The notes beneath the pieces were generated by a model that saw only the letters and a program-made list of their open reading frames with translations, was not told the origin of the DNA and made no database searches. Of a stretch of DNA of 64,000 nucleotides, positions 1 through 64,000 are shown one piece after another (position 1 is the stretch's first letter; each line of letters begins with the position of its first letter). The DNA is taken from contig NZ_CP088017.1 in the NCBI RefSeq assembly GCF_021049285.1, forward strand, positions 1,178,001 to 1,242,000, written 5' to 3'. A program made the translations under genes and the position numbers. Source of the stretch: Ruania halotolerans. Lineage in GTDB: Bacteria > Actinomycetota > Actinomycetes > Actinomycetales > Beutenbergiaceae.

Positions 1-156
1 TGCTGGGGTCATGTGTGTCTCATTCCTCGGAGTGGACCGGTGCTGAGATCGCTCGACACCGGGTACATGCTGGATACTAGACAGTGAGCTTGTGTGCACT
101 CGATGCAGCGCAGTTCTGGCGCTGGTCGGCACTCCCCATGATGGAAGGAATCGCTC

Positions 157-477
157 GTGACGTACGTGATCGCGCAGCCGTGCGTTGATGTCAAGGACAA
201 GGCCTGCATCGACGAATGCCCCGTCGACTGCATCTACGAAGGTGAACGCTCCCTGTACATCCACCCCGACGAGTGCGTGGACTGCGGGGCGTGCGAACCG
301 GTCTGCCCGGTGGAGGCGATCTACTACGAGGATGACGTGCCTGAGCAGTGGGCCGAGTACTACAAGGCCAACGTCGACTTCTTCGACGACCTCGGCTCCC
401 CCGGTGGTGCCGCCAAGCTGGGTCTGATCCCCAAGGACCACCCGATCATCGCCGCGCTGCCGCCGCAGGCGGAGTAG
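157..477 (+). CDS. fdxA: 7Fe ferredoxin
   Basis: Small soluble electron carrier of 106 residues, the usual size for the actinobacterial FdxA family. Cysteines 9, 17 and 50 fit the [3Fe-4S] ligands and cysteines 21, 40, 43 and 46 the [4Fe-4S] ligands of Azotobacter FdI-type ferredoxins; C25 is an extra cysteine as in that family. Acidic residues dominate the second half. The GTG start is chosen because a GGAAGGA ribosome site ends 7 nt upstream. It is followed after 8 nt by dapC, so the two are probably co-transcribed. Redox partner is not visible here. Confidence 0.95.
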
Positions 478-485
478 GCGCACAG

Positions 486-1622
486 GTGGGTTTCGTCCAG
501 CTCTCCGACGCCTACCCGTGGGACAAGGTCGCTCCCTACGCCGAGCGGGCTCGCTCGCACCCCGGCGGGATCGTTGACCTCTCCATCGGGACGCCCGTGG
601 ACCCCACGCCCGCCGTGGTGCAGCAGGCCCTGAGCGCTGCTGCTGACGCGCCCGGATATCCGACGGCGCACGGCACGCCGGCCCTGCGGGAAGCCGTGGC
701 CGCATGGTTCCGTGAGCGGCGCGGTGCGCCCGCGCTCGACCCCGACGGCGTGCTGCCGACCGTGGGGTCCAAGGAACTGGTGGCCACGCTCCCGTCGCTG
801 TTGGGGCTGGGGCCGGACGATGTGGTGGTGGTGCCGTCGGTGGCCTACCCGACCTACGACGTCGGGGCTCGCCTGGCCGGGGCGCAGGTGCTGGTTGCCG
901 ACGATGTCGAGGCATGGGCGGGCAACTCGGCCGTGCGCCTGGTGTGGGTGAACTCGCCGTCCAACCCCACGGGTGCGGTGCTCGGTGCGGAGCACCTGCG
1001 TCAGGTGGTGACGGCGGCCCGCGACATCGGCGCCGTGGTGGCCTCGGATGAGTGCTACGCCGAGCTGGCCTGGTCGCCGGATCTGACCGAACCGTTCGGT
1101 GACGGCGTCCCTTGTCTCTTGCAGGAGAGTGTCAGCGGAGGGGACCACACCGGGCTGCTGGTGGTGTATTCCCTGTCCAAACAATCGAACCTGGCCGGGT
1201 ACCGGGCGGCCTTCGCTGCCGGGGACGCCGCGTTGGTGCACCGGATTCTGCAGCTGCGCCGGCACATGGGGATGATGGTGCCCGCACCGGTGCAGGCCGC
1301 GACCATCGCCGCCCTGGGGGACCCGGCGCACGTGCAGGAACAGCGCGAACGGTACCGCCGCCGTCGGGAGGCTCTGCTGGGGGCGCTCACCGCGGCCGGG
1401 TACGCCGTGGACCACTCGGAGGCGGGCCTGTACCTGTGGGTGCGGCCGGCCGACGCGGCCAGCGCGGCGGACTGCTGGTCGATGCTGGATGACTTCGCCG
1501 CTCGCGGGATCCTGGTGGGCCCAGGGGAGTTCTACGGCAGCGCGAGCGGTGATCATGTGCGGGTCGCGTTGACCGCCTCCGATGACCGCATCGCCCGCGC
1601 CGTAGAGAGGCTTGCTGTGTGA
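486..1622 (+). CDS. dapC: N-succinyldiaminopimelate aminotransferase
   Basis: PLP-dependent class I/II aminotransferase of about 378 residues, predicted to make N-succinyl-LL-2,6-diaminopimelate in lysine and peptidoglycan DAP synthesis. Visible fold-type I motifs are NSPSNPTGA and SLSKQSNLAGYR, whose lysine should carry PLP. The open frame extends back into fdxA, but only from GTG 486 does the protein look like the family (VGFVQLSDAYPWDKVAPYAE). The fdxA-dapC gene pair is a common actinobacterial arrangement, and dapD lies 4 kb downstream on the other strand. The exact DAP role rests on this context plus family resemblance. Confidence 0.88.
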   Translation: MGFVQLSDAYPWDKVAPYAERARSHPGGIVDLSIGTPVDPTPAVVQQALSAAADAPGYPTAHGTPALREAVAAWFRERRGAPALDPDGVLPTVGSKELVATLPSLLGLGPDDVVVVPSVAYPTYDVGARLAGAQVLVADDVEAWAGNSAVRLVWVNSPSNPTGAVLGAEHLRQVVTAARDIGAVVASDECYAELAWSPDLTEPFGDGVPCLLQESVSGGDHTGLLVVYSLSKQSNLAGYRAAFAAGDAALVHRILQLRRHMGMMVPAPVQAATIAALGDPAHVQEQRERYRRRREALLGALTAAGYAVDHSEAGLYLWVRPADAASAADCWSMLDDFAARGILVGPGEFYGSASGDHVRVALTASDDRIARAVERLAV

Positions 1623-1630
1623 TGAGTCAT

Positions 1631-1667
1631 ACCCGCGAGAATTTCCCCAACTGCGGGATTCGCGGGT
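1631..1667. repeat. 8-bp inverted repeat between dapC and gltA
   Basis: ACCCGCGA (1631-1638) is perfectly repeated in inverse at 1660-1667 with a 21-nt loop, 9 nt after the dapC stop. There is no T-tract. It could be a weak terminator of the fdxA-dapC transcript or an operator for gltA; the sequence does not decide. Confidence 0.35.
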
Positions 1668-1747
1668 ACGTTGTGTAGAGATTCTTTGCCTTCGGACTCG
1701 TGAGGGAGCCCGAGAGACGTTCTTCTTGACGCTAGGAAGGGACACCC

Positions 1748-3043
<1,296 letters not shown>

Positions 3044-3120
3044 TCAGGCTTGTGGCGCTCTCGCCGCGCGATCGCCGCGCGTACCGACGGATCCACACCC
3101 ACCGGGCCACCGCACGTACC

Positions 3121-3172
3121 AGGGGTCGAACTTTTGACCCCTGAAGCGGATTGACCATGAACTTCGGGCCCA
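3121..3172 (+). repeat. structured intergenic repeat, copy 1 (gltA terminator candidate)
   Basis: AGGGGTC (3121-3127) pairs with GACCCCT (3136-3142) around an 8-nt loop. The segment 3124-3172 is clearly related to 4008-4056: both carry GAACTTT, then TTGACCATGA at the same spacing of 27 nt, then TTCGGGCCCA. The stem differs between copies with paired changes (AGGGG/CCCCT here, ATGGG/CCCAT there), which points to a conserved folded structure. Its place after gltA would suit a terminator. Confidence 0.6.
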
Positions 3173-3227
3173 CGAAGCGTCGGCGACGCGCCTACTCAGG
3201 TGGAACGTTCGGCGTTATCGTGAGTTG

Positions 3228-3971
3228 ATGAACGGGGGATTGGCGCTGCATCGGACGGGCCCGGTGACGACGCCCGAGGGCGGGTCGCCGTGGACGCTGG
3301 TCGTGGTGCGGGCGGTGCTACTGGTTGCGGCGTTGGCGATGGCCATCCCGGCAGCCACGCAGGCGTATCGAGAACCGTTGGGCCAGCTCCGCGCCGATCT
3401 TGAGGCCGGTCGGGTGACGTCGATGGAGATTGAGCGTCCCGAGCCTGGAACCGGGGCCGAGGGGCAGTTCGAAGTCCGTTGGGACGCGGGCTTGTTCGAC
3501 TCAATCGCGCAGTACGAGTACTCATCCGAACGCGATCTCGATGAGGGAGCGGACCTGGTCCGTGCGGCCCACGCAGCCGGCGTCGAGGTGGTGGTCATCG
3601 ATCTCGATGACGACTTTGTGCGGATCGATGGTGTGCTGGCGCGGCAGCTCGCTCCGGTGGGGCTGCTGACCGCGGCAGGCATCCTGATCGTGCTCATCAC
3701 CGGGCCGCAGCCATGGTTTGCTACCAAGTGGGCGTGGTTCTGGCTGGCGACGGCGATCCCCGTGCTGTGGCTCGTCTACCTACTGATCGAGCCGCGACCG
3801 CTGTGGCTGAGTATCCGGCTCGCCCGAGCCGGCCGGGAGCCTGTGCCGCTGGTCGATCATCAGGAGCGGCGACTGACCGGCGGATGGGCTTTCCTCATCG
3901 GTGCGGTGCTCTCGTCGATGCTCGCGGGTGTAGCGTTTCCCGGGCTTTCCGGCTGGCACTCACCCGGCTGA
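3228..3971 (+). CDS. hypothetical membrane protein
   Basis: No family recognised. The 247-residue protein has one predicted membrane helix near residues 22-44, a mostly acidic extracytoplasmic stretch to about residue 140, then two or three further helices (about 143-162, 166-186 and 214-236). ATG 3228 is preferred to the TTG one codon upstream; a clear ribosome site is lacking. The extracytoplasmic part contains DLDDDFVRIDG. Related copies of an intergenic repeat lie on both sides of the gene, which is unusual and may indicate past mobility or simply two terminators. Confidence 0.7.
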   Translation: MNGGLALHRTGPVTTPEGGSPWTLVVVRAVLLVAALAMAIPAATQAYREPLGQLRADLEAGRVTSMEIERPEPGTGAEGQFEVRWDAGLFDSIAQYEYSSERDLDEGADLVRAAHAAGVEVVVIDLDDDFVRIDGVLARQLAPVGLLTAAGILIVLITGPQPWFATKWAWFWLATAIPVLWLVYLLIEPRPLWLSIRLARAGREPVPLVDHQERRLTGGWAFLIGAVLSSMLAGVAFPGLSGWHSPG

Positions 3972-4001
3972 CCGCCCTCGGGAGTCACCACGGCCCCGCC
4001 C

Positions 4002-4112
4002 CTCATGGGCCGAACTTTCGACCCATGGGCGGGGTTGACCATGAGTTTCGGGCCCATGAGCACTCGGCCCTCGAGCCGCGTCCCCTGAAGGGTCGAAAGT
4101 TCGGCCCATGAG
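4002..4112. repeat. structured intergenic repeat, copies 2 and 3, between convergent genes
   Basis: A 23-nt segment at 4002-4024 (begins CTCATGGGCC, ends TTTCGACCC) recurs exactly in inverse orientation at 4090-4112. Within copy 2, CTCATGGGCC also pairs with GGGCCCATGAG at 4050-4060. The block lies between a plus-strand gene ending at 3971 and a minus-strand gene ending at 4176, so a bidirectional terminator is the simplest reading. Copy 2 is related to 3124-3172. Confidence 0.65.
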
Positions 4113-4175
4113 CGAGGGCGGGGTGCAATGTTGGGCCCATGGCTGGCTGATGTTGCCAACTCCATGGCCGCTCAG

Positions 4176-5090
4176 CTATCGGATGCGGACCACGCCCGCG
4201 GGGTCTGCCGCACCCGGGTGATCCTGCGGCACCGGCGCCCACGCGGCGTCTGCGCCATCGGCGCGATCCCACCGCTGCCCCGCCACAATGACCTCGGAGG
4301 CGCCGGTGAATTCCGCTGTCATCACCGCCCAGGAGGCCATCGCCCATGCGTGCCGCTCCGGATCAGAACCTGCGAGTGGGGCGACGTCGATCAGAACGGA
4401 CGGGCCGCCGTCGGCCTCGGTATCTGCCAGCTGCGCCGTGAGCGTGGGCAGATCGAGCGCGAGCCGCTCGGTCACCGCGGTGGTCATCTCCGCACGTTCG
4501 ACGTTGCTCGCAGCGGCCAACCGGCACACCACCGAGGCCGGGCTGTAGCCGGTCTGCCCGGAGGCGAAGAGTCGGGCGAGGGTCTCGTGCTGGGCATAGG
4601 CGTCCGGGAAACCGGAGCGCTGCACTTCCTGCGCGGCCACCGTGATCTCCATGTCCTGGTAGCCATCCACCTGCACCAGCGCATCGTAGAAGGCGTTCGT
4701 GGCGTAGTGCGGATCCTGCACCTGCTCCTCGGTGCCCCAGCCCTGGGAGGGGCGTTGCTGGAACATCCCGAGGGAGTCCCGGTCGCCGTAGTCCAGGTTC
4801 CGGATCCGGGACTCCTGCATGGCCGTGGCCAACGCGATCGTGAGCGCCCGGGCAGGTAGTTCCCGTTCCAGGGTGATCGCTGCGATCACGGCCGCGTTAT
4901 CGGACTGCTCGAGGTCGAGCGCGGCACTGCTGCCATCCTCGGCGGAGGCGATGCAGCGCTGCACGATCGGCGGCACGGACCTGTTCGCGTGATTCCACAC
5001 GAGCACTCCGGCCGTGACCACCAGCGCGAACGAGCCGAGCAGCGCGAGTGCCCGCCGAAGTGGCCGCCTTCGCCGCCGGCTACTGGGCAT
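4176..5090 (-). CDS. exported lysozyme/transglycosylase-like protein
   Basis: A 304-residue protein with an Arg-rich N terminus followed by one membrane helix or signal anchor (about residues 14-33), then an extracytoplasmic domain. The segment [18 protein letters not shown] followed by [14 protein letters not shown] matches the lysozyme-like (SLT-type) fold found in many actinobacterial secreted proteins; the Glu of QES would be the catalytic acid. This suggests peptidoglycan cleavage, but actinobacterial members are mostly uncharacterised. Its start overlaps the 3' end of dapD by 11 nt, so it is probably co-transcribed with dapD, a DAP-making gene. Confidence 0.75.
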
Positions 5091-6027
5091 GCAGCGCGGA
5101 GTTCAGCTGGATCCCCGCGCCGCTGCGCTCAATCGCCTCGACCACACCGGTGGTGGAGTTGCGCCGGAACAGCAGGTTCGGCGCCCCGGAGAGCTCACGC
5201 GCGCTGACCACGCGGGAATCGCCCGCGAGGGTGACCTTGGTGCCCGCGGTCACATATAGGCCGGCCTCGACCACGCAGTCGTTTCCGAGCGAGATGCCGA
5301 TCCCTGCGTTCGCGCCGAGCAGGCAGCGCGCGCCGATGGAGATCTTGTGTGATCCCCCACCGGAGAGGGTGCCCATGATCGAGGCGCCGCCACCGATGTC
5401 GGAACCGTCGGCCACCACCACCCCCTGGGAGATCCTGCCTTCCACCATGGAGGCGCCGAGGGTGCCGGCGTTGAAGTTCACGAAGCCTTCGTGCATCACT
5501 GTGGTGCCTTCGGCGAGGTGGGCACCGAGGCGAACCCGGTCGGCGTCGGCGATCCGCACGCCCGTGGGCAGCACGTAGTCGGTCATCCGGGGGAACTTGT
5601 CCACTCCGTAGACGGTGATGGGTTCGCCCTTGTGCGCCACCCGGAGCGAGAGCCGCGTCTTCTCGAAGTCGGCCACCGGGCACGGCCCGGCCGAGGTCCA
5701 GACCACATTCGGCAGCACCGCGAAGATACCGTCCAGGTTGATCGAGTTCGGCTGGACCAGGCGGTGGGAGAGCAGGTGCAGGCGCAGGTAGGCGTCGGCT
5801 GTGTCCGCGGGAGCGGCGTCCAGGTCGATGGTGCGGTGCTCCACCACCTGGCGGGTCTTGCGGGCACGGTCGGCGACGGCGAGAGAGGCGAGCTCGGCGG
5901 GAACCCCGTACGGTCCGACGCTTTCTGCTGGTTCGTCCCCCAGGGCGGGGCTGGGGTACCAGATGTCGAGCATCTGATCCTCAGCAGTCAGTGTGGCAAG
6001 TCCGATTCCCCAGGCGGTGCGTGTCAT
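5080..6027 (-). CDS. dapD: tetrahydrodipicolinate N-succinyltransferase
   Basis: Adds succinyl from succinyl-CoA to tetrahydrodipicolinate, the step before DapC. The 315-residue length and the N terminus ([18 protein letters not shown]) fit the actinobacterial DapD subgroup. The second half shows imperfect hexapeptide repeats of a left-handed beta-helix (for example [20 protein letters not shown]), with GGSHKISIG near the active-site region. With dapC this confirms the succinylase branch of DAP synthesis. It is upstream of the lysozyme-like gene. Confidence 0.95.
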
Positions 6028-6058
6028 GCCTCCAGGGTAGCGTCGAGTCGGGGCTAGC

Positions 6059-7126
6059 TCAGGTGCCCACGATGCTCCGTGGACCCACGTGGCGAGCCCC
6101 CGCCGCTGTAACCCGCTCGATCAGGCCGCGGTCCGCCGTCACCACCGTGACCGGCGCGCGCCCGGCACCCACCAGGGCGTCCACTTCGGCAACGATCGCC
6201 GAGTCCCCATCGCCGGAGGCAGGCACGATCCGCACGCTGGCAGACTCCTCCGGCGCGACGGCTCGGGCGGCCCCCTCGGTCACCAGCACGACCTCCGGCC
6301 ACCACGTGTGCCCGGGCAGACCGAGCAGATCGGCAGGGACGCCGTCGGCGGCGAGCATGTCAAGGCGTGTGAGCAGGCGGCGGGTCGCCCCCGCCCGGTC
6401 CTTCCACCACCCGTCCGGTCGAGACCCGACCACATTCGCCGCGTCCACCACCAATGCGGGTTGCTGGCTGAGCATGGTGCGCAGCATCGGCCACGCGTCG
6501 GCAAACGCAGGAAGCAGCGGAAGGTCCGGTACTGCGGCGAGATCGACCCATTCGATGGCTGCGCTCTCGGCATCGGTGGGTCGGGCAGTCAGGGGCCCGA
6601 CGGCGCGGGCCAGCACCGTGGTGTAGCTCCAATCCGGGTGGGTGAACACTGAGGTGGCCAGGGGCGCGACGGAGGTGGCAGTGACACCGGCTTCCTCACT
6701 CGCTTCGCGCACGGCACCGGCCCATGCGCTCTCATCCGGATGAATGGCCCCACCGGGAACGCCCCAGGTTCCGCCGAAATGGGTCCAGGTGGCGCGGTGC
6801 TGCAGGAGTACAGCAGGAGGCCCGACGGCGGAGCGTGTGTGAGCGGGCGCGTCGCCATGGCTGTGGCCCTGAATGGAGTGGACGGGCAGGTCCGGCTGGT
6901 CGCGGTGGCCCGGGCCCTCGGGATGTGTTGCGGGTGCTGTTCGAACTGGATGGTCGCCGTCGTGTGGGTGAGCCGAGGGCCCGGCGCCGGGGCGAAGGAT
7001 CAACAGCCCGGCGGCACCGTTTCGCCCCCAGTGACGGGACCCGCAGCGGCACTCCACCCACCCTTCCCACGGTCCCTCCGGGCGCCAATCGGCCGGGCGG
7101 CGGCTGTGATCGCGAGGTTCAGGCAC
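6059..7126 (-). CDS. NUDIX hydrolase fused to a PIN/NYN-like domain
   Basis: A 355-residue protein. The NUDIX box is intact ([20 protein letters not shown]), giving Mg2+-dependent hydrolysis of a nucleoside diphosphate-type substrate. Before the box is a His/Pro-rich low-complexity stretch (about residues 45-100) inside or ahead of the domain. The C-terminal 130 residues hold [25 protein letters not shown] and VVTADRGL, the spaced acidic residues of PIN/NYN-like nucleases. Similar fusions occur in other Actinobacteria (my recollection). Substrate is unknown. The minus-strand gene follows 179 nt after accA and ends 32 nt before dapD. Confidence 0.8.
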
Positions 7127-7304
7127 CCGATCAGCCTACGTGCGTGTGCCGCACCCGCTGGCTCGTCCGCGGCGCAGATGTGGCCGGTCCGGAGGCCGCC
7201 CCGGGCAGGGTGCTCAGCGGAGTACCCAGGGGTGGGCGTGGGCCGACGGGCGAACCACCGGAAGTCTGCCCCGGCAGGGCGTCCAGGGGCGGGCGTGGCG
7301 CGGG

Positions 7305-9155
7305 TTAGTCGCCGCCGTCGGCCATCTCGTCGATCTGGCAGATCACGGTGCCGGAGCTGATCGTCTGGCCCACAGCCGCGCTCAGTCCGTGCACCCGCCC
7401 AGCGCGATGCGCCACTAGTGGCTGCTCCATTTTCATCGCTTCGAGAACCACGACCAGATCGCCCGCGGCCACCAGTTCGCCGTCGGCCACAGCCACCTTC
7501 ACGATGGTGCCCTGCATCGGGGACGCGAGCGCATTACCGCCGGCTGGGGCACCCGCAGAGCGTCCGTTGCGGCGGCTCGGCCGGCCCGCACGACGTTGCC
7601 CGCGGCCCCCGTTTCCGCCACCGAGGCTCAGCCCGGCGGGCAGCACCACCTCCAGGCGCTTGCCGCCCACCTCGACCACCACGCGCTCCAACTCGCCTTC
7701 AGGCTCGGCCGGGGGAGCGGGCGCCGCGGGGCTGGCTGGGGTGGCCGAGGCTCGGGTGCTGGCCATACGTTCGGCGAACTCGTTCTCGATCCACGTGGTG
7801 TAGACCCCGAACTCCTCGAGCCGGTCGGCGGCGAATTCCTCGTCCGCGAGCACGGCGCGGAAGAACGGGAGCACGGTCGGGATGCCGACCACCTCGGTTT
7901 CGCCGATCGCGCGACGGGCCCGCTGCAAGGCCTCGGTCCGGGTCGCGCCAGTGACGATCACCTTCGCCAGCATCGAGTCGAAGGCGCCGGAGATCGCGTC
8001 CCCGGCGACCACTCCGGAATCCACGCGCACACCCGGCCCGGATGGCCAGCGCAACGTGGAAATGGTGCCGGGGGCGGGCAGGAAGTTGTGGTGTGGATCC
8101 TCACCGTTGATCCGGAACTCGAACGAATGGCCCCGGGTGGCCACCTCGGTGTAGCCCAGCTCCTCACCGGCGGCGATCCGGAACTGCTCGCGCACCAGAT
8201 CGATCCCGGCGATCTCCTCACTGACGCAGTGCTCGACCTGCAGGCGGGTATTCACCTCCAGGAAAGAGATGGTGCCGTCGGTGCCGATCAGGAATTCGCA
8301 CGTGCCTGCGCCGCGGTACCCGGCCTCCGTCAAGATCGCGATCGAGGATTCGCGCAACTGGGCGTCCTGCTCAGGTGTGAGGAACGGGGCAGGCGCCTCC
8401 TCCACGAGTTTCTGGTGCCGGCGCTGCAGGGTGCAGTCGCGGGTGGAGACCACCACGACCGTGCCGTAGTTGTCAGCCAGGCATTGGGTCTCTACGTGCC
8501 GGGGCCGGTCCAGGAACCGTTCCACGAAGCACTCGCCTCGACCGAACGCTGCGGTCGCCTCACGGACGGCCGATTCGAACATACCGTCGATCTCATCGGT
8601 GGTGCGGGCCACCTTCAGACCGCGCCCGCCGCCACCGAAGGCCGCTTTGATAGCGATCGGCAGGCCGTGCTCGGCCGCGAAGGCGTGCACCTCGTTGGCG
8701 TCGGCAACTGGATCCGGTGTTCCGGCCACCAGTGGCGCGCCGGCCCGCTGGGCGATGTGCCGGGCGCTCACCTTGTCGCCGAGTGCGTCGATCGCATCCG
8801 GGGGCGGGCCGATCCAGGTGAGACCGGCGGCGATCACCGCACGGGCGAACTCGGCGTTCTCGGAGAGGAAGCCGTATCCCGGGTGCACCGAGTCAGCGCC
8901 GGAGCGGCGGGCGATGTCGAGGATCTTGCCCATGTCGAGGTAGGTCTCCGCGGCACGGGAGCCGTGCAACGCGAACGCCTCGTCGGTGAGGAGGACGTGC
9001 TGAGCGTCTCTGTCCGAATCCGCGTACACACCGACCGAGGCGATGCCGGCGTCACGGCATGCGCGCGCCACCCGGACGGCGATCTCACCGCGGTTGGCGA
9101 TGAGCACTTTGCCGGGCCTGGTGGTCGATGCTTCCGGCGCCGTGCTCGTCGACAT
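7305..9155 (-). CDS. accA: acyl-CoA carboxylase alpha subunit (biotin carboxylase + BCCP)
   Basis: ATP-dependent biotin carboxylase joined to its own biotin carrier domain, 616 residues. The biotin carboxylase starts at [20 protein letters not shown], with the ATP-grasp glycine loop [13 protein letters not shown] and [12 protein letters not shown]. The last 75 residues form BCCP with the biotinylation site [10 protein letters not shown] Gly/Arg-rich linker separates the two. The carboxyltransferase partner accD and epsilon subunit lie 4 kb away in the same strand, as does biotin ligase on the other strand. It could serve acetyl-CoA or propionyl-CoA; sequence alone does not tell. Confidence 0.93.
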
Positions 9156-9486
9156 GCACTCTCCCTAAGTTCCGTCGTGCTGCCGCGGCGTTCCAAACGC
9201 GCCGCGACGGTTCACGCTAGTACCGCTGCGTTCGTCCTACCCAACCACCGCACCGGTCGGCATGAAGTCTGTCCGCCTCAGCAACCGACATTGCTCGATC
9301 TTGTAGGTAACCTACAAATCCGAGTCGCGAATGGCGAGTTCCTGCCGGTCAGCATAGTCCGAGGAGCACAAAGGGTATATCTGCTCTTGGTCATCGGCTC
9401 ATCCCGCTCGCCATCGTCGGCGCCATCGATGTTCCCGGCCTGCCGGACCAGTGGTCGCGCGGACCGCGCCTGCGAGACCGGAGGGT
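9156..9486 (-). promoter_or_regulatory. upstream region of accA with a perfect 17-nt palindrome
   Basis: This 331-nt gap between maf and accA holds no gene I can support. At 9301-9317 lies TTGTAGGT-A-ACCTACAA, a perfect 8-bp dyad around one base, unusually AT-rich for this DNA and 146 nt upstream of the accA start. It looks like the operator of a dimeric regulator (TetR, MarR or GntR size class). No regulator gene is adjacent. Confidence 0.55.
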
Positions 9487-10149
9487 TCAGTCGTTCCGTC
9501 GATGCCAGAGGTCAACCCAGGCCAGGTCGAGGCTAGCGAGCATCGTGCGCAGCAGCGGCAGGCTGAGCCCGACCACACCGTGCGGGTCGCCGTCGACACC
9601 TGTCACGAAAGCGCCGCCGAGACCGTCGATCGTGAACGCGCCGGCCACCGCAAGGGGTTCGCCGGTGTCCACGTAGGCGTCGATCTCGGCATCGGTCAGG
9701 TCCGCGAAGTGCACGGTCGTGCTGGAAACAGCAAAAGCCACCGCCCCTGAATCGAGTCGGATCACATGGTGACCGCTGTGCAGGATGCCGCTGCGCCCGC
9801 GCATCCGCCGCCACCGCTGGCGGGCCAGCTCGGCCGTGTGCGGTTTGCCGAGGCCCGCACCATCGAGCTCGAGCAGCGAGTCACAGCCCACGACGACGGC
9901 CGGCGCCGTGGGTGCGTCGCTCACCCGCGCGTGGCTTGCCTGGGTGATCGCCTCGGCCTTCGCGCGCGCCAGCAGCGCCACTGCCTCGGGCACGGGCAGC
10001 GCATTGACCCTCGCGGCAGTCGCCGCCTCGGCGAGGATCGCCTCCTCGTCGACGTCGGCCGGGCGGATGTCGGGTTCCACCCCGGCCGAGCGGAGCAAGG
10101 CCGCTCGGGCCGGGGAGGCTGACGCGAGGATCAGGGTGGGCGCACTCAC
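9487..10149 (-). CDS. maf: Maf family nucleotide pyrophosphatase
   Basis: House-cleaning nucleoside triphosphate pyrophosphatase of 220 residues. The N terminus TLILASASPARAALLRSAGV fits the Maf phosphate loop, although the usual SPRR is SPAR here. VVGCDSLLELDG gives the catalytic acidic residue, followed by LGKP and the C-terminal FTIDGLGG. The open frame runs 268 codons further upstream inside a DUF885 gene, but the Maf fold begins at GTG 10149. Maf near the acyl-CoA carboxylase alpha gene is a recurrent actinobacterial neighbourhood. Ends 331 nt before accA. Confidence 0.9.
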   Translation of the reverse strand: MSAPTLILASASPARAALLRSAGVEPDIRPADVDEEAILAEAATAARVNALPVPEAVALLARAKAEAITQASHARVSDAPTAPAVVVGCDSLLELDGAGLGKPHTAELARQRWRRMRGRSGILHSGHHVIRLDSGAVAFAVSSTTVHFADLTDAEIDAYVDTGEPLAVAGAFTIDGLGGAFVTGVDGDPHGVVGLSLPLLRTMLASLDLAWVDLWHRRND

Positions 10150-10190
10150 GGAGGCGACCCTACGCCGTCGCCGGCCCGTGACCGGTGCGC

Positions 10191-11882
10191 TCAGCCGAGC
10201 AGCGCCATCCGCAAGGTGTCCAGGCCCACGGACCCCACGTCGAGCGCACGCCGGTGGAAGCCGGCCAGGTCGAACTCTGTTCCCTCCCGGGCGCGGGTCT
10301 CCTCCCGCAGCTGCTCCCACAGTCGCTGGCCCACCTTGTACGAGGGTGCTTGCCCGGGCCAGCCGAGGTAGCGGTTCAGCTCGAACCGCTTGAACCCCTC
10401 GGGCATGTTCACGTTCGCGTCCAGGAACGGCCAGGCCTTCTCTGCGTCCCAGGTGCCGCCGCCCCACCGTGGCGGGCACGGCTTGCCTAGGTGCACGCCG
10501 ATGTCGATCACCACGCGAGCGGCGCGCAGCCGCTGACCGTCCAGCATCCCGATCGCATCGGCCGGGTCGTCCAGGAAGCCGAGGTCCTGCATGAGCCGCT
10601 CGGCATACAACGCCCAACCCTCCCCGTGACCGCTCACCCAGCAGGCGAGCCGCCGCCAGTCGTTCAGGGTGTCCGCCCGGTACACCGTCTGCCCGACTTG
10701 CAAATGATGCCCAGGAACACCTTCGTGGTAGACGGTCGTCTTCTCCCGCCAGGTAGCGAACTCCGTCACTCCCGGCGGCACCGACCACCACATCCGGCCA
10801 GGCCGGGAGAAGTCGTTGCTCGGCGGCGTGTAGTAGATGCCGCCACTCTCCGTGGGGGCGATGCGGCACTCGATCGTGCGGACCGGGTCCGGGATGTCGA
10901 ACTGGGTTCCGGCCAGTGCGGTCACGGCCTCGTCTGCGGTGGTCTGCATCCACTCCTGCAGGGCATCCGTGCCATGCAATGTCCGGGTCGGGTCGGCGTC
11001 CAGCTCAGCCATCGCCTGCTCGATACGTGCCCCCGGTCCGCTGATCCGCTCGGCCAGCACCTGCTGCTCGGCGATGATCGACTCGAGTTCGGCCAGACCC
11101 CATTCATACGTCTCATCGAGGTCGACCTCCGCGCCGAGGAAGGTGCGGGAGAAGCGCGCATAGCGCTCCGGCCCGACGGCATCGCGCTCCGGGGCGAGCG
11201 GCGCCAGTTCCCGGAGGGCCTCGGCGAGGGCCGCGTACCCGGCGCGAGCAGCTGCGGCGCCCTCTGCCAGGGCAACAACCACGTCCGCGGGAGGCTCGGA
11301 ACCGTCGATGCGTGCGCCGTCGGCGAAGGACTGCCAGAACCCCTCGGCACCGGCGAGACCTTCGGCTTCCTCGATACACGCCTCGATCTGGCGGATTGCA
11401 GCCACCCGGCCGCGGGCGGCGCCCAGGCGCAGGGACTCCGCGTATCCTTCGACGGCGCCGGGAACCGCCTGCATCCGGGCGGCGATGGTGCGCCAGGCGC
11501 CGGGACTGTCGGTGGGCATGAGGTCGAAGATCTCCCGGATGCTCTGCACCGGCGAGGCGATCACATTGAGGTCGGCAAGGTGTTCGTCCGCCTCGGCGAG
11601 CTCGATCTCCAGCCCCAGCCGCTCCCGCATGGCGTGCCGGGTCACCCGGTCCACCTCGTCCTCGGGCGTGACGGCGTCCAGCGCCCGAAGTGCGTCATAG
11701 GCCGCCTGGGTGAGCGCGGCCAGGCCGTCGGGGGAGTGGTCGTCGAGGGCGTCCTCGGGGCCGGGTAGCCCGACCTCGGTGGCGAACATCGGGCTGAGGT
11801 GGGCGAGTGTGCGGACGTACTCGTCGGCAACCTGGTCGGTGGCGGTGCGGGGGCGGGAGCCTGAGGCGGGAGTGCCGGTCAT
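10191..11882 (-). CDS. DUF885 family metallopeptidase-like protein
   Basis: A 563-residue soluble protein with the DUF885 signature: a zinc-binding-like TTVYHEGVPGHHLQVGQ near residue 390 and the downstream SGHGEGWALYAERLMQDLG carrying the third ligand candidate. Family members resemble M2/M32-type zinc carboxypeptidases and the few studied are oligopeptidases or have unclear roles. No signal peptide is visible, so it should act in the cytoplasm. Its stop lies 41 nt upstream of maf on the same strand. ATG 11882 is the only plausible start. Confidence 0.85.
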   Translation of the reverse strand: MTGTPASGSRPRTATDQVADEYVRTLAHLSPMFATEVGLPGPEDALDDHSPDGLAALTQAAYDALRALDAVTPEDEVDRVTRHAMRERLGLEIELAEADEHLADLNVIASPVQSIREIFDLMPTDSPGAWRTIAARMQAVPGAVEGYAESLRLGAARGRVAAIRQIEACIEEAEGLAGAEGFWQSFADGARIDGSEPPADVVVALAEGAAAARAGYAALAEALRELAPLAPERDAVGPERYARFSRTFLGAEVDLDETYEWGLAELESIIAEQQVLAERISGPGARIEQAMAELDADPTRTLHGTDALQEWMQTTADEAVTALAGTQFDIPDPVRTIECRIAPTESGGIYYTPPSNDFSRPGRMWWSVPPGVTEFATWREKTTVYHEGVPGHHLQVGQTVYRADTLNDWRRLACWVSGHGEGWALYAERLMQDLGFLDDPADAIGMLDGQRLRAARVVIDIGVHLGKPCPPRWGGGTWDAEKAWPFLDANVNMPEGFKRFELNRYLGWPGQAPSYKVGQRLWEQLREETRAREGTEFDLAGFHRRALDVGSVGLDTLRMALLG

Positions 11883-12009
11883 GTGGGCACGCTACCGCCC
11901 GGGCGAGTGCGCTCCCACCGGAAATTCACCCGCGTGGCACGCACCCGTGCCTGGCAACAGAGGGCAACCGCTTCCCACGCTCGGTGGCAGCGATGCCAGA
12001 CTTGCGACT

Positions 12010-12882
12010 ATGACGGAACAGGGGAAGCCACGGCTCGGTGTTCAACTCATGACGGTTCGCAGCGAGGTGGACCGGATGGGCCTGGACCGTGTCCTGCAGC
12101 GCTTGGCCGAGATCGGTCTGCCGAACATCGAGATCTCGCAGGTTCCGTTGAGCGACGAGAACATGGCCGCGTTCGAGCGGGCGCGCACCGACCACGGCGT
12201 GGAGTATGCGGCACTGTCCGGAACGATGGAGCCGTCCGGGGCCGCCAACCCGTCACTGGTGGACTCCTACGACGACGTGCTCGCTCACGCACGCACTCTC
12301 GGGTCCGAGCGGATCCGGATCGGCATGCTGCCGGCACTCGCGCTCCGGGACGCGGATTCGCTGCTCGCGTTCTGCCGCGAGGCCGAGGCGATGGCACGCA
12401 GGCTGGCCGACGATGGGATCCGGCTCTCATATCACAACCACCACATCGAGTTTGCACGGCTCGGCGGCCGGGAGGTGCTCGAGACGATCCGTGCCGAGGC
12501 ACCCACTCTCTGGCTCGAGCTGGATGTGTACTGGGTGCAGCGCGGCGGGCATGATCCGGTGCGGACGCTGCAACGCTTCGCCGGCGTAGTGGACCTGGTG
12601 CACCTGAAGGACTTCCGCGTCTCGCTTCCCCCGGCAGAGGCCTTCGATGCCCTGGCAGCCGGGGACCGGTCCGGGTTGGGGGCGCACCTGGCTCAGCCGG
12701 TGCAGTTCGCCGAAGTGGGTGAGGGCACTCTCGACTGGGCCGCAATCGTGCGGGCCGGGATCGAGGCGGGCGCTGCGCACCTGCTCATCGAGCAGGATGA
12801 CACCTACGGCCGTGACCCGTTCGAGTCGCTGGCCTCCTCCCACGGCCACCTGGCCGCACTGGGTTTCGGCGAGATGTTCTGA
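12010..12882 (+). CDS. sugar phosphate isomerase/epimerase family TIM barrel
   Basis: A 290-residue member of the xylose isomerase-like TIM-barrel family. It opens with KPRLGVQLMTVRSEVDRMG and shows the acidic/His metal residues spread over the barrel: LSYHNHHIEF, LWLELDVYWVQRGG, VDLVHLKDFR and a late LIEQDDT. These suit a divalent-metal sugar isomerase, epimerase or dehydratase with no specified substrate. The frame is open for 100 codons upstream, but the family N terminus starts at ATG 12010. It is a single plus-strand gene between minus-strand operons. Confidence 0.85.
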   Translation: MTEQGKPRLGVQLMTVRSEVDRMGLDRVLQRLAEIGLPNIEISQVPLSDENMAAFERARTDHGVEYAALSGTMEPSGAANPSLVDSYDDVLAHARTLGSERIRIGMLPALALRDADSLLAFCREAEAMARRLADDGIRLSYHNHHIEFARLGGREVLETIRAEAPTLWLELDVYWVQRGGHDPVRTLQRFAGVVDLVHLKDFRVSLPPAEAFDALAAGDRSGLGAHLAQPVQFAEVGEGTLDWAAIVRAGIEAGAAHLLIEQDDTYGRDPFESLASSHGHLAALGFGEMF

Positions 12883-12946
12883 CGGCTTTCACCACACGGG
12901 TGACCTGAGCCTCAGGCACGCACTCGCGGAGGGTGGTGGGGGTGGT

Positions 12947-13246
12947 TCAGCGGGGGAGGGCGCTCCAGCGCCAGGCACCGCGGCCGGGACGCGACGCCTG
13001 GCCCAGTTGATGGGCGCGGTCGGTCCACAGGGCGGAGTGCGCACCGTCGTCGACATCGTCGTGGGCGGCTGCCGCGCGAGCCGCCACGATCCCGGCCACA
13101 AGGGCGGCGAGCTCGGCCTCGTCCGGGTCGCCCTTGACCACTCGCACCAGGTCCGAAGGGATTTCACCGAGGGCGGAGTAGTGATCGGAGCCGTTCCCTG
13201 CGGATCCGTCCCCCACGCCCCCATTCGACGTTCCGGTCCCGGTCAT
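12947..13246 (-). CDS. accE: acyl-CoA carboxylase epsilon subunit
   Basis: Small (99 residue) accessory subunit of actinobacterial acyl-CoA carboxylases. The core [20 protein letters not shown] followed by an Ala-rich helix is the typical epsilon motif; the N-terminal 30 residues are Gly/Ser-rich and the C terminus carries the expected Trp-rich tail ([10 protein letters not shown]). The ATG overlaps the accD stop as ATGA, so it is translationally coupled to its partner. Confidence 0.88.
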
Positions 13247-14838
13247 AGCGGGATGTTCCCGTGCTTCTTGACCGGCAACGACGCCCGCTTGGTGCGCAGC
13301 GCCCGCAGGCCCTTGACGATCTGCAGGCGGGTCTCGGAGGGCTTGATCACCGCATCGATGTACCCGCGCTGCGCGGCATCCCATGGGTTCACGATCGCCT
13401 CCTCGTACTCATCGATGAGGCGAGCGCGTTCGGCCTCCACATCACCGCCGTCCTCGGCCACCTTCTTCAGCGCGCCGCGCTGCAGGATGTTCACGGCACC
13501 GCCGGCGCCCATGACGGCGATCTGTGCGGTGGGCCAGGCGATGTTCAGATCTGCGCCGAGCTGCTTGGAGCCCATCACGATGTAGGCGCCGCCGTAGGCC
13601 TTCCGGGTGATCACGGTGATCAGGGGCACGGTGGCCTCGGCGTAGGCGTAGATGAGCTTGGCACCGCGGCGGATGATGCCGTTCCACTCCTGATCGGTGC
13701 CGGGCAGGAACCCGGGCACGTCCACGAACGTCAGCACCGGGATGTTGAATGCGTCGCAGGTGCGTACGAACCGGGCCGCCTTCTCCGCAGCGGCGATATC
13801 GAGCGTGCCGGCCATGGACTGCGGCTGGTTCGCCACGATGCCCACCGGGTGCCCCTCCACATGCCCGAAGCCGATCACCACATTCTTCGCGAACAGCGCC
13901 TGCACCTCGAGGAACTCGTCATCGTCGAGTACGGTCTCGATCACGGTGTGCATGTCATAGGGCTGATTGTCCGAATCCGGCACCAGCGCATCGAGCGCCT
14001 GGTCCTCCTCGGTCACCTCGAACTCGGCCGGAGCATCGAAGGTCTCCGGGTCGGTGAGGTTGTTCATCGGCAGGTAGTGCAGCAGCGCCTTGGCGTAGTC
14101 GAAGGCGTCGTCCTCGTCCGCGGCGAGGTAGTGGGCCACCCCGGAGCGCTCATTGTGCGTGCGGCCGCCACCGAGTTCCTCGAAGCCGACGTCCTCACCG
14201 GTCACGGCGCGGATCACGTCCGGTCCCGTGATGAACATGTTCGAGGTCTGATCGGCCATGATGATGAAGTCGGTGAGCGCGGGGGAGTAGACCGCACCAC
14301 CGGCACTCGGGCCGAGGATGAGCGAGATCTGGGGGATCACCCCGGAGGCGGCCACGTTGCGGCGGAAGATCTCGGCGAACTGCGTCAGCGCCGCCACACC
14401 CTCCTGGATCCTCGCGCCACCGCCGTCACTGATGCCGATCAGCGGCACGCCGGTGCGCATCGCCAGGTCCATCACCTTGGTGATCTTCTCCCCGTGCACC
14501 TCACCGAGGGATCCGCCGAAGACGGTGAAGTCCTGGGAGTAGATGCACACCTGGCGGCCGTCGATGGTGCCGTACCCGGTCACCACACCATCACCGGAGA
14601 TGCGCCTGGCGTCGAGGCCGAAGTTCGTGGACCGGTGGGTGGCGAAGGCGTCGAGCTCGGTGAAACTGCCCTCGTCGAGGAGGGCGTCGATGCGGTCCCG
14701 GGCGGACTTCTTACCGCGGGCGCCCTGCTTCTCGACGGCGATCTCGGCCAGCCGCTGCGGGCCGTCACTCGTGCGACGTTCCAGATCGGCGATCTTGCCG
14801 GCGGTCGTGGACGTGTCTGTCTGGTCAGAGGTGCTCAC
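13243..14838 (-). CDS. accD: acyl-CoA carboxylase beta subunit (carboxyltransferase)
   Basis: A 531-residue carboxyltransferase that moves CO2 from biotin on the alpha subunit to an acyl-CoA. Paired crotonase-like halves are seen: [20 protein letters not shown] and [17 protein letters not shown] in the first, [20 protein letters not shown] and [18 protein letters not shown] in the second. The sequence is close to PccB/AccD5 proteins, so propionyl-CoA is the more likely substrate, though many Actinobacteria use both. It starts an accD-accE operon divergent from birA. GTG 14838 lies just after a TACAGT box, so the message may be leaderless. Confidence 0.94.
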
Positions 14839-14845
14839 CTAGAGC

Positions 14846-14851
14846 ACTGTA
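14846..14851 (-). promoter_or_regulatory. -10 box of accD, leaderless start
   Basis: On the minus strand TACAGT is followed by 7 nt and then the accD GTG. The match to TAnnnT and the spacing predict a transcript starting at or next to the start codon. GTGCTC (14831-14836) and GAGCAC (14842-14847) form a small inverted repeat across the same spot. Confidence 0.5.
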
Positions 14852-15069
14852 GTTGTGCCTGGTCGCCAAGGGCGTGACGCCTGGGTCTCGCGTGGCGGCG
14901 TGGGATTTGTAGAGATTCGACAATGCGCGGCGGATCCGGTGGCGCGGCCGAGGCGAGGGCGGGGAGGGGAGTCGGCCCCGCCGGGCACGATCGCGTCAGT
15001 GGGCCGCTGCGGCGGGTCACTCGCCGGTGGAATGGTGCAGGGCAGGGCCCATGGTGGCAGGCTGGCCTC

Positions 15070-15840
15070 ATGGGAATGAGCCCGCCGCTGGAGATTGTCG
15101 ACGACGTGGGTTCCACGAACGCCGAGATGCTCGCCCGAGCAGGTGCGGACCCCGACAACTGGCCGCACCTGTCCGCCCTACTGGCCCGCCGCCAGCACGC
15201 GGGAAAGGGAAGGTCCGGGCGCACCTGGTCCACCGACGAGCACAGTGCACTGACGTTCTCGATCCTGCTCCGACCCGCAATGCCAGCCCAGGACTGGGGG
15301 TGGCTGCCCTTGTTGGCGGGGGCCGCCGTCGTGCAGGTGCTGCGTGCGGAGGGCACGCATGAGGTGCCGTGCGGTCTCAAGTGGCCGAACGACGTCGTCC
15401 ATCTGGGCGGCGGGCAGGTCTTGCCGGAGTGGGGGTGCCTGCGCAAGGTGGGCGGTCTTCTCGCCGAAGTGCTCCCCGACGGATCGGGCGTAGTGATCGG
15501 AATCGGAGTCAACCTCGACGGCACCACCCTTCCGGTGCCGTGGGCAGGCACGGTCGCGCAGCTGGGCGTGTCCGCGCCGGCGGAGCACCTTGCCGAGGCG
15601 ATCCGGGAGCACGTTGCGGACCTGCTCACCACCTGGGCCGAGCGCGCCGACCCGCACACGCTCGTGGCACCGGTATGTCTGACCCTCGGCACTCAGGTAC
15701 GGATCACGCTTCCCGGCGGCGCCGAACTCGAGGGTGAGGCATTGGACCTCGAGCCCGACGGGTCGCTGCGGGTGCGCACCCACGATGGCAGTGAGCAGGT
15801 GGTGCTCGCCGGCGACGTCACGCACGTGCGCGCCGGCTGA
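15070..15840 (+). CDS. birA: biotin--[acetyl-CoA carboxylase] ligase
   Basis: Activates biotin with ATP and attaches it to the BCCP lysine of AccA. The 256-residue protein has the catalytic loop KGRSGRTWSTD, the KWPNDVV biotin-binding motif, KVGGLLAEV, and a C-terminal SH3-like domain (TLGTQVRITLPGGAELEG). There is no N-terminal helix-turn-helix, so it is a monofunctional ligase. ATG 15070 is preferred to MGM two codons on. It diverges from accD, its substrate's partner gene, across a 231-nt gap in which I see no further gene. Confidence 0.93.
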   Translation: MGMSPPLEIVDDVGSTNAEMLARAGADPDNWPHLSALLARRQHAGKGRSGRTWSTDEHSALTFSILLRPAMPAQDWGWLPLLAGAAVVQVLRAEGTHEVPCGLKWPNDVVHLGGGQVLPEWGCLRKVGGLLAEVLPDGSGVVIGIGVNLDGTTLPVPWAGTVAQLGVSAPAEHLAEAIREHVADLLTTWAERADPHTLVAPVCLTLGTQVRITLPGGAELEGEALDLEPDGSLRVRTHDGSEQVVLAGDVTHVRAG

Positions 15841-15857
15841 ACCGCCACCGGCATGAT

Positions 15858-17315
15858 TTAGTCGGCGATGCCGATGTACTTGGTGTCCAGGAACTCCTCG
15901 ATTCCGGTGAGGCCACCCTCGCGGCCCAGACCGGACTCCTTGACTCCGCCGAACGGCGCCGCCGGGTTGGAGACCACGCCCTGGTTCAGCCCGACCATGC
16001 CCGCTTCGAGTGCGTCGCACACCCGCAGGCCACGCCGCAGCGACTCGGTGAATACGTAGGAGACGAGTCCGTACGGGGTGTCATTGGCGCGGGAGATCAC
16101 TTCCTCCTCGGTCTCGAACGTGCTGATCGCTGCGACCGGGCCGAAGATCTCCGCATGCCCGATCTCGGCCTCGGCGGGCACATCGGTGAGCACTGTGGCC
16201 GGGAAGAAGTGGCCCACGCCGGACTCCTCGGGAACCCCGCCGAGCAGCACCCGCGCCCCGCCGTCGGCGGCCTCGCGCACCAGGGTGGTGACCTTCTCCA
16301 CGGCGCGATCGTCGATCAGCGGACCGATGGTCACGCCCTCTTCGGTGCCCGGGCCCATCCGGCGCGCGGCCATCTCCTCGGTGAGGCGGCGCGTGAACTC
16401 CTCGGCCACGGAGGAGTGCACGAAGATGCGGTTCGCGGCCGTGCATGCCTGGCCGATGTTGCGCAGCTTCGCAGCCATCGTGCCGGCCACGGCAGTGTCC
16501 ATATCGGCATCGTCGAACACGATCAGTGGTGCATTGCCGCCCAGTTCCATCGAGGTGCGCATCACCGTCTTTGCCGCGAGCTCAAGCAGGTGCTTGCCCA
16601 CGCCGGTGGAGCCAGTGAAGGAGAGCTTGCGCGAGCGCTCGTCCAGGATGAGCGGGCTCATCGCCTCATCGGCTTCGGAGGTGGTCACCACGTTCACCAC
16701 ACCGTCGGGCAGGCCGGCCCGCTGCAGGATCTCGGCCAGAGCCAGCGTGCTCAGCGGCGTCTGCGCGGCCGGTTTGATCACGCTGGTGCACCCGGCGGCG
16801 ATAGCAGGCCCGATCTTGCGGGTGCCCATCGCCATGGGGAAGTTCCACGGGGTGATCAGCACACATGGACCCACCGGTTGCTTGCTCACCAGGAACCGAG
16901 CGCCCCCCGCCGGGGCTCGCATGTGCCCCCCGTCGAGGCGCACCGCCTCCTCAGCGAACCAGCGGAAGAACTCGGCCGCGTAGGCGATCTCACCCTTGGA
17001 TTCGGCCAGTGGCTTACCCATCTCCAGGGTCATGATCAGCGCGAGCCGATCGACCTCGGCGTGCAGGAGATCGAAGGCGCGGTACAGGATCTCGCTGCGT
17101 GCGCGGGCAGGGGTGCGGGCCCACTCGGCCTGCGCGGCGGCTGCGGCGTCCAGGGCGGCCATCGCTTCGTCGGGGCTGGCGTCGCCCACGTGGGTGAGGA
17201 CCTCGCCGGTTGCCGGATTCTCCACGGGCATCGTGCGGCCCGCGTCTCGCCAGGAGCCGCCGATGAACAGACCGGTGGGCACGGATGCGATCGCTTCGGT
17301 GGGGGTCATCGCCAC
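15858..17315 (-). CDS. gabD: NAD(P)-dependent succinate-semialdehyde dehydrogenase
   Basis: Aldehyde dehydrogenase of 485 residues that fits the succinate-semialdehyde group. Visible are TPWNFPMAMGTRKIGPAIAA, the cofactor loop FTGSTGVGKHLL, the catalytic Glu region MELGGNAPLIVFDDADMD and the nucleophilic Cys in GQACTAANR. It diverges from gabT over 98 nt containing a FadR-type operator, which supports a paired transaminase-dehydrogenase function. GTG 17315 and ATG 17309 are both possible starts. Substrate assignment is by family and context; other omega-semialdehydes are possible. Confidence 0.87.
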   Translation of the reverse strand: MAMTPTEAIASVPTGLFIGGSWRDAGRTMPVENPATGEVLTHVGDASPDEAMAALDAAAAAQAEWARTPARARSEILYRAFDLLHAEVDRLALIMTLEMGKPLAESKGEIAYAAEFFRWFAEEAVRLDGGHMRAPAGGARFLVSKQPVGPCVLITPWNFPMAMGTRKIGPAIAAGCTSVIKPAAQTPLSTLALAEILQRAGLPDGVVNVVTTSEADEAMSPLILDERSRKLSFTGSTGVGKHLLELAAKTVMRTSMELGGNAPLIVFDDADMDTAVAGTMAAKLRNIGQACTAANRIFVHSSVAEEFTRRLTEEMAARRMGPGTEEGVTIGPLIDDRAVEKVTTLVREAADGGARVLLGGVPEESGVGHFFPATVLTDVPAEAEIGHAEIFGPVAAISTFETEEEVISRANDTPYGLVSYVFTESLRRGLRVCDALEAGMVGLNQGVVSNPAAPFGGVKESGLGREGGLTGIEEFLDTKYIGIAD

Positions 17316-17364
17316 GTCTTTCGCTCGGGGGCTGGGAATCCGGACAGATCGATGCTATCAATTG

Positions 17365-17381
17365 ATTGTAGACAATCCGAC
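17365..17381. promoter_or_regulatory. FadR-type GntR operator between gabD and gabT
   Basis: ATTGT-AG-ACAAT (17365-17376) is a perfect dyad followed by CCGAC. The same 17-nt string with only the two central bases changed occurs at 22824-22840. TTGTnnACAA dyads are typical of FCD-type GntR regulators, and such a regulator is encoded at 24526-25185. The site lies in the 98-nt divergent gap, upstream of a possible TAGCAT -10 box for gabD. Confidence 0.75.
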
Positions 17382-17413
17382 AATGCAGTGCACGTACTTC
17401 CCGGAGGATCCTT

Positions 17414-18664
17414 GTGACGCACCCGACCCAGCTCTCGCCCCACCTGAAGCAGGCCACCCCGGTGCTGGTCGATCACGGTGAGGGGTCCTACCTGTTCGAC
17501 ACCGACGGTCGGCGGTTCCTGGACTTCACGGCGGGGATCGGAGTTACCAGTACCGGGCACTGCCACCCGCATGTGGTGGCAGCCGCGCAGGCACAGGTGG
17601 CCTCGCTGATCCACGGTCAGTACACGACCGTGATGCACAAGCCGATGCGTGAGCTCACCGCCAAGCTCGGCACCGTGCTCCCCGAAGGGCTGGACTCGGT
17701 CTTCTACGCCAACTCCGGCAGTGAGGCGATCGAGGCCTCGCTCCGACTGGCCCGCCAGGCCACCGGCCGGCCGAACGTGATCGTCTTCCACGGCGGATTC
17801 CACGGCCGTACCGTGGCCGCCGCCACGATGACCACCTCGGGTACCCGATTCTCCGCGGGCTTCTCTCCGCTGATGGGCGGCGTGCACGTGGCCCCCTTCC
17901 CGACGGCGTACCGGTACGGCTGGTCCGAGGAGGAGGCCACCGCCTTCGCCCTGCAAGAGCTGGACTTCATCTTCGCCACGCTCACCTCCCCGGCCGAGAC
18001 CGCCGCCTTCATCGTGGAGCCGGTGCTCGGCGAGGGTGGCTACATCCCCGGCAACACGGAGTTCTTCCGCGGCCTGCGTGAGCGTGCCGATGAGCACGGC
18101 ATCCTGCTCGTGATGGACGAGATCCAGACCGGGTTCGGCCGCACCGGGAAGTACTTCGGGCACCAGCACTTCGATGTGCGCCCCGATGTGATCACCATGG
18201 CCAAGGGTCTGGCCAGCGGATTCCCGATCTCCGGGATCGCGGCTTCCGAAGAGCTGATGAGCAAAGCCTGGCCCGGTTCGCAGGGCGGCACCTACGGCGG
18301 GAACGCCGTCGCCTGCGCCGCGGCGGTGGCCACGCTCGAGGTGATCGAGAACGAAGGTCTCGTCGAGAATGCCGCGCAGCGCGGCACCCAGTTGCTGGAG
18401 GCTGTGCGCGGGGCGGCGACGGACGCCGTCGGCGATGTGCGGGGCATCGGCCTGCTCGTCGGCTCCGAGTTCGTCACGCCTGAGGGCAAGCCCGACACGG
18501 CGCGGGCCTCCGCGGCGCAGAAGCTCGCCGGCCAGAAGGGCCTCCTCCTGCTCACCTGCGGTGCGTACATGAACGTGGTGCGGATGATCCCGCCGTTGGT
18601 GGTCACTCCCGAGCAGGTGACCGACGCGGTGCAGATCTGGACCGAGGTCCTCGCCGAGGTCTGA
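17414..18664 (+). CDS. gabT: 4-aminobutyrate-type aminotransferase (class III)
   Basis: PLP-dependent class III aminotransferase of 416 residues that transfers an omega-amino group to 2-oxoglutarate. Motifs: NSGSEAIEASLRLARQATGR, FHGGFHGRTVAAATMT, MDEIQTGFGRTGKYFGH and the PLP lysine in ITMAKGLASGFPISG. GTG 17414 has a strong GGAGGA ribosome site 5 nt upstream. It diverges from gabD, so the natural pair is amino acid to semialdehyde (GabT) to acid (GabD). The amino donor may be GABA or another omega-amino acid from the neighbouring amidase pathway. A strong hairpin follows 122 nt after the stop. Confidence 0.88.
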   Translation: MTHPTQLSPHLKQATPVLVDHGEGSYLFDTDGRRFLDFTAGIGVTSTGHCHPHVVAAAQAQVASLIHGQYTTVMHKPMRELTAKLGTVLPEGLDSVFYANSGSEAIEASLRLARQATGRPNVIVFHGGFHGRTVAAATMTTSGTRFSAGFSPLMGGVHVAPFPTAYRYGWSEEEATAFALQELDFIFATLTSPAETAAFIVEPVLGEGGYIPGNTEFFRGLRERADEHGILLVMDEIQTGFGRTGKYFGHQHFDVRPDVITMAKGLASGFPISGIAASEELMSKAWPGSQGGTYGGNAVACAAAVATLEVIENEGLVENAAQRGTQLLEAVRGAATDAVGDVRGIGLLVGSEFVTPEGKPDTARASAAQKLAGQKGLLLLTCGAYMNVVRMIPPLVVTPEQVTDAVQIWTEVLAEV

Positions 18665-18718
18665 CCCCCACCCGAACCCCCACCACTCAGCCGAACCCCC
18701 ACCACCCACCCCTCTGCG

Positions 18719-18774
18719 CGAGTGCGGCCCATTCTGCTCAAATCACGAGATATAGGCGAGATTCGCCGCACTCG
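18719..18774. repeat. 9-bp inverted repeat after gabT
   Basis: CGAGTGCGG (18719-18727) pairs with CCGCACTCG (18766-18774) around a 38-nt AT-richer loop. It precedes the stronger hairpin at 18786-18825. It may be a dispersed palindromic element; only one copy is in the window. Confidence 0.4.
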
Positions 18775-18785
18775 ATCACTCCCGA

Positions 18786-18825
18786 GTGCCCCGACGGCGG
18801 AACGCACCCTCCGCCGTCGGGGCAC
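18786..18825 (+). terminator. strong hairpin between gabT and the DUF3830 gene
   Basis: GTGCCCCGACGGCGGA (18786-18801) is followed by an 8-nt loop and its exact complement (18810-18825), a 16-bp perfect stem rich in GC. No U-tract follows. It lies 121 nt after the gabT stop and 26 nt before the next start codon, so it can act as gabT terminator or as an attenuator or leader structure for the DUF3830 gene. Confidence 0.7.
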
Positions 18826-18851
18826 CATCCGCTCACCCTCAGGAGGCACAG

Positions 18852-19349
18852 ATGACCCGCTACATCACCATCACGCTGGACTCGCGTGGCGTCAGCTGCC
18901 GGGCCCGACTCCTGGAGGAGGAGGCGCCCGGAACGTGCGCCGCCGTCTGGGACGCACTCCCGCAATCCGCTGGTGCCTTCCACGCCAAGTACGCCCGCAA
19001 CGAGGTGTACACCCTCGTGCCGCGGATCACTGCCGCCCCGCACCGTGAGAACCCGACTGTGACCCCGATCCCCGGGGACGTGTGCCTGTTCGACTTCGAG
19101 CCCTGGGAGATTGGCAACCCCGCGTACGGGTACGAACCGGGGTCAGCCGCGCACGCGGGACAGGGGGCCACCGATCTGGCGATCTTCTACGGCCGGAACA
19201 ACCTGCTGATCAACGGTGACATGGGGTGGGTTCCGGGCAATGTCTTCGCCACGATCACCGATGGCCTGGAGGAGATGGCCGCCGCGTGCAACGACCTGTG
19301 GCTGCGCGGGGTCGAGGGGGAGACGCTGAGCTTCGCCCGCGCCGAGTAG
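18852..19349 (+). CDS. DUF3830 family cyclophilin-like protein
   Basis: A 165-residue protein of the DUF3830 family, which has a cyclophilin-like beta barrel and no assigned activity. Typical segments are GAFHAKYARNEVYTLVPRI, GDVCLFDFEP and DLAIFYGRNNLLINGDMGW. ATG 18852 follows AGGAGG by 5 nt, the best ribosome site in this region, so strong translation is expected. In other genomes such genes sit with amidases, Asp/Glu racemases and FadR-type regulators (recollection of family context), and the same gene types are present within 6 kb here. It probably belongs to the same catabolic pathway. Confidence 0.8.
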   Translation: MTRYITITLDSRGVSCRARLLEEEAPGTCAAVWDALPQSAGAFHAKYARNEVYTLVPRITAAPHRENPTVTPIPGDVCLFDFEPWEIGNPAYGYEPGSAAHAGQGATDLAIFYGRNNLLINGDMGWVPGNVFATITDGLEEMAAACNDLWLRGVEGETLSFARAE

Positions 19350-19435
19350 TCCGACACGCCGGGCCCTCGGTGGGCTGGGTGTGACTGGCGGGGCGTTGAC
19401 GGCGTGGAAGTTGACGCTGCGGAGAGGATCGCTCT

Positions 19436-20242
19436 ATGGCGCGAGCGCAACTGGATGAGTGGGCACCCGACGTCGCCGAGTGGGCCCGGGCGGAGGATTT
19501 CCCCCGACCGGTGCGGTGGGGAGAGATCGAGGCGGCCATCCTTGCCCGGAAGCTCCCGCGTCTCCCGGAGGAAGCGTGGTGGGTGTCGGCGATCGGAGCC
19601 GTGGGGTGGATCGTCGTCGTGCTGCTCGCCCTGCCGACTTTCGGCTCGCCGGTGGTTGGCCTCGCGCTCGCAGCCGTGGGTAGCGCGGCCGAGGGCGGCA
19701 GTTCGGCCGAGCCTTGGTTTGTCGGAGCGCGCTTCTTCTTCGTTCTCGCCACCGGTCTCGGTGTGTCCCTCTTCGTCGATTGGTGGCAGTCCCGCCGGCG
19801 TGGGGTGTTGCAGCTCGCGAGCAGCGGGCTCACCGCTGTGGCCTCCGGCGCCGCCTTCGTGGTGGTGCAGGGTGAGGCACGGGTCGGGCTGTGGCTCCCG
19901 CTACTGATGCTCTCGGCTGCCATGGTCAGCGTCGTCGTCTTCGTCCTGGGCCTCAGCTCGACGCCGGAGGGGCGCCCGAAGAAGCGCAAGCCGCCGCGTC
20001 GTGGCCCACGGAGCGCAGCCCGGCGGGACCGGGCACTGCGGGCGCGCGAGGGCGTGCTGCAGATCCTCGTGGGGCGCGGGCTGGTGAATGCCGACCAGGA
20101 CGACCAGGTCCGCCTCCGCGAGATGCCTCTGGGGTACTGGAGCGAGCTGGACGGTGTCGACGAAGCCGAGTGGCGACGGATCCTTGAATTGCGCCACGTC
20201 GGCTGGCGCGACTTCGATGCGAGCGACTCCCACCTTCCCTAG
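19436..20242 (+). CDS. hypothetical membrane protein
   Basis: Not recognised. It has 268 residues: a soluble N terminus rich in Trp and acidic residues, four predicted membrane helices (about 48-66, 71-84 or longer, 97-112, and 121-162 as two), a very basic stretch (RPKKRKPPRRGPRSAARRDR), and an acidic C terminus. ATG 19436 lacks a good ribosome site. It separates the DUF3830 gene from the amidase and may be unrelated to the pathway around it. A tandem-repeat block follows directly after its stop. Confidence 0.6.
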   Translation: MARAQLDEWAPDVAEWARAEDFPRPVRWGEIEAAILARKLPRLPEEAWWVSAIGAVGWIVVVLLALPTFGSPVVGLALAAVGSAAEGGSSAEPWFVGARFFFVLATGLGVSLFVDWWQSRRRGVLQLASSGLTAVASGAAFVVVQGEARVGLWLPLLMLSAAMVSVVVFVLGLSSTPEGRPKKRKPPRRGPRSAARRDRALRAREGVLQILVGRGLVNADQDDQVRLREMPLGYWSELDGVDEAEWRRILELRHVGWRDFDASDSHLP

Positions 20243-20448
20243 TGGCACCACACCGCTGCAGCACCACACCACTGCAGCACCACACCACTGCGCCGAGCGC
20301 AAACTTGGGCGGCATCTAGCCGGGAAACGCCGCACACCTTTGCGCTCGCGCTGGGTGGTGGCTCGAGGGGGCTCGGTGGTGGCTCGAGGGGGCTCGGCAC
20401 TTGGCTGGGTGCGCTCGCGCTGGGTGGTCGTGTGGGGGTGACCGCGGC
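20243..20448. repeat. tandem and inverted repeats between convergent genes
   Basis: Three parts are visible. (1) Three copies of a 16-nt unit GCACCACACCactgca at 20245-20292. (2) CGAGCGCAAA (20294-20303) with its exact complement at 20339-20348. (3) Two copies of a 21-nt unit containing GGTGGCTCGAGGGGGCTC at 20354-20395, flanked by a 19-nt direct repeat TGCGCTCGCGCTGGGTGGT at 20341-20359 and 20410-20428. No gene is apparent. The position between convergent stops suits a terminator region that has expanded by slippage. Confidence 0.7.
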
Positions 20449-21819
20449 TCAGGCAGCCAGCACCTTCTCCGCGAACCTGGCCACCGCGAGCACCAGATCG
20501 TCGGAGTGCCGCGGTCCCACGATCTGCAGGCCGACCGGCAGCCCCGCGGCCGTCGTTCCGGCCGGGATGGAGATCGCCGGCTGTTGACTGAGGTTGAAGG
20601 GGTAGGTGAACGGGGTCCACTGCGGCCACCCGTCCATCCCGCTCCCGGGCGGCACATCGTGGCCCGCCTCGAACGCCGTGATCGGCATGGCCGGGGTGAT
20701 GAGCACATTGTGCGTGCGGTGGAATGCACCCATCCGGATCCCGACGTCCGCGGCCACGGCACGTGCCTGCAGGAACTCCACGGCCGTCGCGGCCAGTCCG
20801 GCGTCCCATACCTTGCCCAGTCCCGGGTCGATCCCCTCTCGCGCGCCGGGCATCGTGTTCAGCAAGGTCGCGGCCCCGGCCGCCCAGAGCAACTCGAACG
20901 CCTCGATCGGGTCGTCGAATCCGGGATCGGCCTGCGCGACGGCCAGTCCTGCCTCGTCCAGGAGCCGCACGGCACGCTCCACCACGGCAGCCACCTCGGG
21001 ATCGACATTGGCAAATCCGAGAGTCGGCGAGTACGCCACCTCGAGTCCGGTCACGTCACGCACGACCTCCCCGCGATAGGTCGAACGTGGCGGAGCCAGC
21101 GCCGTCGGATCCCGGTGATCGGGCAACGAGAGGATGTCCATCAGCAGCGCCGCATCGTCAACGGAGCGCGTCATCGGGCCGGCGTGCGCCAACGGCCCGA
21201 ACGGACTCGCCGGATAGAGCGGGATCCGGCCATGGGTGGGCTTGAAGCCGACGATCCCGCAGAACGAGGCCGGAATGCGGACCGACCCTCCGCCGTCGGT
21301 GCCCACCGAGACCGGCCCCATCCCGGCGCCGACGGCCGCGGCGCTACCACCTGACGACCCGCCGGCGGTGAGCCGGGAGTCCACCGGGTTCCGCGTGATC
21401 CCGAAGGCAGGGCTGTCTGTGGTGGCCTTCCAGGCGAGCTCCGGGGTGGTGGTCTTCCCGAGAAAGACCATGCCATCCTCGCGCAGCCGGGCGGCTACCG
21501 GGGAGTCCACCTCCCACGGTTGATCGGGCGTGATCGCCGCCGAACCGCGCCGGGTGGGCCAGCCGTCGGTGAGGAAGATGTCCTTGATCGAGATCGGGAC
21601 GCCGTCCAGCAGTCCCTTGACGTGCCCGGAGTGCCACCGGTCCTCGGACTCGCGAGCCATCGCGAGTGCGCGCTCGCCGTCCACCAGGCAATACGCGTTC
21701 AACTCGGAGTTCCGCTCCTCGATGGCCTCGAGCGCCGCGGTGGTCACCTCCACGGGGCTCAGTTCGCCTGCCCCGTAGGCGGTCACGATCTCGACGGCGG
21801 TCATCTCGTTCGGGTTCAC
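20449..21819 (-). CDS. amidase (amidase signature family)
   Basis: A 456-residue amide hydrolase with the Ser-cisSer-Lys triad: lysine in ISIKDIFLTDGWPTRRG, the serine loop TAGGSSGGSAAAVGAG, and the nucleophile region SVGTDGGGSVRIPASFCG. Length and the absence of a signal peptide fit cytoplasmic amidases acting on small amides, N-acyl or carbamoyl compounds; it lacks the GatB partner. Its ATG overlaps the stop of the upstream dehydrogenase by 4 nt, so the two are translationally coupled and driven by the promoter near 22,803. Substrate unknown. Confidence 0.88.
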   Translation of the reverse strand: MNPNEMTAVEIVTAYGAGELSPVEVTTAALEAIEERNSELNAYCLVDGERALAMARESEDRWHSGHVKGLLDGVPISIKDIFLTDGWPTRRGSAAITPDQPWEVDSPVAARLREDGMVFLGKTTTPELAWKATTDSPAFGITRNPVDSRLTAGGSSGGSAAAVGAGMGPVSVGTDGGGSVRIPASFCGIVGFKPTHGRIPLYPASPFGPLAHAGPMTRSVDDAALLMDILSLPDHRDPTALAPPRSTYRGEVVRDVTGLEVAYSPTLGFANVDPEVAAVVERAVRLLDEAGLAVAQADPGFDDPIEAFELLWAAGAATLLNTMPGAREGIDPGLGKVWDAGLAATAVEFLQARAVAADVGIRMGAFHRTHNVLITPAMPITAFEAGHDVPPGSGMDGWPQWTPFTYPFNLSQQPAISIPAGTTAAGLPVGLQIVGPRHSDDLVLAVARFAEKVLAA

Positions 21820-22796
21820 CGTTGGCTCCTTGAGGTGGGGACGTAGCCCAGCTGGGTGTCGACGACGTTATGGAGATCACGACCATCGCGCCACCGGGTG
21901 AGGTTCTCGGCGAACAGTCGATCGAGCTCCTCTCGCCAGCCTTGCACGTCCCCGGACTGGTGGGCGGTCACAGTGACGCCGGCCATCGTCCACAACGGAT
22001 GCTCGGCGGGCAGCGGTTCGGGGTCGGTCACATCCAGGACAGCACCGGCGATATCGCCTCGCGTCAGGGCGTGCACCAGATCCTCGGTGCGCACCAGCTC
22101 ACCGCGCCCGACGTTGATCAGCCGCGCGTCGGAGCGCATCGCGCCGAACGCGGCGGCGTCGAACATCCCTCGCGTGGTGGGAGTGAGCGGAGCCACCGCG
22201 ACCACCCAGTCCGCGTGCCCCAGTGCACCGTTGAGATCATCGGTGACGGTGCCGAAGTCCGGATCGTCGGTGATCACGCGCCGCCCCGCGCCGCTGACCT
22301 GCATGCCGACAGCCCGAAGTAACCGGGCAATGGCACGTCCGATCGCACCGGTGCCCACCACGAGCGCCGTGCTGCCCGCCACCCGGGCGGACTCTCGGTG
22401 CCGCCACGTGCGCCGGTCCTGATCGGCCCAGCAGGAACGGAAGTCCTTGGCCTCGGCGATGATCTGGCCGAGGACGTACTCGGCGATCGCATCATCGAAG
22501 ACCCCGCGCGAGTTCGTGACGGCCACCTCACTGGAGACGAGGTCGTCGAAGAGCACCGGGTCTACGCCTGCGGCGGCCACATGCACCCAGCGCAAGGCGT
22601 CAGCAGCAGGCCATGCGCGGGGGAGTGCCCGGCTGAGGAAGTGGTGCAGGTAGAGCACCTCTGCCCCGGGGAGTTCCTCGGCCAGGTGAGCCTCGTCGGT
22701 GAAGCGCAGGGGCACCCGGGCAGCCAACTCCTCCAGGGCGGGGGATGCGGGCGGGGCGCCCTCATGAAGCACGAGGACGTCGGTGGGATCTGGCAC
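21816..22796 (-). CDS. D-isomer specific 2-hydroxyacid dehydrogenase
   Basis: A 326-residue NAD(P)-dependent enzyme. The Rossmann motif VVGTGAIGRAIARLLRAVGM and the catalytic set are present: Arg in INVGRGELVRTEDL, Glu in DVTDPEPLPAEHPLW and His in VTVTAHQSGD. GTG 22796 is chosen because a -35 TTGACA, a 17-nt spacer and a -10 TACGTT end 6 nt upstream of it, predicting a leaderless message; the longer open frame upstream crosses that promoter. It heads the dehydrogenase-amidase operon, opposite the racemase operon. It could reduce a 2-oxoacid or oxidise a D-hydroxyacid from the pathway. Confidence 0.87.
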   Translation of the reverse strand: MPDPTDVLVLHEGAPPASPALEELAARVPLRFTDEAHLAEELPGAEVLYLHHFLSRALPRAWPAADALRWVHVAAAGVDPVLFDDLVSSEVAVTNSRGVFDDAIAEYVLGQIIAEAKDFRSCWADQDRRTWRHRESARVAGSTALVVGTGAIGRAIARLLRAVGMQVSGAGRRVITDDPDFGTVTDDLNGALGHADWVVAVAPLTPTTRGMFDAAAFGAMRSDARLINVGRGELVRTEDLVHALTRGDIAGAVLDVTDPEPLPAEHPLWTMAGVTVTAHQSGDVQGWREELDRLFAENLTRWRDGRDLHNVVDTQLGYVPTSRSQR

Positions 22797-22797
22797 A

Positions 22798-22840
22798 TTG
22801 ACAACGTATGAGCGGGTCGTACTATTGTCAACAATCCGAC
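22798..22840. promoter_or_regulatory. interlocked divergent promoters with FadR-type operator
   Basis: Plus strand: -35 TTGACA (22798-22803), 16-nt spacer, -10 TACTAT (22820-22825) for the racemase operon. Minus strand: -35 TTGACA (22831-22826), 17-nt spacer, -10 TACGTT (22808-22803) for the dehydrogenase. The dyad ATTGT-CA-ACAAT (22824-22835) overlaps the minus -35 and the plus -10/start point, so one bound dimer would shut both. The motif extends as CCGAC to 22840 like the gabD/gabT site. Confidence 0.75.
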
Positions 22841-22872
22841 TCCCGGGGCCCGAATGTGAAAGAGGTGCGGTA

Positions 22873-23787
22873 TTGGAACTGCACGGTGCCGAGTTCGATG
22901 GGCCGCTCGCCCAGCGTGGGATCGGAATCATCGCGCCCTTCGACCTGGCGCTGGAACGGGAACTGTGGCGCTGGTGCCCGCTTGAGGTGAGCCTGCACCT
23001 GGCCCGTACCCCCTTCGAGCCAGTTCCGGTGAGCCTGGAGATGGCGGCACTGGTCTCCGATCCTGAGCACCTCAAACGAGCCACGCGGGATGTGCTGGGG
23101 GTGGAGCCCGAGGTGGTCGCCTACCTGTGTAACTCAGGCAGCTTCATCAACGGTCTCGCGTACGAGCGCAGCCTGTGCGAGGCGATCGAAGAGGCGGGCG
23201 CACCCTCGGCGCTGACCACCTCCGGTGCGTTGGTGGAGGCGGTACGCGCCCTTGGCTTGCGCAAGATCAGCGTGATCACGCCATATGACGAGCCGCTCAC
23301 GCTCCGGCTGCACGCGTTCTTGGCCGAACTCGGTGTGGAGGTGGTCCGCTCCAACCACCTCGGCCTCGGCGGCGGTATCTGGAAGGTGAACTACCGCACC
23401 GTGGCCGAGCGGATCATGGAGGCGGACGCCCCGGATGCCGAGGCAGTCTTCGTCTCATGTACGAACCTGCCCACCTATGACGTGGTCGAACCCCTCGAAC
23501 GGGCGCTCGGCAAGCCGGTCCTCACCGCAAACCAGCTCACCATGTGGGCCTGCCTGGCCCGGATGGGGCTGCCCATGATGGGCCCTGGGCGGTGGCTCCA
23601 CTCGGTCTTCGGTGATCCGCCCGAGGACGTCCCCGCCCCGCCAGACGAGGGCCCCCTCGCGTCCGCGTCGGCTGAACCACTGCCCGCAGCGTCATCGCCC
23701 GACGCAGCATTCCCGCCGCCACGTCCCCGTACGGAGATCGGCGTATCCGTTTCAGCCACCTCACCTGTTCAGGACCATCGCCAGTGA
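22873..23787 (+). CDS. Asp/Glu racemase superfamily protein A (maleate isomerase/AMDase-like)
   Basis: About 304 residues. Both superfamily cysteines are present: C86 in YLCNSGSFING and C196 in VSCTNLPTYD, so racemase, cis-trans isomerase or decarboxylase chemistry on a small diacid or amino acid is plausible. VLTANQLTMW near residue 220 is typical of the maleate isomerase/arylmalonate decarboxylase branch. The open frame continues upstream through the promoter and operator, so the start must be later; TTG 22873 with AGAGG 7 nt upstream is the best candidate. The last 70 residues are a Pro/Ala/Ser-rich tail. GTGA overlap couples it to protein B. Confidence 0.8.
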   Translation: MELHGAEFDGPLAQRGIGIIAPFDLALERELWRWCPLEVSLHLARTPFEPVPVSLEMAALVSDPEHLKRATRDVLGVEPEVVAYLCNSGSFINGLAYERSLCEAIEEAGAPSALTTSGALVEAVRALGLRKISVITPYDEPLTLRLHAFLAELGVEVVRSNHLGLGGGIWKVNYRTVAERIMEADAPDAEAVFVSCTNLPTYDVVEPLERALGKPVLTANQLTMWACLARMGLPMMGPGRWLHSVFGDPPEDVPAPPDEGPLASASAEPLPAASSPDAAFPPPRPRTEIGVSVSATSPVQDHRQ

Positions 23788-24521
23788 CTGCATCAGCAAC
23801 GACCGAGACGACCATCGGGTTCATCTACCCCGACCACGCCGCTGAAGATGATTACCCGTACGCGGCCGAGCTGCTCCGCCCTGTTGAGCACGTGCGCCTT
23901 GAGGTCACCCACATCTACGGCACAGACCTGCACGCCGTTCCCGAGCTTCTCGATCTCGGCAGCCCGGAACGACTCGCCGCCGGCGCGGCCCAGCTCGCTC
24001 CGGCCAGCCCGGACGCCGTGGTGTGGGCGTGCACGTCCGGCAGTTTCGTGTACGGCCCCGACGGCGCCCGCGAGCAGGTGCGTCAGCTCGCCTCGGTTGC
24101 CGGTGTCCCGGCATCCAGCACCAGTTTCGCCTTCGTGCACGCGGCACAGGCGCTGGGCCTGGAGCGTGTGGCCGTCGCGGCGAGCTATCCGCAGGATGTG
24201 GCCGGCCTCTTCGCAGACTTCCTCGGGGCGGCAGGGATTGAGGTGCTCGAGATCAGGGGTGCCGGGATCGACACAGCGGCCGAGGTGGGCACGCTGGAGC
24301 AGGAGGCCGTGCTCGATCTCGCCGCCGCGAATGACCATCCCGATGCGCAGGCACTTCTCATCCCTGACACGGCGATGCACACCCTGCGCTGGCTCGGCGC
24401 ACTCGAGGACCGAATCGGCAAGCCCGTGCTGACCGCGAACCAGGTGACGATCTGGGAGGGACTGCGGCTACTCGGCCAGCGAGTCACGCACCCGGCACTG
24501 GGCACCCTGTTCGGAGCGTGA
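23784..24521 (+). CDS. Asp/Glu racemase superfamily protein B, second Cys replaced
   Basis: A 245-residue paralogue of protein A in the same operon. C83 in WACTSGSFVYG matches the first cysteine, but the equivalent of the second is Asp195 in LLIPDTAMHT, while the next block (GKPVLTANQVTIWEGL) aligns well. One-cysteine members exist (arylmalonate decarboxylases), although those keep the other cysteine, so the activity is uncertain. It may form a hetero-oligomer with protein A or catalyse a different step. GTG start overlaps the upstream stop; the GntR gene follows after 4 nt. Confidence 0.8.
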   Translation: MTASATTETTIGFIYPDHAAEDDYPYAAELLRPVEHVRLEVTHIYGTDLHAVPELLDLGSPERLAAGAAQLAPASPDAVVWACTSGSFVYGPDGAREQVRQLASVAGVPASSTSFAFVHAAQALGLERVAVAASYPQDVAGLFADFLGAAGIEVLEIRGAGIDTAAEVGTLEQEAVLDLAAANDHPDAQALLIPDTAMHTLRWLGALEDRIGKPVLTANQVTIWEGLRLLGQRVTHPALGTLFGA

Positions 24522-24525
24522 GGAC

Positions 24526-25185
24526 GTGCTTCCCGACCCGTCGCCCGCGCACCGGCTGTCCACGGCCGAGCTGATCGCCGAGCAACTCCGAAGTGCGATC
24601 ATGACCGGCACACTCACCCCGGGCGAACAGCTCGGTGAGGCGGACATCGCCACGCGTTTCGAGGTCTCGCGTGGCCCCGTGCGTGAAGCCCTGCAACGTC
24701 TGGTCTCCGAGGGGATCGCACACAGTGTGCGACACCGCGGCATCTTCGTGCCCGAACTCGACCTGGCCGACATGATCGATGTCTACCGCTCCCGGGCGGT
24801 GATCGAACGAGGTGCCGGGCGGATCATCCTGGAGAGCGATCGAGAGGGTGCATGGCGCGTGCTGGGCGCACCGCTGCAGGCCATGACGCGAGCAGCTGAA
24901 CGGGGCGATCCGACGGGCGTATCGAACGCCGACCAAGCGTTTCACGAGGCGTTCGTGGAGGCCGCCGGCAGCCCCCGCCTGATCCGGGCACTGCGCACTC
25001 TTCTGGTGGAGACCCGGATCTGCCTCGGTGAGTTGCAGACCACCTATCCGGACCTGGGCGAACAGGTGCGCGAGCATGAGGAATGGCGCGAGGCCCTGCG
25101 TACCGGTACGCCCGAAGAACTGGACGCCGTCATCGACGCGCACCTCATCGATGCCGTGCAGCGACTCGAGGGCAAGTTGGCCTGA
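24526..25185 (+). CDS. GntR family regulator, FadR/FCD subgroup
   Basis: A 219-residue repressor-type protein. The N-terminal winged helix shows LIAEQLRSAIMTGTLTPGEQ and VSRGPVREALQRLVSEG; the helical FCD ligand domain contains the metal-binding-type pattern DQAFHEAFVEAAGSPRL with later His residues (REHEEW, DAHLIDA). It is the last gene of the racemase operon, 4 nt after protein B. The dyad ATTGTnnACAAT at two divergent promoters nearby is its most likely operator, giving autoregulation and control of gabD/gabT. The effector is probably a pathway carboxylate. Confidence 0.9.
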   Translation: MLPDPSPAHRLSTAELIAEQLRSAIMTGTLTPGEQLGEADIATRFEVSRGPVREALQRLVSEGIAHSVRHRGIFVPELDLADMIDVYRSRAVIERGAGRIILESDREGAWRVLGAPLQAMTRAAERGDPTGVSNADQAFHEAFVEAAGSPRLIRALRTLLVETRICLGELQTTYPDLGEQVREHEEWREALRTGTPEELDAVIDAHLIDAVQRLEGKLA

Positions 25186-25221
25186 CGCTCGTGACGGGCT
25201 CGACCGACTACCCTCGGCGGT

Positions 25222-26235
25222 GTGAGCGAGCGCAGTGATCCGGACCTCTCGACGCTCCGGCGTCACGAAGAGCGTCTGCTCGGCGGCCCCGGGGCGCTGA
25301 CTGTTGCCGAGTTCGCCGCTGCTGCCGAGGTGCCCGACCACCTGGTGCGCACCTATTGGCGGGCCCTGGGCTTCGCCGACGTGCCGGCCGACGAACGGCA
25401 ATTCACGCAAGCTGACGTGACGGCGCTTCGTGCGCTGGTGGACGTCGTCACCGACGGCGGCATGAGCCTGACGACAGCCCAAGACCTGGTGCGTGCACTG
25501 GGGCACTCGATGGACAGACTCGTGCTGTGGCAGGTGGAGGCGCTCGTGCAGGACGCGTCCACGCGGTACGAACTGGATGACGTCAGTGCCCGTCTGGTGG
25601 TACTGGACCGGCTCGTCGAACTCAGCCCCTTGCTGCGTGAGCAACTCGATTACGCGTGGCGCCGCCAGCTGGCGGCCCTGCTGGGCCGGATCGACAAGGA
25701 CGTCTCCCAACTGGGAAACGAGACCCCGGACCCGGGGCAGCTTCCCCTTGAACGCGCCGTCGGCTTCATCGACATCGTCGCCTACACCACGCGTGCGGCC
25801 GATCTGGACCCGGCCGCCCTGGCCACGCTCGTGCAGGACTTCGAGACCGCAGCGCGGGATGTGGTCGCACAGACCGGTGGCCGAGTGGTCAAGACCATCG
25901 GTGACGCGGTCCTGTTCGTGGCCGACGATCTGATCACCGGCGTACGCGTGGCCACCGAACTGGTCACCACGATGGACGCTCGCGATCTGCCGGTTCGAGG
26001 ATCGGTGGTGTGGGGCCGGGTGCTCTCCCGGTCCGGGGACATCTTCGGGCCCGTGGTCAATCTGGCATCCAGGCTGACCGATATCGCCGGCCCTGGCACA
26101 GTCCTGATGGACGACGTCTCCGCAGCCCTGCTTGAGGGCGGCCCAGGTGCACGGGAGTTCACGCTGGAAACCGTGGACCGCCGGTCTGTTCCTGGTCTGG
26201 GGGAAGTGCACCCGGTGATGGTCTCGCGCGCCTGA
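25222..26235 (+). CDS. adenylate/guanylate cyclase domain protein
   Basis: A 337-residue soluble class III nucleotide cyclase. The N-terminal half is helical, with an early segment (LTVAEFAAAAEVPDHLVRTY) like a MerR-type or regulatory helix bundle. The cyclase domain starts near residue 175: metal Asp in VGFIDIVAYTT, second Asp in KTIGDAVLFVA, and the transition-state region DIFGPVVNLASRL. Arrangement resembles mycobacterial Rv2212-type cyclases, so cAMP is the likely product. GTG 25222 lies 36 nt after the GntR stop; linked function is possible but not shown. Confidence 0.85.
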   Translation: MSERSDPDLSTLRRHEERLLGGPGALTVAEFAAAAEVPDHLVRTYWRALGFADVPADERQFTQADVTALRALVDVVTDGGMSLTTAQDLVRALGHSMDRLVLWQVEALVQDASTRYELDDVSARLVVLDRLVELSPLLREQLDYAWRRQLAALLGRIDKDVSQLGNETPDPGQLPLERAVGFIDIVAYTTRAADLDPAALATLVQDFETAARDVVAQTGGRVVKTIGDAVLFVADDLITGVRVATELVTTMDARDLPVRGSVVWGRVLSRSGDIFGPVVNLASRLTDIAGPGTVLMDDVSAALLEGGPGAREFTLETVDRRSVPGLGEVHPVMVSRA

Positions 26236-26334
26236 ATCGGGGCGAGGGCGGGGCCGGGGGCTCGGGTAGTGGACGCATCGACGTGCTGCGACGTGCGGGC
26301 GGGTGAATCTGGCACCCATGACTCCACCTGGCAT

Positions 26335-26340
26335 TAGCAT
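26335..26340 (+). promoter_or_regulatory. -10 box of the response regulator, leaderless start
   Basis: TAGCAT is followed by 6 nt and the GTG start of the response regulator. No convincing -35 element is present, which may mean activator dependence, perhaps by the regulator itself. Confidence 0.45.
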
Positions 26341-26346
26341 GGCACT

Positions 26347-27030
26347 GTGACCCGAGTTCTATTAGCAGAAGATGACCCGGCCATTGCCGAGCCGCTGGCG
26401 CGGGCGTTGACGCGCGAGGGGTATGACGTGTCGGTGCACGGCACCGGACGCGGGGCGATCGATGAGGCGACCCATGCGGACCTGTTCGTGCTCGATCTCG
26501 GACTTCCGGATATGGATGGCCTCGATGTGGCGCGGTGGATCCGCAACCAAGGCCTGACCACGCCGATCCTGGTGCTCACAGCGCGCGCCGATGAGGTGGA
26601 TCTCGTGGTGGGCCTGGACGCCGGAGCCGATGACTACGTGACGAAGCCGTTTCGCCTCGCTGAACTGCTCGCGCGGGTGCGGGCACTCTTGCGGCGTGCC
26701 GGTTCGGAAGGCGGCGATGAGGAGGAGATCTCCGCACAGGATGTGCGCGTGGAGGTGGCGGCGCACCGAGCCTTCCAGGGGGAGCGCGAGCTCCAGCTCA
26801 CCGCGAAGGAGTTCGAATTGCTACGGGTCCTGGTCCGCGAGGCCGGGTCGGTGGTCTCGCGGGAGACGCTGATGCGTGAAGTGTGGGCCTCGGATCCGAA
26901 TGGGTCCACGAAGACCCTGGACATGCACGTGTCCTGGTTGCGTCGCAAGCTCGGTGACGATGCGAACGCGCCGCGGTACATCGCGACCGTACGCGGCATG
27001 GGGTTCCGGTTCGAGGGCGGGGTGAACTGA
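26347..27030 (+). CDS. OmpR/PhoB family response regulator
   Basis: A 227-residue two-component regulator. Receiver: acidic pair D9/D10 in LLAEDDPAI, phospho-acceptor D50 in FVLDLGLPDMDG, Thr in LTARADEVD and Lys in YVTKPFRLAEL. C-terminal winged helix: ELQLTAKEFELLRVLVREAG through TVRGMGFRFEGG. It is followed immediately by its sensor kinase. The regulated genes are unknown; nothing nearby shows a matching repeated operator. Confidence 0.93.
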   Translation: MTRVLLAEDDPAIAEPLARALTREGYDVSVHGTGRGAIDEATHADLFVLDLGLPDMDGLDVARWIRNQGLTTPILVLTARADEVDLVVGLDAGADDYVTKPFRLAELLARVRALLRRAGSEGGDEEEISAQDVRVEVAAHRAFQGERELQLTAKEFELLRVLVREAGSVVSRETLMREVWASDPNGSTKTLDMHVSWLRRKLGDDANAPRYIATVRGMGFRFEGGVN

Positions 27031-27067
27031 CCTGCGCAGACGCGTCCTGACGGCCACCATCGCGGCT

Positions 27068-28366
27068 GTGACGGTCGCGGTGCTCCTCCTCGGCGGGCCG
27101 ATGGCGATCTTCGGCGCGCTGATGGTGCAGGACAGCGTGAAGCAGAACCTGCGCGTACGGACCGAGTCCGTCACGCGCAACGTGGAGACCCGGCTGGGGT
27201 TGAACACCCCGATCGACCAGGAGTTCCTCGACCGGTGGGTCGATGCCGATTCGGGCACTCCGGCACGGGTCACCGTGGTGCTGCCGAACGGCACGGAGAT
27301 TGTTGCTGGGCCGGATGTCGGCGGTCCGGACGAGGTCTTCGAGGCCGAGAGCACGTCCGTCTCCGGCGCTCAAGTCAGGCTGGAGATCAGCGCGTCTTTG
27401 CTTTTCTGGCGCGGTGCTCAGGTGGTGATCCTGGTGATCATCGCCTCGGTGGTGGCGTTCGGCCTCGCCGCCGTGGTGGCGAGTTGGCAAGCTCGCCGGC
27501 TGGCGGCGCCGTTGATCTACCTCGCCGCGAGCGCCGAGCAGATCGGTTCGGGCCAGGTGCGCCCGCGGATCGAGGTCTCCGGGGTGGAGGAGATCGATCT
27601 GGTGGCTGCCGAGTTGGTCCGGACCAGTGATCGGATGGCGGGCCGGATCGCGGCCGAGCGGCAGTTCGCGGCCAACGTCTCCCACCAGTTGCGTACGCCG
27701 CTGACGGCGCTCTCGATGCGCCTGGAGGAGATTCAGCTGCTCAGCGAGGACGAGGAGGTCCGTAATGAGGCCCGCATCTCGCTGGAACAGGTGGAGCGGC
27801 TCGTGCACGTGGTGGACGATCTACTGAAGGCCTCTCGCAAGGCCGACGGCGGAACCACCGAGGCACTGCATCTGGACGAGGTGTTCGCCCAGCAGCGGGA
27901 AGAGTGGGCGCAGACCTATCAGCGTGCCGGGCGAAAGGTGGAGTTCGGTGACGCCTCCGACGTCTCCGTCTTCGCCACCCCGGGGGCGCTCGCTCAGGCC
28001 CTGGCCACCCTGCTGGAGAATTCCCTCAAGTACGGCGAAGGAACCACCACGGTCCGGGTGCGCCCCTCCAAGACGGGCGCCGAGACCGGTGTGGTGATCG
28101 AAGTGGCAGACGAGGGCCCCGGGGTCAGCGATGAGTTGGCGCCGCGCATCTTCGATCGGCACGTCACCTCCGGTCGAGGCACTGGCCTGGGCCTGGGGCT
28201 GGCACGTGACCTGGTGACTGCCGATGGCGGCCGGCTCGAGTTGGCGCAGCGCCGCCCCCCGGTGTTCGCGATCTTCCTGAACGCGGTGCCCAAGCGGCTG
28301 GATCCGGACGTGGTGCTGCCGCCCGGCTCCCTGGTGGTGGTGGGCCGGCGCCAGCGCCGCCGCTGA
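27068..28366 (+). CDS. sensor histidine kinase
   Basis: Membrane histidine kinase of 432 residues from GTG 27068. TM1 covers about residues 1-20, a periplasmic loop of roughly 95 residues follows, TM2 is about 117-139, then HAMP. The phospho-acceptor is H206 in NVSHQLRTPLTAL; the ATP domain has ENSLKYGEG, VADEGPGVSDEL and GRGTGLGLGLARDL. An upstream in-frame CTG at 27032 gives LRRRVLTATIAAVTVAVLLL, the usual basic start before TM1, so the true start may be this CTG just after the regulator stop. A palindrome TGACCCGGGTCA covers the stop (28364-28375). Confidence 0.9.
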   Translation: MTVAVLLLGGPMAIFGALMVQDSVKQNLRVRTESVTRNVETRLGLNTPIDQEFLDRWVDADSGTPARVTVVLPNGTEIVAGPDVGGPDEVFEAESTSVSGAQVRLEISASLLFWRGAQVVILVIIASVVAFGLAAVVASWQARRLAAPLIYLAASAEQIGSGQVRPRIEVSGVEEIDLVAAELVRTSDRMAGRIAAERQFAANVSHQLRTPLTALSMRLEEIQLLSEDEEVRNEARISLEQVERLVHVVDDLLKASRKADGGTTEALHLDEVFAQQREEWAQTYQRAGRKVEFGDASDVSVFATPGALAQALATLLENSLKYGEGTTTVRVRPSKTGAETGVVIEVADEGPGVSDELAPRIFDRHVTSGRGTGLGLGLARDLVTADGGRLELAQRRPPVFAIFLNAVPKRLDPDVVLPPGSLVVVGRRQRRR

Positions 28367-28389
28367 CCCGGGTCAGGCCCGGGCGGGGC

Positions 28390-28926
28390 TCATCGCTGCG
28401 CGCGCGTGGGCGATTGTTCGGCCGACTGAGCTGGTGGCCGCGGCACTGGCCCGGTGAACACCCAGTACCGGTAGGCGAGGTACCGGAACGCGGTCCCGAG
28501 CACCAGCCCGACCCCGTTGGCCGAGATGTTGTCCGCCAACGGGGAGGTGAATCCGAGCAGATAGTGCGAGACGGCGAGGCAACCGACGGCGATTGCCATC
28601 CCGATCACGTTCACGATCGCGAACTGGACGAGCTCCTTGCTCCGGGCCGCTGGCGTCTCGGCGCTTCGTTTGGGTGCGAACGCCCAGTAGCGGTTCCCCA
28701 GCCATGCGATCAGCACGGCCACCGTGACCGAGATGACCTTCGCCGTCAGTGGCTTGTGACCAAGGATCTCACCCGGGCCGAATCGCAGCAGGTTCATCAG
28801 GCCGGTATCGACGATGAAGGCGACGAGTCCGACGGTGCCGAATCGGGTCAGCTCACCGAACCACGTGAACAGCCGCGCCGACAGGCGCGGGGCGCTGCCG
28901 GGAGCGCGTTCAGTGGACTCGGTCAC
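28390..28926 (-). CDS. GtrA family membrane protein
   Basis: A 178-residue protein with four membrane helices, typical of GtrA proteins that help translocate lipid-linked sugars across the membrane. Segments: LTRFGTVGLVAFIVDTGLMN, AKVISVTVAVLIAWLGNRYW, FAIVNVIGMAIAVGCLAVSH and ANGVGLVLGTAFRYLAYRYW. GTG 28926 is chosen over the upstream ATG because TATCCT ends 6 nt before it, predicting a leaderless message. It diverges from purK and may serve the surface polymer locus further right. Confidence 0.88.
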   Translation of the reverse strand: MTESTERAPGSAPRLSARLFTWFGELTRFGTVGLVAFIVDTGLMNLLRFGPGEILGHKPLTAKVISVTVAVLIAWLGNRYWAFAPKRSAETPAARSKELVQFAIVNVIGMAIAVGCLAVSHYLLGFTSPLADNISANGVGLVLGTAFRYLAYRYWVFTGPVPRPPAQSAEQSPTRAQR

Positions 28927-28932
28927 CTCGTC

Positions 28933-28952
28933 AGGATAACCGTCGGTAGGGT
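28933..28952. promoter_or_regulatory. divergent leaderless promoters of gtrA-like gene and purK
   Basis: Minus strand TATCCT (28938-28933) ends 6 nt before GTG 28926. Plus strand TAGGGT (28947-28952) ends 8 nt before the purK ATG 28961. Both fit TAnnnT, and the -10 boxes are only 8 nt apart, so the two polymerases would compete. Confidence 0.5.
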
Positions 28953-28960
28953 GAGCCCTC

Positions 28961-30103
28961 ATGGGACCAGTAGTAGCTGTGGTTGGCGGCGGGCAACTCG
29001 CTCGCATGATGGCTGAACCCGCCGGCGCGCTGCAGATCCGGCTTCAGGCGCTCGTCGAGGCTGCCGACGGGGCCACCGCGCAGGTGGTTCCCGATTCCCG
29101 CGTGGGTGCTGCGGCCGATGCTGACGCGGTGGCCGGTATCGCTCGCGGGGCGGATGTGCTCACCTTCGAACACGAACACGTCCCCGCCGAGGTTCTTGCT
29201 GCACTCGTGGCCGACGGCGTGAACGTGCAGCCGGGAGCGCAGGCGCTGCGGCACGCGCAGGACAAGATCGTGATGCGCCGCCGGATGACCGAATTGGGCG
29301 TTCCGTGCCCGCGATGGGCTTCGGCCACCTCGGTTGCGGACATCGAGGCCTTCGGCGCAGAGGTGGGTTGGCCCATCGTGGCTAAGACACCTGTCGGCGG
29401 GTATGACGGGAAGGGTGTGCAGGTGCTGACCGGCTCGGATGACGAATCCGTTGCCGCCGTGCTGCCCTGGTTCGAGCACCCGCGTGGCGAGGTGCTGCTC
29501 GAGGAGCGGGTCGGTTTCCGGCGCGAGCTCGCCGTTCTGGTGGGCCGGCGTCCGTCCGGTGAGATGCGGTCCTGGCCCGTCGTGGAGACGGTGCAGAGCC
29601 AGGGGGTATGCGCCGAAGTCGTCGCGCCGGCCCCGGATCTTCCTGAGCATCTGGCCGAGGACGCCGTGGACGTGGCCCACGCGATCGCCGAGGGACTCGA
29701 CGTCACGGGGGTGATGGCGGTGGAGATGTTCGAGGCCGCCGACGGGGTGATCCTGGTCAATGAACTCGCGATGCGCCCGCACAACAGCGGCCACTTCACC
29801 ATCGAAGGCTCGGTGACGAGCCAGTTCGAGCAGCACCTGCGGGCCGTACTTGACCTCCCGCTGGGCGCGACGGACCTGACTGCACCGGTCGCGGTCATGG
29901 TCAATGTGCTCGGGTCCGAACTGGAGGACCCCACACAGGCCTACACCGCCCTGATGGCGGCCTATCCCGAGGCCAAGGTGCACCTGTACGGGAAGTCGGT
30001 GCGCCCGGGACGCAAGCTCGGTCACGTGACGGTGACCGGAACGGATCTGCCCACGGTGCGCCGTCGGGCTCAAGAGGCAGCAGCGCTGCTGGGAGGTCGG
30101 TGA
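28961..30103 (+). CDS. purK: N5-carboxyaminoimidazole ribonucleotide synthase
   Basis: ATP-grasp enzyme of 380 residues that makes N5-CAIR from AIR and bicarbonate in purine synthesis. It starts [20 protein letters not shown], has [15 protein letters not shown], the ATP-grasp segment [20 protein letters not shown] and the catalytic [18 protein letters not shown]. Overlaps purE as GTGA, so both enzymes are made together, which suits the unstable intermediate. Confidence 0.96.
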
Positions 30104-30633
30104 CGATGGGTGCTCGCGTCGGCGTGGTGATGGGATCGGATTCGGATTGGCCGGTGATGGAGGCGGCCGTGGCGGCACTCGAGGAATTTGAGATCGAGTG
30201 CGAGGTGGATGTCGTCTCCGCGCACCGGATGCCGCAGGAGATGATCCGCTACGGCGAACAGGCCAGCGGCCGCGGGCTGGGCGTGCTGATCGCCGGAGCT
30301 GGGGGAGCGGCGCACCTGCCCGGGATGCTCGCCGCGGTGACCCCACTGCCGGTGATCGGTGTGCCCGTGCCACTGCAGCACCTGGACGGGATGGACTCCC
30401 TGCTCTCCATCGTGCAGATGCCCGCCGGAGTTCCGGTGGCCACGGTCTCCGTAGGTGGAGCGCGCAACGCGGGCCTACTCGCCGCACGGATCCTCGGCGC
30501 CGGTTCAGACGCCGACGCTGCCCGGTTGCGGGAGCGGATGGGCGAGTTCCAGGAGGCCCTGCGGGCCACGGCCGAGGAGAAGGGTGCCCGGTTGCGGGCG
30601 AAGCGCGGCCACCGCACCGGCTTCGGGAACTGA
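30100..30633 (+). CDS. purE: N5-carboxyaminoimidazole ribonucleotide mutase
   Basis: Converts N5-CAIR to CAIR. The class I PurE signature is complete: [25 protein letters not shown] and [20 protein letters not shown]. It has 177 residues with a basic C terminus. GTG 30100 overlaps the purK stop; ATG 30106 is an alternative. It ends 10 nt from the convergent lipoprotein gene. Confidence 0.96.
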
Positions 30634-30643
30634 ACCTGCGCCG

Positions 30644-31066
30644 TCAGGCGGGGCGCACCACGTAGACCACCCGGGTGCCGGACGCGATCAGGGTGACATG
30701 AACGCCGTCACCGGAGTACTCCGCGAGGCGACCGCTCTCCGAGGAGACCGCGTGCCGCTCCTCCAGGCCCGCCTCCTCGAGGAGGTCGGCGGCGGCCGAT
30801 CCGGCGTCATCGGCAGTCACCAGCAGCACGTACTCGGTGCCCTCATCGGTGGAGCGCGAAGCGCCGCGCACCTCCCCGTCCACCCGTGGCACCGCATCAC
30901 CCGGGTAGCCCTCCGGCACACCCTCGGTGAGGTTGAGACCCTCCACGGCCTCCTCGATCGCGTGTTCCACCACATCCTCGGCCTGATCCTGCAGGAGTGA
31001 GCATCCGCTCAGCCCGAGCAGGCCGACCACGGACAGCGTCAGGAGAGCTCGCCACGAGTTGCGCAT
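30644..31066 (-). CDS. putative lipoprotein
   Basis: No family recognised. From ATG 31066 the 140-residue protein begins RNSWRALLTLSVVGLLGL and then SGCSLLQ, a signal peptide with a lipobox (LSGC), so it should be anchored to the outer face of the membrane. The mature part is acidic with an early amphipathic helix (DQAEDVVEHAIEEAVEGL) and a beta-rich tail. The longer open frame upstream adds residues before the signal and is not used. Confidence 0.75.
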   Translation of the reverse strand: MRNSWRALLTLSVVGLLGLSGCSLLQDQAEDVVEHAIEEAVEGLNLTEGVPEGYPGDAVPRVDGEVRGASRSTDEGTEYVLLVTADDAGSAAADLLEEAGLEERHAVSSESGRLAEYSGDGVHVTLIASGTRVVYVVRPA

Positions 31067-31140
31067 CCGACCAGAATACGCGCGCCGCAGCGAGCCGAAG
31101 GTGCATGGCACTCACTCCGAGCGTTATCGTTCTGTGACAT

Positions 31141-32253
31141 ATGGCCGAGATGACCCGATCCCTTTCCTCGGACCGCGCCGCCCCGGCCCGCGGTCGCCTG
31201 CGGCTGCTCGATGGCCTGAGGTTCTCGGCCGCGATCGCCGTGCTCGGCTACCACTACGCCGCATTCGACAAGGTCGAAGGCCCCGTCTGGGGGCAACCCG
31301 TGGAGGACGCCACCGCACGCGCTGGCGTCTGGTTCGGCTACGGTGCGCTCGCGCCCTACCTGTTCTTCGTGATCTCCGGATTCGTGATCCTGATGACGGC
31401 GGAGGGCCGGGGATGGCGTTACTTCATCGCCTCCCGGGTGGCTCGCCTCTACCCGGCCTACTGGGCCGCTGTGCTGGCCACCAGTGCGCTGCTGCTGCTG
31501 ATGTGGAACCCGGGGCGGGCACCGGGGCTGGGGCAGATCGCCATGAACCTCACGATGGTCCAGGCCGCCTTCGAGGTACCACACGTGGATGGCGTGTATT
31601 GGACGTTGTGGGTGGAGCTGAAGTTCTACCTGCTGATGGGGATCTTCGTGGTCGTCGGACTGACGGCCCGGCGCGTGGTGTGGTTCGCCGGACTGTGGCC
31701 GCTGGCGGGTTGGGCACTCGCGGAATCGGGGCTCCCGTGGCTGTGGGACTGGCTGATCTACCGGCACGCTCCGTTCTTCGCCGGCGGGATGCTCCTGTAC
31801 CTGCTCTACTCGCGCGGGCATACGCCGGTGCGCTGGCTCCTGCTGATCGGCAACGCGGCGCTCGCGGTGTGGCACACCGTGCCCGGTCTCAGCGATCAGG
31901 TGGCGCAGAACACTCCGTATGCCCTCGAACCGCGCCTTCTTGGTGCCTTGGTGGTGGGGTGTTTCGTGGCGGTGGCGCTGATCGCACTCACCCGATGGTC
32001 CCGGGTGGAGTGGCGGTGGCTCACCACGGCGGGTGTGCTCACGTATCCGGTGTACCTGTTGCACCAGTACTGGGGCTGGTGGGTGATCGCCGGGCTGCGT
32101 GACCATGTGGGTCCGGTGGTGTCGGTGACTGCCGCAACTGCCGTCTCCTTGACGCTGGCCTGGCTCGTGCACCGGTGTGTGGAGCGGCCCATCGGGCCGC
32201 GAATGAAACGTGCCGTGCTCCGAGCGCTAGGGGGAGAGGCGCCGGGCCGATAG
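31141..32253 (+). CDS. acyltransferase family 3 membrane protein
   Basis: A 370-residue protein with about ten membrane helices. The family start RLRLLDGLRFSAAIAVLGYH contains the conserved His, followed by FFVISGFVILMTAEG and SRVARLYPAYW. Such proteins O-acylate sugars of surface polymers or lipids, using a cytoplasmic acyl donor. The C-terminal RCVERPIGPRM is also typical. ATG 31141 or ATG 31150 can be the start. It lies a few kb before the surface polymer locus and could modify that polymer; this is inference. Confidence 0.88.
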   Translation: MAEMTRSLSSDRAAPARGRLRLLDGLRFSAAIAVLGYHYAAFDKVEGPVWGQPVEDATARAGVWFGYGALAPYLFFVISGFVILMTAEGRGWRYFIASRVARLYPAYWAAVLATSALLLLMWNPGRAPGLGQIAMNLTMVQAAFEVPHVDGVYWTLWVELKFYLLMGIFVVVGLTARRVVWFAGLWPLAGWALAESGLPWLWDWLIYRHAPFFAGGMLLYLLYSRGHTPVRWLLLIGNAALAVWHTVPGLSDQVAQNTPYALEPRLLGALVVGCFVAVALIALTRWSRVEWRWLTTAGVLTYPVYLLHQYWGWWVIAGLRDHVGPVVSVTAATAVSLTLAWLVHRCVERPIGPRMKRAVLRALGGEAPGR

Positions 32254-32290
32254 GGTGCCGCTGGCGGTATCTCGACGAAGGAGCGTGCAG

Positions 32291-33304
32291 ATGAGTCAGT
32301 GGTTCTTCACCTACAACGGCGAGCGCAGTGGTCCGTTCGAGGATGAGCAGGCCCGTGCACAGGCGGCCCGCGATCCGAACGGGCACTGTTGGAAGGAAGG
32401 ATTCGCGGAGTGGCTGCCGATCCACGCAGTGCCCGAGTTCGCTTCCTCGGCGGGTTCACCTCCGCCCCCGCCCCCACCACCGGCGGCGAGCCGCGGAACT
32501 GACGAGATCGACTTCCGCATCATCGGCGAGGACATGCAGTTCGTGGAGATCGAGCTCGATCCGGGCGAGACGGCGATCGCTGAGGCCGGTGCGCTGATGG
32601 TCAAGGATGCCTCGGTTCGGATGGACACGGTCTTCGGAGACGGGTCTCCCGCCCAGGGTGCCGGCGGTGGCGGCTTCATGGACACGCTGATGTCGGCCGG
32701 CAAGCGCGTGATCACCGGCGAGTCGCTGTTCACCACGATGTTCACCCACGAGGGCACGGGCAAGGCGCACGTCTCCTTCGCCGCCCCGTTCCCGGGCTCG
32801 GTGCTGCCCATCAAGCTCTCCGACCACGGGGGCCAGCTCATCTGTCAGAAAGACAGCTTCCTGGCCGGCGCCCGTGGCGTCTCCATCGGGATCCATTTCC
32901 AGCGCAAGATCCTCACCGGCCTGTTCGGCGGTGAGGGCTTCATCATGCAGAAGCTTGAGGGTGACGGCTGGGTCTTCGTGCACGCGGGCGGCACGGTGGT
33001 CGAGCGCGAACTGGCTCCGGGCGAGCGCATCGACGTCGACACCGGCTGCGTGATGGCCTACCACGCAGGCGTGGACATGGACGTGCGCGCCGTCGGTGGT
33101 GTGAAGAGCATGGTCTTCGGCGGTGAGGGTGTGTTCCTGGCGACCCTGACCGGACCCGGAAAGGTCTGGTTGCAGTCGTTGCCGTTCTCCCGGATGGCCG
33201 GTCGCATGCTGGCAGCAGCGCCGCAGACCGGTGGGCGTGACCGCGGTGAAGGGTCGGTGCTCGGCGGCTTCGGGAACCTGCTCGGCGGTGACAACCGGTT
33301 CTGA
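32291..33304 (+). CDS. GYF_2 domain fused to TIGR00266/AIM24 family protein
   Basis: A 337-residue cytoplasmic protein. Residues 1-50 (MSQWFFTYNGERSGPFEDEQ onward, with WKEGFAEWLPIHAV) form a GYF_2-type peptide-binding domain. After a Pro-rich linker comes the AIM24/TIGR00266 beta-prism domain, beginning IDFRIIGEDMQFVEIELDPG, with FEGG-like glycine turns and GGFGNLLGG at the end. Function of the bacterial family is not established. ATG 32291 has GAAGGA 8 nt upstream; the longer frame is not used. Confidence 0.85.
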   Translation: MSQWFFTYNGERSGPFEDEQARAQAARDPNGHCWKEGFAEWLPIHAVPEFASSAGSPPPPPPPPAASRGTDEIDFRIIGEDMQFVEIELDPGETAIAEAGALMVKDASVRMDTVFGDGSPAQGAGGGGFMDTLMSAGKRVITGESLFTTMFTHEGTGKAHVSFAAPFPGSVLPIKLSDHGGQLICQKDSFLAGARGVSIGIHFQRKILTGLFGGEGFIMQKLEGDGWVFVHAGGTVVERELAPGERIDVDTGCVMAYHAGVDMDVRAVGGVKSMVFGGEGVFLATLTGPGKVWLQSLPFSRMAGRMLAAAPQTGGRDRGEGSVLGGFGNLLGGDNRF

Positions 33305-33324
33305 GGCGGGTGGCCGGCTGGGCC

Positions 33325-33744
33325 TCAGCGCAGGCTCAGCCGGTGCCCCTCGATCAGCGGGCAGGTGTCCATCACCACGTCGAGTCCGGCCGCACGGGCG
33401 CGTTCGGCGGCGGCCTCGTCGATGACGTCCAGTTGGAGCCACACCGCCTTCGCGCCGGCCGCGATCGCCTCGTCCACCACGCCGCCGGCCAGATCGGAGT
33501 TGACGAAGATGTCGACCACGTCGATCTCACCGGGCACCTCGGCAAGGCTCGCGTACCCCGTCGCACCGTGTGCCTCTTCTGCTCGCGGGTGCACCGGCAC
33601 GATCTCGTGGCCCAGGCTCTGCACGTAGCCGGACACCTCATAGGCGGTCCGCTTCCGGTTCGCGGAGAGCCCGACGACGGCCCATCGGCCAGGCGTGGTC
33701 ATCAGCCGGTGGATGACGGTCCGGTCGTTCGTGTGCGTGCTCAT
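33325..33744 (-). CDS. CoA-binding domain protein
   Basis: A 139-residue single Rossmann-like domain of the CoA-binding (YccU-type) family. GRWAVVGLSANRKRTAYEVS starts the nucleotide loop, then EIVPVHPRAEEAHGATGYAS, DVVDIFVNSDLAGGVVDEAI and a C-terminal DTCPLIEGHRL. Family members bind CoA, but enzymatic function is not known. ATG 33744 gives the canonical N terminus; the open frame upstream is longer. Confidence 0.88.
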   Translation of the reverse strand: MSTHTNDRTVIHRLMTTPGRWAVVGLSANRKRTAYEVSGYVQSLGHEIVPVHPRAEEAHGATGYASLAEVPGEIDVVDIFVNSDLAGGVVDEAIAAGAKAVWLQLDVIDEAAAERARAAGLDVVMDTCPLIEGHRLSLR

Positions 33745-33858
33745 GAAGACCAGGGAACCACACCCGCGCTGGGATCGGTCGTCAAATGGCCTGCTGTCGT
33801 TCACTCCACTGGCTGGGTGAACTGTCGCCCGTGGCGAGCGGTTCCGGGAGTGGGCAGC

Positions 33859-35286
33859 TCAGTACTGCTGCAGGTCGGCCTCGGTGACGGTGCCATCGGC
33901 CACTGCCTCGAAGAACGCGGGAGCGAGGTCGGGGTCGAGCAGCACAGTGGATCCGACCCCGCCGGGCCGGTAGTCCAGGTCGGCCACCGGGGGAGTGCCT
34001 CGAACGCCGTCGGATCCGGTGGCATTGCGGAACGCGAGCGCCATCTGGCCGAGGTCGATGATGCCGGTGCCCTCGGAGACGTCCAGCGCTCCCAGACCGG
34101 CGCTGGCCAGCCGTACCTGCTCACCCGGGCGGAACACCAGGCTCGGGTCGGCCACCGTCGAGGTGACGGCCTGGATCACCTGCTGCTGGCGCTGGGTGCG
34201 GCCGATGTCACCGAGGGGGTCGGCCTTGCGCATCCGGGCAAACGCTAGGGCGGTCTCCCCGTCGGCAGGGTGGCAGCCGGCCTCCCACACCAGATCGGAG
34301 TCGGCATCGTCCACGTCATAGTCCAGGCACAGTTCCACGCCACCGACCGCGTCGACGATGTCGGCCACGCCGCCCATCCCGATCTCGACGTAGTGGTCCA
34401 CCTCGATACCGGTCAGCGACTGCACGGAGTCCACCAGCAACTCCGGCCCGCCGTAGGCGTAGGCCGAGTTCAGTTTGTTCGGGCCGTACTCGGGGATCTC
34501 CACGTAGGTATCGCGTGGAATGGAGATCAACGACGGCGTCCCGCTGGGGGGCGAGGTGAGCAGCATGATCGTGTCGGTGCGTTGCCCCTCGGTGGTGTCG
34601 CCGTCCAGTCCGGAATCGGCCCGGGAGTCCGAGCCAGCGAGCAGGTACGTGGTGCCATCGGTGCTCAGGTCGTCGTTCGTGGCGGCCACGTGGTTGATCT
34701 GCCCGTTCGCCCAGATCAGCAGACCCACGGGCCAGGCCAGTACCAGGACGAGCAGCAGCACCAGCACCGTGACTATCCGCCGGCGCCGGACGCGTCGCCG
34801 TCGTGCTGCCCCGCCGGGCCCGGCGGGCGGTCGTGGTCCGGAGCCCCCGCTGCCACCAGGTGGCGGGTTCGGGGGGCGTGACTGCGGCCGGTTCGGAGGG
34901 CGTGCCGGGGGTGCTGGGGGGCGGCGAGCATCGTCGCCGGACGCGGCACTCGAGGCGGGCATCGTGCGGGTGGCATCGACCGGCCCGTTGCCCGGTTCCC
35001 TGCGCCCAGCACCCCCGCCAGGGGCGAAGCTGGGCGGCCGGGCCTCGCGCGAGGCTCTCGGAGTGGCGGGTCGCCGGGTCGGCGGCGTCGCTCGCGGCGC
35101 CCGCGCGGGAGAGGTCTCACCCGATGACCGGCCGCTTTCGCCGCTGACCGGCTGCGCGGGTCCACCTTCGCGAGCGCGGCTGCCACCTGTGCTGCCCGTG
35201 CCGCCGGGGCGAGGCCGCCGACCGGGCGCCCGGCGCGGTTTGTCCGCGAACGGGTCGCCGGAGTCGAAGCGGTCCTCATCAGTCAT
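33859..35286 (-). CDS. LytR-CpsA-Psr family protein (LCP1)
   Basis: LCP phosphotransferase that attaches a lipid-linked glycopolymer to peptidoglycan or another wall polymer. Of 475 residues, about 165 form a Pro/Arg/Gly-rich cytoplasmic tail, then one membrane helix (ending PVGLLIWANGQINH), then the extracytoplasmic catalytic domain with LLAGSDSRADSG, RTDTIMLLTSPP and ISIPRDTYVEIPEYG whose Asp/Arg residues bind polyprenyl phosphate. The long basic tail is unusual and could be a regulatory site, for example for phosphorylation. It lies at the left edge of the surface polymer locus, beside a second LCP gene. Confidence 0.92.
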   Translation of the reverse strand: MTDEDRFDSGDPFADKPRRAPGRRPRPGGTGSTGGSRAREGGPAQPVSGESGRSSGETSPARAPRATPPTRRPATPRASREARPPSFAPGGGAGRREPGNGPVDATRTMPASSAASGDDARRPPAPPARPPNRPQSRPPNPPPGGSGGSGPRPPAGPGGAARRRRVRRRRIVTVLVLLLVLVLAWPVGLLIWANGQINHVAATNDDLSTDGTTYLLAGSDSRADSGLDGDTTEGQRTDTIMLLTSPPSGTPSLISIPRDTYVEIPEYGPNKLNSAYAYGGPELLVDSVQSLTGIEVDHYVEIGMGGVADIVDAVGGVELCLDYDVDDADSDLVWEAGCHPADGETALAFARMRKADPLGDIGRTQRQQQVIQAVTSTVADPSLVFRPGEQVRLASAGLGALDVSEGTGIIDLGQMALAFRNATGSDGVRGTPPVADLDYRPGGVGSTVLLDPDLAPAFFEAVADGTVTEADLQQY

Positions 35287-35390
35287 GGGTGGGTCTCAGC
35301 TCCTTGGTTGGTCGCCGCCGACGGCCCGGCAGCACGAGAGTAGCCCGACCGTATGCGGCTGCAGCCGCAGGCGCGCGGACCGCAGGCCGT

Positions 35391-36578
35391 TCAGCCCTGG
35401 GTGCCGGACGCGTCCGAGGAACCGTCCACTTCGGTGCTGTCGTCGGTGGTCGCTTCCTCGTCGGTGGCGTCCTCGTCCGGGGGCAACACCATCGGCTCGT
35501 CCTCGCGGATGGAGGCCCAGAGCTCGTCGGTGAGGTAGTTCGGGCGCACCCGGTTGCCGGCCCAGTCGAAGGGAATCGTCGCGAAGTTCACTTCGTCCAC
35601 ATCGGTGCCGCGCAGCGAGTACGCCAGGCCTGCCATGGTGGTGAGATTACCGATCCGGTCGCTCGTGGTGAGGGAGGAGGTGGCTGCCTGCAGGAACTGG
35701 TAGAGCTCGGTGGAGTTGGTCAGGATGTTGCGGTCCAGCACTTGCTCCACCATGTTCGTGAGCAGCTCCTGCTGACGGTCGATTCGGCCGATGTCGGAGC
35801 CGTCACCCAGGCCGACGCCCTTACGAGCGCGGGCCACAGCGAGGGCGGTCTCACCGTCGAGGGTGTGGCAGCCGGCCGTGATATCGAGCTTGGCGTCCTC
35901 GGAGTACATGTCCTCCTCGAAGCACATGTCCACACCCCCGATGGCGTCCACCATGTCCTTGAACCCAGCCATATCGACCACCACGAAGTCGTCGATGTAG
36001 ATGTCGGTCATGGCCTCGACTGTGCGGACGGTGCAACCGGCGGCGTAGCCGACATCGCCGGTGCTCCCGCCCAGGGCGAATGCGCCGTTGAACATGGCGT
36101 CGTACTGCTCGTAGGTGGAGGAGCCGTCCGGCAGCGAGCAACTCGGAATCGTCACGAGCAGGTCGCGGGGAATCGAAACGACGTCCACGCGGGAGCGATC
36201 GGCGGCCACATGCAGGAGCAGGGTGGTGTCCGAACGCATGCCCTCCACTGAGTTCGCGCCGCCACCGAGGTCGGCGTTCTCCTCACCGTCCCGGGAATCG
36301 GTGCCCATCACGAGCACGTTGTACGCCTCACCCTCGAGGGCGTCGTCGGGATTGTCGGGTTCGGAGGAGCCGTTGGTGGGCCGATCGGTGCCGAGGATGT
36401 CGTCCAAGTTGTGCCGATCCACGCCGCCCTGCAGTGATTGGTAGGCGAAGGCGGCACCGGTCCCGGCAAAGGTCACCAGGAACAGCACGACCGCCATGAC
36501 GGTGGGGAGCGCGCGGCGGCCGGGAGCCCGGCGGCTGTGCCGTGGCCCTTGAGCGGCACGGGAGGGTGTGGTGGACAT
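35391..36578 (-). CDS. LytR-CpsA-Psr family protein (LCP2)
   Basis: Second LCP ligase, 395 residues: short basic cytoplasmic start, membrane helix about 26-48, catalytic domain with VLVMGTDSRDGEEN, RSDTTLLLHVAADRSR and VSIPRDLLVTIPSC, and a very acidic Thr/Asp/Glu-rich tail of about 40 residues. Two Cys pairs (IPSC, AAGC, MCFE, TAGC) may form disulfides outside the cell. It lacks the long tail of LCP1, so the two probably differ in control or in polymer. LCP1 follows 104 nt downstream on the same strand. Confidence 0.92.
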   Translation of the reverse strand: MSTTPSRAAQGPRHSRRAPGRRALPTVMAVVLFLVTFAGTGAAFAYQSLQGGVDRHNLDDILGTDRPTNGSSEPDNPDDALEGEAYNVLVMGTDSRDGEENADLGGGANSVEGMRSDTTLLLHVAADRSRVDVVSIPRDLLVTIPSCSLPDGSSTYEQYDAMFNGAFALGGSTGDVGYAAGCTVRTVEAMTDIYIDDFVVVDMAGFKDMVDAIGGVDMCFEEDMYSEDAKLDITAGCHTLDGETALAVARARKGVGLGDGSDIGRIDRQQELLTNMVEQVLDRNILTNSTELYQFLQAATSSLTTSDRIGNLTTMAGLAYSLRGTDVDEVNFATIPFDWAGNRVRPNYLTDELWASIREDEPMVLPPDEDATDEEATTDDSTEVDGSSDASGTQG

Positions 36579-36717
36579 CCCCTAGATCGTAAGCAATGGC
36601 GCGCTGATCTGGGCGAATAGGAGGCGTGCGATGTGCGGAGGTTGTGTGCAGGAGAGTGATCTGGATCACCGATAGGGCCGATGAGAGAGCATCGGACCTG
36701 AACTGGTGAGCCGCTCC

Positions 36718-38670
36718 TCAGCGGCAGGGGGGCAACTCCACGAGCCGAGCGGTCCCGCCCTCGGCAACCACCTGCGCACCGGACACCTCCACCGTGTCCA
36801 ATGGCGCGTAGTCGTTCGCGCGCTGATACGGCTCGGAGTCCTGATACAGGTAGCGCACCTCGAGCGCGCCCAGGGCCGAGCACAACTGCGGATCACCCCA
36901 CGGCACGCCGTCGGCAAGCGCGGCGAACCCGTCGAGCACTGCCTCCTGCTCCTCCGAGAGCACTTGGCCGGCCACCGGGAACACCACGTCCTGGCCATAC
37001 AGGCTGTACAGCAACGGCGTGCCGGAGAACGGGTTGCCGAGCACCGTTCCGGCCGACCCATCGCTGAGCACACCACCCTCGGCAGTGATGTCCTCCCACA
37101 TCTCCCGTTCGGGTGCGGTGACGAACCGGGGCGCACCTCCGGAGTCCACCCCGAACACCTCGGCCGTGCGCCGCGCGGTGTACACCGACGACGTCACCAC
37201 CAACGCCACCACCACGAGCCCCGCCAGGGCACTCGTCAACAGGAGCACCGGACGGCCGGAATGCGCCCCGCCCCGCTCCAGGAACCGCCTCCGGATGCGC
37301 TGCACCCCCACGAGCAACGCCCCCGCACCCAACGGCAGCGTCACCATCGCCACGACCACGCTGAGCCGTGCAGTGCTCGAATACCAGAGCCCGGAGATCC
37401 CCAGCTCGCCCCCGGTGGCGGCGTCGACGTAGAGCACCCACACCACGGCCAGCATCCCCGCCACCCACGGCGCACCGCGCCGCCACGCCAGCCATGCGCC
37501 AACCGGAGCGCCGATCACTGCGATCGCCGTGGCCGGGTGCGCCCACAGGTCATACCAGCCGGCCGCCACCTCACCGATCGCCACCGGGAGGGAGTCAGTA
37601 GCGATGCCGGTGTACCCGGTCACTGCCGCTGCCAGCGGCGAGCGCAGCAGTCCCGCCGTCGCCGCCGCCACGAGAAGCACGGCACCGACCGGAACGCCGA
37701 CGGCGACCCCTCGCCGCCCCGTCTGCCACCAGTTCTGTGCCGCGCACCCGAGCAGCCAGGCCACCGGGGCCAGCAGCAGGGCGGCGAGCGCCAGGGCAGC
37801 GTTGGGATGGGCGAGGCCGAGGCCTCCCGCAGCGGCGAGCACCACGATCACCGCCCCGGTCCGCGCCCCTGAGGTGGGTGGCCGGGCTTTGACCAGCCAG
37901 TGCAGCGCACAGGCCAGCACGCCGGGCACCATGGCCAGCGCGGCGGCGTTCGGCAGGTGTCCCCACCCCACCCACAGCGCCATTGGAGTCGCCGTGGCCA
38001 CTCCGGCCGCAACCGCCGCCACGGCAGCCGCGTACCGGGTACCGGGCCATAGCTCCCGGGCCAGGGCCGCGCTGCCGATCACCCACGTGGCGCCCGAGGT
38101 GAGGGACGCGGAGACCAGGACGGCCGCCGTCGGCGATGAGGTGGGCAGCAGTGCGGTGAAGGCGTGCCATGCAGCCGGGTAGACGCCGTCCTGGCCCGTC
38201 CCGTAGGAGAGGGCGCCCAGGGTGAGTGAGGAGGCCGACCCGGTCTCGGTGATCAGCCGGAGCGCGCCGAGGTGGAACAGCGCGTCCCAGCGCTGCAACA
38301 TCTGGTCCGGGCCGCCGGTGCCGATCCACACCGGGATCCAGCTCAGCAGCACCCCGGCAAGCAGGGCGGCACGCTCACCGGTGCTGGTGCGCGGCGGTTC
38401 CTCTGCGGTCAGGATTGTGCCGAACGCACGCATACCCAGGGCGAATCCGATGGCGGCCGCGGTTCCGGCGAGAGCGGCCAGAACACCCCATCGCAAGCCC
38501 ATCCCCTCGGCGACGATCGCCGTGATGCCGAGGATCGCGAAGGTCAGTGGTGGTGCGGCGGCGAGCAGGCGAAGTCCGCGTACTCCCACTAGGCGCAGGG
38601 CCAGCGCCCCCGGCACCACGAGCAGCGCCGCTCCCACGAGGAGGGCGAGCAGGGCGTGAAGGAGGATCAC
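36718..38670 (-). CDS. large polytopic membrane protein (DUF6541-like)
   Basis: A 650-residue protein with about 13-14 predicted membrane helices and a C-terminal soluble domain of roughly 150 residues on the outer face. This layout and the RWDALFHLGALRLITETG segment in the large loop resemble DUF6541-type proteins of actinobacterial wall polymer loci, thought to be GT-C glycosyltransferases using polyprenyl-phosphate sugars. I cannot place the catalytic acid with certainty. It is coupled to DUF2304 by a GTGA overlap and follows a GT2 gene that could make the lipid-linked donor. Confidence 0.75.
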   Translation of the reverse strand: MILLHALLALLVGAALLVVPGALALRLVGVRGLRLLAAAPPLTFAILGITAIVAEGMGLRWGVLAALAGTAAAIGFALGMRAFGTILTAEEPPRTSTGERAALLAGVLLSWIPVWIGTGGPDQMLQRWDALFHLGALRLITETGSASSLTLGALSYGTGQDGVYPAAWHAFTALLPTSSPTAAVLVSASLTSGATWVIGSAALARELWPGTRYAAAVAAVAAGVATATPMALWVGWGHLPNAAALAMVPGVLACALHWLVKARPPTSGARTGAVIVVLAAAGGLGLAHPNAALALAALLLAPVAWLLGCAAQNWWQTGRRGVAVGVPVGAVLLVAAATAGLLRSPLAAAVTGYTGIATDSLPVAIGEVAAGWYDLWAHPATAIAVIGAPVGAWLAWRRGAPWVAGMLAVVWVLYVDAATGGELGISGLWYSSTARLSVVVAMVTLPLGAGALLVGVQRIRRRFLERGGAHSGRPVLLLTSALAGLVVVALVVTSSVYTARRTAEVFGVDSGGAPRFVTAPEREMWEDITAEGGVLSDGSAGTVLGNPFSGTPLLYSLYGQDVVFPVAGQVLSEEQEAVLDGFAALADGVPWGDPQLCSALGALEVRYLYQDSEPYQRANDYAPLDTVEVSGAQVVAEGGTARLVELPPCR

Positions 38671-39089
38671 CGGTCGTCGGGATCCTCATCCGGTGTGCGG
38701 TCAGATCCGCCGATCTCGGTGCGAGGGGCGTGGACCGTGGGGAGCCCTGCGCGTTCCTGGCGGACCTGGGTCAAGGCGATCGTGCGAGTGAGTTCGGTGA
38801 TTCGCCGATCGAGTTGCTTCATCCGCCGGTAGCTGGTGGCGATGAAGGAGAGGAAGGCGATTACCAGGCCGTACAGGAGCAGGTCCGTGCCGCGGCCCAC
38901 ACCGAGGACCGCGGCCAGCCGGGAGAGCCAGGTGGGGTACAGAATGGCGCTCGCGGTCACGATCGCGAAGATCACCAGCAGCACTCGCCGGATGGCCTGG
39001 TGGCGAGCGTCGGCGGTGGATCGGGTGAGCAGCACCGTCACGATCGCCACGCCGATCAGCAGCACCAGCTGGATCCAGATCTGGTCCAT
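38667..39089 (-). CDS. DUF2304 family membrane protein
   Basis: A 140-residue protein with three membrane helices and a C-terminal soluble tail. The opening IQLVLLIGVAIVTVLLTRST and LLYGLVIAFLSFIATSYRRM match DUF2304, a family nearly always next to a GT2 glycosyltransferase in polymer loci. It probably anchors or helps that enzyme, as GtrA-like helpers do. GT2 lies 26 nt upstream and the large membrane protein overlaps its 3' end, so the three form one operon. Confidence 0.87.
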   Translation of the reverse strand: MDQIWIQLVLLIGVAIVTVLLTRSTADARHQAIRRVLLVIFAIVTASAILYPTWLSRLAAVLGVGRGTDLLLYGLVIAFLSFIATSYRRMKQLDRRITELTRTIALTQVRQERAGLPTVHAPRTEIGGSDRTPDEDPDDR

Positions 39090-39115
39090 CGCTCACCTCC
39101 CCTGCTCGACCGGGC

Positions 39116-39799
39116 TCATCTGAACATCAACTCCACCAGGATGTTCACCGCGTTCCACAGCGACTGCCCTTTGCCCTTGGAGTAGTCGGTGTAGAGCACG
39201 TGCACCGGGTGCTCCGCCCACGGTAGCCGGGTGCGGCCCAGCTGCAGCACGATCTCGGAGGCGTGTGCCATCCGGTCCTGGCGCAGGCGCACCCCGGCGG
39301 CGGCGTCACGCCGGATCACGCGCAGCCCGTTGTGGGCGTCCGTCAACCGCAACCCGGTGGACTGGTTGGTCACCCACACGGCGGTCTTGAGCACGAGGCG
39401 TTTGAGGAATCCAGCCCTGGTGCGGTCGTCCAGGAACCGGGAGCCGAAGACCACGGCGAGGTCTTCCTCGCGGGCGCGTCGCAACATCGCGGCGGCGTCG
39501 GATACCTGGTGCTGCCCGTCGGCGTCGAAGGTGATGAGGTACTGCGCGTCAGTCTGCCCGAGCACGAAGTCGATCCCAGTCTGCAATGCCGCGCCCTGCC
39601 CGAGATTGGTGGCGTGCCGGATGACCACCGCGCCCGCCTCCTCGGCGGCGTGGGCCGAACGGTCCGACGAGCCGTCATCCACGCACACGATGTTTGCGAA
39701 TGCGCCCCGTGCGCCGGCGATCACCTCGCCGATCACAGGTGCCTCGTTGTACAGCGGCACCACGAGCCAGGTGTCGGCATGGGTGGGCATGGTCGTCAT
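39116..39799 (-). CDS. family 2 glycosyltransferase (dolichol-P-sugar synthase-like)
   Basis: GT-A glycosyltransferase of about 227 residues without membrane helices. WLVVPLYNEAPVIGEVIAGA starts the nucleotide fold; VCVDDGSSDRSAHAA and ITFDADGQHQVSDAAAML give the metal-binding DAD. It is close to polyprenyl-phosphate mannose/glucose synthases, so it may make a lipid-linked sugar for the downstream GT-C-like membrane protein. ATG 39799 is preferred, ATG 39790 possible. First gene of the three-gene minus-strand operon. Confidence 0.9.
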   Translation of the reverse strand: MTTMPTHADTWLVVPLYNEAPVIGEVIAGARGAFANIVCVDDGSSDRSAHAAEEAGAVVIRHATNLGQGAALQTGIDFVLGQTDAQYLITFDADGQHQVSDAAAMLRRAREEDLAVVFGSRFLDDRTRAGFLKRLVLKTAVWVTNQSTGLRLTDAHNGLRVIRRDAAAGVRLRQDRMAHASEIVLQLGRTRLPWAEHPVHVLYTDYSKGKGQSLWNAVNILVELMFR

Positions 39800-39955
39800 T
39801 CTGGCAGGTGTGAGGGCCCACGCGTACGATGATGAGGTGCAGGTAGTCGAGGTCATCGCCCTGCTTCATCACCGCCGTGATCGTGCCCGCATGGACGATC
39901 GTCTGCTGTAGCGCAGGCTCTGGGACGCGCGCCGTGCGCGCCCGTACCAAGTAGT

Positions 39956-40636
39956 GTGCAGAGTGTGATTGTTGACTCTGCCGAGGTGGATCCCAGCGCC
40001 GTGATCGGTGAGGGAACGAGCATCTGGCAGCTTGCTCAGGTGCGCGAGAACGCCGACATCGGCCCGGGGTGCATCATCGGCCGCGGTGCCTATATCGGAA
40101 CCGGTGTGCGCCTCGGCGCGAACTGCAAGGTGCAGAATCACGCCCTGGTGTACGAGCCGGCGCTGCTCGAGAACGGCGTATTCGTCGGCCCAGCGGCAGT
40201 GCTGACGAATGACCAGTTCCCCCGCGCCATCAACCCCGACGGCGGCCGCAAGTCCGGTGCCGACTGGACCCCGGTCGGGGTCACCCTCCGCGAAGGGTGC
40301 TCGATCGGAGCCCGCGCCGTCTGTGTGGCACCGGTGACCGTGGGCCGGTGGGCCACCGTGGCCGCCGGGGCGGTGGTGACCAAGGATGTTCCTGACCACG
40401 CCTTGGTGGCCGGGGTACCAGCCCGCCGGATCGGTTGGGTGGGCCGGGCGGGAGTGCCGCTGCGGCAGACGGCCGACGCCGGGACCGGCACGATCACCTG
40501 GGCCTGCCCACGTACGGGCGAGCGGTACGTCGAGGCCGACGGTGTGCTGCGAGTTGCTGACGACGCCGAGACCACTGGCAGCCAAGAAACGACCGAGAAC
40601 GCAGAGAACCGACCCGCCGAGGAGGACGTCCGGTGA
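39956..40636 (+). CDS. hexapeptide-repeat N-acetyltransferase (WlbB/WbpD-like)
   Basis: A left-handed beta-helix acyltransferase of 226 residues. SIWQLAQVRENADIGPGCII and KVQNHALVYEPALLENGVFV match the WlbB/WbpD group that N-acetylates the 3-amino group of UDP-GlcNAc3N-uronic acid; the following LTNDQFPRAINP is also typical. A C-terminal extension has CPRTGERYVEADG. The next two genes encode the aminotransferase and oxidoreductase of the same pathway, overlapping end to start. GTG 39956 is given; GTG 39965, 7 nt after a TAGTGT box, would give a leaderless start. Confidence 0.85.
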   Translation: MQSVIVDSAEVDPSAVIGEGTSIWQLAQVRENADIGPGCIIGRGAYIGTGVRLGANCKVQNHALVYEPALLENGVFVGPAAVLTNDQFPRAINPDGGRKSGADWTPVGVTLREGCSIGARAVCVAPVTVGRWATVAAGAVVTKDVPDHALVAGVPARRIGWVGRAGVPLRQTADAGTGTITWACPRTGERYVEADGVLRVADDAETTGSQETTENAENRPAEEDVR

Positions 40637-41751
40637 ACCAGCCTCAGATTCCTGCCGCGAAGCCGATCATCGGCGCCGAGGAACGCGACGCCGTCGACAG
40701 AGTGCTCCGTTCGGGCATGCTCGCTCAGGGCCCCGAGGTGGCCGCCTTCGAGCAGGAGTTCTCAGATGCGTTGCTGGGTGGCCGCACCTGCGTGGCCGTG
40801 AACTCGGGCACCGCCGGCCTGCACCTGGGACTGCTCGCCGCCGGGATCGGGCCGGGAGATGAGGTGATCGTGCCCTCGTTCACCTTCGCCGCCACCGGCA
40901 ACTCCGTGGCCCTGACCGGGGCCACCCCGGTATTCGCCGACATCGAGCTGGACACCTTCGGCCTCGACCCGGCCTCGGTGGCTGCCGCCGTCACCGAGCG
41001 CACCGCGGCGATCATGCCGGTCCACCTGTACGGTCACCCTGCCGATATGGCCGGCCTGCAGGCGGTGGCCGATCAGCATGGTCTGAGAATCTTCGAGGAC
41101 GCGGCCCAGGCGCATGGAGCCACCCTGCACGGGGACCCGGTGGGCACCTTCGGCGACTTCGCGATGTTCTCCCTCTATCCCACGAAGAATATGACGTCCG
41201 GTGAGGGCGGGATGGTCTCGGTGGCCACCGAGGAGATGACGCGCACTCTCCGTTTGCTGCGCACGCAGGGCATGGATCGCCCGTACGAGAACGAGCTCGT
41301 CGGATTCAACGCGCGCATGACCGATGTGCACGCCGCGATCGGGCGTGCACAACTCGCCAAGTTGCCGGAGTGGACCGCTGCCCGCCAGCGCAACGGCGCC
41401 GCTCTCACCGAGGGCCTGGCCGGCCTTCCGGGTGTGGTGACCCCGACCGTGGCGCCCGGCGCCACGCATGTGTACCACCAGTACACGATCAGACTCGATG
41501 GGGCCACGGGCGAGGAGCGCGACGCCGTCGTGAATCGCATCCGGGAGCAGGGGGTGGGGTGCGGGGTGTACTACCCGATCCCCAACCACCGGCTGCCCTC
41601 CCTCGCTGAGTACGCCCCCGGCCTGGATCTGCCCGCCACGGAACAGGCCGCCCGTGAAGTCCTCTCCCTGCCGGTGCATCCCAGCCTGAGCGAGGCGGAT
41701 CTGGAACGCATTATCGATGCGGTCACAGCCGCCGTCGGGGGTGGGCGATGA
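40633..41751 (+). CDS. DegT/DnrJ/EryC1 sugar aminotransferase (WlbC/WbpE-like)
   Basis: PLP-dependent sugar aminotransferase of 372 residues. AVNSGTAGLHLGLLAAGIGP, IVPSFTFAATGNSVALTGAT, the conserved DAAQAHGA and the PLP lysine in FSLYPTKNMTSGEGGMV are visible. By context it should aminate the 3-keto group made by the next gene's product, as WlbC/WbpE do on UDP-3-keto-GlcNAcA. GTG start overlaps the acetyltransferase stop, and its own stop overlaps the oxidoreductase start. Confidence 0.88.
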   Translation: MNQPQIPAAKPIIGAEERDAVDRVLRSGMLAQGPEVAAFEQEFSDALLGGRTCVAVNSGTAGLHLGLLAAGIGPGDEVIVPSFTFAATGNSVALTGATPVFADIELDTFGLDPASVAAAVTERTAAIMPVHLYGHPADMAGLQAVADQHGLRIFEDAAQAHGATLHGDPVGTFGDFAMFSLYPTKNMTSGEGGMVSVATEEMTRTLRLLRTQGMDRPYENELVGFNARMTDVHAAIGRAQLAKLPEWTAARQRNGAALTEGLAGLPGVVTPTVAPGATHVYHQYTIRLDGATGEERDAVVNRIREQGVGCGVYYPIPNHRLPSLAEYAPGLDLPATEQAAREVLSLPVHPSLSEADLERIIDAVTAAVGGGR

Positions 41752-42737
41752 CGAACCTGCGAGCTGGACTGATCGGCCTGGGCATGATGGGGCGCCACCA
41801 TGCCCGTGTGCTGCGCCAGGTGGATGGTGTGGACCTGGTGGCGGTGGCCGATCCGGGCGGGGATCCGCACGGTGTGGCCGGGAATCTGCCGGTGCTGCGT
41901 GACGTCGATGAGCTGATCGCCGCCGGGATCGACTACGCGATGGTGGCGGTGCCCACCCGATTCCACACCGAGACCGGGTTGGCGCTCGCGGCCGCCGGGG
42001 TGCATGCCCTGATCGAGAAGCCGCTCGCCACTGACAGCACCGGCGCGCGCGAGCTCGCGCAGGCGTTCGAGGCCGCCGGGCTGGTGGGCGCTGTGGGGCA
42101 CATCGAGCGGTACAACCCCGCCCTGCAGTCGTTGCGCACGCGGCTCGAGGCAGGCGACCTTGGCGAGGTGTATCAGATCGCCACCCGGCGTCAGGGTCCG
42201 TTCCCGGCCCGGATCGCTGATGTGGGCGTGGTCAAGGATCTCGGCACCCATGACATCGACCTCACCGCCTGGGTGTCCCAGCGCGAGTACACCGCCGTCT
42301 CCGCCCGGACGGCGAACAAGTCCGGGCGCGAGTACGAGGACCTGGTGTCGGTGACCGGCATGCTCACCGGCGGTGTGGTGACCAACCACCTGGTGAACTG
42401 GCTCTCCCCGATGAAGGAGCGGGTCACCGTGGTGACCGGGGAGAAGGGCGCCTTCGTGGCCGACACCCTGCTCGCCGACCTCACCTTCCACGCGAACGGG
42501 CTGGTGGCCACCACCTGGGCCGATGTGGCGCAGTTCCGCGGCGTCTCCGAAGGGGATGTGGTGCGGTTCGCGATCGACAAGCCGGAACCCTTGCGCACCG
42601 AGCACGAGGCCTTCCGGGACGCGGTGCTCGGCAAGCCGGCTGATGTGGTGACCATGGCGCAGGGACTGGCCACGGTGGCCGTGGCCGAGGCGGTGCTCAC
42701 CTCCGCCGAGACCGGCCGGACGGTGGAGCTGGGGTGA
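41748..42737 (+). CDS. Gfo/Idh/MocA oxidoreductase (WlbA/WbpB-like)
   Basis: NAD(P)-dependent sugar dehydrogenase of 329 residues. The Rossmann loop is LIGLGMMGRHHARVLRQV and the catalytic-lysine motif is LIEKPLAT; VGHIERYNPALQSL and GTHDIDLTAW match sugar-nucleotide 3-dehydrogenases such as WlbA or UDP-GlcNAc 3-dehydrogenase. In this operon it should oxidise C3 of UDP-GlcNAc or its uronic acid, giving the aminotransferase its substrate. Overlaps both neighbours by 4 nt. Confidence 0.87.
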   Translation: MTNLRAGLIGLGMMGRHHARVLRQVDGVDLVAVADPGGDPHGVAGNLPVLRDVDELIAAGIDYAMVAVPTRFHTETGLALAAAGVHALIEKPLATDSTGARELAQAFEAAGLVGAVGHIERYNPALQSLRTRLEAGDLGEVYQIATRRQGPFPARIADVGVVKDLGTHDIDLTAWVSQREYTAVSARTANKSGREYEDLVSVTGMLTGGVVTNHLVNWLSPMKERVTVVTGEKGAFVADTLLADLTFHANGLVATTWADVAQFRGVSEGDVVRFAIDKPEPLRTEHEAFRDAVLGKPADVVTMAQGLATVAVAEAVLTSAETGRTVELG

Positions 42738-44008
42738 GGATGCGGCCCCGGGTGACCCTGGTGTCCCGGATCTTCACACCGGAACCTTCGGCCGCCTCGT
42801 TTCGCCTGGCCGCACTCGTGCGCGGCGTGGTTAGGTCAGGTGCCCGGGTGGAGGTGCTGACCGTCCAGTCGCCCGACGGCGTCCCGTCCGCTGGTGAGCC
42901 ACCCGCCGGTGGCGTGCTGCCTGCCCGGGTGCTCCGTGCGCCGGTGTTGCGCGACGCGGCCGGTTACGTGCGCGGATATCTGCCGTACCTCAGCTTCGAC
43001 GTGCCAGTGGCGTGGCGGATGCTGCGCGCGCGCCGACCGGATGTGTACGTGGCCGAGCCCCCGCCCACGACCGGCGCGGTGGTGCGCGTGATCGCCGCGC
43101 TACGGCGTGTGCCCTATGTGTACTACGCGGCCGACGTGTGGTCCGATGCTGCCGCATCGACCGGTGCCCCCGCAGTGGTGGTGCGACTGGTGCGCGCATT
43201 GGAGTCGTGGGTGCTGCGCGGGGCGGCCGCGGTGCTGTCAGTCTCTGACGGCGTCACCGAGCGGGTGGTCGAGCTCGGGGCGCGGCATGCGGTGACTGTG
43301 GGTAACGGCGTGGACACCGACATCTTCACACCTGGGGAGGACGAGTCGAGGGCCGAGCGTTCGAATCCACTTTCCGGGAAGGAATCCACGTCCCGCCGTC
43401 CGGAAGGGGATTCGAGCCGGGAAGGTGGATTCGAACCGGGCGGGGTGCCGTTCCTGTTGTACGCCGGCACTGCGTCGGAGTGGCAGGGGGCCGAGGTCTT
43501 CGCCGAGGCGATGCCGCAGGTGCTGGCGGAGATCCCCGACGCTCAGGTGGTGTTCCTCGGGCAGGGCAGTTCGTGGGATCGGCTCAGCGCCTTGGCTGCC
43601 GGGTTGCCCGGCGGTGCGGTGAGGCTGCTCGATCCGGTGAGCGCGGCCGAGTCGGCCCGCTGGCAGCGGCGGGCCAAGGCGGCGTTGGTGAGTCTGCGGC
43701 CGGGAATCGGCTACGACTTCGCGATGCCCACGAAGATGTTCGCTGCACTCGGGTGCGGCACCCCGGTGGTGTTCACCGGACCGACCGATTCCCCGGCGGC
43801 ACGGCTGGTCGAGGAAGAGCGACTCGGATGGGTGGGCGCCCACACCGCCGACGAGGCCGCCCGGCTGATGATCGCGGCACTGCGGGCGGCCGACCACCAG
43901 AGCGAACACGAGCGCCGCGCGGCGTGGGTGCGTGAGAACCGATCGCTGGCAGCTGTCGGGGAGCGGGCTGCTCGCGTGGTGCTAGCGGAGGCACGCTCTC
44001 CCCAGTAA
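42734..44008 (+). CDS. GT4-type glycosyltransferase with palindromic insert
   Basis: GT-B glycosyltransferase of 424 residues (GTG 42734, or ATG 42740). The N-terminal domain starts VTLVSRIFTPEPSAASFRLA; the C-terminal domain has GVPFLLYAGTASEWQGAEV and KMFAALGCGTPVVFTGPTDS. Between them, codons around 43,360-43,440 encode a hydrophilic linker (SNPLSGKESTSRRPEGDSSR) made by a palindromic DNA insert. It ends the acetyltransferase operon and probably transfers the amino sugar or a following residue. 42 nt separate its stop from the convergent SulP gene. Confidence 0.87.
   Translation: MRMRPRVTLVSRIFTPEPSAASFRLAALVRGVVRSGARVEVLTVQSPDGVPSAGEPPAGGVLPARVLRAPVLRDAAGYVRGYLPYLSFDVPVAWRMLRARRPDVYVAEPPPTTGAVVRVIAALRRVPYVYYAADVWSDAAASTGAPAVVVRLVRALESWVLRGAAAVLSVSDGVTERVVELGARHAVTVGNGVDTDIFTPGEDESRAERSNPLSGKESTSRRPEGDSSREGGFEPGGVPFLLYAGTASEWQGAEVFAEAMPQVLAEIPDAQVVFLGQGSSWDRLSALAAGLPGGAVRLLDPVSAAESARWQRRAKAALVSLRPGIGYDFAMPTKMFAALGCGTPVVFTGPTDSPAARLVEEERLGWVGAHTADEAARLMIAALRAADHQSEHERRAAWVRENRSLAAVGERAARVVLAEARSPQ
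43360..43435. repeat. nested palindrome inside a glycosyltransferase gene
   Basis: TTCGAATCCAC (43360-43370) is exactly inverted at 43425-43435, and GAATCC (43382-43387) is inverted as GGATTC at 43408-43413. GAATCCAC also repeats directly at 43363 and 43382. The element keeps the frame open and sits in the linker between the two Rossmann domains, where added residues are tolerated. Confidence 0.7.
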
Positions 44009-44050
44009 CCCCGGGGCATGTTCGGGTGACACTCTCGGTGTGGTCCGCGC

Positions 44051-45607
44051 TCAGTGCTCGCCGCCGCCAAGGTGCCCGGCGAGGAGCTTGTGTCGGCGGG
44101 CACTGTCCTCGTTCATCCCGACGATCCGCACGTTCTTCCCGCGGGACTCGTACTTCGTGGTGATCGCGTCCAGAGCGGCTACCGAGGAGGCGTCCCAGAT
44201 GTGTGCTTGGGACATGTCGATGATGATGTTCGTCGGGTCGCCGGTGTAGTCGAACTGGTAGTACAGATCGTTCGAGGAGGCGAAGAAGAGCTCACCGGTC
44301 ACGGCGTAGACGCGGGTATCGTCCTCATCGCTCGCATCGAGGCGAGTCACGGTGGTGAGGTGAGCGACCCGGTGCGCCACCAGGATCACGGCGATGATCA
44401 CACCGGCCAGCACCCCGTACGCGAGGTTGTGCGTCCACACAGTCACCACCACGGTGGCCACCATCACGGTGATCTCCGTCTTCGGCAGTCGCTTGAGGGT
44501 GTTCGGTTTGATCGAGTGCCAGTCAAATGTCCCCACCGAGACCATGATCATGACCGCCACCAGCGCGGCCATCGGGATGATCGCCACCACGTCGCCGAGG
44601 GCGACCACAAGGATGAGCAGGAACACACCGGCGAGGAAGGTGGAGATCCGGGTGCGCGCACCGGAGGCCTTCACGTTGATCATCGTCTGGCCGATCATGG
44701 CGCAGCCACCCATGCCGCCGAAGAAGCCGGTGATGATGTTGGCCACGCCCTGGCCCCAGGTCTCGCGAGTCTTGTTCGAGTGCGTGTCGGTGATGTCATC
44801 GACCAGCTTGGCCGTCATCAGGGACTCCAGGATGCCCACCAGCGCCATGGCGACGGCGAACGGTGCGATGATCTGCAGCGTCTCCATGGTGAGCGGCACA
44901 TCCGGGAAGAACAGTTCCGGGAGCGAATCCGGCAGGTCGCCCTGATCACCCACCGTGGGAACGTTGATCGCGGCCAGCACGACGGCGCCGGTGATCAGCA
45001 CGATCGCCACCAGCGGAGCCGGCACGACCTTCGTCCACCGGGGCATCAGCACCATGATCGCGATCCCGACCGCCACCAGCGGGTACACGGCCCACGGCAC
45101 ACCGATGAGGTGCTCCAGCTGGGCCATGAAGATCAGGATGGCGAGTGCGTTGACGAACCCGACCATCACCATCCGCGGAATGAACCGCATCAACTTGGCC
45201 ACGCCGAGCACGCCGAAGAGCACCTGCAGGATTCCGGCCAGGATCACCGTGGCGATGAAGTAGTCGACGCCGTAATCACGAGCCACCGGCGCGATCACCA
45301 GGGCGATCGCGCCGGTCGCTGCCGTGATCATGGCCGGCCGGCCGCCGAGGAAGGCGATCGAGACGGCCATCGTGAATGAGGCGAAGAGTCCCAGCCGGGG
45401 GTCCACTCCCGCAAGGATGGAGAACGAGATGGCCTCGGGAATCAGCGCCAGCGCCACCACGATGCCGGCGAGTACTTCGGTGCGCAGCCGACGGGGCGAC
45501 TTCAGGGCGGCGAGTACGCCGTAGGACTCGTCAGCCTCCGGCGCGCCGGTCACCGGGCGCGGCGACGGGGCTGGATCGGGCACAGGGGCGGGGGAGTCGT
45601 GGGACAC
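44051..45607 (-). CDS. SulP family anion transporter with STAS domain
   Basis: A 518-residue SLC26/SulP permease: about 10-12 membrane helices with LAGIVVALALIPEAISFSIL, a Pro/Gly-rich entry region, GFFGGMGGCAMIGQTMINVK and NALAILIFMAQLEH, followed by a C-terminal cytoplasmic STAS domain (VTGELFFASSNDLYYQFDY, IIDMSQAHIWDASSVAAL). Likely substrates are sulfate or bicarbonate; not decided by sequence. GTG 45607 lies right at the predicted transcript start of a MerR-type promoter. The MerR gene upstream is oriented the same way. Confidence 0.92.
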   Translation of the reverse strand: MSHDSPAPVPDPAPSPRPVTGAPEADESYGVLAALKSPRRLRTEVLAGIVVALALIPEAISFSILAGVDPRLGLFASFTMAVSIAFLGGRPAMITAATGAIALVIAPVARDYGVDYFIATVILAGILQVLFGVLGVAKLMRFIPRMVMVGFVNALAILIFMAQLEHLIGVPWAVYPLVAVGIAIMVLMPRWTKVVPAPLVAIVLITGAVVLAAINVPTVGDQGDLPDSLPELFFPDVPLTMETLQIIAPFAVAMALVGILESLMTAKLVDDITDTHSNKTRETWGQGVANIITGFFGGMGGCAMIGQTMINVKASGARTRISTFLAGVFLLILVVALGDVVAIIPMAALVAVMIMVSVGTFDWHSIKPNTLKRLPKTEITVMVATVVVTVWTHNLAYGVLAGVIIAVILVAHRVAHLTTVTRLDASDEDDTRVYAVTGELFFASSNDLYYQFDYTGDPTNIIIDMSQAHIWDASSVAALDAITTKYESRGKNVRIVGMNEDSARRHKLLAGHLGGGEH

Positions 45608-45615
45608 GCGGCGTT

Positions 45616-45641
45616 ACTCTACCCTCACGTTGGGTGAGGGT
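45616..45641 (-). promoter_or_regulatory. MerR-type operator and promoter of the SulP gene
   Basis: ACCCTCAC (45621-45628) and GTGAGGGT (45634-45641) form a perfect dyad with a 5-nt spacer. On the minus strand it lies between a TTGCGC -35 and a TAGAGT -10 (45621-45616) at an overlong 21-nt spacing, the typical layout for MerR activators. The -10 ends 8 nt before GTG 45607, so the SulP message is likely leaderless. Confidence 0.7.
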
Positions 45642-45681
45642 TGCGCAAGTGTCTCGGCGAGTGGGATGCCCCTGGCCTGGA

Positions 45682-46101
45682 TCAGGACGATGGGGCTGCG
45701 CTGGCGGCGCGTTCCTCTCGCAGCGACTGGATGAAGCTCTCCGCAGTGCGCAGCCGGCGGCGCAGCCTGTTGCAGCGCTCTTCAGTGGCGCTTTCGTAGT
45801 GGGCGAGCCGGTCCAGGGCTACTGTGCGGTCCTGCGCGGAAAGGTCAGTGCGGCCCAGCGTCTCCCGCACGTCCAGGAGCTCGCGCATCTCCTCCAGAGT
45901 GAAGTCCAATGGCTTCATCCCGGTGACGACCCGCAGCCGCTCGACATCTGCCTCGGTGTAGAGCCGGAAGCCGCCGGCCGATCTGGCCGTGGGTGTGAGC
46001 AAGCCCACCTCTTCGTAGTAGCGAATGGTGCGCAGCGAGAGCCCGGTGGCCTCGGCCACCGCGCCGATCTGCATCTGTTGCGTGCCCTGCGCGCCTGCCA
46101 T
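45682..46101 (-). CDS. MerR family transcriptional regulator
   Basis: A 139-residue regulator. The winged helix reads QIGAVAEATGLSLRTIRYYE and GLLTPTARSAGGFRLYTEAD, then VVTGMKPLDFTLEEMRELLD and a coiled-coil dimer helix. There are no Cys residues near the C-terminal end apart from one, so it is not a clear metal sensor. ATG 46101 has GGAGGA upstream. Its likely target is the dyad in front of the SulP gene 75 nt downstream; it would sense the need for that anion or a linked stress. Confidence 0.9.
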   Translation of the reverse strand: MAGAQGTQQMQIGAVAEATGLSLRTIRYYEEVGLLTPTARSAGGFRLYTEADVERLRVVTGMKPLDFTLEEMRELLDVRETLGRTDLSAQDRTVALDRLAHYESATEERCNRLRRRLRTAESFIQSLREERAASAAPSS

Positions 46102-46330
46102 GCATCCTCCGTCCGGCTGTCAGCACATCGTAGACAGGATGCGCGTGAGCCAGGCTCATCCCCCTGGATCGTGATCACGCCGGACCTCGGGTCCGGTCTC
46201 CGCCGTGCGGCCGTCCAGATTCCCGGATATTCTCCAGATACGGCCCGCGCCGCGCCCGACCCGGCCGCAGCCGGCGAGCCACATATCCGTTGCCCCTGCC
46301 CCTGGCAACTCCTGCGAAGAGGAGTGCGCC

Positions 46331-46924
46331 ATGAGCGAAGTGGTTGACCGTAATCCGGCGGCGCCGGTGTCGTCCGATCTGACTGTTGGCACCACGCGTA
46401 CCGCGGCAATCTCGTTAGACCAGGCGTGGGACGCGTGGACCACGCCGGGTGGTTTGTGGTCCTGGTGGTGTGCGGACGCCCCGGACGTCACGTGCTCGGT
46501 TGACTCCCGCGTCGGGGGCGAGTGCCGGATCCACTCCGCCTCCAGCGGGCTGGGGGCACGTGCCGCGTTTGTGACGATCGAGCGACCGAGTCGGTTGGTG
46601 CTGCGCTGGCGTTGGTTGGGCGACCACCGCCCCACGGGGGAGGACCTGGTTCAGGTGCGGTTCGTCGTCGACGAGGAGGATGTGGTCGTCACCGTCGAGC
46701 ACACCGTCTCCGACGATGCTGCGCTCGAGCCGTGCGCCGCGCGCTGGGGCCGGCTGATGGACGCGTTCGCTGGGCTGGGTGGCGACACACAGGCGCTGGT
46801 CTGCCCCCGCTGCGGGCACGCGGTAGTCGGCGCCCCTCCCGTGTGTACCGGTCGAGGTTGCCCGCTCGCGCGACAGGAACGCTGGACTGCGGACACGGTG
46901 CCGGTCCCGCTCGTTGACTACTGA
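46331..46924 (+). CDS. SRPBCC (AHSA1-like) domain protein with C-terminal zinc ribbon
   Basis: A 197-residue protein. The START/SRPBCC fold is seen from AAISLDQAWDAWTTPGGLWS through VTVEHTVSDDAALEPC, a hydrophobic-ligand-binding barrel. The last 45 residues hold a rubredoxin-like or zinc-ribbon motif LVCPRCGHAVVG and CTGRGCPLA (four Cys), which is not normal for AHSA1 proteins. ATG 46331 has GAGGAG upstream. It diverges from MerR over a 229-nt gap in which I see no gene. Ligand and role unknown. Confidence 0.78.
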   Translation: MSEVVDRNPAAPVSSDLTVGTTRTAAISLDQAWDAWTTPGGLWSWWCADAPDVTCSVDSRVGGECRIHSASSGLGARAAFVTIERPSRLVLRWRWLGDHRPTGEDLVQVRFVVDEEDVVVTVEHTVSDDAALEPCAARWGRLMDAFAGLGGDTQALVCPRCGHAVVGAPPVCTGRGCPLARQERWTADTVPVPLVDY

Positions 46925-47068
46925 GATCCGCCGGCTTGCGCATCGTTCGGGCCACTGGCGGATGCACTCGCCTCGGCGCACGCGTAGCGTGGCCAGTCTT
47001 CGTCGGTTCGGCGAGCGTGGGCACGTTCACCTGGATGAGTGCCACTCAGTGACTGGAGGATCACCGCC

Positions 47069-47767
47069 ATGGACCATGAGCAGCGGTTTATCGAACTTGC
47101 CGCCGACTTCACTGAAAAGCTGGTCACTCCCTATGACGTGAACGAGGCTCTGCTCGACCTGGCCGAGAAGCTCACCGAGCTCCTCAATCTGGCAGGCAGC
47201 GGGGTCACCCTCGGCGTGGATGGCCAGGTGCGTGCGGCAACGGCAGTCCCACCGCCGCTCACCGCCTTGGAGCAGTTTCAGGAAGATCATCAGATGGGGC
47301 CCTGTGTCACGGCTTACCGCACGGGTGAGGTGGTAACGATCAGCGACCTCGACGCTGAGGTCAGTTGGCCCGGATATCACGACGTGGCCGCGCAGGTAGG
47401 AGTGCGGGCCGTGGCCGGGATTCCGATGAAGCTGGCAGGCACCACCGTCGGGGCCCTGAATATGTACCACGCCGAGCCGCACTCCTGGGTGGAGAGCGAC
47501 CTGCTCGCCGCCCGCGTGATGAGCAACATGGCGACCGCCTACCTGATCCACTCCTCGACGCTGAACCAGAAGACCGAACTCTCCGCTCAACTCCAGCATG
47601 CGCTCGACAGTCGCGTTCTCATTGAACAGGCCAAGGGTGTCCTGGCGCAGACGCACGCGATCAGCATGAGTGGGGCGTACGAGCTGTTGCGTGGGCACGC
47701 CCGCAGTCACGGGTTGAAGGTCCGTGCAGTGGCCTACGAGGTGGTGGAGAACGGCCTACGCCTCTAG
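47069..47767 (+). CDS. GAF-ANTAR RNA-binding regulator
   Basis: A 232-residue antiterminator-type protein. The GAF domain spans about residues 10-150 (QMGPCVTAYRTGEVVTISDL, GVRAVAGIPMKLAGTTVGAL), and the C-terminal ANTAR helix bundle starts ALDSRVLIEQAKGVLAQTHA, ending VRAVAYEVVENGL. ANTAR domains bind paired RNA hairpins and prevent termination; GAF-ANTAR forms are common in Actinobacteria. ATG 47069 has TGGAGGA 8 nt upstream. Target RNA not identified. Confidence 0.93.
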   Translation: MDHEQRFIELAADFTEKLVTPYDVNEALLDLAEKLTELLNLAGSGVTLGVDGQVRAATAVPPPLTALEQFQEDHQMGPCVTAYRTGEVVTISDLDAEVSWPGYHDVAAQVGVRAVAGIPMKLAGTTVGALNMYHAEPHSWVESDLLAARVMSNMATAYLIHSSTLNQKTELSAQLQHALDSRVLIEQAKGVLAQTHAISMSGAYELLRGHARSHGLKVRAVAYEVVENGLRL

Positions 47768-47856
47768 CGGCTGCACCCAGGACGTTGCTCGCGCGGCAGG
47801 TGCGGCGTGACAACATCTAGGCTCGGGTCAGTCCGGCGAGCGAGAGGTGAGCACTG

Positions 47857-49674
47857 ATGGGCGCTCTGTGGCGCATCATGCGTGAGCTCCTGAGCGTGCT
47901 GCCCGCGGGAAGCTCTCGGTTCATCGTCACTTTCGCGGGGGCCTCGGCTGCGCTGGCGATCTTGGACGTTGCCGCGCTCGGCCTGCTCGCGCTCACCCTG
48001 AGTCCGTTGCTCTCCGAGTCGTCTGTGCAACTGCCATTGTTCGGCGAGGTGCCGAACTCCCGGTTGCCCATCCTGCTGGTGGTGGTGGGCGGGCTGATCG
48101 TGACCAAGAGCGTCCTCGCGATCGCCCTGCAGTGGGGTGCGACGCGCCGGTTCGCCCGGTTCGAGCAAGAGCTCGGTGCCCAGTTGCTGGATGCGTTCTT
48201 CAGTTCGCCATGGACGGAGCGGCTCGGCCGCAACTCCACCGATCTGGTGCGTTCCACCGATGTGGGTGTGGCCACCACGGTGACCGGGGTGCTCATCCCG
48301 GCGGCGATGCTCTCCGGGGAGATCTTCACGTTCGTGGCCGTGCTCGCCGTGCTGCTCGTGGCTCAGCCGGTGACGGCGCTGGTGGCCATCGCCTACTTCG
48401 GCCTGATCGGCGCGGTGCTCTACCTGTGGGTGCTGCGCAAGGCGGTGCTCGCCGGGCGGACCAACCGCGAGCACTCCACCCGCTCGGTGCGTCTGGTCAG
48501 TGAGATGGTGCACTCACTCAAGGAGATCACCCTGCGCGGCAAAGGCCCCGAAGTGGCCCGCGTGGTGCGCAAGGAGCGGCTGATCTCCTCCCGCGCGCGC
48601 GCGAACATGTCCTTCCTCGGGGTGGTGCCGCGCTACGTGTTGGAGGCCGGGCTGGTCGGCGGGCTTGCGCTCGGAGCCGGGGTCGGATACCTGCAAGGTT
48701 CGAGTCAGGGCCCGGAACAGGCGATGCAGGGCGCGCTCAGTGCTGTCGCGTTGTTCGCGGTGGCCGGCTTCCGGATCGTGCCCTCCCTCACCCGGTTCCA
48801 GTCGATCATGGCCCAGACGGGTGCCTCGATGCCGTTCGCACAGCAGGTGCTCGATGAGATCCGTGCCGGGGCCACTCGCGCCCATGATGCTGCGGCCGCC
48901 CCCGGCAGCGATCCAGTACCCGAGGACGCAGGCGAACTGGTGGTGGACGAGGTCTCTTTCCGCTATCCGACGGGGCGCGAGGATGCGGTACACGACGTCT
49001 CCTTCCGACTGCCGTTCGGCAGCTCGCTGGCGCTGGTGGGTGCTTCCGGTTCGGGCAAGTCCACGCTGGTGGACCTGCTGCTGGGGCTCCTCGAACCGAG
49101 CCACGGGCAGATCCGGGTGGGGGAGGTACCGATGAGCCGCGTGCTCACCTCTTGGCGCACCCGAGTGGGGTACGTGCCGCAAGAGGTCTCCCTGTTCGAC
49201 TCCACGGTGGCGCAGAACGTGGCACTGAGCTGGGAGTCCGATGAGGTGGACGAGGATCGCGTGCGCTGGGCGCTGGCCCGCGCGCAGATCCTCGACGTGA
49301 TCGAGGACCGGCCCGGCGGGATCCATACCCGGGTGGGCGAGCGAGGGATGGCCCTCTCCGGCGGGCAACGGCAACGCCTCGGGATCGCCCGCGCCCTCTA
49401 CTCCGACCCCCTCGTGCTGATCATGGACGAGGCCACATCCGCACTGGACACCTCCACCGAGGCAGCCGTGACCTCAGCCATCGCCGAACTCAGCGGGGAC
49501 GTGACGATCGTGGTGGTGGCGCACCGGCTGGCCACGATCCGGCACAGCGACACGGTGTGTTTCATGCGAGACGGGCGTCTCGTGGCGCACGGGACCTTCA
49601 GTGAGGTGGTGGCCGCCGAGCCGGACTTCGCCCAGCAGGCGGCCCTGGCCGGGTTGATCGAGGAGAACGAGTGA
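47857..49674 (+). CDS. ABC transporter, fused membrane and ATPase domains
   Basis: A 605-residue half-exporter. Residues 1-330 contain six membrane helices; the ATPase domain has Walker A GASGSGKSTLVDLLLG, Q-loop GYVPQEVSLFDSTV, signature LSGGQRQRLGIARALY, Walker B VLIMDEATSALD and the switch His in VVAHRLATI. Position at the head of a glycosyltransferase operon suggests it flips a lipid-linked saccharide or exports a glycan precursor, like PglK/WlaB-type flippases. The following GT gene overlaps its stop as GTGA. Confidence 0.9.
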   Translation: MGALWRIMRELLSVLPAGSSRFIVTFAGASAALAILDVAALGLLALTLSPLLSESSVQLPLFGEVPNSRLPILLVVVGGLIVTKSVLAIALQWGATRRFARFEQELGAQLLDAFFSSPWTERLGRNSTDLVRSTDVGVATTVTGVLIPAAMLSGEIFTFVAVLAVLLVAQPVTALVAIAYFGLIGAVLYLWVLRKAVLAGRTNREHSTRSVRLVSEMVHSLKEITLRGKGPEVARVVRKERLISSRARANMSFLGVVPRYVLEAGLVGGLALGAGVGYLQGSSQGPEQAMQGALSAVALFAVAGFRIVPSLTRFQSIMAQTGASMPFAQQVLDEIRAGATRAHDAAAAPGSDPVPEDAGELVVDEVSFRYPTGREDAVHDVSFRLPFGSSLALVGASGSGKSTLVDLLLGLLEPSHGQIRVGEVPMSRVLTSWRTRVGYVPQEVSLFDSTVAQNVALSWESDEVDEDRVRWALARAQILDVIEDRPGGIHTRVGERGMALSGGQRQRLGIARALYSDPLVLIMDEATSALDTSTEAAVTSAIAELSGDVTIVVVAHRLATIRHSDTVCFMRDGRLVAHGTFSEVVAAEPDFAQQAALAGLIEENE

Positions 49675-51224
49675 GCGAGTCCGACCAGATGCCGGGCGCC
49701 GACGAGGCAGTGCCGGGTGCGACTGACGCTGCCGAGCAGGCGTTCGACGGCGTCCAGGAAGCGGTCCAGCAGGCGGTGCATCCAGAGGCGCCACTCACGG
49801 TGCGCGGACACACACCGCGGGTAGCAATCCTCGTGTACAACGACGCGCACGCCGACGCCCGGGTGCTCAAGACGGCCGCCACGTTGCGCGCTGCCGGGTG
49901 CGAAGTGCGGATCCTCGCCGTGGCGCGCGAACGCGCCGGGTATCCGGAGGGCGGCGAGACGCTGCCGAACGGTGTGCAGATCGTGCGACTGCCGGAATTC
50001 CAGCTCGCGCGCTCGGCGCCGTGGCTGGCACACGCCTACCGATGGGTGCTGGACCGGCTGCGGCGGGTGGCGGGCGCCGAGGAGCCCACCGCTGCCGCAT
50101 CCGGCCCGGTGTCGGGTGCGTTCCGGTCGCCCTCGGACGGCTCCACGACACCAACGCACCCCACAGCCGCTCCCGCTGAACCGGCCGGGACTCCGGCGCC
50201 GGCCGCAGCCGCCAAGCCGGTCGGGGCCCTGCTGGACCTGTGGCTGCGCACCTACCGCACCGTCAGCCTGGCGATCTACTGGCGGGCCGCGATCGCCGAC
50301 GGCGTGGCGTTCGCTCCCGATGTGATCCACGCCAACGACGGCAACACCCTCTACCCGGCGATGCGGATCGCCCGGCACACCCGCGCCCGGCTTGTCTACG
50401 ACGCCCACGAGCTGTGGCGCCATCGCAACGTGCGGCCGCGTCCCGTGGCCCCGCATGTGGAGCACCTGATGGAACGACTCGGGATCCGCCGCGCCACCTC
50501 GGTGATCACCGTCTCTCCGAGCATCGCCGCCTGGTTGCACCGCACCTACCGGCTGCCGCGCACGCCCGCACTGGTGCGCAACATCCCCGCCGCTGCACCG
50601 GTGCCCGACCCCGCGCAAGGGCTCCTCCGCGAACGCGCAGGCCTCGATCCCCAGACCCCGGTGATCGCCTACGGCGGGCGGATCACCACCAGCCGCGGGA
50701 TCGAGGAGACGATTGACGCCCTGGCGCATCTCCCCGAGATCCACCTGGTGCTCCTCGGCTATGGCGAGGAGGACTACCTGGCCGTGGTCCGCCGTCGGGC
50801 GCGTGCGGCTGGAGTGGAAGAGCGAGTGCACATGGTCGGGGCGGTTCCCTCGGCGGAGGTGGCCACGGCGCTCGCAGACGCCGACCTCTCGGTGGTCTAC
50901 GTGCGCCCCGCGTGCCTGAGCTACGAGTACTCGCTGCCGAACAAGCTGTTCGAGTCGATCCATGCCGGGCTGCCGATCGTCGCGGCCGACCTGCCCGACA
51001 CCAAGGCTGTCGTGCTCGAGTACGGGGTGGGGGAGATCTTCGCCGTCGACGGCGGCCCTGCCGAGCTGGCCGCCGCGATGCAGCGGGTGCTCGCAGACCC
51101 CCAGGCCTACCGGGCCGCTGCCCGGGAGGCTGCGGCTGCACTCACCTGGGAGGGCGAGGCCGAGGTGCTGCTCGCCGAGTACCGCCGAGTGCTCGGACAT
51201 CGCGCTGGGCGGGGCCACACGTGA
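49671..51224 (+). CDS. GT4-type glycosyltransferase
   Basis: A 517-residue GT-B enzyme. RVAILVYNDAHADARVLKTA opens the N-terminal domain; DVIHANDGNTLYPAMRIARH and VYDAHELWRHRNV follow. The GT4 C-domain has VIAYGGRITTSRGIEETIDA and the donor-site EYSLPNKLFESIHAGLPIVA. A Pro/Ala-rich insertion of about 50 residues sits near residues 130-185. It is coupled to the ABC exporter before it and to another GT after it by 4-nt overlaps. Confidence 0.9.
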   Translation: MSESDQMPGADEAVPGATDAAEQAFDGVQEAVQQAVHPEAPLTVRGHTPRVAILVYNDAHADARVLKTAATLRAAGCEVRILAVARERAGYPEGGETLPNGVQIVRLPEFQLARSAPWLAHAYRWVLDRLRRVAGAEEPTAAASGPVSGAFRSPSDGSTTPTHPTAAPAEPAGTPAPAAAAKPVGALLDLWLRTYRTVSLAIYWRAAIADGVAFAPDVIHANDGNTLYPAMRIARHTRARLVYDAHELWRHRNVRPRPVAPHVEHLMERLGIRRATSVITVSPSIAAWLHRTYRLPRTPALVRNIPAAAPVPDPAQGLLRERAGLDPQTPVIAYGGRITTSRGIEETIDALAHLPEIHLVLLGYGEEDYLAVVRRRARAAGVEERVHMVGAVPSAEVATALADADLSVVYVRPACLSYEYSLPNKLFESIHAGLPIVAADLPDTKAVVLEYGVGEIFAVDGGPAELAAAMQRVLADPQAYRAAAREAAAALTWEGEAEVLLAEYRRVLGHRAGRGHT

Positions 51225-52360
51225 GCCAGGTGTGGGTGATCTCGTTCTCTCCGATCGCCGAGGACGCCCGGGTGCTCAAGCAGGTGCGGGTGCTGGCCGC
51301 CGAGCATGAGGTGACCACCGTCGGCTACGGGCCGCCGCCGGCCGAGGCGAGCCGGCACTATGAGATCCCCGCAGAGCTGGTGGCCTGGCATAAGGACCGG
51401 CTCAGTCTGATGCTGCGCCGCTACCGGCAGGTGCAGGCGAAGAACACCGTGATCGCGCACCTGCACACCACGCTGCCGGTGGGTGAGGCGGACGTGGTGG
51501 TGGCCAATGACGCCGACACCGTGCCGTTGGCGCTCGCGCTGCGCCCGCGCGCCGGCGTGCATGTGGACCTGCACGAATACGCCCCGCGGGAGAACGAGGA
51601 GTCGTGGCGATGGCGGCTGTTCGTGGCACCGTACTACCGGTGGATCATCCGCCGGTTCGTCACGCGAGCGGCCTCGGTCACGACCGTAGGGCGGGGGCTC
51701 GCGCAGGAGTACCAGCGCGAGTTCGGGATCGAGGCGGGTGTGGTGGAGAACGCCACCGCCTTTCATGACGCCGAACCCACTCAGGTCGAGCGGCCGATCC
51801 GGCTGGTGCACTCGGGCAATGCGCGCCGTAACCGCACCCTGGAGCTGATGATCGACGCCGTGGCCGCCACTAGCGCCGATGTGACCCTCGATCTGTTCCT
51901 GATGCCGAACGACCCTACCTATCTGGCCGAGCTGAAGGAGCGTGCGGCGGCGACGAACGCAGCGCTTGGCTCGGATCGGGCGCGCGTGCACGATCCGGTG
52001 CCGTATGCGGAGCTGGTGCCTACGCTGTGCGGCTACGACGTGGGCGTGTTCGTGCTCCCACCGCTCACGTTCAACTACCGGTGGACCTTGCCGAACAAGT
52101 TCTTCGATTTCGTGCAGGCCCGGCTGGGCATCATCGTGGGCCCCTCACCGGAGATGGCAGGCCTGGTGCGCGAGCACGGTCTGGGGGAGGTCACCGAGGA
52201 GTTCACGACGGCGTCCCTCACCCAGGTGTTGGATCGGCTCTCTCCGGAGGCGGTCCAGCAGTGGAAGGCTGCCTCACATGCTTTGGCGCCGGAGGTGGCG
52301 GCGGAGCGTCGATCCGGCGGGTGGGTCGATGCGGTGCGGGCGTTGGTTGGCGGCCGGTAG
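51221..52360 (+). CDS. glycosyltransferase (GT4-like)
   Basis: A 379-residue GT-B enzyme from GTG 51221. Visible are VWVISFSPIAEDARVLKQVR, VVVANDADTVPLALALRPRA, VDLHEYAPRENEESW, RLVHSGNARRNRTLELMIDA and the donor-site FNYRWTLPNKFFDFVQARLG. The first 20 residues are similar in plan to the gene before it, so the two likely arose by duplication. A segment near its 3' end (52141-52236) is repeated, decayed, at 53542-53636. The long open frame upstream of 51221 is not used. Confidence 0.9.
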   Translation: MSQVWVISFSPIAEDARVLKQVRVLAAEHEVTTVGYGPPPAEASRHYEIPAELVAWHKDRLSLMLRRYRQVQAKNTVIAHLHTTLPVGEADVVVANDADTVPLALALRPRAGVHVDLHEYAPRENEESWRWRLFVAPYYRWIIRRFVTRAASVTTVGRGLAQEYQREFGIEAGVVENATAFHDAEPTQVERPIRLVHSGNARRNRTLELMIDAVAATSADVTLDLFLMPNDPTYLAELKERAAATNAALGSDRARVHDPVPYAELVPTLCGYDVGVFVLPPLTFNYRWTLPNKFFDFVQARLGIIVGPSPEMAGLVREHGLGEVTEEFTTASLTQVLDRLSPEAVQQWKAASHALAPEVAAERRSGGWVDAVRALVGGR

Positions 52361-52385
52361 CGCAAGGACGAGCTGGGATCGGCGC

Positions 52386-52802
52386 TCAGCGCCGCAGTGC
52401 TGTTTCGGCTGCTTCGGTGAGAGCCGCAGCGTTCCTCACGGCCGTCTTCGCGCGAGACAAGGTGAGGTAGACGAGCCCGTAGTGTGCTCCGTCCTTGACC
52501 TCAAGGAGTCGCGCAAGTGAGCGGGACATCTCTTTCCCGTTCGGCTCGACCTGTTCGAGGAGCCGCGTGGCCTCGCGGTGATCCTGGCCGCGCGGGCGTT
52601 GCCCGAGGTTTCGACAGCACAGCGAGTCGGAGGCAGCGATTCCTGCGAGTACGGCGAGCGCTGCCGCAGCGCCTGGCGTTGCCAGATCGTCATCGGCATC
52701 GAGGATGAGTTCCGCGGTATCGAGGAACTTGCGCGATTGGGCCGCCCTCACCCTGGCCTCGGCGATGCCGCAGTCCTGAGTCCGTGCACCCCGTGTCGTC
52801 AT
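52386..52802 (-). CDS. HEPN domain protein (toxin candidate)
   Basis: A 138-residue all-helical protein. The sequence RKFLDTAELILDADDDLATP, VLAGIAASDSLCCRNLGQRP, RGQDHREATRLL and VKDGAHYGLVYLTLSRAKTA matches HEPN proteins that pair with minimal nucleotidyltransferases in Actinobacteria. The RNase-type R-x(4-6)-H motif is not at its usual place, though R-x5-H occurs across RPRGQDH. HEPN partners are often RNases held in check or modified by the nucleotidyltransferase. Its ATG overlaps the stop of the partner by one base (TGATG). Confidence 0.8.
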   Translation of the reverse strand: MTTRGARTQDCGIAEARVRAAQSRKFLDTAELILDADDDLATPGAAAALAVLAGIAASDSLCCRNLGQRPRGQDHREATRLLEQVEPNGKEMSRSLARLLEVKDGAHYGLVYLTLSRAKTAVRNAAALTEAAETALRR

Positions 52803-53419
52803 CAGTGGAGTTCCTTCCGAATCAGCCGATCCAGCAGTGTGCCGAACACCACGACGGCGTCCCGACGCCACTCGTCCACGATCGCCTCACCTGTGGTGAC
52901 GTGCCGGGCGAAATCGGTGTCCGTGATGTCGTAGACCTGGCAGTGGTTGCCCGTCCACGTGAGCACGGATTCGCGAAGCGTGTCGACCTGGCTTGTCCAC
53001 ATAGGCTCGTCCGCGGTGTGGTGCACGATCAAGATGTCCACGTCACTGTCAACGCCGCCGTCTCCGCGCGCCGCGGAACCGAACACGGCCACCGTTGTCG
53101 GTTCGATCTCCCAAGACATAATCAGGTCACGGAGGCGGTCGAAGAGTTCCTGTCGAAGTTCAGTCAGTGCACGCACGGCGGGCCACGCAATGTGGTCGCG
53201 GTTCGCCACGTACATCGTGGCCCGTCCGGCCCTGGTTGCATGGACTAGTCCGTGCTCCACCATGCGGTTCAATACGAGTCGCACCCCGGACTCGCTGCCC
53301 GTGCCCGCCAGGCGGTGTGCCTCGCGACCCGTGAGTGCACGGGATGTGCCCGCGAGGACCTCCAGCACGGGGCCCTCCAGCGAGGGGACGACGGCCGTCA
53401 TGGGTCGACTCACATCCAT
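52802..53419 (-). CDS. nucleotidyltransferase with winged-helix N terminus (antitoxin candidate)
   Basis: About 205 residues (ATG 53419; GTG 53425 possible). Residues 10-75 look like a winged helix (LTGREAHRLAGTGSESGVRL, VLNRMVEHGLVHATRAGRAT); the rest is a polymerase-beta-type domain with TVAVFGSAARGDGGVDSDVD, giving the GS and DxD signature. This fits type VII HEPN-MNT modules in which the MNT adenylylates or otherwise neutralises HEPN. The DNA-binding part suggests autoregulation at the repeated motif at 53474-53508. Expression of both proteins is coupled. Confidence 0.82.
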   Translation of the reverse strand: MDVSRPMTAVVPSLEGPVLEVLAGTSRALTGREAHRLAGTGSESGVRLVLNRMVEHGLVHATRAGRATMYVANRDHIAWPAVRALTELRQELFDRLRDLIMSWEIEPTTVAVFGSAARGDGGVDSDVDILIVHHTADEPMWTSQVDTLRESVLTWTGNHCQVYDITDTDFARHVTTGEAIVDEWRRDAVVVFGTLLDRLIRKELH

Positions 53420-53473
53420 AAGCACCTCAACTCACTTCACCGCACCCATCAACAGCACGCTACCGATATCAGT

Positions 53474-53508
53474 AGAATACTACGGATAAGAGCAGAATAC
53501 TACGGATA
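53474..53508 (-). promoter_or_regulatory. iterated operator/promoter of the HEPN-MNT module
   Basis: AGAATACTACGGATA occurs twice with a 20-nt period (53474-53488 and 53494-53508). The first copy lies in a GTAG-AATA-CTAC dyad. Read on the minus strand each copy has TATTCT, a good -10 box. The period of two helix turns suits cooperative binding by the winged-helix nucleotidyltransferase. Confidence 0.6.
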
Positions 53509-53541
53509 GTAGGGCTGGCGCCAGTCATCCGTGCGACGTAT

Positions 53542-53636
53542 CCCCTCACCCGAAATGGCTGCGCTGGTGCGCGAGCACGGTCTGGGGGAGGTCACCGAGG
53601 ATTTCACGACGGCGTCCCTCACCCAGTGTTGGACCG
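53542..53636 (+). pseudogene. decayed copy of the 3' part of the glycosyltransferase at 51221-52360
   Basis: About 95 nt match 52141-52236 with roughly seven mismatches and one missing base, including identical runs of 38 and 24 nt. It encodes MAALVREHGLGEVTEDFTTA in the corresponding frame, then shifts. No start, no remaining domain. The rest of the gap to wecB (53637-53739) holds nothing I can support. The copy and the intact gene flank the HEPN-MNT module as direct repeats. Confidence 0.75.
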
Positions 53637-53739
53637 GGGAGTCTCTGACACATCGGAGCCTCCACCAGATCCAGTGAGATTCACCTGGAGCGTTGCAACT
53701 ATCGATCGTGCAGCAGACCCTCTCGTCACGCATATCCAG

Positions 53740-54789
53740 TCACGAGACGGAAGCGAGTGCCCGCACTGTTCGCTCGGCGGCGTGGCCGTCGCCGTAGGGC
53801 GTGTCCGACGTTGCTCCAGGCCGCGGTCGCGTCGCTGCTGCTGCGATCTGCCCGGGTTCAGCGAGTTGGTTCCACCCGAGCTCCACTGTCTCGACCCACT
53901 CGGTCTCGCTGCGCACCGTGGTGCACGGCACCCGCAGCTCGAACGCTTCCTTCTGCAGACCGCCGGAGTCGGTGATCACCCCGCGCGCCTGGGAGATCAG
54001 GGTTACCAGGTCCGGGTAGCCGAGCGGATCGAGCACCCGCACCGCTCCGCGCGCCAGGTCCGCGCCGGTGGCTCGCAGGCGCGGGTGTGCGAGCAACAGC
54101 ACCGGGTGGTCAACCGCGCCGAGCCCATCCAAGATCGCGTCCAGCCTGTCGCGATCGTCGGTGTTCTCGGCCCGGTGGATCGTCGCCACGCTGAACTCCC
54201 CGGCGCGCACATCGAACCGTCGGAGCAACTCGGGCGCAGAACCGGCCACCGAGGCCGCCACCTGGTGCAGCACGTCCGTCATCACATCGCCCACCACGTG
54301 GGTCCGCTCCGCCAATCCCTCGCGGGCCAGGTGCTCGGCCGCCACCTGCGTCGGCGCCAGCAGCAGGTCGGCCGCATGGTCAGTGAGTACTCGATTGTGC
54401 TCCTCCGGCATCCGCCGGTTGAACGAGCGCAACCCCGCCTCCAGGTGCGCCACCGGTAGGTGCGCCTTCACCCCGGCCAACGCCGCCGCAAGCGTCGAGT
54501 TCGTGTCCCCGTACACGAGCACCCAGTCGGGGGAGTGCTCCAGCAACACGGGTTCCAGGGCGGTGAGCATCGCCCCGGTCTGCGCGGCGTGCGAACCGGA
54601 CCCGATCCCCAACTGCACGTCCGGTGCCGGGATGTGCAGCGTCGAGAAGAACACGTCCGAAAGCAACTCGTCGTAGTGCTGCCCGGTGTGCACGATCACA
54701 TGGTCCACACCGGCCGCTGTGCAGGCAGCAGCCACTGGAGCGAGCTTGACGAATTGGGGTCGGGCGCCGACCACGCTGAGGATGCGCAC
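53740..54789 (-). CDS. wecB: UDP-GlcNAc 2-epimerase family, non-hydrolysing (WecB/WbpI type)
   Basis: A 349-residue GT-B-fold epimerase. Visible are VVGARPQFVKLAPVAAACTA, VYGDTNSTLAAALAGVKAHL, HLEAGLRSFNRRMPEEHNRV, LLLAHPRLRATGA and TDSGGLQKEAFELRVPC. It should turn UDP-GlcNAc into UDP-ManNAc, or, in the Wbp/Wlb pathway whose other genes are here, epimerise UDP-GlcNAc(3NAc)A as WbpI/WlbD does. GTG 54789 may be leaderless. It is divergent from a GT gene across a mirrored start region. Confidence 0.9.
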   Translation of the reverse strand: MRILSVVGARPQFVKLAPVAAACTAAGVDHVIVHTGQHYDELLSDVFFSTLHIPAPDVQLGIGSGSHAAQTGAMLTALEPVLLEHSPDWVLVYGDTNSTLAAALAGVKAHLPVAHLEAGLRSFNRRMPEEHNRVLTDHAADLLLAPTQVAAEHLAREGLAERTHVVGDVMTDVLHQVAASVAGSAPELLRRFDVRAGEFSVATIHRAENTDDRDRLDAILDGLGAVDHPVLLLAHPRLRATGADLARGAVRVLDPLGYPDLVTLISQARGVITDSGGLQKEAFELRVPCTTVRSETEWVETVELGWNQLAEPGQIAAAATRPRPGATSDTPYGDGHAAERTVRALASVS

Positions 54790-54882
54790 GTCTCCGAGTC
54801 TGGCACGACCTGCCGGGCGTGAGCGGCCTCACGATCCTCGGTTCGAGCTGGAGGCGCTGCTGCGCCATACTCGGAGACGTGC
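54786..54882. repeat. 14-bp inverted repeat across the wecB/glycosyltransferase divergent start region
   Basis: GCACGTCTCCGAGT (54786-54799) has its exact complement at 54869-54882. The similarity continues outward and inward (GCCA before, GTGCnCATC after, on each strand), so the two divergent start regions are partial mirror copies. One contains the wecB GTG; the other contains a GTG (54879) opening a 15-codon frame. Confidence 0.6.
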
Positions 54883-54926
54883 ACATCACTCAGGTCGGAG
54901 TCGTCAGCCGAGGGGGCCGCCAGTGA
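54879..54926 (+). CDS. possible 15-codon leader ORF
   Basis: GTG 54879 follows a CATACT box by 7 nt and encodes MHITQVGVVSRGGRQ, ending in a TGA that overlaps the GTG of the next gene (54923). The arrangement would couple translation of the glycosyltransferase to this leader. It could equally be a by-product of the duplicated start region; there is no codon-level evidence beyond position. Confidence 0.3.
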   Translation: MHITQVGVVSRGGRQ

Positions 54927-56026
54927 ACATCGTTGCCGTCACCCCGTGGTTCCCCACCGACGACGCACCCACGATGGGCACGTTCGTCGCCTCCGATGTG
55001 GCCGCCCTGGCCGCCCGCCCGGAGGTCACCTCGATCCGGGTGGTGCACCTGATCCCACCGGCCCAGGACGACGGCGAGACGCACCTCACCCGTGACGGCA
55101 TTGCTGTTCATCGCATCCCGATGAACCCGCGCTCACCGCTCTCGGTGCTCCGCGCCGGCCGGGCACTGCGCCGTGCCGTGGCAGGGGCCCACCTCGTGCA
55201 CACGATGGCTTTTCCAGCGCTGCTGCCGATGGCGTGGTGGCGACCGAAGGCACCGTGGGTGCACACCGAGCACTGGTCCGGGCTGACCACCCCCTCCACC
55301 CTCCCGCTCAGCTGGCGCCTTTCCCTGCCGTTGCTGTGGCCGCTGGTGCGACGCCCCGACGCCGTCACCGCCGTGTGCGAGTACCTCGCCACCCCGATTC
55401 GTGCCCGCCGCAAGGACGCCCCGACGACGGTGGTGCCGTGCATCGTGCCTGCTCCGGCGCGCTTGCAGGACCGCCCGATGCGCCCCCGCACCCCCACCCG
55501 GCTGGTCGCCGTTGGCGGTCTTGTGGACCGCAAGGATCCCTTGTTGGCCGTGGATACCGTGGCTGAACTTGCTGGCAGGGGCCACCCGGCGCGGCTCACC
55601 TGGATCGGCGACGGGCCGCTGCGCACGAAGGTGCAACGCCGCGCACAGCGCCGGAAGGTCGAGCACCTGGTGCGCCTGCCCGGTTCGACCGACGCCGCCG
55701 GGGTCCGCGCCGCACTCGGCGACGCCGACGTGTTCTTCCTGCCTACCCGTGGAGACAATTTCTGCGTCTCCGCTGCCGAGGCGCTCGTGGAGGGGCGCCC
55801 GGTGGTCGTGGGCGCCACTGGCGGGCAGGGCGAGTACATCGACCCGCAGGTGGGCACACTGGTGTACGAGCAGACCGCTGCTGCCTATGCGGACGCCGTC
55901 ATCGACGTGGAGCACCGCACCCTGCACCTGAACGCGAGCGATGTGGCCGCCACGGTCACTGACCGCTTCTCGCCCGAGCACGTCACCGATGGCTACCTGG
56001 AGGCCTACGCACGTGCACGCCGCTAG
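54923..56026 (+). CDS. GT4 glycosyltransferase
   Basis: A 367-residue GT-B enzyme with IVAVTPWFPTDDAPTMGTFV at its start and a typical GT4 C-domain: RLVAVGGLVDRKDPLLAVDT, LTWIGDGPLRTKVQRRAQ and FFLPTRGDNFCVSAAEALVE followed by GRPVVVGATGGQGEY. The Glu pair in the E-x7-E area binds the sugar nucleotide. GTG 54923 gives the family N terminus, while the open frame extends 79 codons upstream without similarity. Its 3' end overlaps the next GT gene by 14 nt. Confidence 0.9.
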   Translation: MNIVAVTPWFPTDDAPTMGTFVASDVAALAARPEVTSIRVVHLIPPAQDDGETHLTRDGIAVHRIPMNPRSPLSVLRAGRALRRAVAGAHLVHTMAFPALLPMAWWRPKAPWVHTEHWSGLTTPSTLPLSWRLSLPLLWPLVRRPDAVTAVCEYLATPIRARRKDAPTTVVPCIVPAPARLQDRPMRPRTPTRLVAVGGLVDRKDPLLAVDTVAELAGRGHPARLTWIGDGPLRTKVQRRAQRRKVEHLVRLPGSTDAAGVRAALGDADVFFLPTRGDNFCVSAAEALVEGRPVVVGATGGQGEYIDPQVGTLVYEQTAAAYADAVIDVEHRTLHLNASDVAATVTDRFSPEHVTDGYLEAYARARR

Positions 56027-57143
56027 TCAGCCGGACCGGGCGCCGTCGGGAATCAGTCCCGACGACGATCCGCCCCGCCCGGGCGTGGACGTGGTGATCG
56101 CGGTGCACTCCACCGAGCGCCCGATTGCCCGGGCTGTGCGCTCCGTGCTCGACCACAACGGCGAAGGCGTCCGCCTCACCGTGGTCTGCCACAACATCGC
56201 TGCCAGCCAGATCCGACCCCTGCTGGACGCCGCGCACCGGGAGAAGGTGGTCTGGCTGGAGCACCGGGACTCCCACCGCAGCGCGTCGGGCCCGTTCAAT
56301 GTGGGGATGGCAGCCGCCGTGGGTGACTATGTGGCCATCATGGGTTCGGATGACATCCTGGCGCCCGGCGCGATCGCCTCCTGGTACTGGCTCGGTCGAA
56401 AGACCGGTGCCGACGCCGTGATCGCCCGCCTTGAACGCGGCACCGACCGCGTGATCGTGCCCACCCCGCCCACCCGGGTGCCGCGCCGGCAGATCCTGGA
56501 CGGCGTGGCGGACCGGCTCTGCTACCGCAGCGCTCCGCTGGGCCTGGTCTCCCGAGAGGCGATCGTGCGATTCGGGTTGCGGCTGGAGGAAGGGGCTCAG
56601 GTGGGCGGTGACGTCGGCTTCGTCACTCGCTTATGGTTCCACGGCAAGATCACCTTCGACCGGTCCGGGCCGCCGTACGTGATCGGCGAAGACGCCACCG
56701 ACCGGGTCACCTACGCCCCTCGTCCGATCGCCGTGGAACTGAAGTTCCTGCGCACCATCCTGGCGGCATCCTGGTTCGAACGGCTCAGCCTCGAACAGCG
56801 CCGTGCCGCAGTGGTGAAGTATCTGCGCATCCACCTCTTCGGTGCCGTGTGGAATCGTCAGGATCCGCGGTTCTGGACCGAGCAGGAACGGGCCGACCTG
56901 GCCGGCGCCGCGCGACGTCTGCTGCGGGCAGCCCCCGGCGCCGAGGCCGTCCTCTCTCTCGCGGACCGGGACCTGCTCGACGCCGTGCTCGACCCGAATG
57001 TGGACACCGATCGCATGCTCGCGCGAGCTGTCGCACGGCGTAGGCACGGTCGTCCGGGAACTCTCATCACTCGTGACCTGGCGCAGCTGCTGGCGCGGGA
57101 GGCGCCACTGCGGTTGATGGTGGCTTCGGCACTGACGCGTTAG
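56013..57143 (+). CDS. family 2 glycosyltransferase
   Basis: GT-A enzyme of 376 residues from GTG 56013. GVDVVIAVHSTERPIARAVR begins the fold; FNVGMAAAVGDYVAIMGSDD carries the metal-binding SDD in place of DxD. A helical C-terminal region of about 120 residues follows. It is coupled to the upstream GT4 gene. Its last 77 nt overlap the 3' end of the convergent methyltransferase gene, which is longer than the usual few bases. Confidence 0.88.
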   Translation: MHAASQPDRAPSGISPDDDPPRPGVDVVIAVHSTERPIARAVRSVLDHNGEGVRLTVVCHNIAASQIRPLLDAAHREKVVWLEHRDSHRSASGPFNVGMAAAVGDYVAIMGSDDILAPGAIASWYWLGRKTGADAVIARLERGTDRVIVPTPPTRVPRRQILDGVADRLCYRSAPLGLVSREAIVRFGLRLEEGAQVGGDVGFVTRLWFHGKITFDRSGPPYVIGEDATDRVTYAPRPIAVELKFLRTILAASWFERLSLEQRRAAVVKYLRIHLFGAVWNRQDPRFWTEQERADLAGAARRLLRAAPGAEAVLSLADRDLLDAVLDPNVDTDRMLARAVARRRHGRPGTLITRDLAQLLAREAPLRLMVASALTR

Positions 57144-58158
57144 CGGGGTCCGGACCGGAACCTAGCACCGTTGCGCGCCCGGCGATATCGCGCGACCAAT
57201 CCAAACCCAACTGGTCGGTCCACAGTCGTGCTGCTTCACGCTCGTCTCGACGGTGTGCGTCATCAAGAACGATGACCGCAGACGCTGACAGTCTGGGAGA
57301 AAGCACTGGGACAGCTGGATAGCGAGCCATCTCTCCCGTTCCTTCAGGCGGGCCGTCGACCACAAGGAGGTCGATCTTGGGGATTGACTCAAGATCGACC
57401 TCATACCAATGCTTCTCGCCCAGCTCTGTTGCGGTAGGGACGAGCGGCGCGTATCGCACTTCGGCCCAATCGCTGAGGCTGTGCCGGGCCAACTGAGTCC
57501 GTGTCGAGTGCGCGTACTCAGCGTCGTGGTCGAGAGAGATCACCCGGCCGGAGCCGTTCCTTCGCAATGCCTGTGCGATCCATACAGTGGACGTGCCGCT
57601 TCCGCATTCGAGAACAACCTGCGGCTGGACACGAGCAATCAAGTCCACGATCTCAACGAGGGTGGTCGGTTCCATCGCCCAACCACCCACTGGCGGAAGT
57701 GGCGCATCTGGAGTGAACGCACCAAGTAGTTGGGTCAGCGCTTGCGACTGAGTGAGGGGTTCATGCCTAAGGCTGCGCACCTCCCGGCGGAGGCGAGCCC
57801 GCTGTTGCTGGGCATCTCCTTCTAGTTCCCTAAGCTCGTCGCCGATCTCACTGAGGCTGGTCCTCAGCGCACCAACCTCAACCTGAAGGGTCGCTGCGGC
57901 TGACGCCAGCTTGCTATACGGCGTTGAACGGTCTGCTTCCACCAGCTTTTCGATGCCGGTTGCCAGTCGATGCTGGACAGCGTCCAACTTGCTGCCAAGG
58001 ACCCGATTTTGATGCCAGAGCTGGATCATCAGAACTAGGAGCGCCCCTCCGGTGAGCACCGCCGCCGCTGCTCCGAGTGCGTCAAGAATCGCCATCGAGG
58101 TGCCACCCGCCACAGCGAGCACCGCTACGAGAGCCTGTATACGCCGATGCGTCGACAT
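57067..58158 (-). CDS. membrane-anchored class I SAM methyltransferase-like protein
   Basis: A 363-residue protein: two N-terminal membrane helices (about 6-26 and 31-48), a coiled coil to about residue 135, then a Rossmann domain with PQVVLECGSGTSTVWIAQAL (SAM loop), GRVISLDHDAEYAHSTRTQL and KIDLLVVDGPPEG. The tail is Pro/Ala-rich. A glycan or lipid carrier methylation is plausible, since it lies among GT genes. ATG 58158 is preferred to GTG 58167 because AGAGGTGA lies 5 nt upstream. The small membrane protein at 61,208 shares the helices-plus-coiled-coil plan. Confidence 0.8.
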   Translation of the reverse strand: MSTHRRIQALVAVLAVAGGTSMAILDALGAAAAVLTGGALLVLMIQLWHQNRVLGSKLDAVQHRLATGIEKLVEADRSTPYSKLASAAATLQVEVGALRTSLSEIGDELRELEGDAQQQRARLRREVRSLRHEPLTQSQALTQLLGAFTPDAPLPPVGGWAMEPTTLVEIVDLIARVQPQVVLECGSGTSTVWIAQALRRNGSGRVISLDHDAEYAHSTRTQLARHSLSDWAEVRYAPLVPTATELGEKHWYEVDLESIPKIDLLVVDGPPEGTGEMARYPAVPVLSPRLSASAVIVLDDAHRRDEREAARLWTDQLGLDWSRDIAGRATVLGSGPDPANASVPKPPSTAVAPPAPAAAPGHE

Positions 58159-58262
58159 GAAGGTCACCTCTCAGTCTTCCAAGCCCGACCGCAACAGTAG
58201 CAATCCACCGACATGTTTCGTAGATGCGGCCGCCTGCGCTCGTCCGCTAGCCGGGACGGAGC

Positions 58263-61211
58263 TCACGAGTAATGGTTGGACGAGATCGCGTCATCGGATG
58301 GGACGCACGCGTTGAATGTCGAGCGAGTCGGGCCATACGACAGCGCCACATCCACGGCCAACACGCCCCCTTCCGATCGGCGCGTGGTGGCAGTCAGCCC
58401 CTCGCGCCACGCCACGTCGACTCGGCATCCGTCGACGAGCGCGTACCCAAGTACCGGGCCGTCCGCTTGCGGTACGGCCAGATCGGCGCCGACCTCTAAC
58501 TGAGCCAGCGCGGCTCCGGCCGCATCGACCACCGCCGAGTTGTATTCGCCGCGGTATACCGTGTGGAGGTAACGAGCTCGTCTGCCGTCGGCCATTGTGC
58601 GGACAGTAGTACACATGACTGCCACGTCGCTTGGTGCATCAACCGCGAATCGGACCAGGGGGCCCTGAGTGGCGAGAAGTGAGAAGCGGACCAGATCGGG
58701 CGTTGGCGCCCTGGACTCACGGATCCAAGGAGTGTCGAGATCTCGCAGTCGATCGACGAAGGAGGATGGCGAGTAGCGCTCGCGTACTAGATGCTGAGCA
58801 CGCTTCACGTGTTCCACGTATCGATCAGGGTTGTCGACGAAGCTCTGCACGACAGCGACCGCCTGATCTGGATCAGCGTAGACGGCTGCATCACCGAAGG
58901 TACGCCTGTGTTTAGGGGATGTAACGGTCAAAACACCACTAGCGATCGCTTCGAGGATCACACGCCCGAAGGCCTCGTTCGCATTCTCGTTATCAAGATA
59001 CACGAAAAAGTCGAGATCCTGAAGGAAATCTTGGACATCTTTTACTTTATGTCGGAGCAGTTCCCAATTCTCGGGAATCTCATAGCCTGATTCCTTCATC
59101 ATCCGGGTAACCGTATTTTTTGCGCCCATCATTCTCACCGAGAATTCGGCGGGAAACCCGTACCCTTCGAGCATGCGATCCGCCGTCGACGGGAACTTCA
59201 TGCTGGTATCCCGCGAGTACCGACCGATGGCCACAGGTTCTGAAAATTCGCGCTTACTCCTGACGTTCCACGAGTCGAGGTCAATCAGTCCTGGACTGTC
59301 CCATTCAGAGATGTTCAGTTGAGCATCGTGTTCCAGCAGCATCTGACGAACGGTTGGCCCTTGCGGAACCCACAATGGGGGCACCCCGAAGAGGTCAACT
59401 GAGTGCTCGGTCACAGTCGAAGGGACGTACCGCTGATCACTTCCGTCTGGCTCTGCAGGTGCTTGGTTCGCGACGATGAGGAGATGTCTAGGTGTGAATG
59501 CGTTGGAGACGTGCGGAGGAAACTGGAGGATAGGAGGATAGCGCAGGATCAGGGTTTCCACATCGACATGATCGTCAATGTGAATCCATTCGACTTCGCC
59601 CGATTGGATGAGTTCGCGAATCGGTGCGCAGAGAGGATCGTCCTTTCGCGTCATGAATCTCATGGCCTCGAGATGCATAATGCCAACTCTCATGCCAGCG
59701 CCGCGGCAGGCATCAATCTCCGCAAGCATCGAGTTCTGTGGGCCACCATGCCGCCGCCAGTCACCTGCGAATACCACGTCGAAGTGAGGGGGGGCGGTAA
59801 GGCGATCAGCTATCGCTGTTGACCAGCGGCGGGGGACAGGGAACGGTCGGACTGACGTCGGGTCGAGGAAGGGGTCTGCGCCGCGTTCTTCGATTGTTCG
59901 GTGCCACATCGAATAGGCTGTTCGATACGCGCGCCGACTTGAATGACGCCAACCAGCTGAGAAGTCAGAGGCAGACAGGGTGTCATCGCCAGCTCGCAGT
60001 AGTGTAAGCGCCCGTCGTGGGAGCGTGTGGATCTTCGTGCCAAACGCAGCTTCAATGCGCCAGGCGTATTCAGTATCGGCGGCCTTCCTGACCGGGTCGA
60101 ACAGTCCAATTCGGGCGGGAACGTCTGGAATTCGGAACATGAGCGAAGGTGCACAGGCGACGACCGCGTCATACCCCGGCCTCCCGAACTTCAGTTCCTC
60201 AGAGATCCGGACACCCCAGCCTCGCGTGGCAAGAACTCCGGACCTACGCAACATGGGGCCAACGCCGGCCTCCAGATACGTCGGATGGACCCAGTCTCCC
60301 GAATCTACGACCACAGCGAAGGTGCCACGAGCCTGGCTCAAGGCAGTGTTTCGTGCCCGGTAGGTTCCACCGTTCACAGCTTTACGGATGACGCGCACGC
60401 GCGGGTCGAGATTCTCTGCGCGTGTGAGAACGCTATCGTCGCGCTGTGGGGACGCGTCATCGACGATCAACATCTCCCAGTTCTGCCAACTCTGCTGAAT
60501 CACCGAGCGAACCGTGGTGAGTAGTGCATCATCGGGGTTGAAGGCGCTGGTAATGACAGTGATCAGCGCTGGCCCGTCTATGACCTGTTCCGGCGGGCAT
60601 GTGATTCGATCAAACAGTGTTGGTCCGTCAGGTCGCAAACTAATCGACTCGCTCGGCGACAGGTGGAGCGCTTCATTCAAGGCTCCGAGCCATAGAGCAG
60701 GGTCCTGGTCACTGTCACCGGGATGTAGCAGGTCAGCGAGGACTGAGGCGCGAATGTGGTCGGGGATGTCCACCGAGTCGTCGTCAAGTAGGCGCTGCGC
60801 AGCATCACGCTCGCCTTGAATGGCCAACAGCTGGAGAAGCAGGGCGGCGTGCCTGTCGAGCACCGACGTACCCCATGACCGGGTGACGAATTGATAAAGG
60901 TCGGTAGCTTGTCGGATCTCGCGCTCGTCGCCCAATTGGAGTGCCAGTACCCGCGCGAAGTCGCATGTCCACTCGGGATCGAGAACGGCGACAAGCTCGG
61001 CAGGGTCGAGTGCTGAAGTGGGGAGGTCAGCGAGTTCCTTGGCAGTGAGACGCCCCGACGTGGCGAGGTGCGCGAGGATTTCCCGCCCTGCAACAGATTT
61101 CGTACGGAGCAGGGTGGTAGCGAGACTGCGTGGATCGCGGCGGGCGAACGGCGTGTGGTCCTCGTGCACCCGTGCGTTACTGAGGCGCCACTCAGGTTGC
61201 TTGTCTGTCAC
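58263..61211 (-). CDS. large bifunctional glycosyltransferase (GT2 + GT4-like)
   Basis: A 982-residue protein in three parts. Residues 1-205 are helical repeats ending SLRPDGPTLFDR. The GT2 domain (about 215-400) has VITSAFNPDDALLTTVRSVI and MLIVDDASPQRDDSVLTRAE, but VVDSGDWVHPTYL replaces the usual DDxD. Residues 480-830 form a GT4-like domain with AFGRVILEAIASGVLTVTSP, and a beta-rich 120-residue end follows. Parts of the gene (58.9-59.2 kb) are clearly lower in GC than neighbours, a sign of transfer. Its start overlaps the stop of the small membrane protein. Probably builds alternating polymer units. Confidence 0.85.
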   Translation of the reverse strand: MTDKQPEWRLSNARVHEDHTPFARRDPRSLATTLLRTKSVAGREILAHLATSGRLTAKELADLPTSALDPAELVAVLDPEWTCDFARVLALQLGDEREIRQATDLYQFVTRSWGTSVLDRHAALLLQLLAIQGERDAAQRLLDDDSVDIPDHIRASVLADLLHPGDSDQDPALWLGALNEALHLSPSESISLRPDGPTLFDRITCPPEQVIDGPALITVITSAFNPDDALLTTVRSVIQQSWQNWEMLIVDDASPQRDDSVLTRAENLDPRVRVIRKAVNGGTYRARNTALSQARGTFAVVVDSGDWVHPTYLEAGVGPMLRRSGVLATRGWGVRISEELKFGRPGYDAVVACAPSLMFRIPDVPARIGLFDPVRKAADTEYAWRIEAAFGTKIHTLPRRALTLLRAGDDTLSASDFSAGWRHSSRRAYRTAYSMWHRTIEERGADPFLDPTSVRPFPVPRRWSTAIADRLTAPPHFDVVFAGDWRRHGGPQNSMLAEIDACRGAGMRVGIMHLEAMRFMTRKDDPLCAPIRELIQSGEVEWIHIDDHVDVETLILRYPPILQFPPHVSNAFTPRHLLIVANQAPAEPDGSDQRYVPSTVTEHSVDLFGVPPLWVPQGPTVRQMLLEHDAQLNISEWDSPGLIDLDSWNVRSKREFSEPVAIGRYSRDTSMKFPSTADRMLEGYGFPAEFSVRMMGAKNTVTRMMKESGYEIPENWELLRHKVKDVQDFLQDLDFFVYLDNENANEAFGRVILEAIASGVLTVTSPKHRRTFGDAAVYADPDQAVAVVQSFVDNPDRYVEHVKRAQHLVRERYSPSSFVDRLRDLDTPWIRESRAPTPDLVRFSLLATQGPLVRFAVDAPSDVAVMCTTVRTMADGRRARYLHTVYRGEYNSAVVDAAGAALAQLEVGADLAVPQADGPVLGYALVDGCRVDVAWREGLTATTRRSEGGVLAVDVALSYGPTRSTFNACVPSDDAISSNHYS

Positions 61212-61606
61212 TGGTCTTCTGGGCGCCGATCAAGGCGGCCTTGATCGGTTGACTCTGTCGTGGCACGTAGTGATTCGGTAGCTGAGTGGAGGAGCGCCGT
61301 GGCCTCCTCAAGCGAAGCCTGCGATCGGTCCAGGCGGCCCACATATTGTGCCTGCAGGAGGCGGATCGTACCCATCAAATCCGCAACTTGCGGCACTGGG
61401 CGTTCAACTGGCGGGCGCTTGGCGCTGCCATTGAATCGAGTGCGAGTTCGGCGGTTCGTGTCCAAGAGCACAGCAGCCAACATGACGCCGATGGTGGTGA
61501 GACCGACCTCTGGCAGCCATGGGTGACCGGCAATCGCGCTGATGATCGTTAGGAGTGCGGGCGTCGCAAAGGCGGCGAGAGCGAGTAGATACTTGCGCGA
61601 TCTCAT
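61208..61606 (-). CDS. small membrane protein with coiled coil
   Basis: A 132-residue protein: helices about 6-24 and 31-47, then a basic stretch (NRRTRTRFNGSAKRPPVERP) and an amphipathic helical tail (LLQAQYVGRLDRSQASLEEA). No family recognised. Its ATGA overlap with the large glycosyltransferase suggests a membrane anchor or polymer length partner, as coiled-coil regulators are in some capsule systems; this is inference. Confidence 0.65.
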   Translation of the reverse strand: MRSRKYLLALAAFATPALLTIISAIAGHPWLPEVGLTTIGVMLAAVLLDTNRRTRTRFNGSAKRPPVERPVPQVADLMGTIRLLQAQYVGRLDRSQASLEEATALLHSATESLRATTESTDQGRLDRRPEDQ

Positions 61607-61706
61607 GGGCGGGTCGCTCCTGGTAGTGTGCGGGAGTCCACGTCTGCCCCCTCAGGTGATACTGGTCCGGACGGTGAGCAGTTAACCATAACCGGAGGCG
61701 TCTGAA

Positions 61707-63632
61707 GTGTCGCGCATCGCCTTGGCCAGGAGCACGTCGATCCGTGCACAGGGCATCCGTTCCGAGCAGGTGCTGAAGGGTGCTTTCGGCTTCGCCAACG
61801 CTGGGATCCGGACGGGGTCCTTGGCCCTTCAGGATGTGTTGGCAGGTGCGGCCACGGACGGGAGATTCGACGCTGCTACCTTCATCCAGCGCGTATTGGA
61901 CGAGGGAACCCTTCCCTCGGAGAGCACGCTGGAGCCGCGTGTGAAAGCGACTCTCGCCTTCTTGCAGGTGTGCGCGACGGACCCTGATCGCGAGGAGATA
62001 GCCCTTGCAGGGCTGACTGAGATTGCCGTCAAGTGCGGCGAGTCCCGATTGGTCGGCCCAACTCAGCAGACCCTGGCACAACTGGCGATGTTGCGGGGCA
62101 TGCCTGAGACTCTCGATCGGTTCCAGCTCAGCAGACTGCCCGCGGTTGTTCGACGGTATATCGAGATCGACCGCGCGAACCCCTACGTGGGCAGGCCGAT
62201 CGGTAACGATGACCCCTCCGCGCATCGAGCCTGGGAGGAGAAGTTGGGCGCTGAGTTCCTCAGTGCAGGTCGCGCAGGACTCTCAGTGAGACCTGACCAG
62301 GACACTCTGTTTGACGGCCTGGGGGCCGACATATCGACGAGACGTGATGGCCCACTCGTGACCGTGGTGATGCCCTGCTATCGGCCGGACAGTGGCCTGA
62401 TTACCTCAGTACGTTCAATCATTGCCCAGTCGTACGAGAATCTCCAGATCGTTTTGGTCGACGACGCCTCGGGGCCGGGTTACGAGCAGATGTTCGACCG
62501 CTGCCGTCAGATGGATGATCGTGTTGAGGTCCACCATGCCGAGCACAATGGCGGTACCTACGCAGCACGCAACCAAGGGCTCTCCGTGAGCCGTGGTGAG
62601 TTGATCACCTTCCAAGACGCTGACGACTGGTCGCACCCGGAGCGTATCGAACGACAAGTGGCGAAGCTCCGCACGCATCGTCGAGCAGCCGGTTCGATCA
62701 GCGATGCCATCAGGGCCAAGGACGACCTCACGCATCAGTGGCTGGGCTACCGGCCTCGTCGCAGGAACGCGTCATCGTTGATGATCCGGCGAACGGTCGT
62801 GGAATCGATCGGCGGATTCGACATGGTCCGGAAGAGTGCAGATTCCGAGTACTACGAACGGGTCAAGGCGGCCGCCGGTCCTGTCCTCGATGTTGACGAG
62901 CCGTTGGCGGTCACCCGGCTCCGTGCTGGCACGCTCTCCCGCGCGGACTTCCGCTACCAGTGGCTTGCCCACGACCGCATGATCTACCGGGACAACTTTC
63001 GGTACTGGCATGCCACCGCGGGATCGCCGCTCCGCATCGATCCGGGTACCGACCGTGCGTTTCCAGCCCCACGTACGTTCCAGCAACCACGGAGCACGCT
63101 CGAACCCCGTCGTATTCCGGTACTTGTGGTCGCTGACCTGAGTGACCCACGCTTTGAACAGCCGATTGCGACGGCTGTAGACAGAATGGTGAGTCAGGGC
63201 GCCGAGCCTGCACTCCTTCACCGGGAGAACGCGCTCCTGGGCCGGAGCAGGCGCCCGGACGTGCTTGAGTCGTACATGGGAATGGCCGCGGCTGGAACAG
63301 TGGAGATGGTCGCTGACAACGAGCCGCTCGATGTCGGCTTAGTCGTCCTAATTGATCCCAACATCCTCGCGAGCGCTCATCGACCGGCTGCCGAGGTTCG
63401 TTGCGACGAAGTGGTGGGAGTTCTGTCGGTTCCCACAACGCTGGACGATATCGTCGACCACCTCGTCGTTGCCGACGAGTGCGTGACTTCATTCGGACGC
63501 GCACCGCGCTGGGTCGCATCTAGTCATGACAGTCGTACCGCATTGGAAATTGACGGATTCTCAGACCTCCAGCTCTTCGACGACGTGCTCGACGCGTGTG
63601 CTGATCTTGGCCGAACCAATACGGACGAATGA
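61707..63632 (+). CDS. family 2 glycosyltransferase with N-terminal helical domain
   Basis: A 641-residue protein with the same plan as the first half of the large GT on the other strand: helical region ending SVRPDQDTLFDG, then GT2 with VTVVMPCYRPDSGLITSVRS, IVLVDDASGPGYEQMF and LITFQDADDWSHPERIERQ (intact DADDW), then the segment FPAPRTFQQP matching FPVPRRW of its relative. The C-terminal 180 residues look like a degraded Rossmann fold. It diverges from the large GT operon and overlaps the nucleotide-sugar dehydrogenase start. Confidence 0.85.
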   Translation: MSRIALARSTSIRAQGIRSEQVLKGAFGFANAGIRTGSLALQDVLAGAATDGRFDAATFIQRVLDEGTLPSESTLEPRVKATLAFLQVCATDPDREEIALAGLTEIAVKCGESRLVGPTQQTLAQLAMLRGMPETLDRFQLSRLPAVVRRYIEIDRANPYVGRPIGNDDPSAHRAWEEKLGAEFLSAGRAGLSVRPDQDTLFDGLGADISTRRDGPLVTVVMPCYRPDSGLITSVRSIIAQSYENLQIVLVDDASGPGYEQMFDRCRQMDDRVEVHHAEHNGGTYAARNQGLSVSRGELITFQDADDWSHPERIERQVAKLRTHRRAAGSISDAIRAKDDLTHQWLGYRPRRRNASSLMIRRTVVESIGGFDMVRKSADSEYYERVKAAAGPVLDVDEPLAVTRLRAGTLSRADFRYQWLAHDRMIYRDNFRYWHATAGSPLRIDPGTDRAFPAPRTFQQPRSTLEPRRIPVLVVADLSDPRFEQPIATAVDRMVSQGAEPALLHRENALLGRSRRPDVLESYMGMAAAGTVEMVADNEPLDVGLVVLIDPNILASAHRPAAEVRCDEVVGVLSVPTTLDDIVDHLVVADECVTSFGRAPRWVASSHDSRTALEIDGFSDLQLFDDVLDACADLGRTNTDE

Positions 63633-63649
63633 TGGAGAATGGATCGCGG

Positions 63650-64000
63650 ATGCGAGTTTCGGTGATCGGACTTGGAAAGATCGGCCTCCCCCTGGCTACT
63701 CAGTTCGCCGACGCTGGGCACCGCGTGGCTGGCATCGATATCGACTCACGAGTAGTGGACCTCGTCAACGCCGGCACTGAACCGTTCCCGGGCGAGGCAC
63801 ACCTGGCCGAACGCCTCGCCGAACTGGTGCCCACCGGCCGGCTCCGAGCGACCACCGACTACGCCGACGCGGTCCCTGGTAGCGACGCCGTAGTGATCGT
63901 GGTGCCGCTGTTCGTCAACGACGAGACCTGGGAGCCGGATTTCGGATGGATGGACTCGGCCACCCGATCGCTGGCTGAGCACCTGACGCCTGGCACGCTC
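63650..64000 (+). CDS. UDP-sugar 6-dehydrogenase, partial (WecC/WbpA type)
   Basis: Runs off the window end; 117 codons are visible. MRVSVIGLGKIGLPLATQFA is the NAD loop of nucleotide-sugar dehydrogenases, followed by GHRVAGIDIDSRVVDLVNAG and DAVVIVVPLFVNDE. It should oxidise C6 of UDP-GlcNAc or UDP-ManNAc to the uronic acid. With the epimerase at 53,740 and the acetyltransferase, aminotransferase and 3-dehydrogenase at 40-42.7 kb it completes a di-N-acetyl uronic acid route. ATG 63650 gives the canonical start; ATG 63629/63632, overlapping the upstream stop, are alternatives. Confidence 0.85.
   Translation, partial: MRVSVIGLGKIGLPLATQFADAGHRVAGIDIDSRVVDLVNAGTEPFPGEAHLAERLAELVPTGRLRATTDYADAVPGSDAVVIVVPLFVNDETWEPDFGWMDSATRSLAEHLTPGTL

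Follow-up and report, generated by a model that had tools for sequence, protein, structure and literature searches.

The locus raises the question of which compound is handled by the products of two divergent gene groups, and whether both groups are under one control. The eight genes encode a GabD-like and a GabT-like enzyme, a DUF3830 protein, an amidase, a 2-hydroxyacid dehydrogenase (hereafter, HADH), two AMDase/EutA-type proteins (AMD1 and AMD2) and an FCD regulator. They lie within a 64,000-nucleotide stretch of the Ruania halotolerans genome, which is the window analysed here. The gene families proposed by a sequence-only reading were borne out by Pfam (Aldedh, Aminotran_3, DUF3830, Amidase, 2-Hacid_dh, two Amdase, and GntR with FCD). 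The features are as follows.

15858..17315, minus strand: GabD/Ssd-like NAD(P) aldehyde dehydrogenase (PF00171, 530.8 bits)
17365..17381, no strand assigned: operator 1, palindrome core 17365-17376, between the divergent gabD and gabT
17414..18664, plus strand: class III aminotransferase, GabT-like (PF00202, 387.1 bits)
18852..19349, plus strand: DUF3830 protein, cyclophilin-like fold (PF12903, 209.5 bits against a gathering score of 26)
20449..21819, minus strand: amidase-signature hydrolase (PF01425, 343.3 bits; NF004815, 733 bits, above the cut-off of 506)
21816..22796, minus strand: D-2-hydroxyacid dehydrogenase family protein, HADH (PF02826, 158.5 bits, scanned as 21816-22799; the start is probably at 22796, as corrected from the sequence)
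22824..22840, no strand assigned: operator 2, core 22824-22835, between the divergent HADH and AMD1
22873..23787, plus strand: AMD1, AMDase/maleate isomerase/EutA superfamily (PF17645, 92.4 bits; TIGR02990 EutA, 104 bits, below the cut-off of 318; corrected start, probably TTG 22873)
23784..24521, plus strand: AMD2, paralogue of AMD1 (PF17645, 92.6 bits; TIGR02990, 108 bits, below the cut-off of 318)
24526..25185, plus strand: FCD-type GntR regulator (PF07729, 70.2 bits, and PF00392, 68.8 bits, both above cut-offs)

The names gabD and gabT are used as labels only, since both products score below the curated cut-offs for SSADH (TIGR01780, 555.8 bits versus 646.35) and GABA transaminase (TIGR00700, 370.8 bits versus 506.65). 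The aldehyde dehydrogenase is 47.1 and 48.8% identical to SSADH-type proteins from the proteobacterial ectoine clusters of Rhizobium and Leisingera, and the aminotransferase 31.9 and 30.5% identical to its counterparts there. The amidase carries IKD, GGSSGGS and TDGGGS stretches, as read from the sequence. An open reading frame at 19436-20242 falls outside the conserved set, being present in 2 of 82 long loci.

AMD1 and AMD2 align with members of the arylmalonate decarboxylase/maleate isomerase superfamily (PDB codes: 3ixm and 2xec), although here the genes form a tandem or neighbouring pair and an Asp replaces the second Cys in AMD2. The two catalytic-site Cys residues of AMD1, and the Cys and Asp at sites 1 and 2 of AMD2, are each seen in 83 of 83 aligned rows, four of which are duplicates. 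The curated arylmalonate decarboxylase score of 225 bits is not reached by the pair (76.5 and 96.1 bits), and the best NCBIfam match of both is EutA, to which they are homologous without being equivalogs. For DUF3830, the nearest solved folds after 3KOP are the Pictet-Spenglerases McbB and KslB; the identity is 17–20%, DUF3830 is about half their length, and a common fold does not show function. No mention of DUF3830 was found in the literature searched. Relatives of DUF3830 (about 30% identity, four records) and of AMD2 that lie on plasmids have unrelated neighbourhoods.

The sequence-only reading had noted the same 17-nt motif at 17365-17381 and 22824-22840; the coordinates are right, and the two central bases alone differ. 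With up to two mismatches allowed, ATTGTNNACAATCCGAC has two matches in the whole genome, and exact ATTGTNNACAAT occurs at the same two places only in 4.27 Mb, these being the two named promoters; the reversed controls gave no match in either case. Frequent occurrence of the 17-mer outside the promoters, which that reading had named as one finding that would speak against a regulon, is not seen, so this first test does not refute the proposal. What relatives conserve is the palindrome ATTGTNNACAAT, followed mostly by C and C/T/A, and the full CCGAC tail of the 17-mer is not generally kept. The palindrome serves other loci as well, such as L167, which has FCD regulators of its own. Extra operator sites in L156, L157, L159, L161-L163, L166 and L171 have inconsistent gene content and were left out of the argument.

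The eight-gene set is kept in Beutenbergiaceae, the family of the window, and in Nocardia, Rhodococcus, Amycolatopsis, Janibacter and others. All eight genes occur together, with the common operator, in 53 of 82 long loci, and the FCD regulator is present in 70 of the 82. In 92/92 loci the 200 bases upstream of gabT contain TTGTNNACAA, as do those upstream of the HADH gene in 80/81, and the operator moves with its genes where gene order is rearranged. The rarity of the motif and the conservation of both promoters tie gabD and gabT to the amidase, dehydrogenase and racemase-like genes as had been proposed, and one regulon joining both divergent gene groups is strongly supported. It is plausible that the FCD regulator is the DNA-binding protein for both operators, as we presume.

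The substrate is suggested by the genes that share this operator in relatives. In Rhodococcus, three species have the ectoine hydroxylase gene ectD as the immediate downstream neighbour of the regulator gene: R. koreensis (L168), R. tibetensis (L060) and R. jostii (L234), with gaps of 36 and 35 bases in the first two; these are three of the six Rhodococcus stretches covering that place, and no such neighbour was seen among the Nocardia or Amycolatopsis stretches examined. In some relatives the operator precedes a gene for an EhuB-type solute-binding protein (the one scored, in L047, reaches 264.5 bits, cut-off 190.9) or a DoeA-like gene of the M24 type (in L050, where it was scored, the best match is ectoine hydrolase; PDB code: 6twk, 2e-105), and it is also found before a ProP-like symporter gene and a RidA-family gene. 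In G194, G028, G380 and G379, the EhuB-type genes (with the score taken for the G194 protein only), DoeA-like genes and core genes occupy the same stretches with the same operator. The EutA-, DoeA-, ProP- and YdiJ-type matches score below their curated cut-offs. Taken together, the ectD, EhuB-type and DoeA-like genes in the regulon of relatives point to 5-hydroxyectoine or ectoine as substrate. The first hint of ectoine had come from Sinorhizobium, where ehu genes lie near an AMDase-like gene.

The Ruania halotolerans genome encodes both EctC and EctD above cut-off. An EutD/DoeA ectoine hydrolase query gave no match in this genome, while at E 1e-40 it hit 63 of the 396 order genomes; no EutB, EutC or DoeB/EutE was identified among the ten window genes scanned with Pfam, and the window contains no EhuB-type uptake gene. 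The earlier statement that the genes do not match ectoine breakdown holds for the known EutD/DoeA route, which is absent, but is at odds with the ectoine-related genes found in the relatives' regulon. DUF3830 has no match in 55 of the 63 genomes with such a DoeA-like hit, and 24 of the 63 hits are only 32–35% identical. A DoeA-like gene is found in 6/6 tested cluster genomes without EctC and in 2/11 order genomes with it.

EctD is encoded in 13 of 23 cluster-bearing order genomes versus 28 of 373 others (Fisher 1.3e-8, a value confounded by shared ancestry). Within the window's family the counts are 10/11 versus 2/13, and outside the window's genus 5/15 versus 28/373 (p 0.005); genus g7 has EctD in all four genomes, with or without the cluster. 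Ten of the 23 cluster genomes, and four of 20 named hosts, have no EctD above cut-off, so that hydroxyectoine is probably not home-made in these; of the 10 or 14, five retain EctC or gave no clear result for it.

Proteobacterial ehu/ueh-eutABCDE-ssd-atf (DoeABCD) clusters share with the present set an EutA-superfamily protein, a class III aminotransferase, an SSADH-like dehydrogenase and a GntR-superfamily regulator; with some actinobacterial relatives they also have EhuB-type uptake and a DoeA-like hydrolase in common. In contrast to those clusters, the window genome is without a DoeA match, the core comprises the amidase, DUF3830 and a D-2-hydroxyacid dehydrogenase, there are two EutA-like paralogues with unlike active sites, the regulator is of the FCD rather than the MocR type, and a tartrate/D-malate or YdiJ-like dehydrogenase is attached in many actinobacterial hosts. 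According to passages of one report, hydroxyectoine use in R. pomeroyi requires EutABC, the activity of which is uncharacterized, and the fate of the hydroxyl group is uncertain even for this model proteobacterium (PMC8739950). Gram-positive ectoine use is said in a 2026 paper to lack biochemical confirmation (PMC13188858). The putative clusters described there resemble ours in the genomic claim of use and in a putative amidohydrolase and an aldehyde dehydrogenase gene; they were found via EutD and EutB, whereas the present core is without EutD, and the main text of that paper has no occurrence of Arthrobacter, Nocardia, Rhodococcus, gabT or DUF.

We consider it reasonably likely that one FCD-switched regulon with two palindrome copies serves the breakdown of 5-hydroxyectoine, and perhaps ectoine, without DoeA, probably via a D-2-hydroxy acid and D-malate. 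Gene content, the operator, conservation and the links to ectD, ehuB-type and doeA-like genes are observed. The substrate class is proposed from genomics; each reaction, the step order and regulator binding are inferred. AMD1 and AMD2 would, as an EutA-like pair, invert and/or remove the 5-hydroxyl group. DUF3830 may then help to open the resulting cyclic amidine, giving 4-acetamido-2-oxobutyrate and ammonia, a role suggested by the likeness of its fold to that of Pictet-Spenglerases, enzymes of C=N ring chemistry. HADH would reduce this product to the D-2-hydroxy acid, the amidase would remove acetate, the aminotransferase would yield 2-hydroxy-4-oxobutyrate, and the aldehyde dehydrogenase would convert the latter to D-malate. 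The last step could fall to the attached tartrate/D-malate dehydrogenase or YdiJ-like enzyme. Of the 75 loci that contain gabD, 46 have a tartrate dehydrogenase-type gene no more than 600 bp away from it, and the operator precedes YdiJ-like genes in three Rhodococcus; neither type is found within the 64-kb window at E 1e-6. In G129, which has no DUF3830 match, HADH and gabT keep the operator beside DoeA-like, aminotransferase and M20 genes, which would fit an ectoine branch entering the route at HADH.

Hosts that make hydroxyectoine, apparently including Ruania halotolerans, could recycle their own pool when salt stress ends, and in some relatives without an ectoine synthase gene the regulon is joined to uptake and DoeA-like genes. 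More tentatively, the set could represent a DoeA-independent actinobacterial route that needs no PLP dehydratase: the Cys/Cys and Cys/Asp paralogues would remove the 5-hydroxyl, DUF3830 would open the ring after this dehydration, and carbon would exit via D-4-amino-2-hydroxybutyrate and D-malate, the whole acting as an internal recycling valve in producers.

5-Hydroxyectoine is sold commercially and is widespread as a protectant against salt stress. The regulon, present in many soil actinobacteria, probably encodes a route for its breakdown unlike that known in other bacteria. The cluster supplies a delimited set of eight genes with its operator in genera that are amenable to study, such as Rhodococcus, and a candidate role for DUF3830 (if ring opening is true, the first function of that family). 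It may also open a way to prevent losses of product in strains that make hydroxyectoine.

Hydroxyectoine could conceivably be degraded with its 5-hydroxyl kept. The amidase, with DUF3830, would hydrolyse the ring and deacetylate to 3-hydroxy-2,4-diaminobutyrate, from which the aminotransferase and aldehyde dehydrogenase would give 3-hydroxyaspartate or, once the alpha-amine has been lost and HADH has carried out a reduction, tartrate for tartrate dehydrogenase. The gene beside gabD in L051, the one scored, is consistent with this (495.1 bits, above the tartrate dehydrogenase cut-off of 470.4), as is the pairing of a class III aminotransferase with an aldehyde dehydrogenase, the layout of proteobacterial ectoine clusters. 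However, in the conserved set we noticed no gene that would carry 3-hydroxyaspartate further, and HADH has no role in the hydroxyaspartate version; we regard this course as unlikely.

It also seems doubtful that the core acts on some other nitrogenous substrate, be it a lactam, an amide or an amino-hydroxy acid, with the relatives' ectoine genes belonging to separate pathways that share their last reactions with it and are controlled through a similar FCD operator. The lack of a DoeA-like match in Ruania halotolerans, the palindrome at further loci such as L167 and L161-L163, and the adjacency of ectD in three species only among the stretches examined would all fit, but the joint stretches of G194, G028, G380 and G379 under the same operator, and the position of ectD behind the regulator gene in the AMD1-AMD2-fcd array, argue against it. 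Plain GABA shunt genes with unrelated neighbours are very improbable: gabD and gabT have the family resemblance and the aminotransferase is unsurpassed among the genome's TIGR00700 matches, yet both enzymes miss the curated cut-offs and the eight genes travel together with one operator. Maleamate/maleate, hydantoin, pyridine and pantothenate routes would leave the EhuB-type, DoeA-like and ectD genes unexplained and were set aside.

The gene families named in the sequence-only reading are borne out by Pfam, and its positions for the two 17-mers sharing a palindromic core are correct. These presumed operators lie at:

17365-17381: operator 1, in the 98-base gap between the divergent genes labelled gabD and gabT
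22824-22840: operator 2, in the 76-base gap between the divergent genes for HADH (a D-2-hydroxyacid dehydrogenase family protein) and AMD1 (AMDase/maleate isomerase/EutA superfamily, like AMD2)

The proposed regulon supposed that the motif is infrequent elsewhere, and in the complete 4,270,413-base genome ATTGTNNACAATCCGAC occurs at 2 places, with none further at up to two mismatches. The form ATTGTNNACAAT is restricted to the same two places, and the reversed controls for both patterns gave 0 matches in the complete genome.

DUF3830, the most diagnostic core member, is found in 11 of the 24 genomes of the window's family, which takes in Occultella (Ruaniaceae), and in 24 of the 396 genomes of the order, or 23 once G350 is left out for its weak match (34% identity, E 8.9e-4). 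A scan of a genome collection confirmed at least 574 stretches encoding DUF3830 relatives; the best 80 of these are mostly from Nocardia, with Rhodococcus, Amycolatopsis, Janibacter, Hoyosella and a few others. Together with 22 stretches of order genomes they make 102, or 98 after removal of 4 same-contig repeats, and 82 of the 98 are long loci of at least 18 kb, in which gene presence was scored by tblastn at E 1e-15. The full set of eight core genes is present in 53 of these 82, which are drawn partly from the best 80 of at least 574.

Core genes singly, per 82 long loci (drawn partly from the best 80 of at least 574; DUF3830 is in 82 by selection, and some absences are caused by contig or stretch ends)
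gabD 67; gabT 77; amidase 72; HADH 75
AMD1 74; AMD2 73; FCD regulator 70

Five other neighbours in the window recur in 2 to 6 of the 82 (same set, drawn partly from the best 80 of at least 574). We conclude that this is a genuine regulon and a conserved one.

A 268-aa ORF with no Pfam family (19436-20242), placed between the genes for DUF3830 and the amidase, recurs in 2 of the 82 long loci, L016 and L018, each from the same genus as the window (loci drawn partly from the best 80 of at least 574). Directly after the regulator gene, 25222-26235 encodes a protein that carries part of an adenylate/guanylate cyclase domain; this gene is near the cluster in 5 of the 82 (again drawn partly from the best 80 of at least 574).

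The operator follows the genes. Within 200 bases upstream, TTGTNNACAA is present at gabT in 92 of 92 loci and at HADH in 80 of 81, the single miss being L048, where HADH lies downstream of other set members (both sets are drawn partly from the best 80 of at least 574). Across the 98 loci (1.83 Mb, drawn partly from the best 80 of at least 574) there are 184 ATTGTNNACAAT sites versus 0 for the reversed control, and in rearranged loci (e.g. L043, L045-L050, L155, L160, L173, L174) the new transcription units have an operator in front. Whole genomes of 18 relatives hold 2 to 8 sites each; reversed controls gave no match except in three of these genomes, with 1 each. The core regulator is not alone in having this palindrome: the copies in L161-L163 and L167 go with other genes, and L167 encodes FCD regulators of its own. 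In L167 (Rhodococcus koreensis, 6189-11317), two further copies surround a gene for an N-methyltryptophan oxidase-like protein (above the NF008425 cut-off), a gabD paralogue and another FCD regulator, possibly a sister regulon with the same operator.

Genomes of Micrococcaceae type (f6) and some others have the operator before extra genes. It precedes amino-acid-type ABC transporter genes in G194, G028, G380 and G379; the binding protein, scored for L047, reaches 264.5 versus the EhuB cut-off of 190.9, with 2q88 as closest solved relative (E 1.1e-63). What we take to be the ectoine-cage positions of 2q88 are kept or aromatic in the L047 protein. The operator also precedes an M24 gene, followed by those for a class I PLP enzyme and an M20 deacylase. 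The M24 protein, scored for L050, has as best family the ectoine hydrolase DoeA, at 413.9 bits below the cut-off of 613, and matches PDB 6twk at E 2e-105. Further operators precede a ProP-like symporter gene in L155 and L174 (score below cut-off) and a RidA-family gene in L155.

Immediately downstream of fcd, the regulator gene, lies the ectoine hydroxylase gene ectD in R. koreensis (L168, gap 36 bases), R. tibetensis (L060, 35 bases) and R. jostii (L234), all three products scoring above the TIGR02408 cut-off. It is absent there from three other Rhodococcus stretches covering that place (L076, L086, L091); L063 and L078 do not extend over it. R. jostii and R. koreensis have two EctD above cut-off, one adjoining the cluster, and passages of PMC3979721 likewise give two ectD copies for Rhodococcus sp. 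RHA1 and R. opacus B4.

The window genome itself encodes the ectoine synthase EctC at 2,857,215 and EctD at 2,857,822 (genome coordinates); the class III aminotransferase beside them is presumably EctB. With phylogeny ignored, EctD above cut-off is enriched with the cluster in the order (13/23 cluster genomes versus 28/373 others; Fisher 1.3e-8), in the window's family (10/11 versus 2/13; p 6e-4) and outside the window's genus (5/15 versus 28/373; p 0.005). A counter-case is genus g7, whose four genomes all encode EctD whether the cluster is present or absent. Among 20 named hosts tested, EctD was found in 16 and not in three Janibacter and one Georgenia. Of 33 cluster genomes searched for EctC, made up of 17 of the 23 order genomes and 16 named hosts, 27 have it; it was not found in G028, G155, G194, G261, G341 and G379. 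A DoeA-like gene is present in 6/6 order cluster genomes lacking EctC versus 2/11 with it (G150, G380; p 0.002, phylogeny ignored). Our reading is that in ectoine-making hosts the core is retained for breakdown inside the cell, and that hosts not making ectoines supplement it with DoeA and, in several of them, with genes for uptake.

The substrate of the regulon is most likely 5-hydroxyectoine, used by a route without the known ring hydrolase. Compared with the proteobacterial Eut/Doe pathway, the core regulon would work like ectoine catabolism, yet we do not class it as a member because the tests for DoeA and EutA were negative in the window genome and cluster. Sections of PMC5924519 describe that pathway and the proposal that its EutA inverts the 5-hydroxyl, and note that some ectoine clusters include a gene for a hydroxyacid dehydrogenase whose role is undefined. 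Hydroxyectoine use by R. pomeroyi needs EutABC, whose activity is called unknown in the relevant part of PMC8739950, and a portion of PMC13188858 describes putative Gram-positive ectoine clusters, found via EutD/EutB and termed unconfirmed there. DUF3830 is named nowhere in the literature searched, and the core cluster is undescribed in its titles and abstract openings, subscription journals lying mostly outside it.

At 495.1, an L051 protein exceeds the cut-off of 470.4 for the tartrate dehydrogenase family, which also takes in D-malate dehydrogenases. Of 75 gabD-bearing loci (drawn partly from the best 80 of at least 574), 46 have such a gene no more than 600 bases from gabD, all 46 from Nocardia, Amycolatopsis or Allokutzneria. 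R. jostii, R. koreensis and R. tibetensis (L165, L169, L170) have a YdiJ-like D-2-hydroxyacid dehydrogenase gene with its own operator copy (439.7 bits for L169, under the cut-off of 1350). Because three kinds of D-2-hydroxyacid enzyme, HADH included, are tied to the regulon across hosts, we propose D-malate as the exit.

L178 (1-4179, genome G129) groups genes for the DoeA-like M24 protein, class I PLP enzyme, M20 protein, HADH and gabT with two operator copies; the G129 genome has no DUF3830 match, and the locus represents the regulon minus part of its core. Its grouping would fit two inlets meeting at HADH and the aminotransferase, an ectoine branch that may run via DoeA and a hydroxyectoine branch that may run via AMD1, AMD2, DUF3830 and the amidase.

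On a plasmid of Sinorhizobium sp. CCBAU 05631 (L135), ehu genes lie near genes for an amidohydrolase, aldehyde dehydrogenase, diaminobutyrate transaminase and AMDase-like protein, and the 18 kb lack an annotated eutD; this is perhaps another EutD-less ectoine cluster. Within the order, the DoeA-like branch is more widespread than the core: a DoeA-like query matches 63 of the 396 order genomes at E 1e-40 (24 of the 63 at only 32-35% identity), and 55 of the 63 are without DUF3830. Most DoeA-like loci examined belong to family f7 and have no operator. In L184-L197, L199 and L201-L204 (f7), the class III aminotransferase adjoining the operator-free M24 gene is distant (27-29%), and these loci perhaps represent a separate actinobacterial ectoine route.
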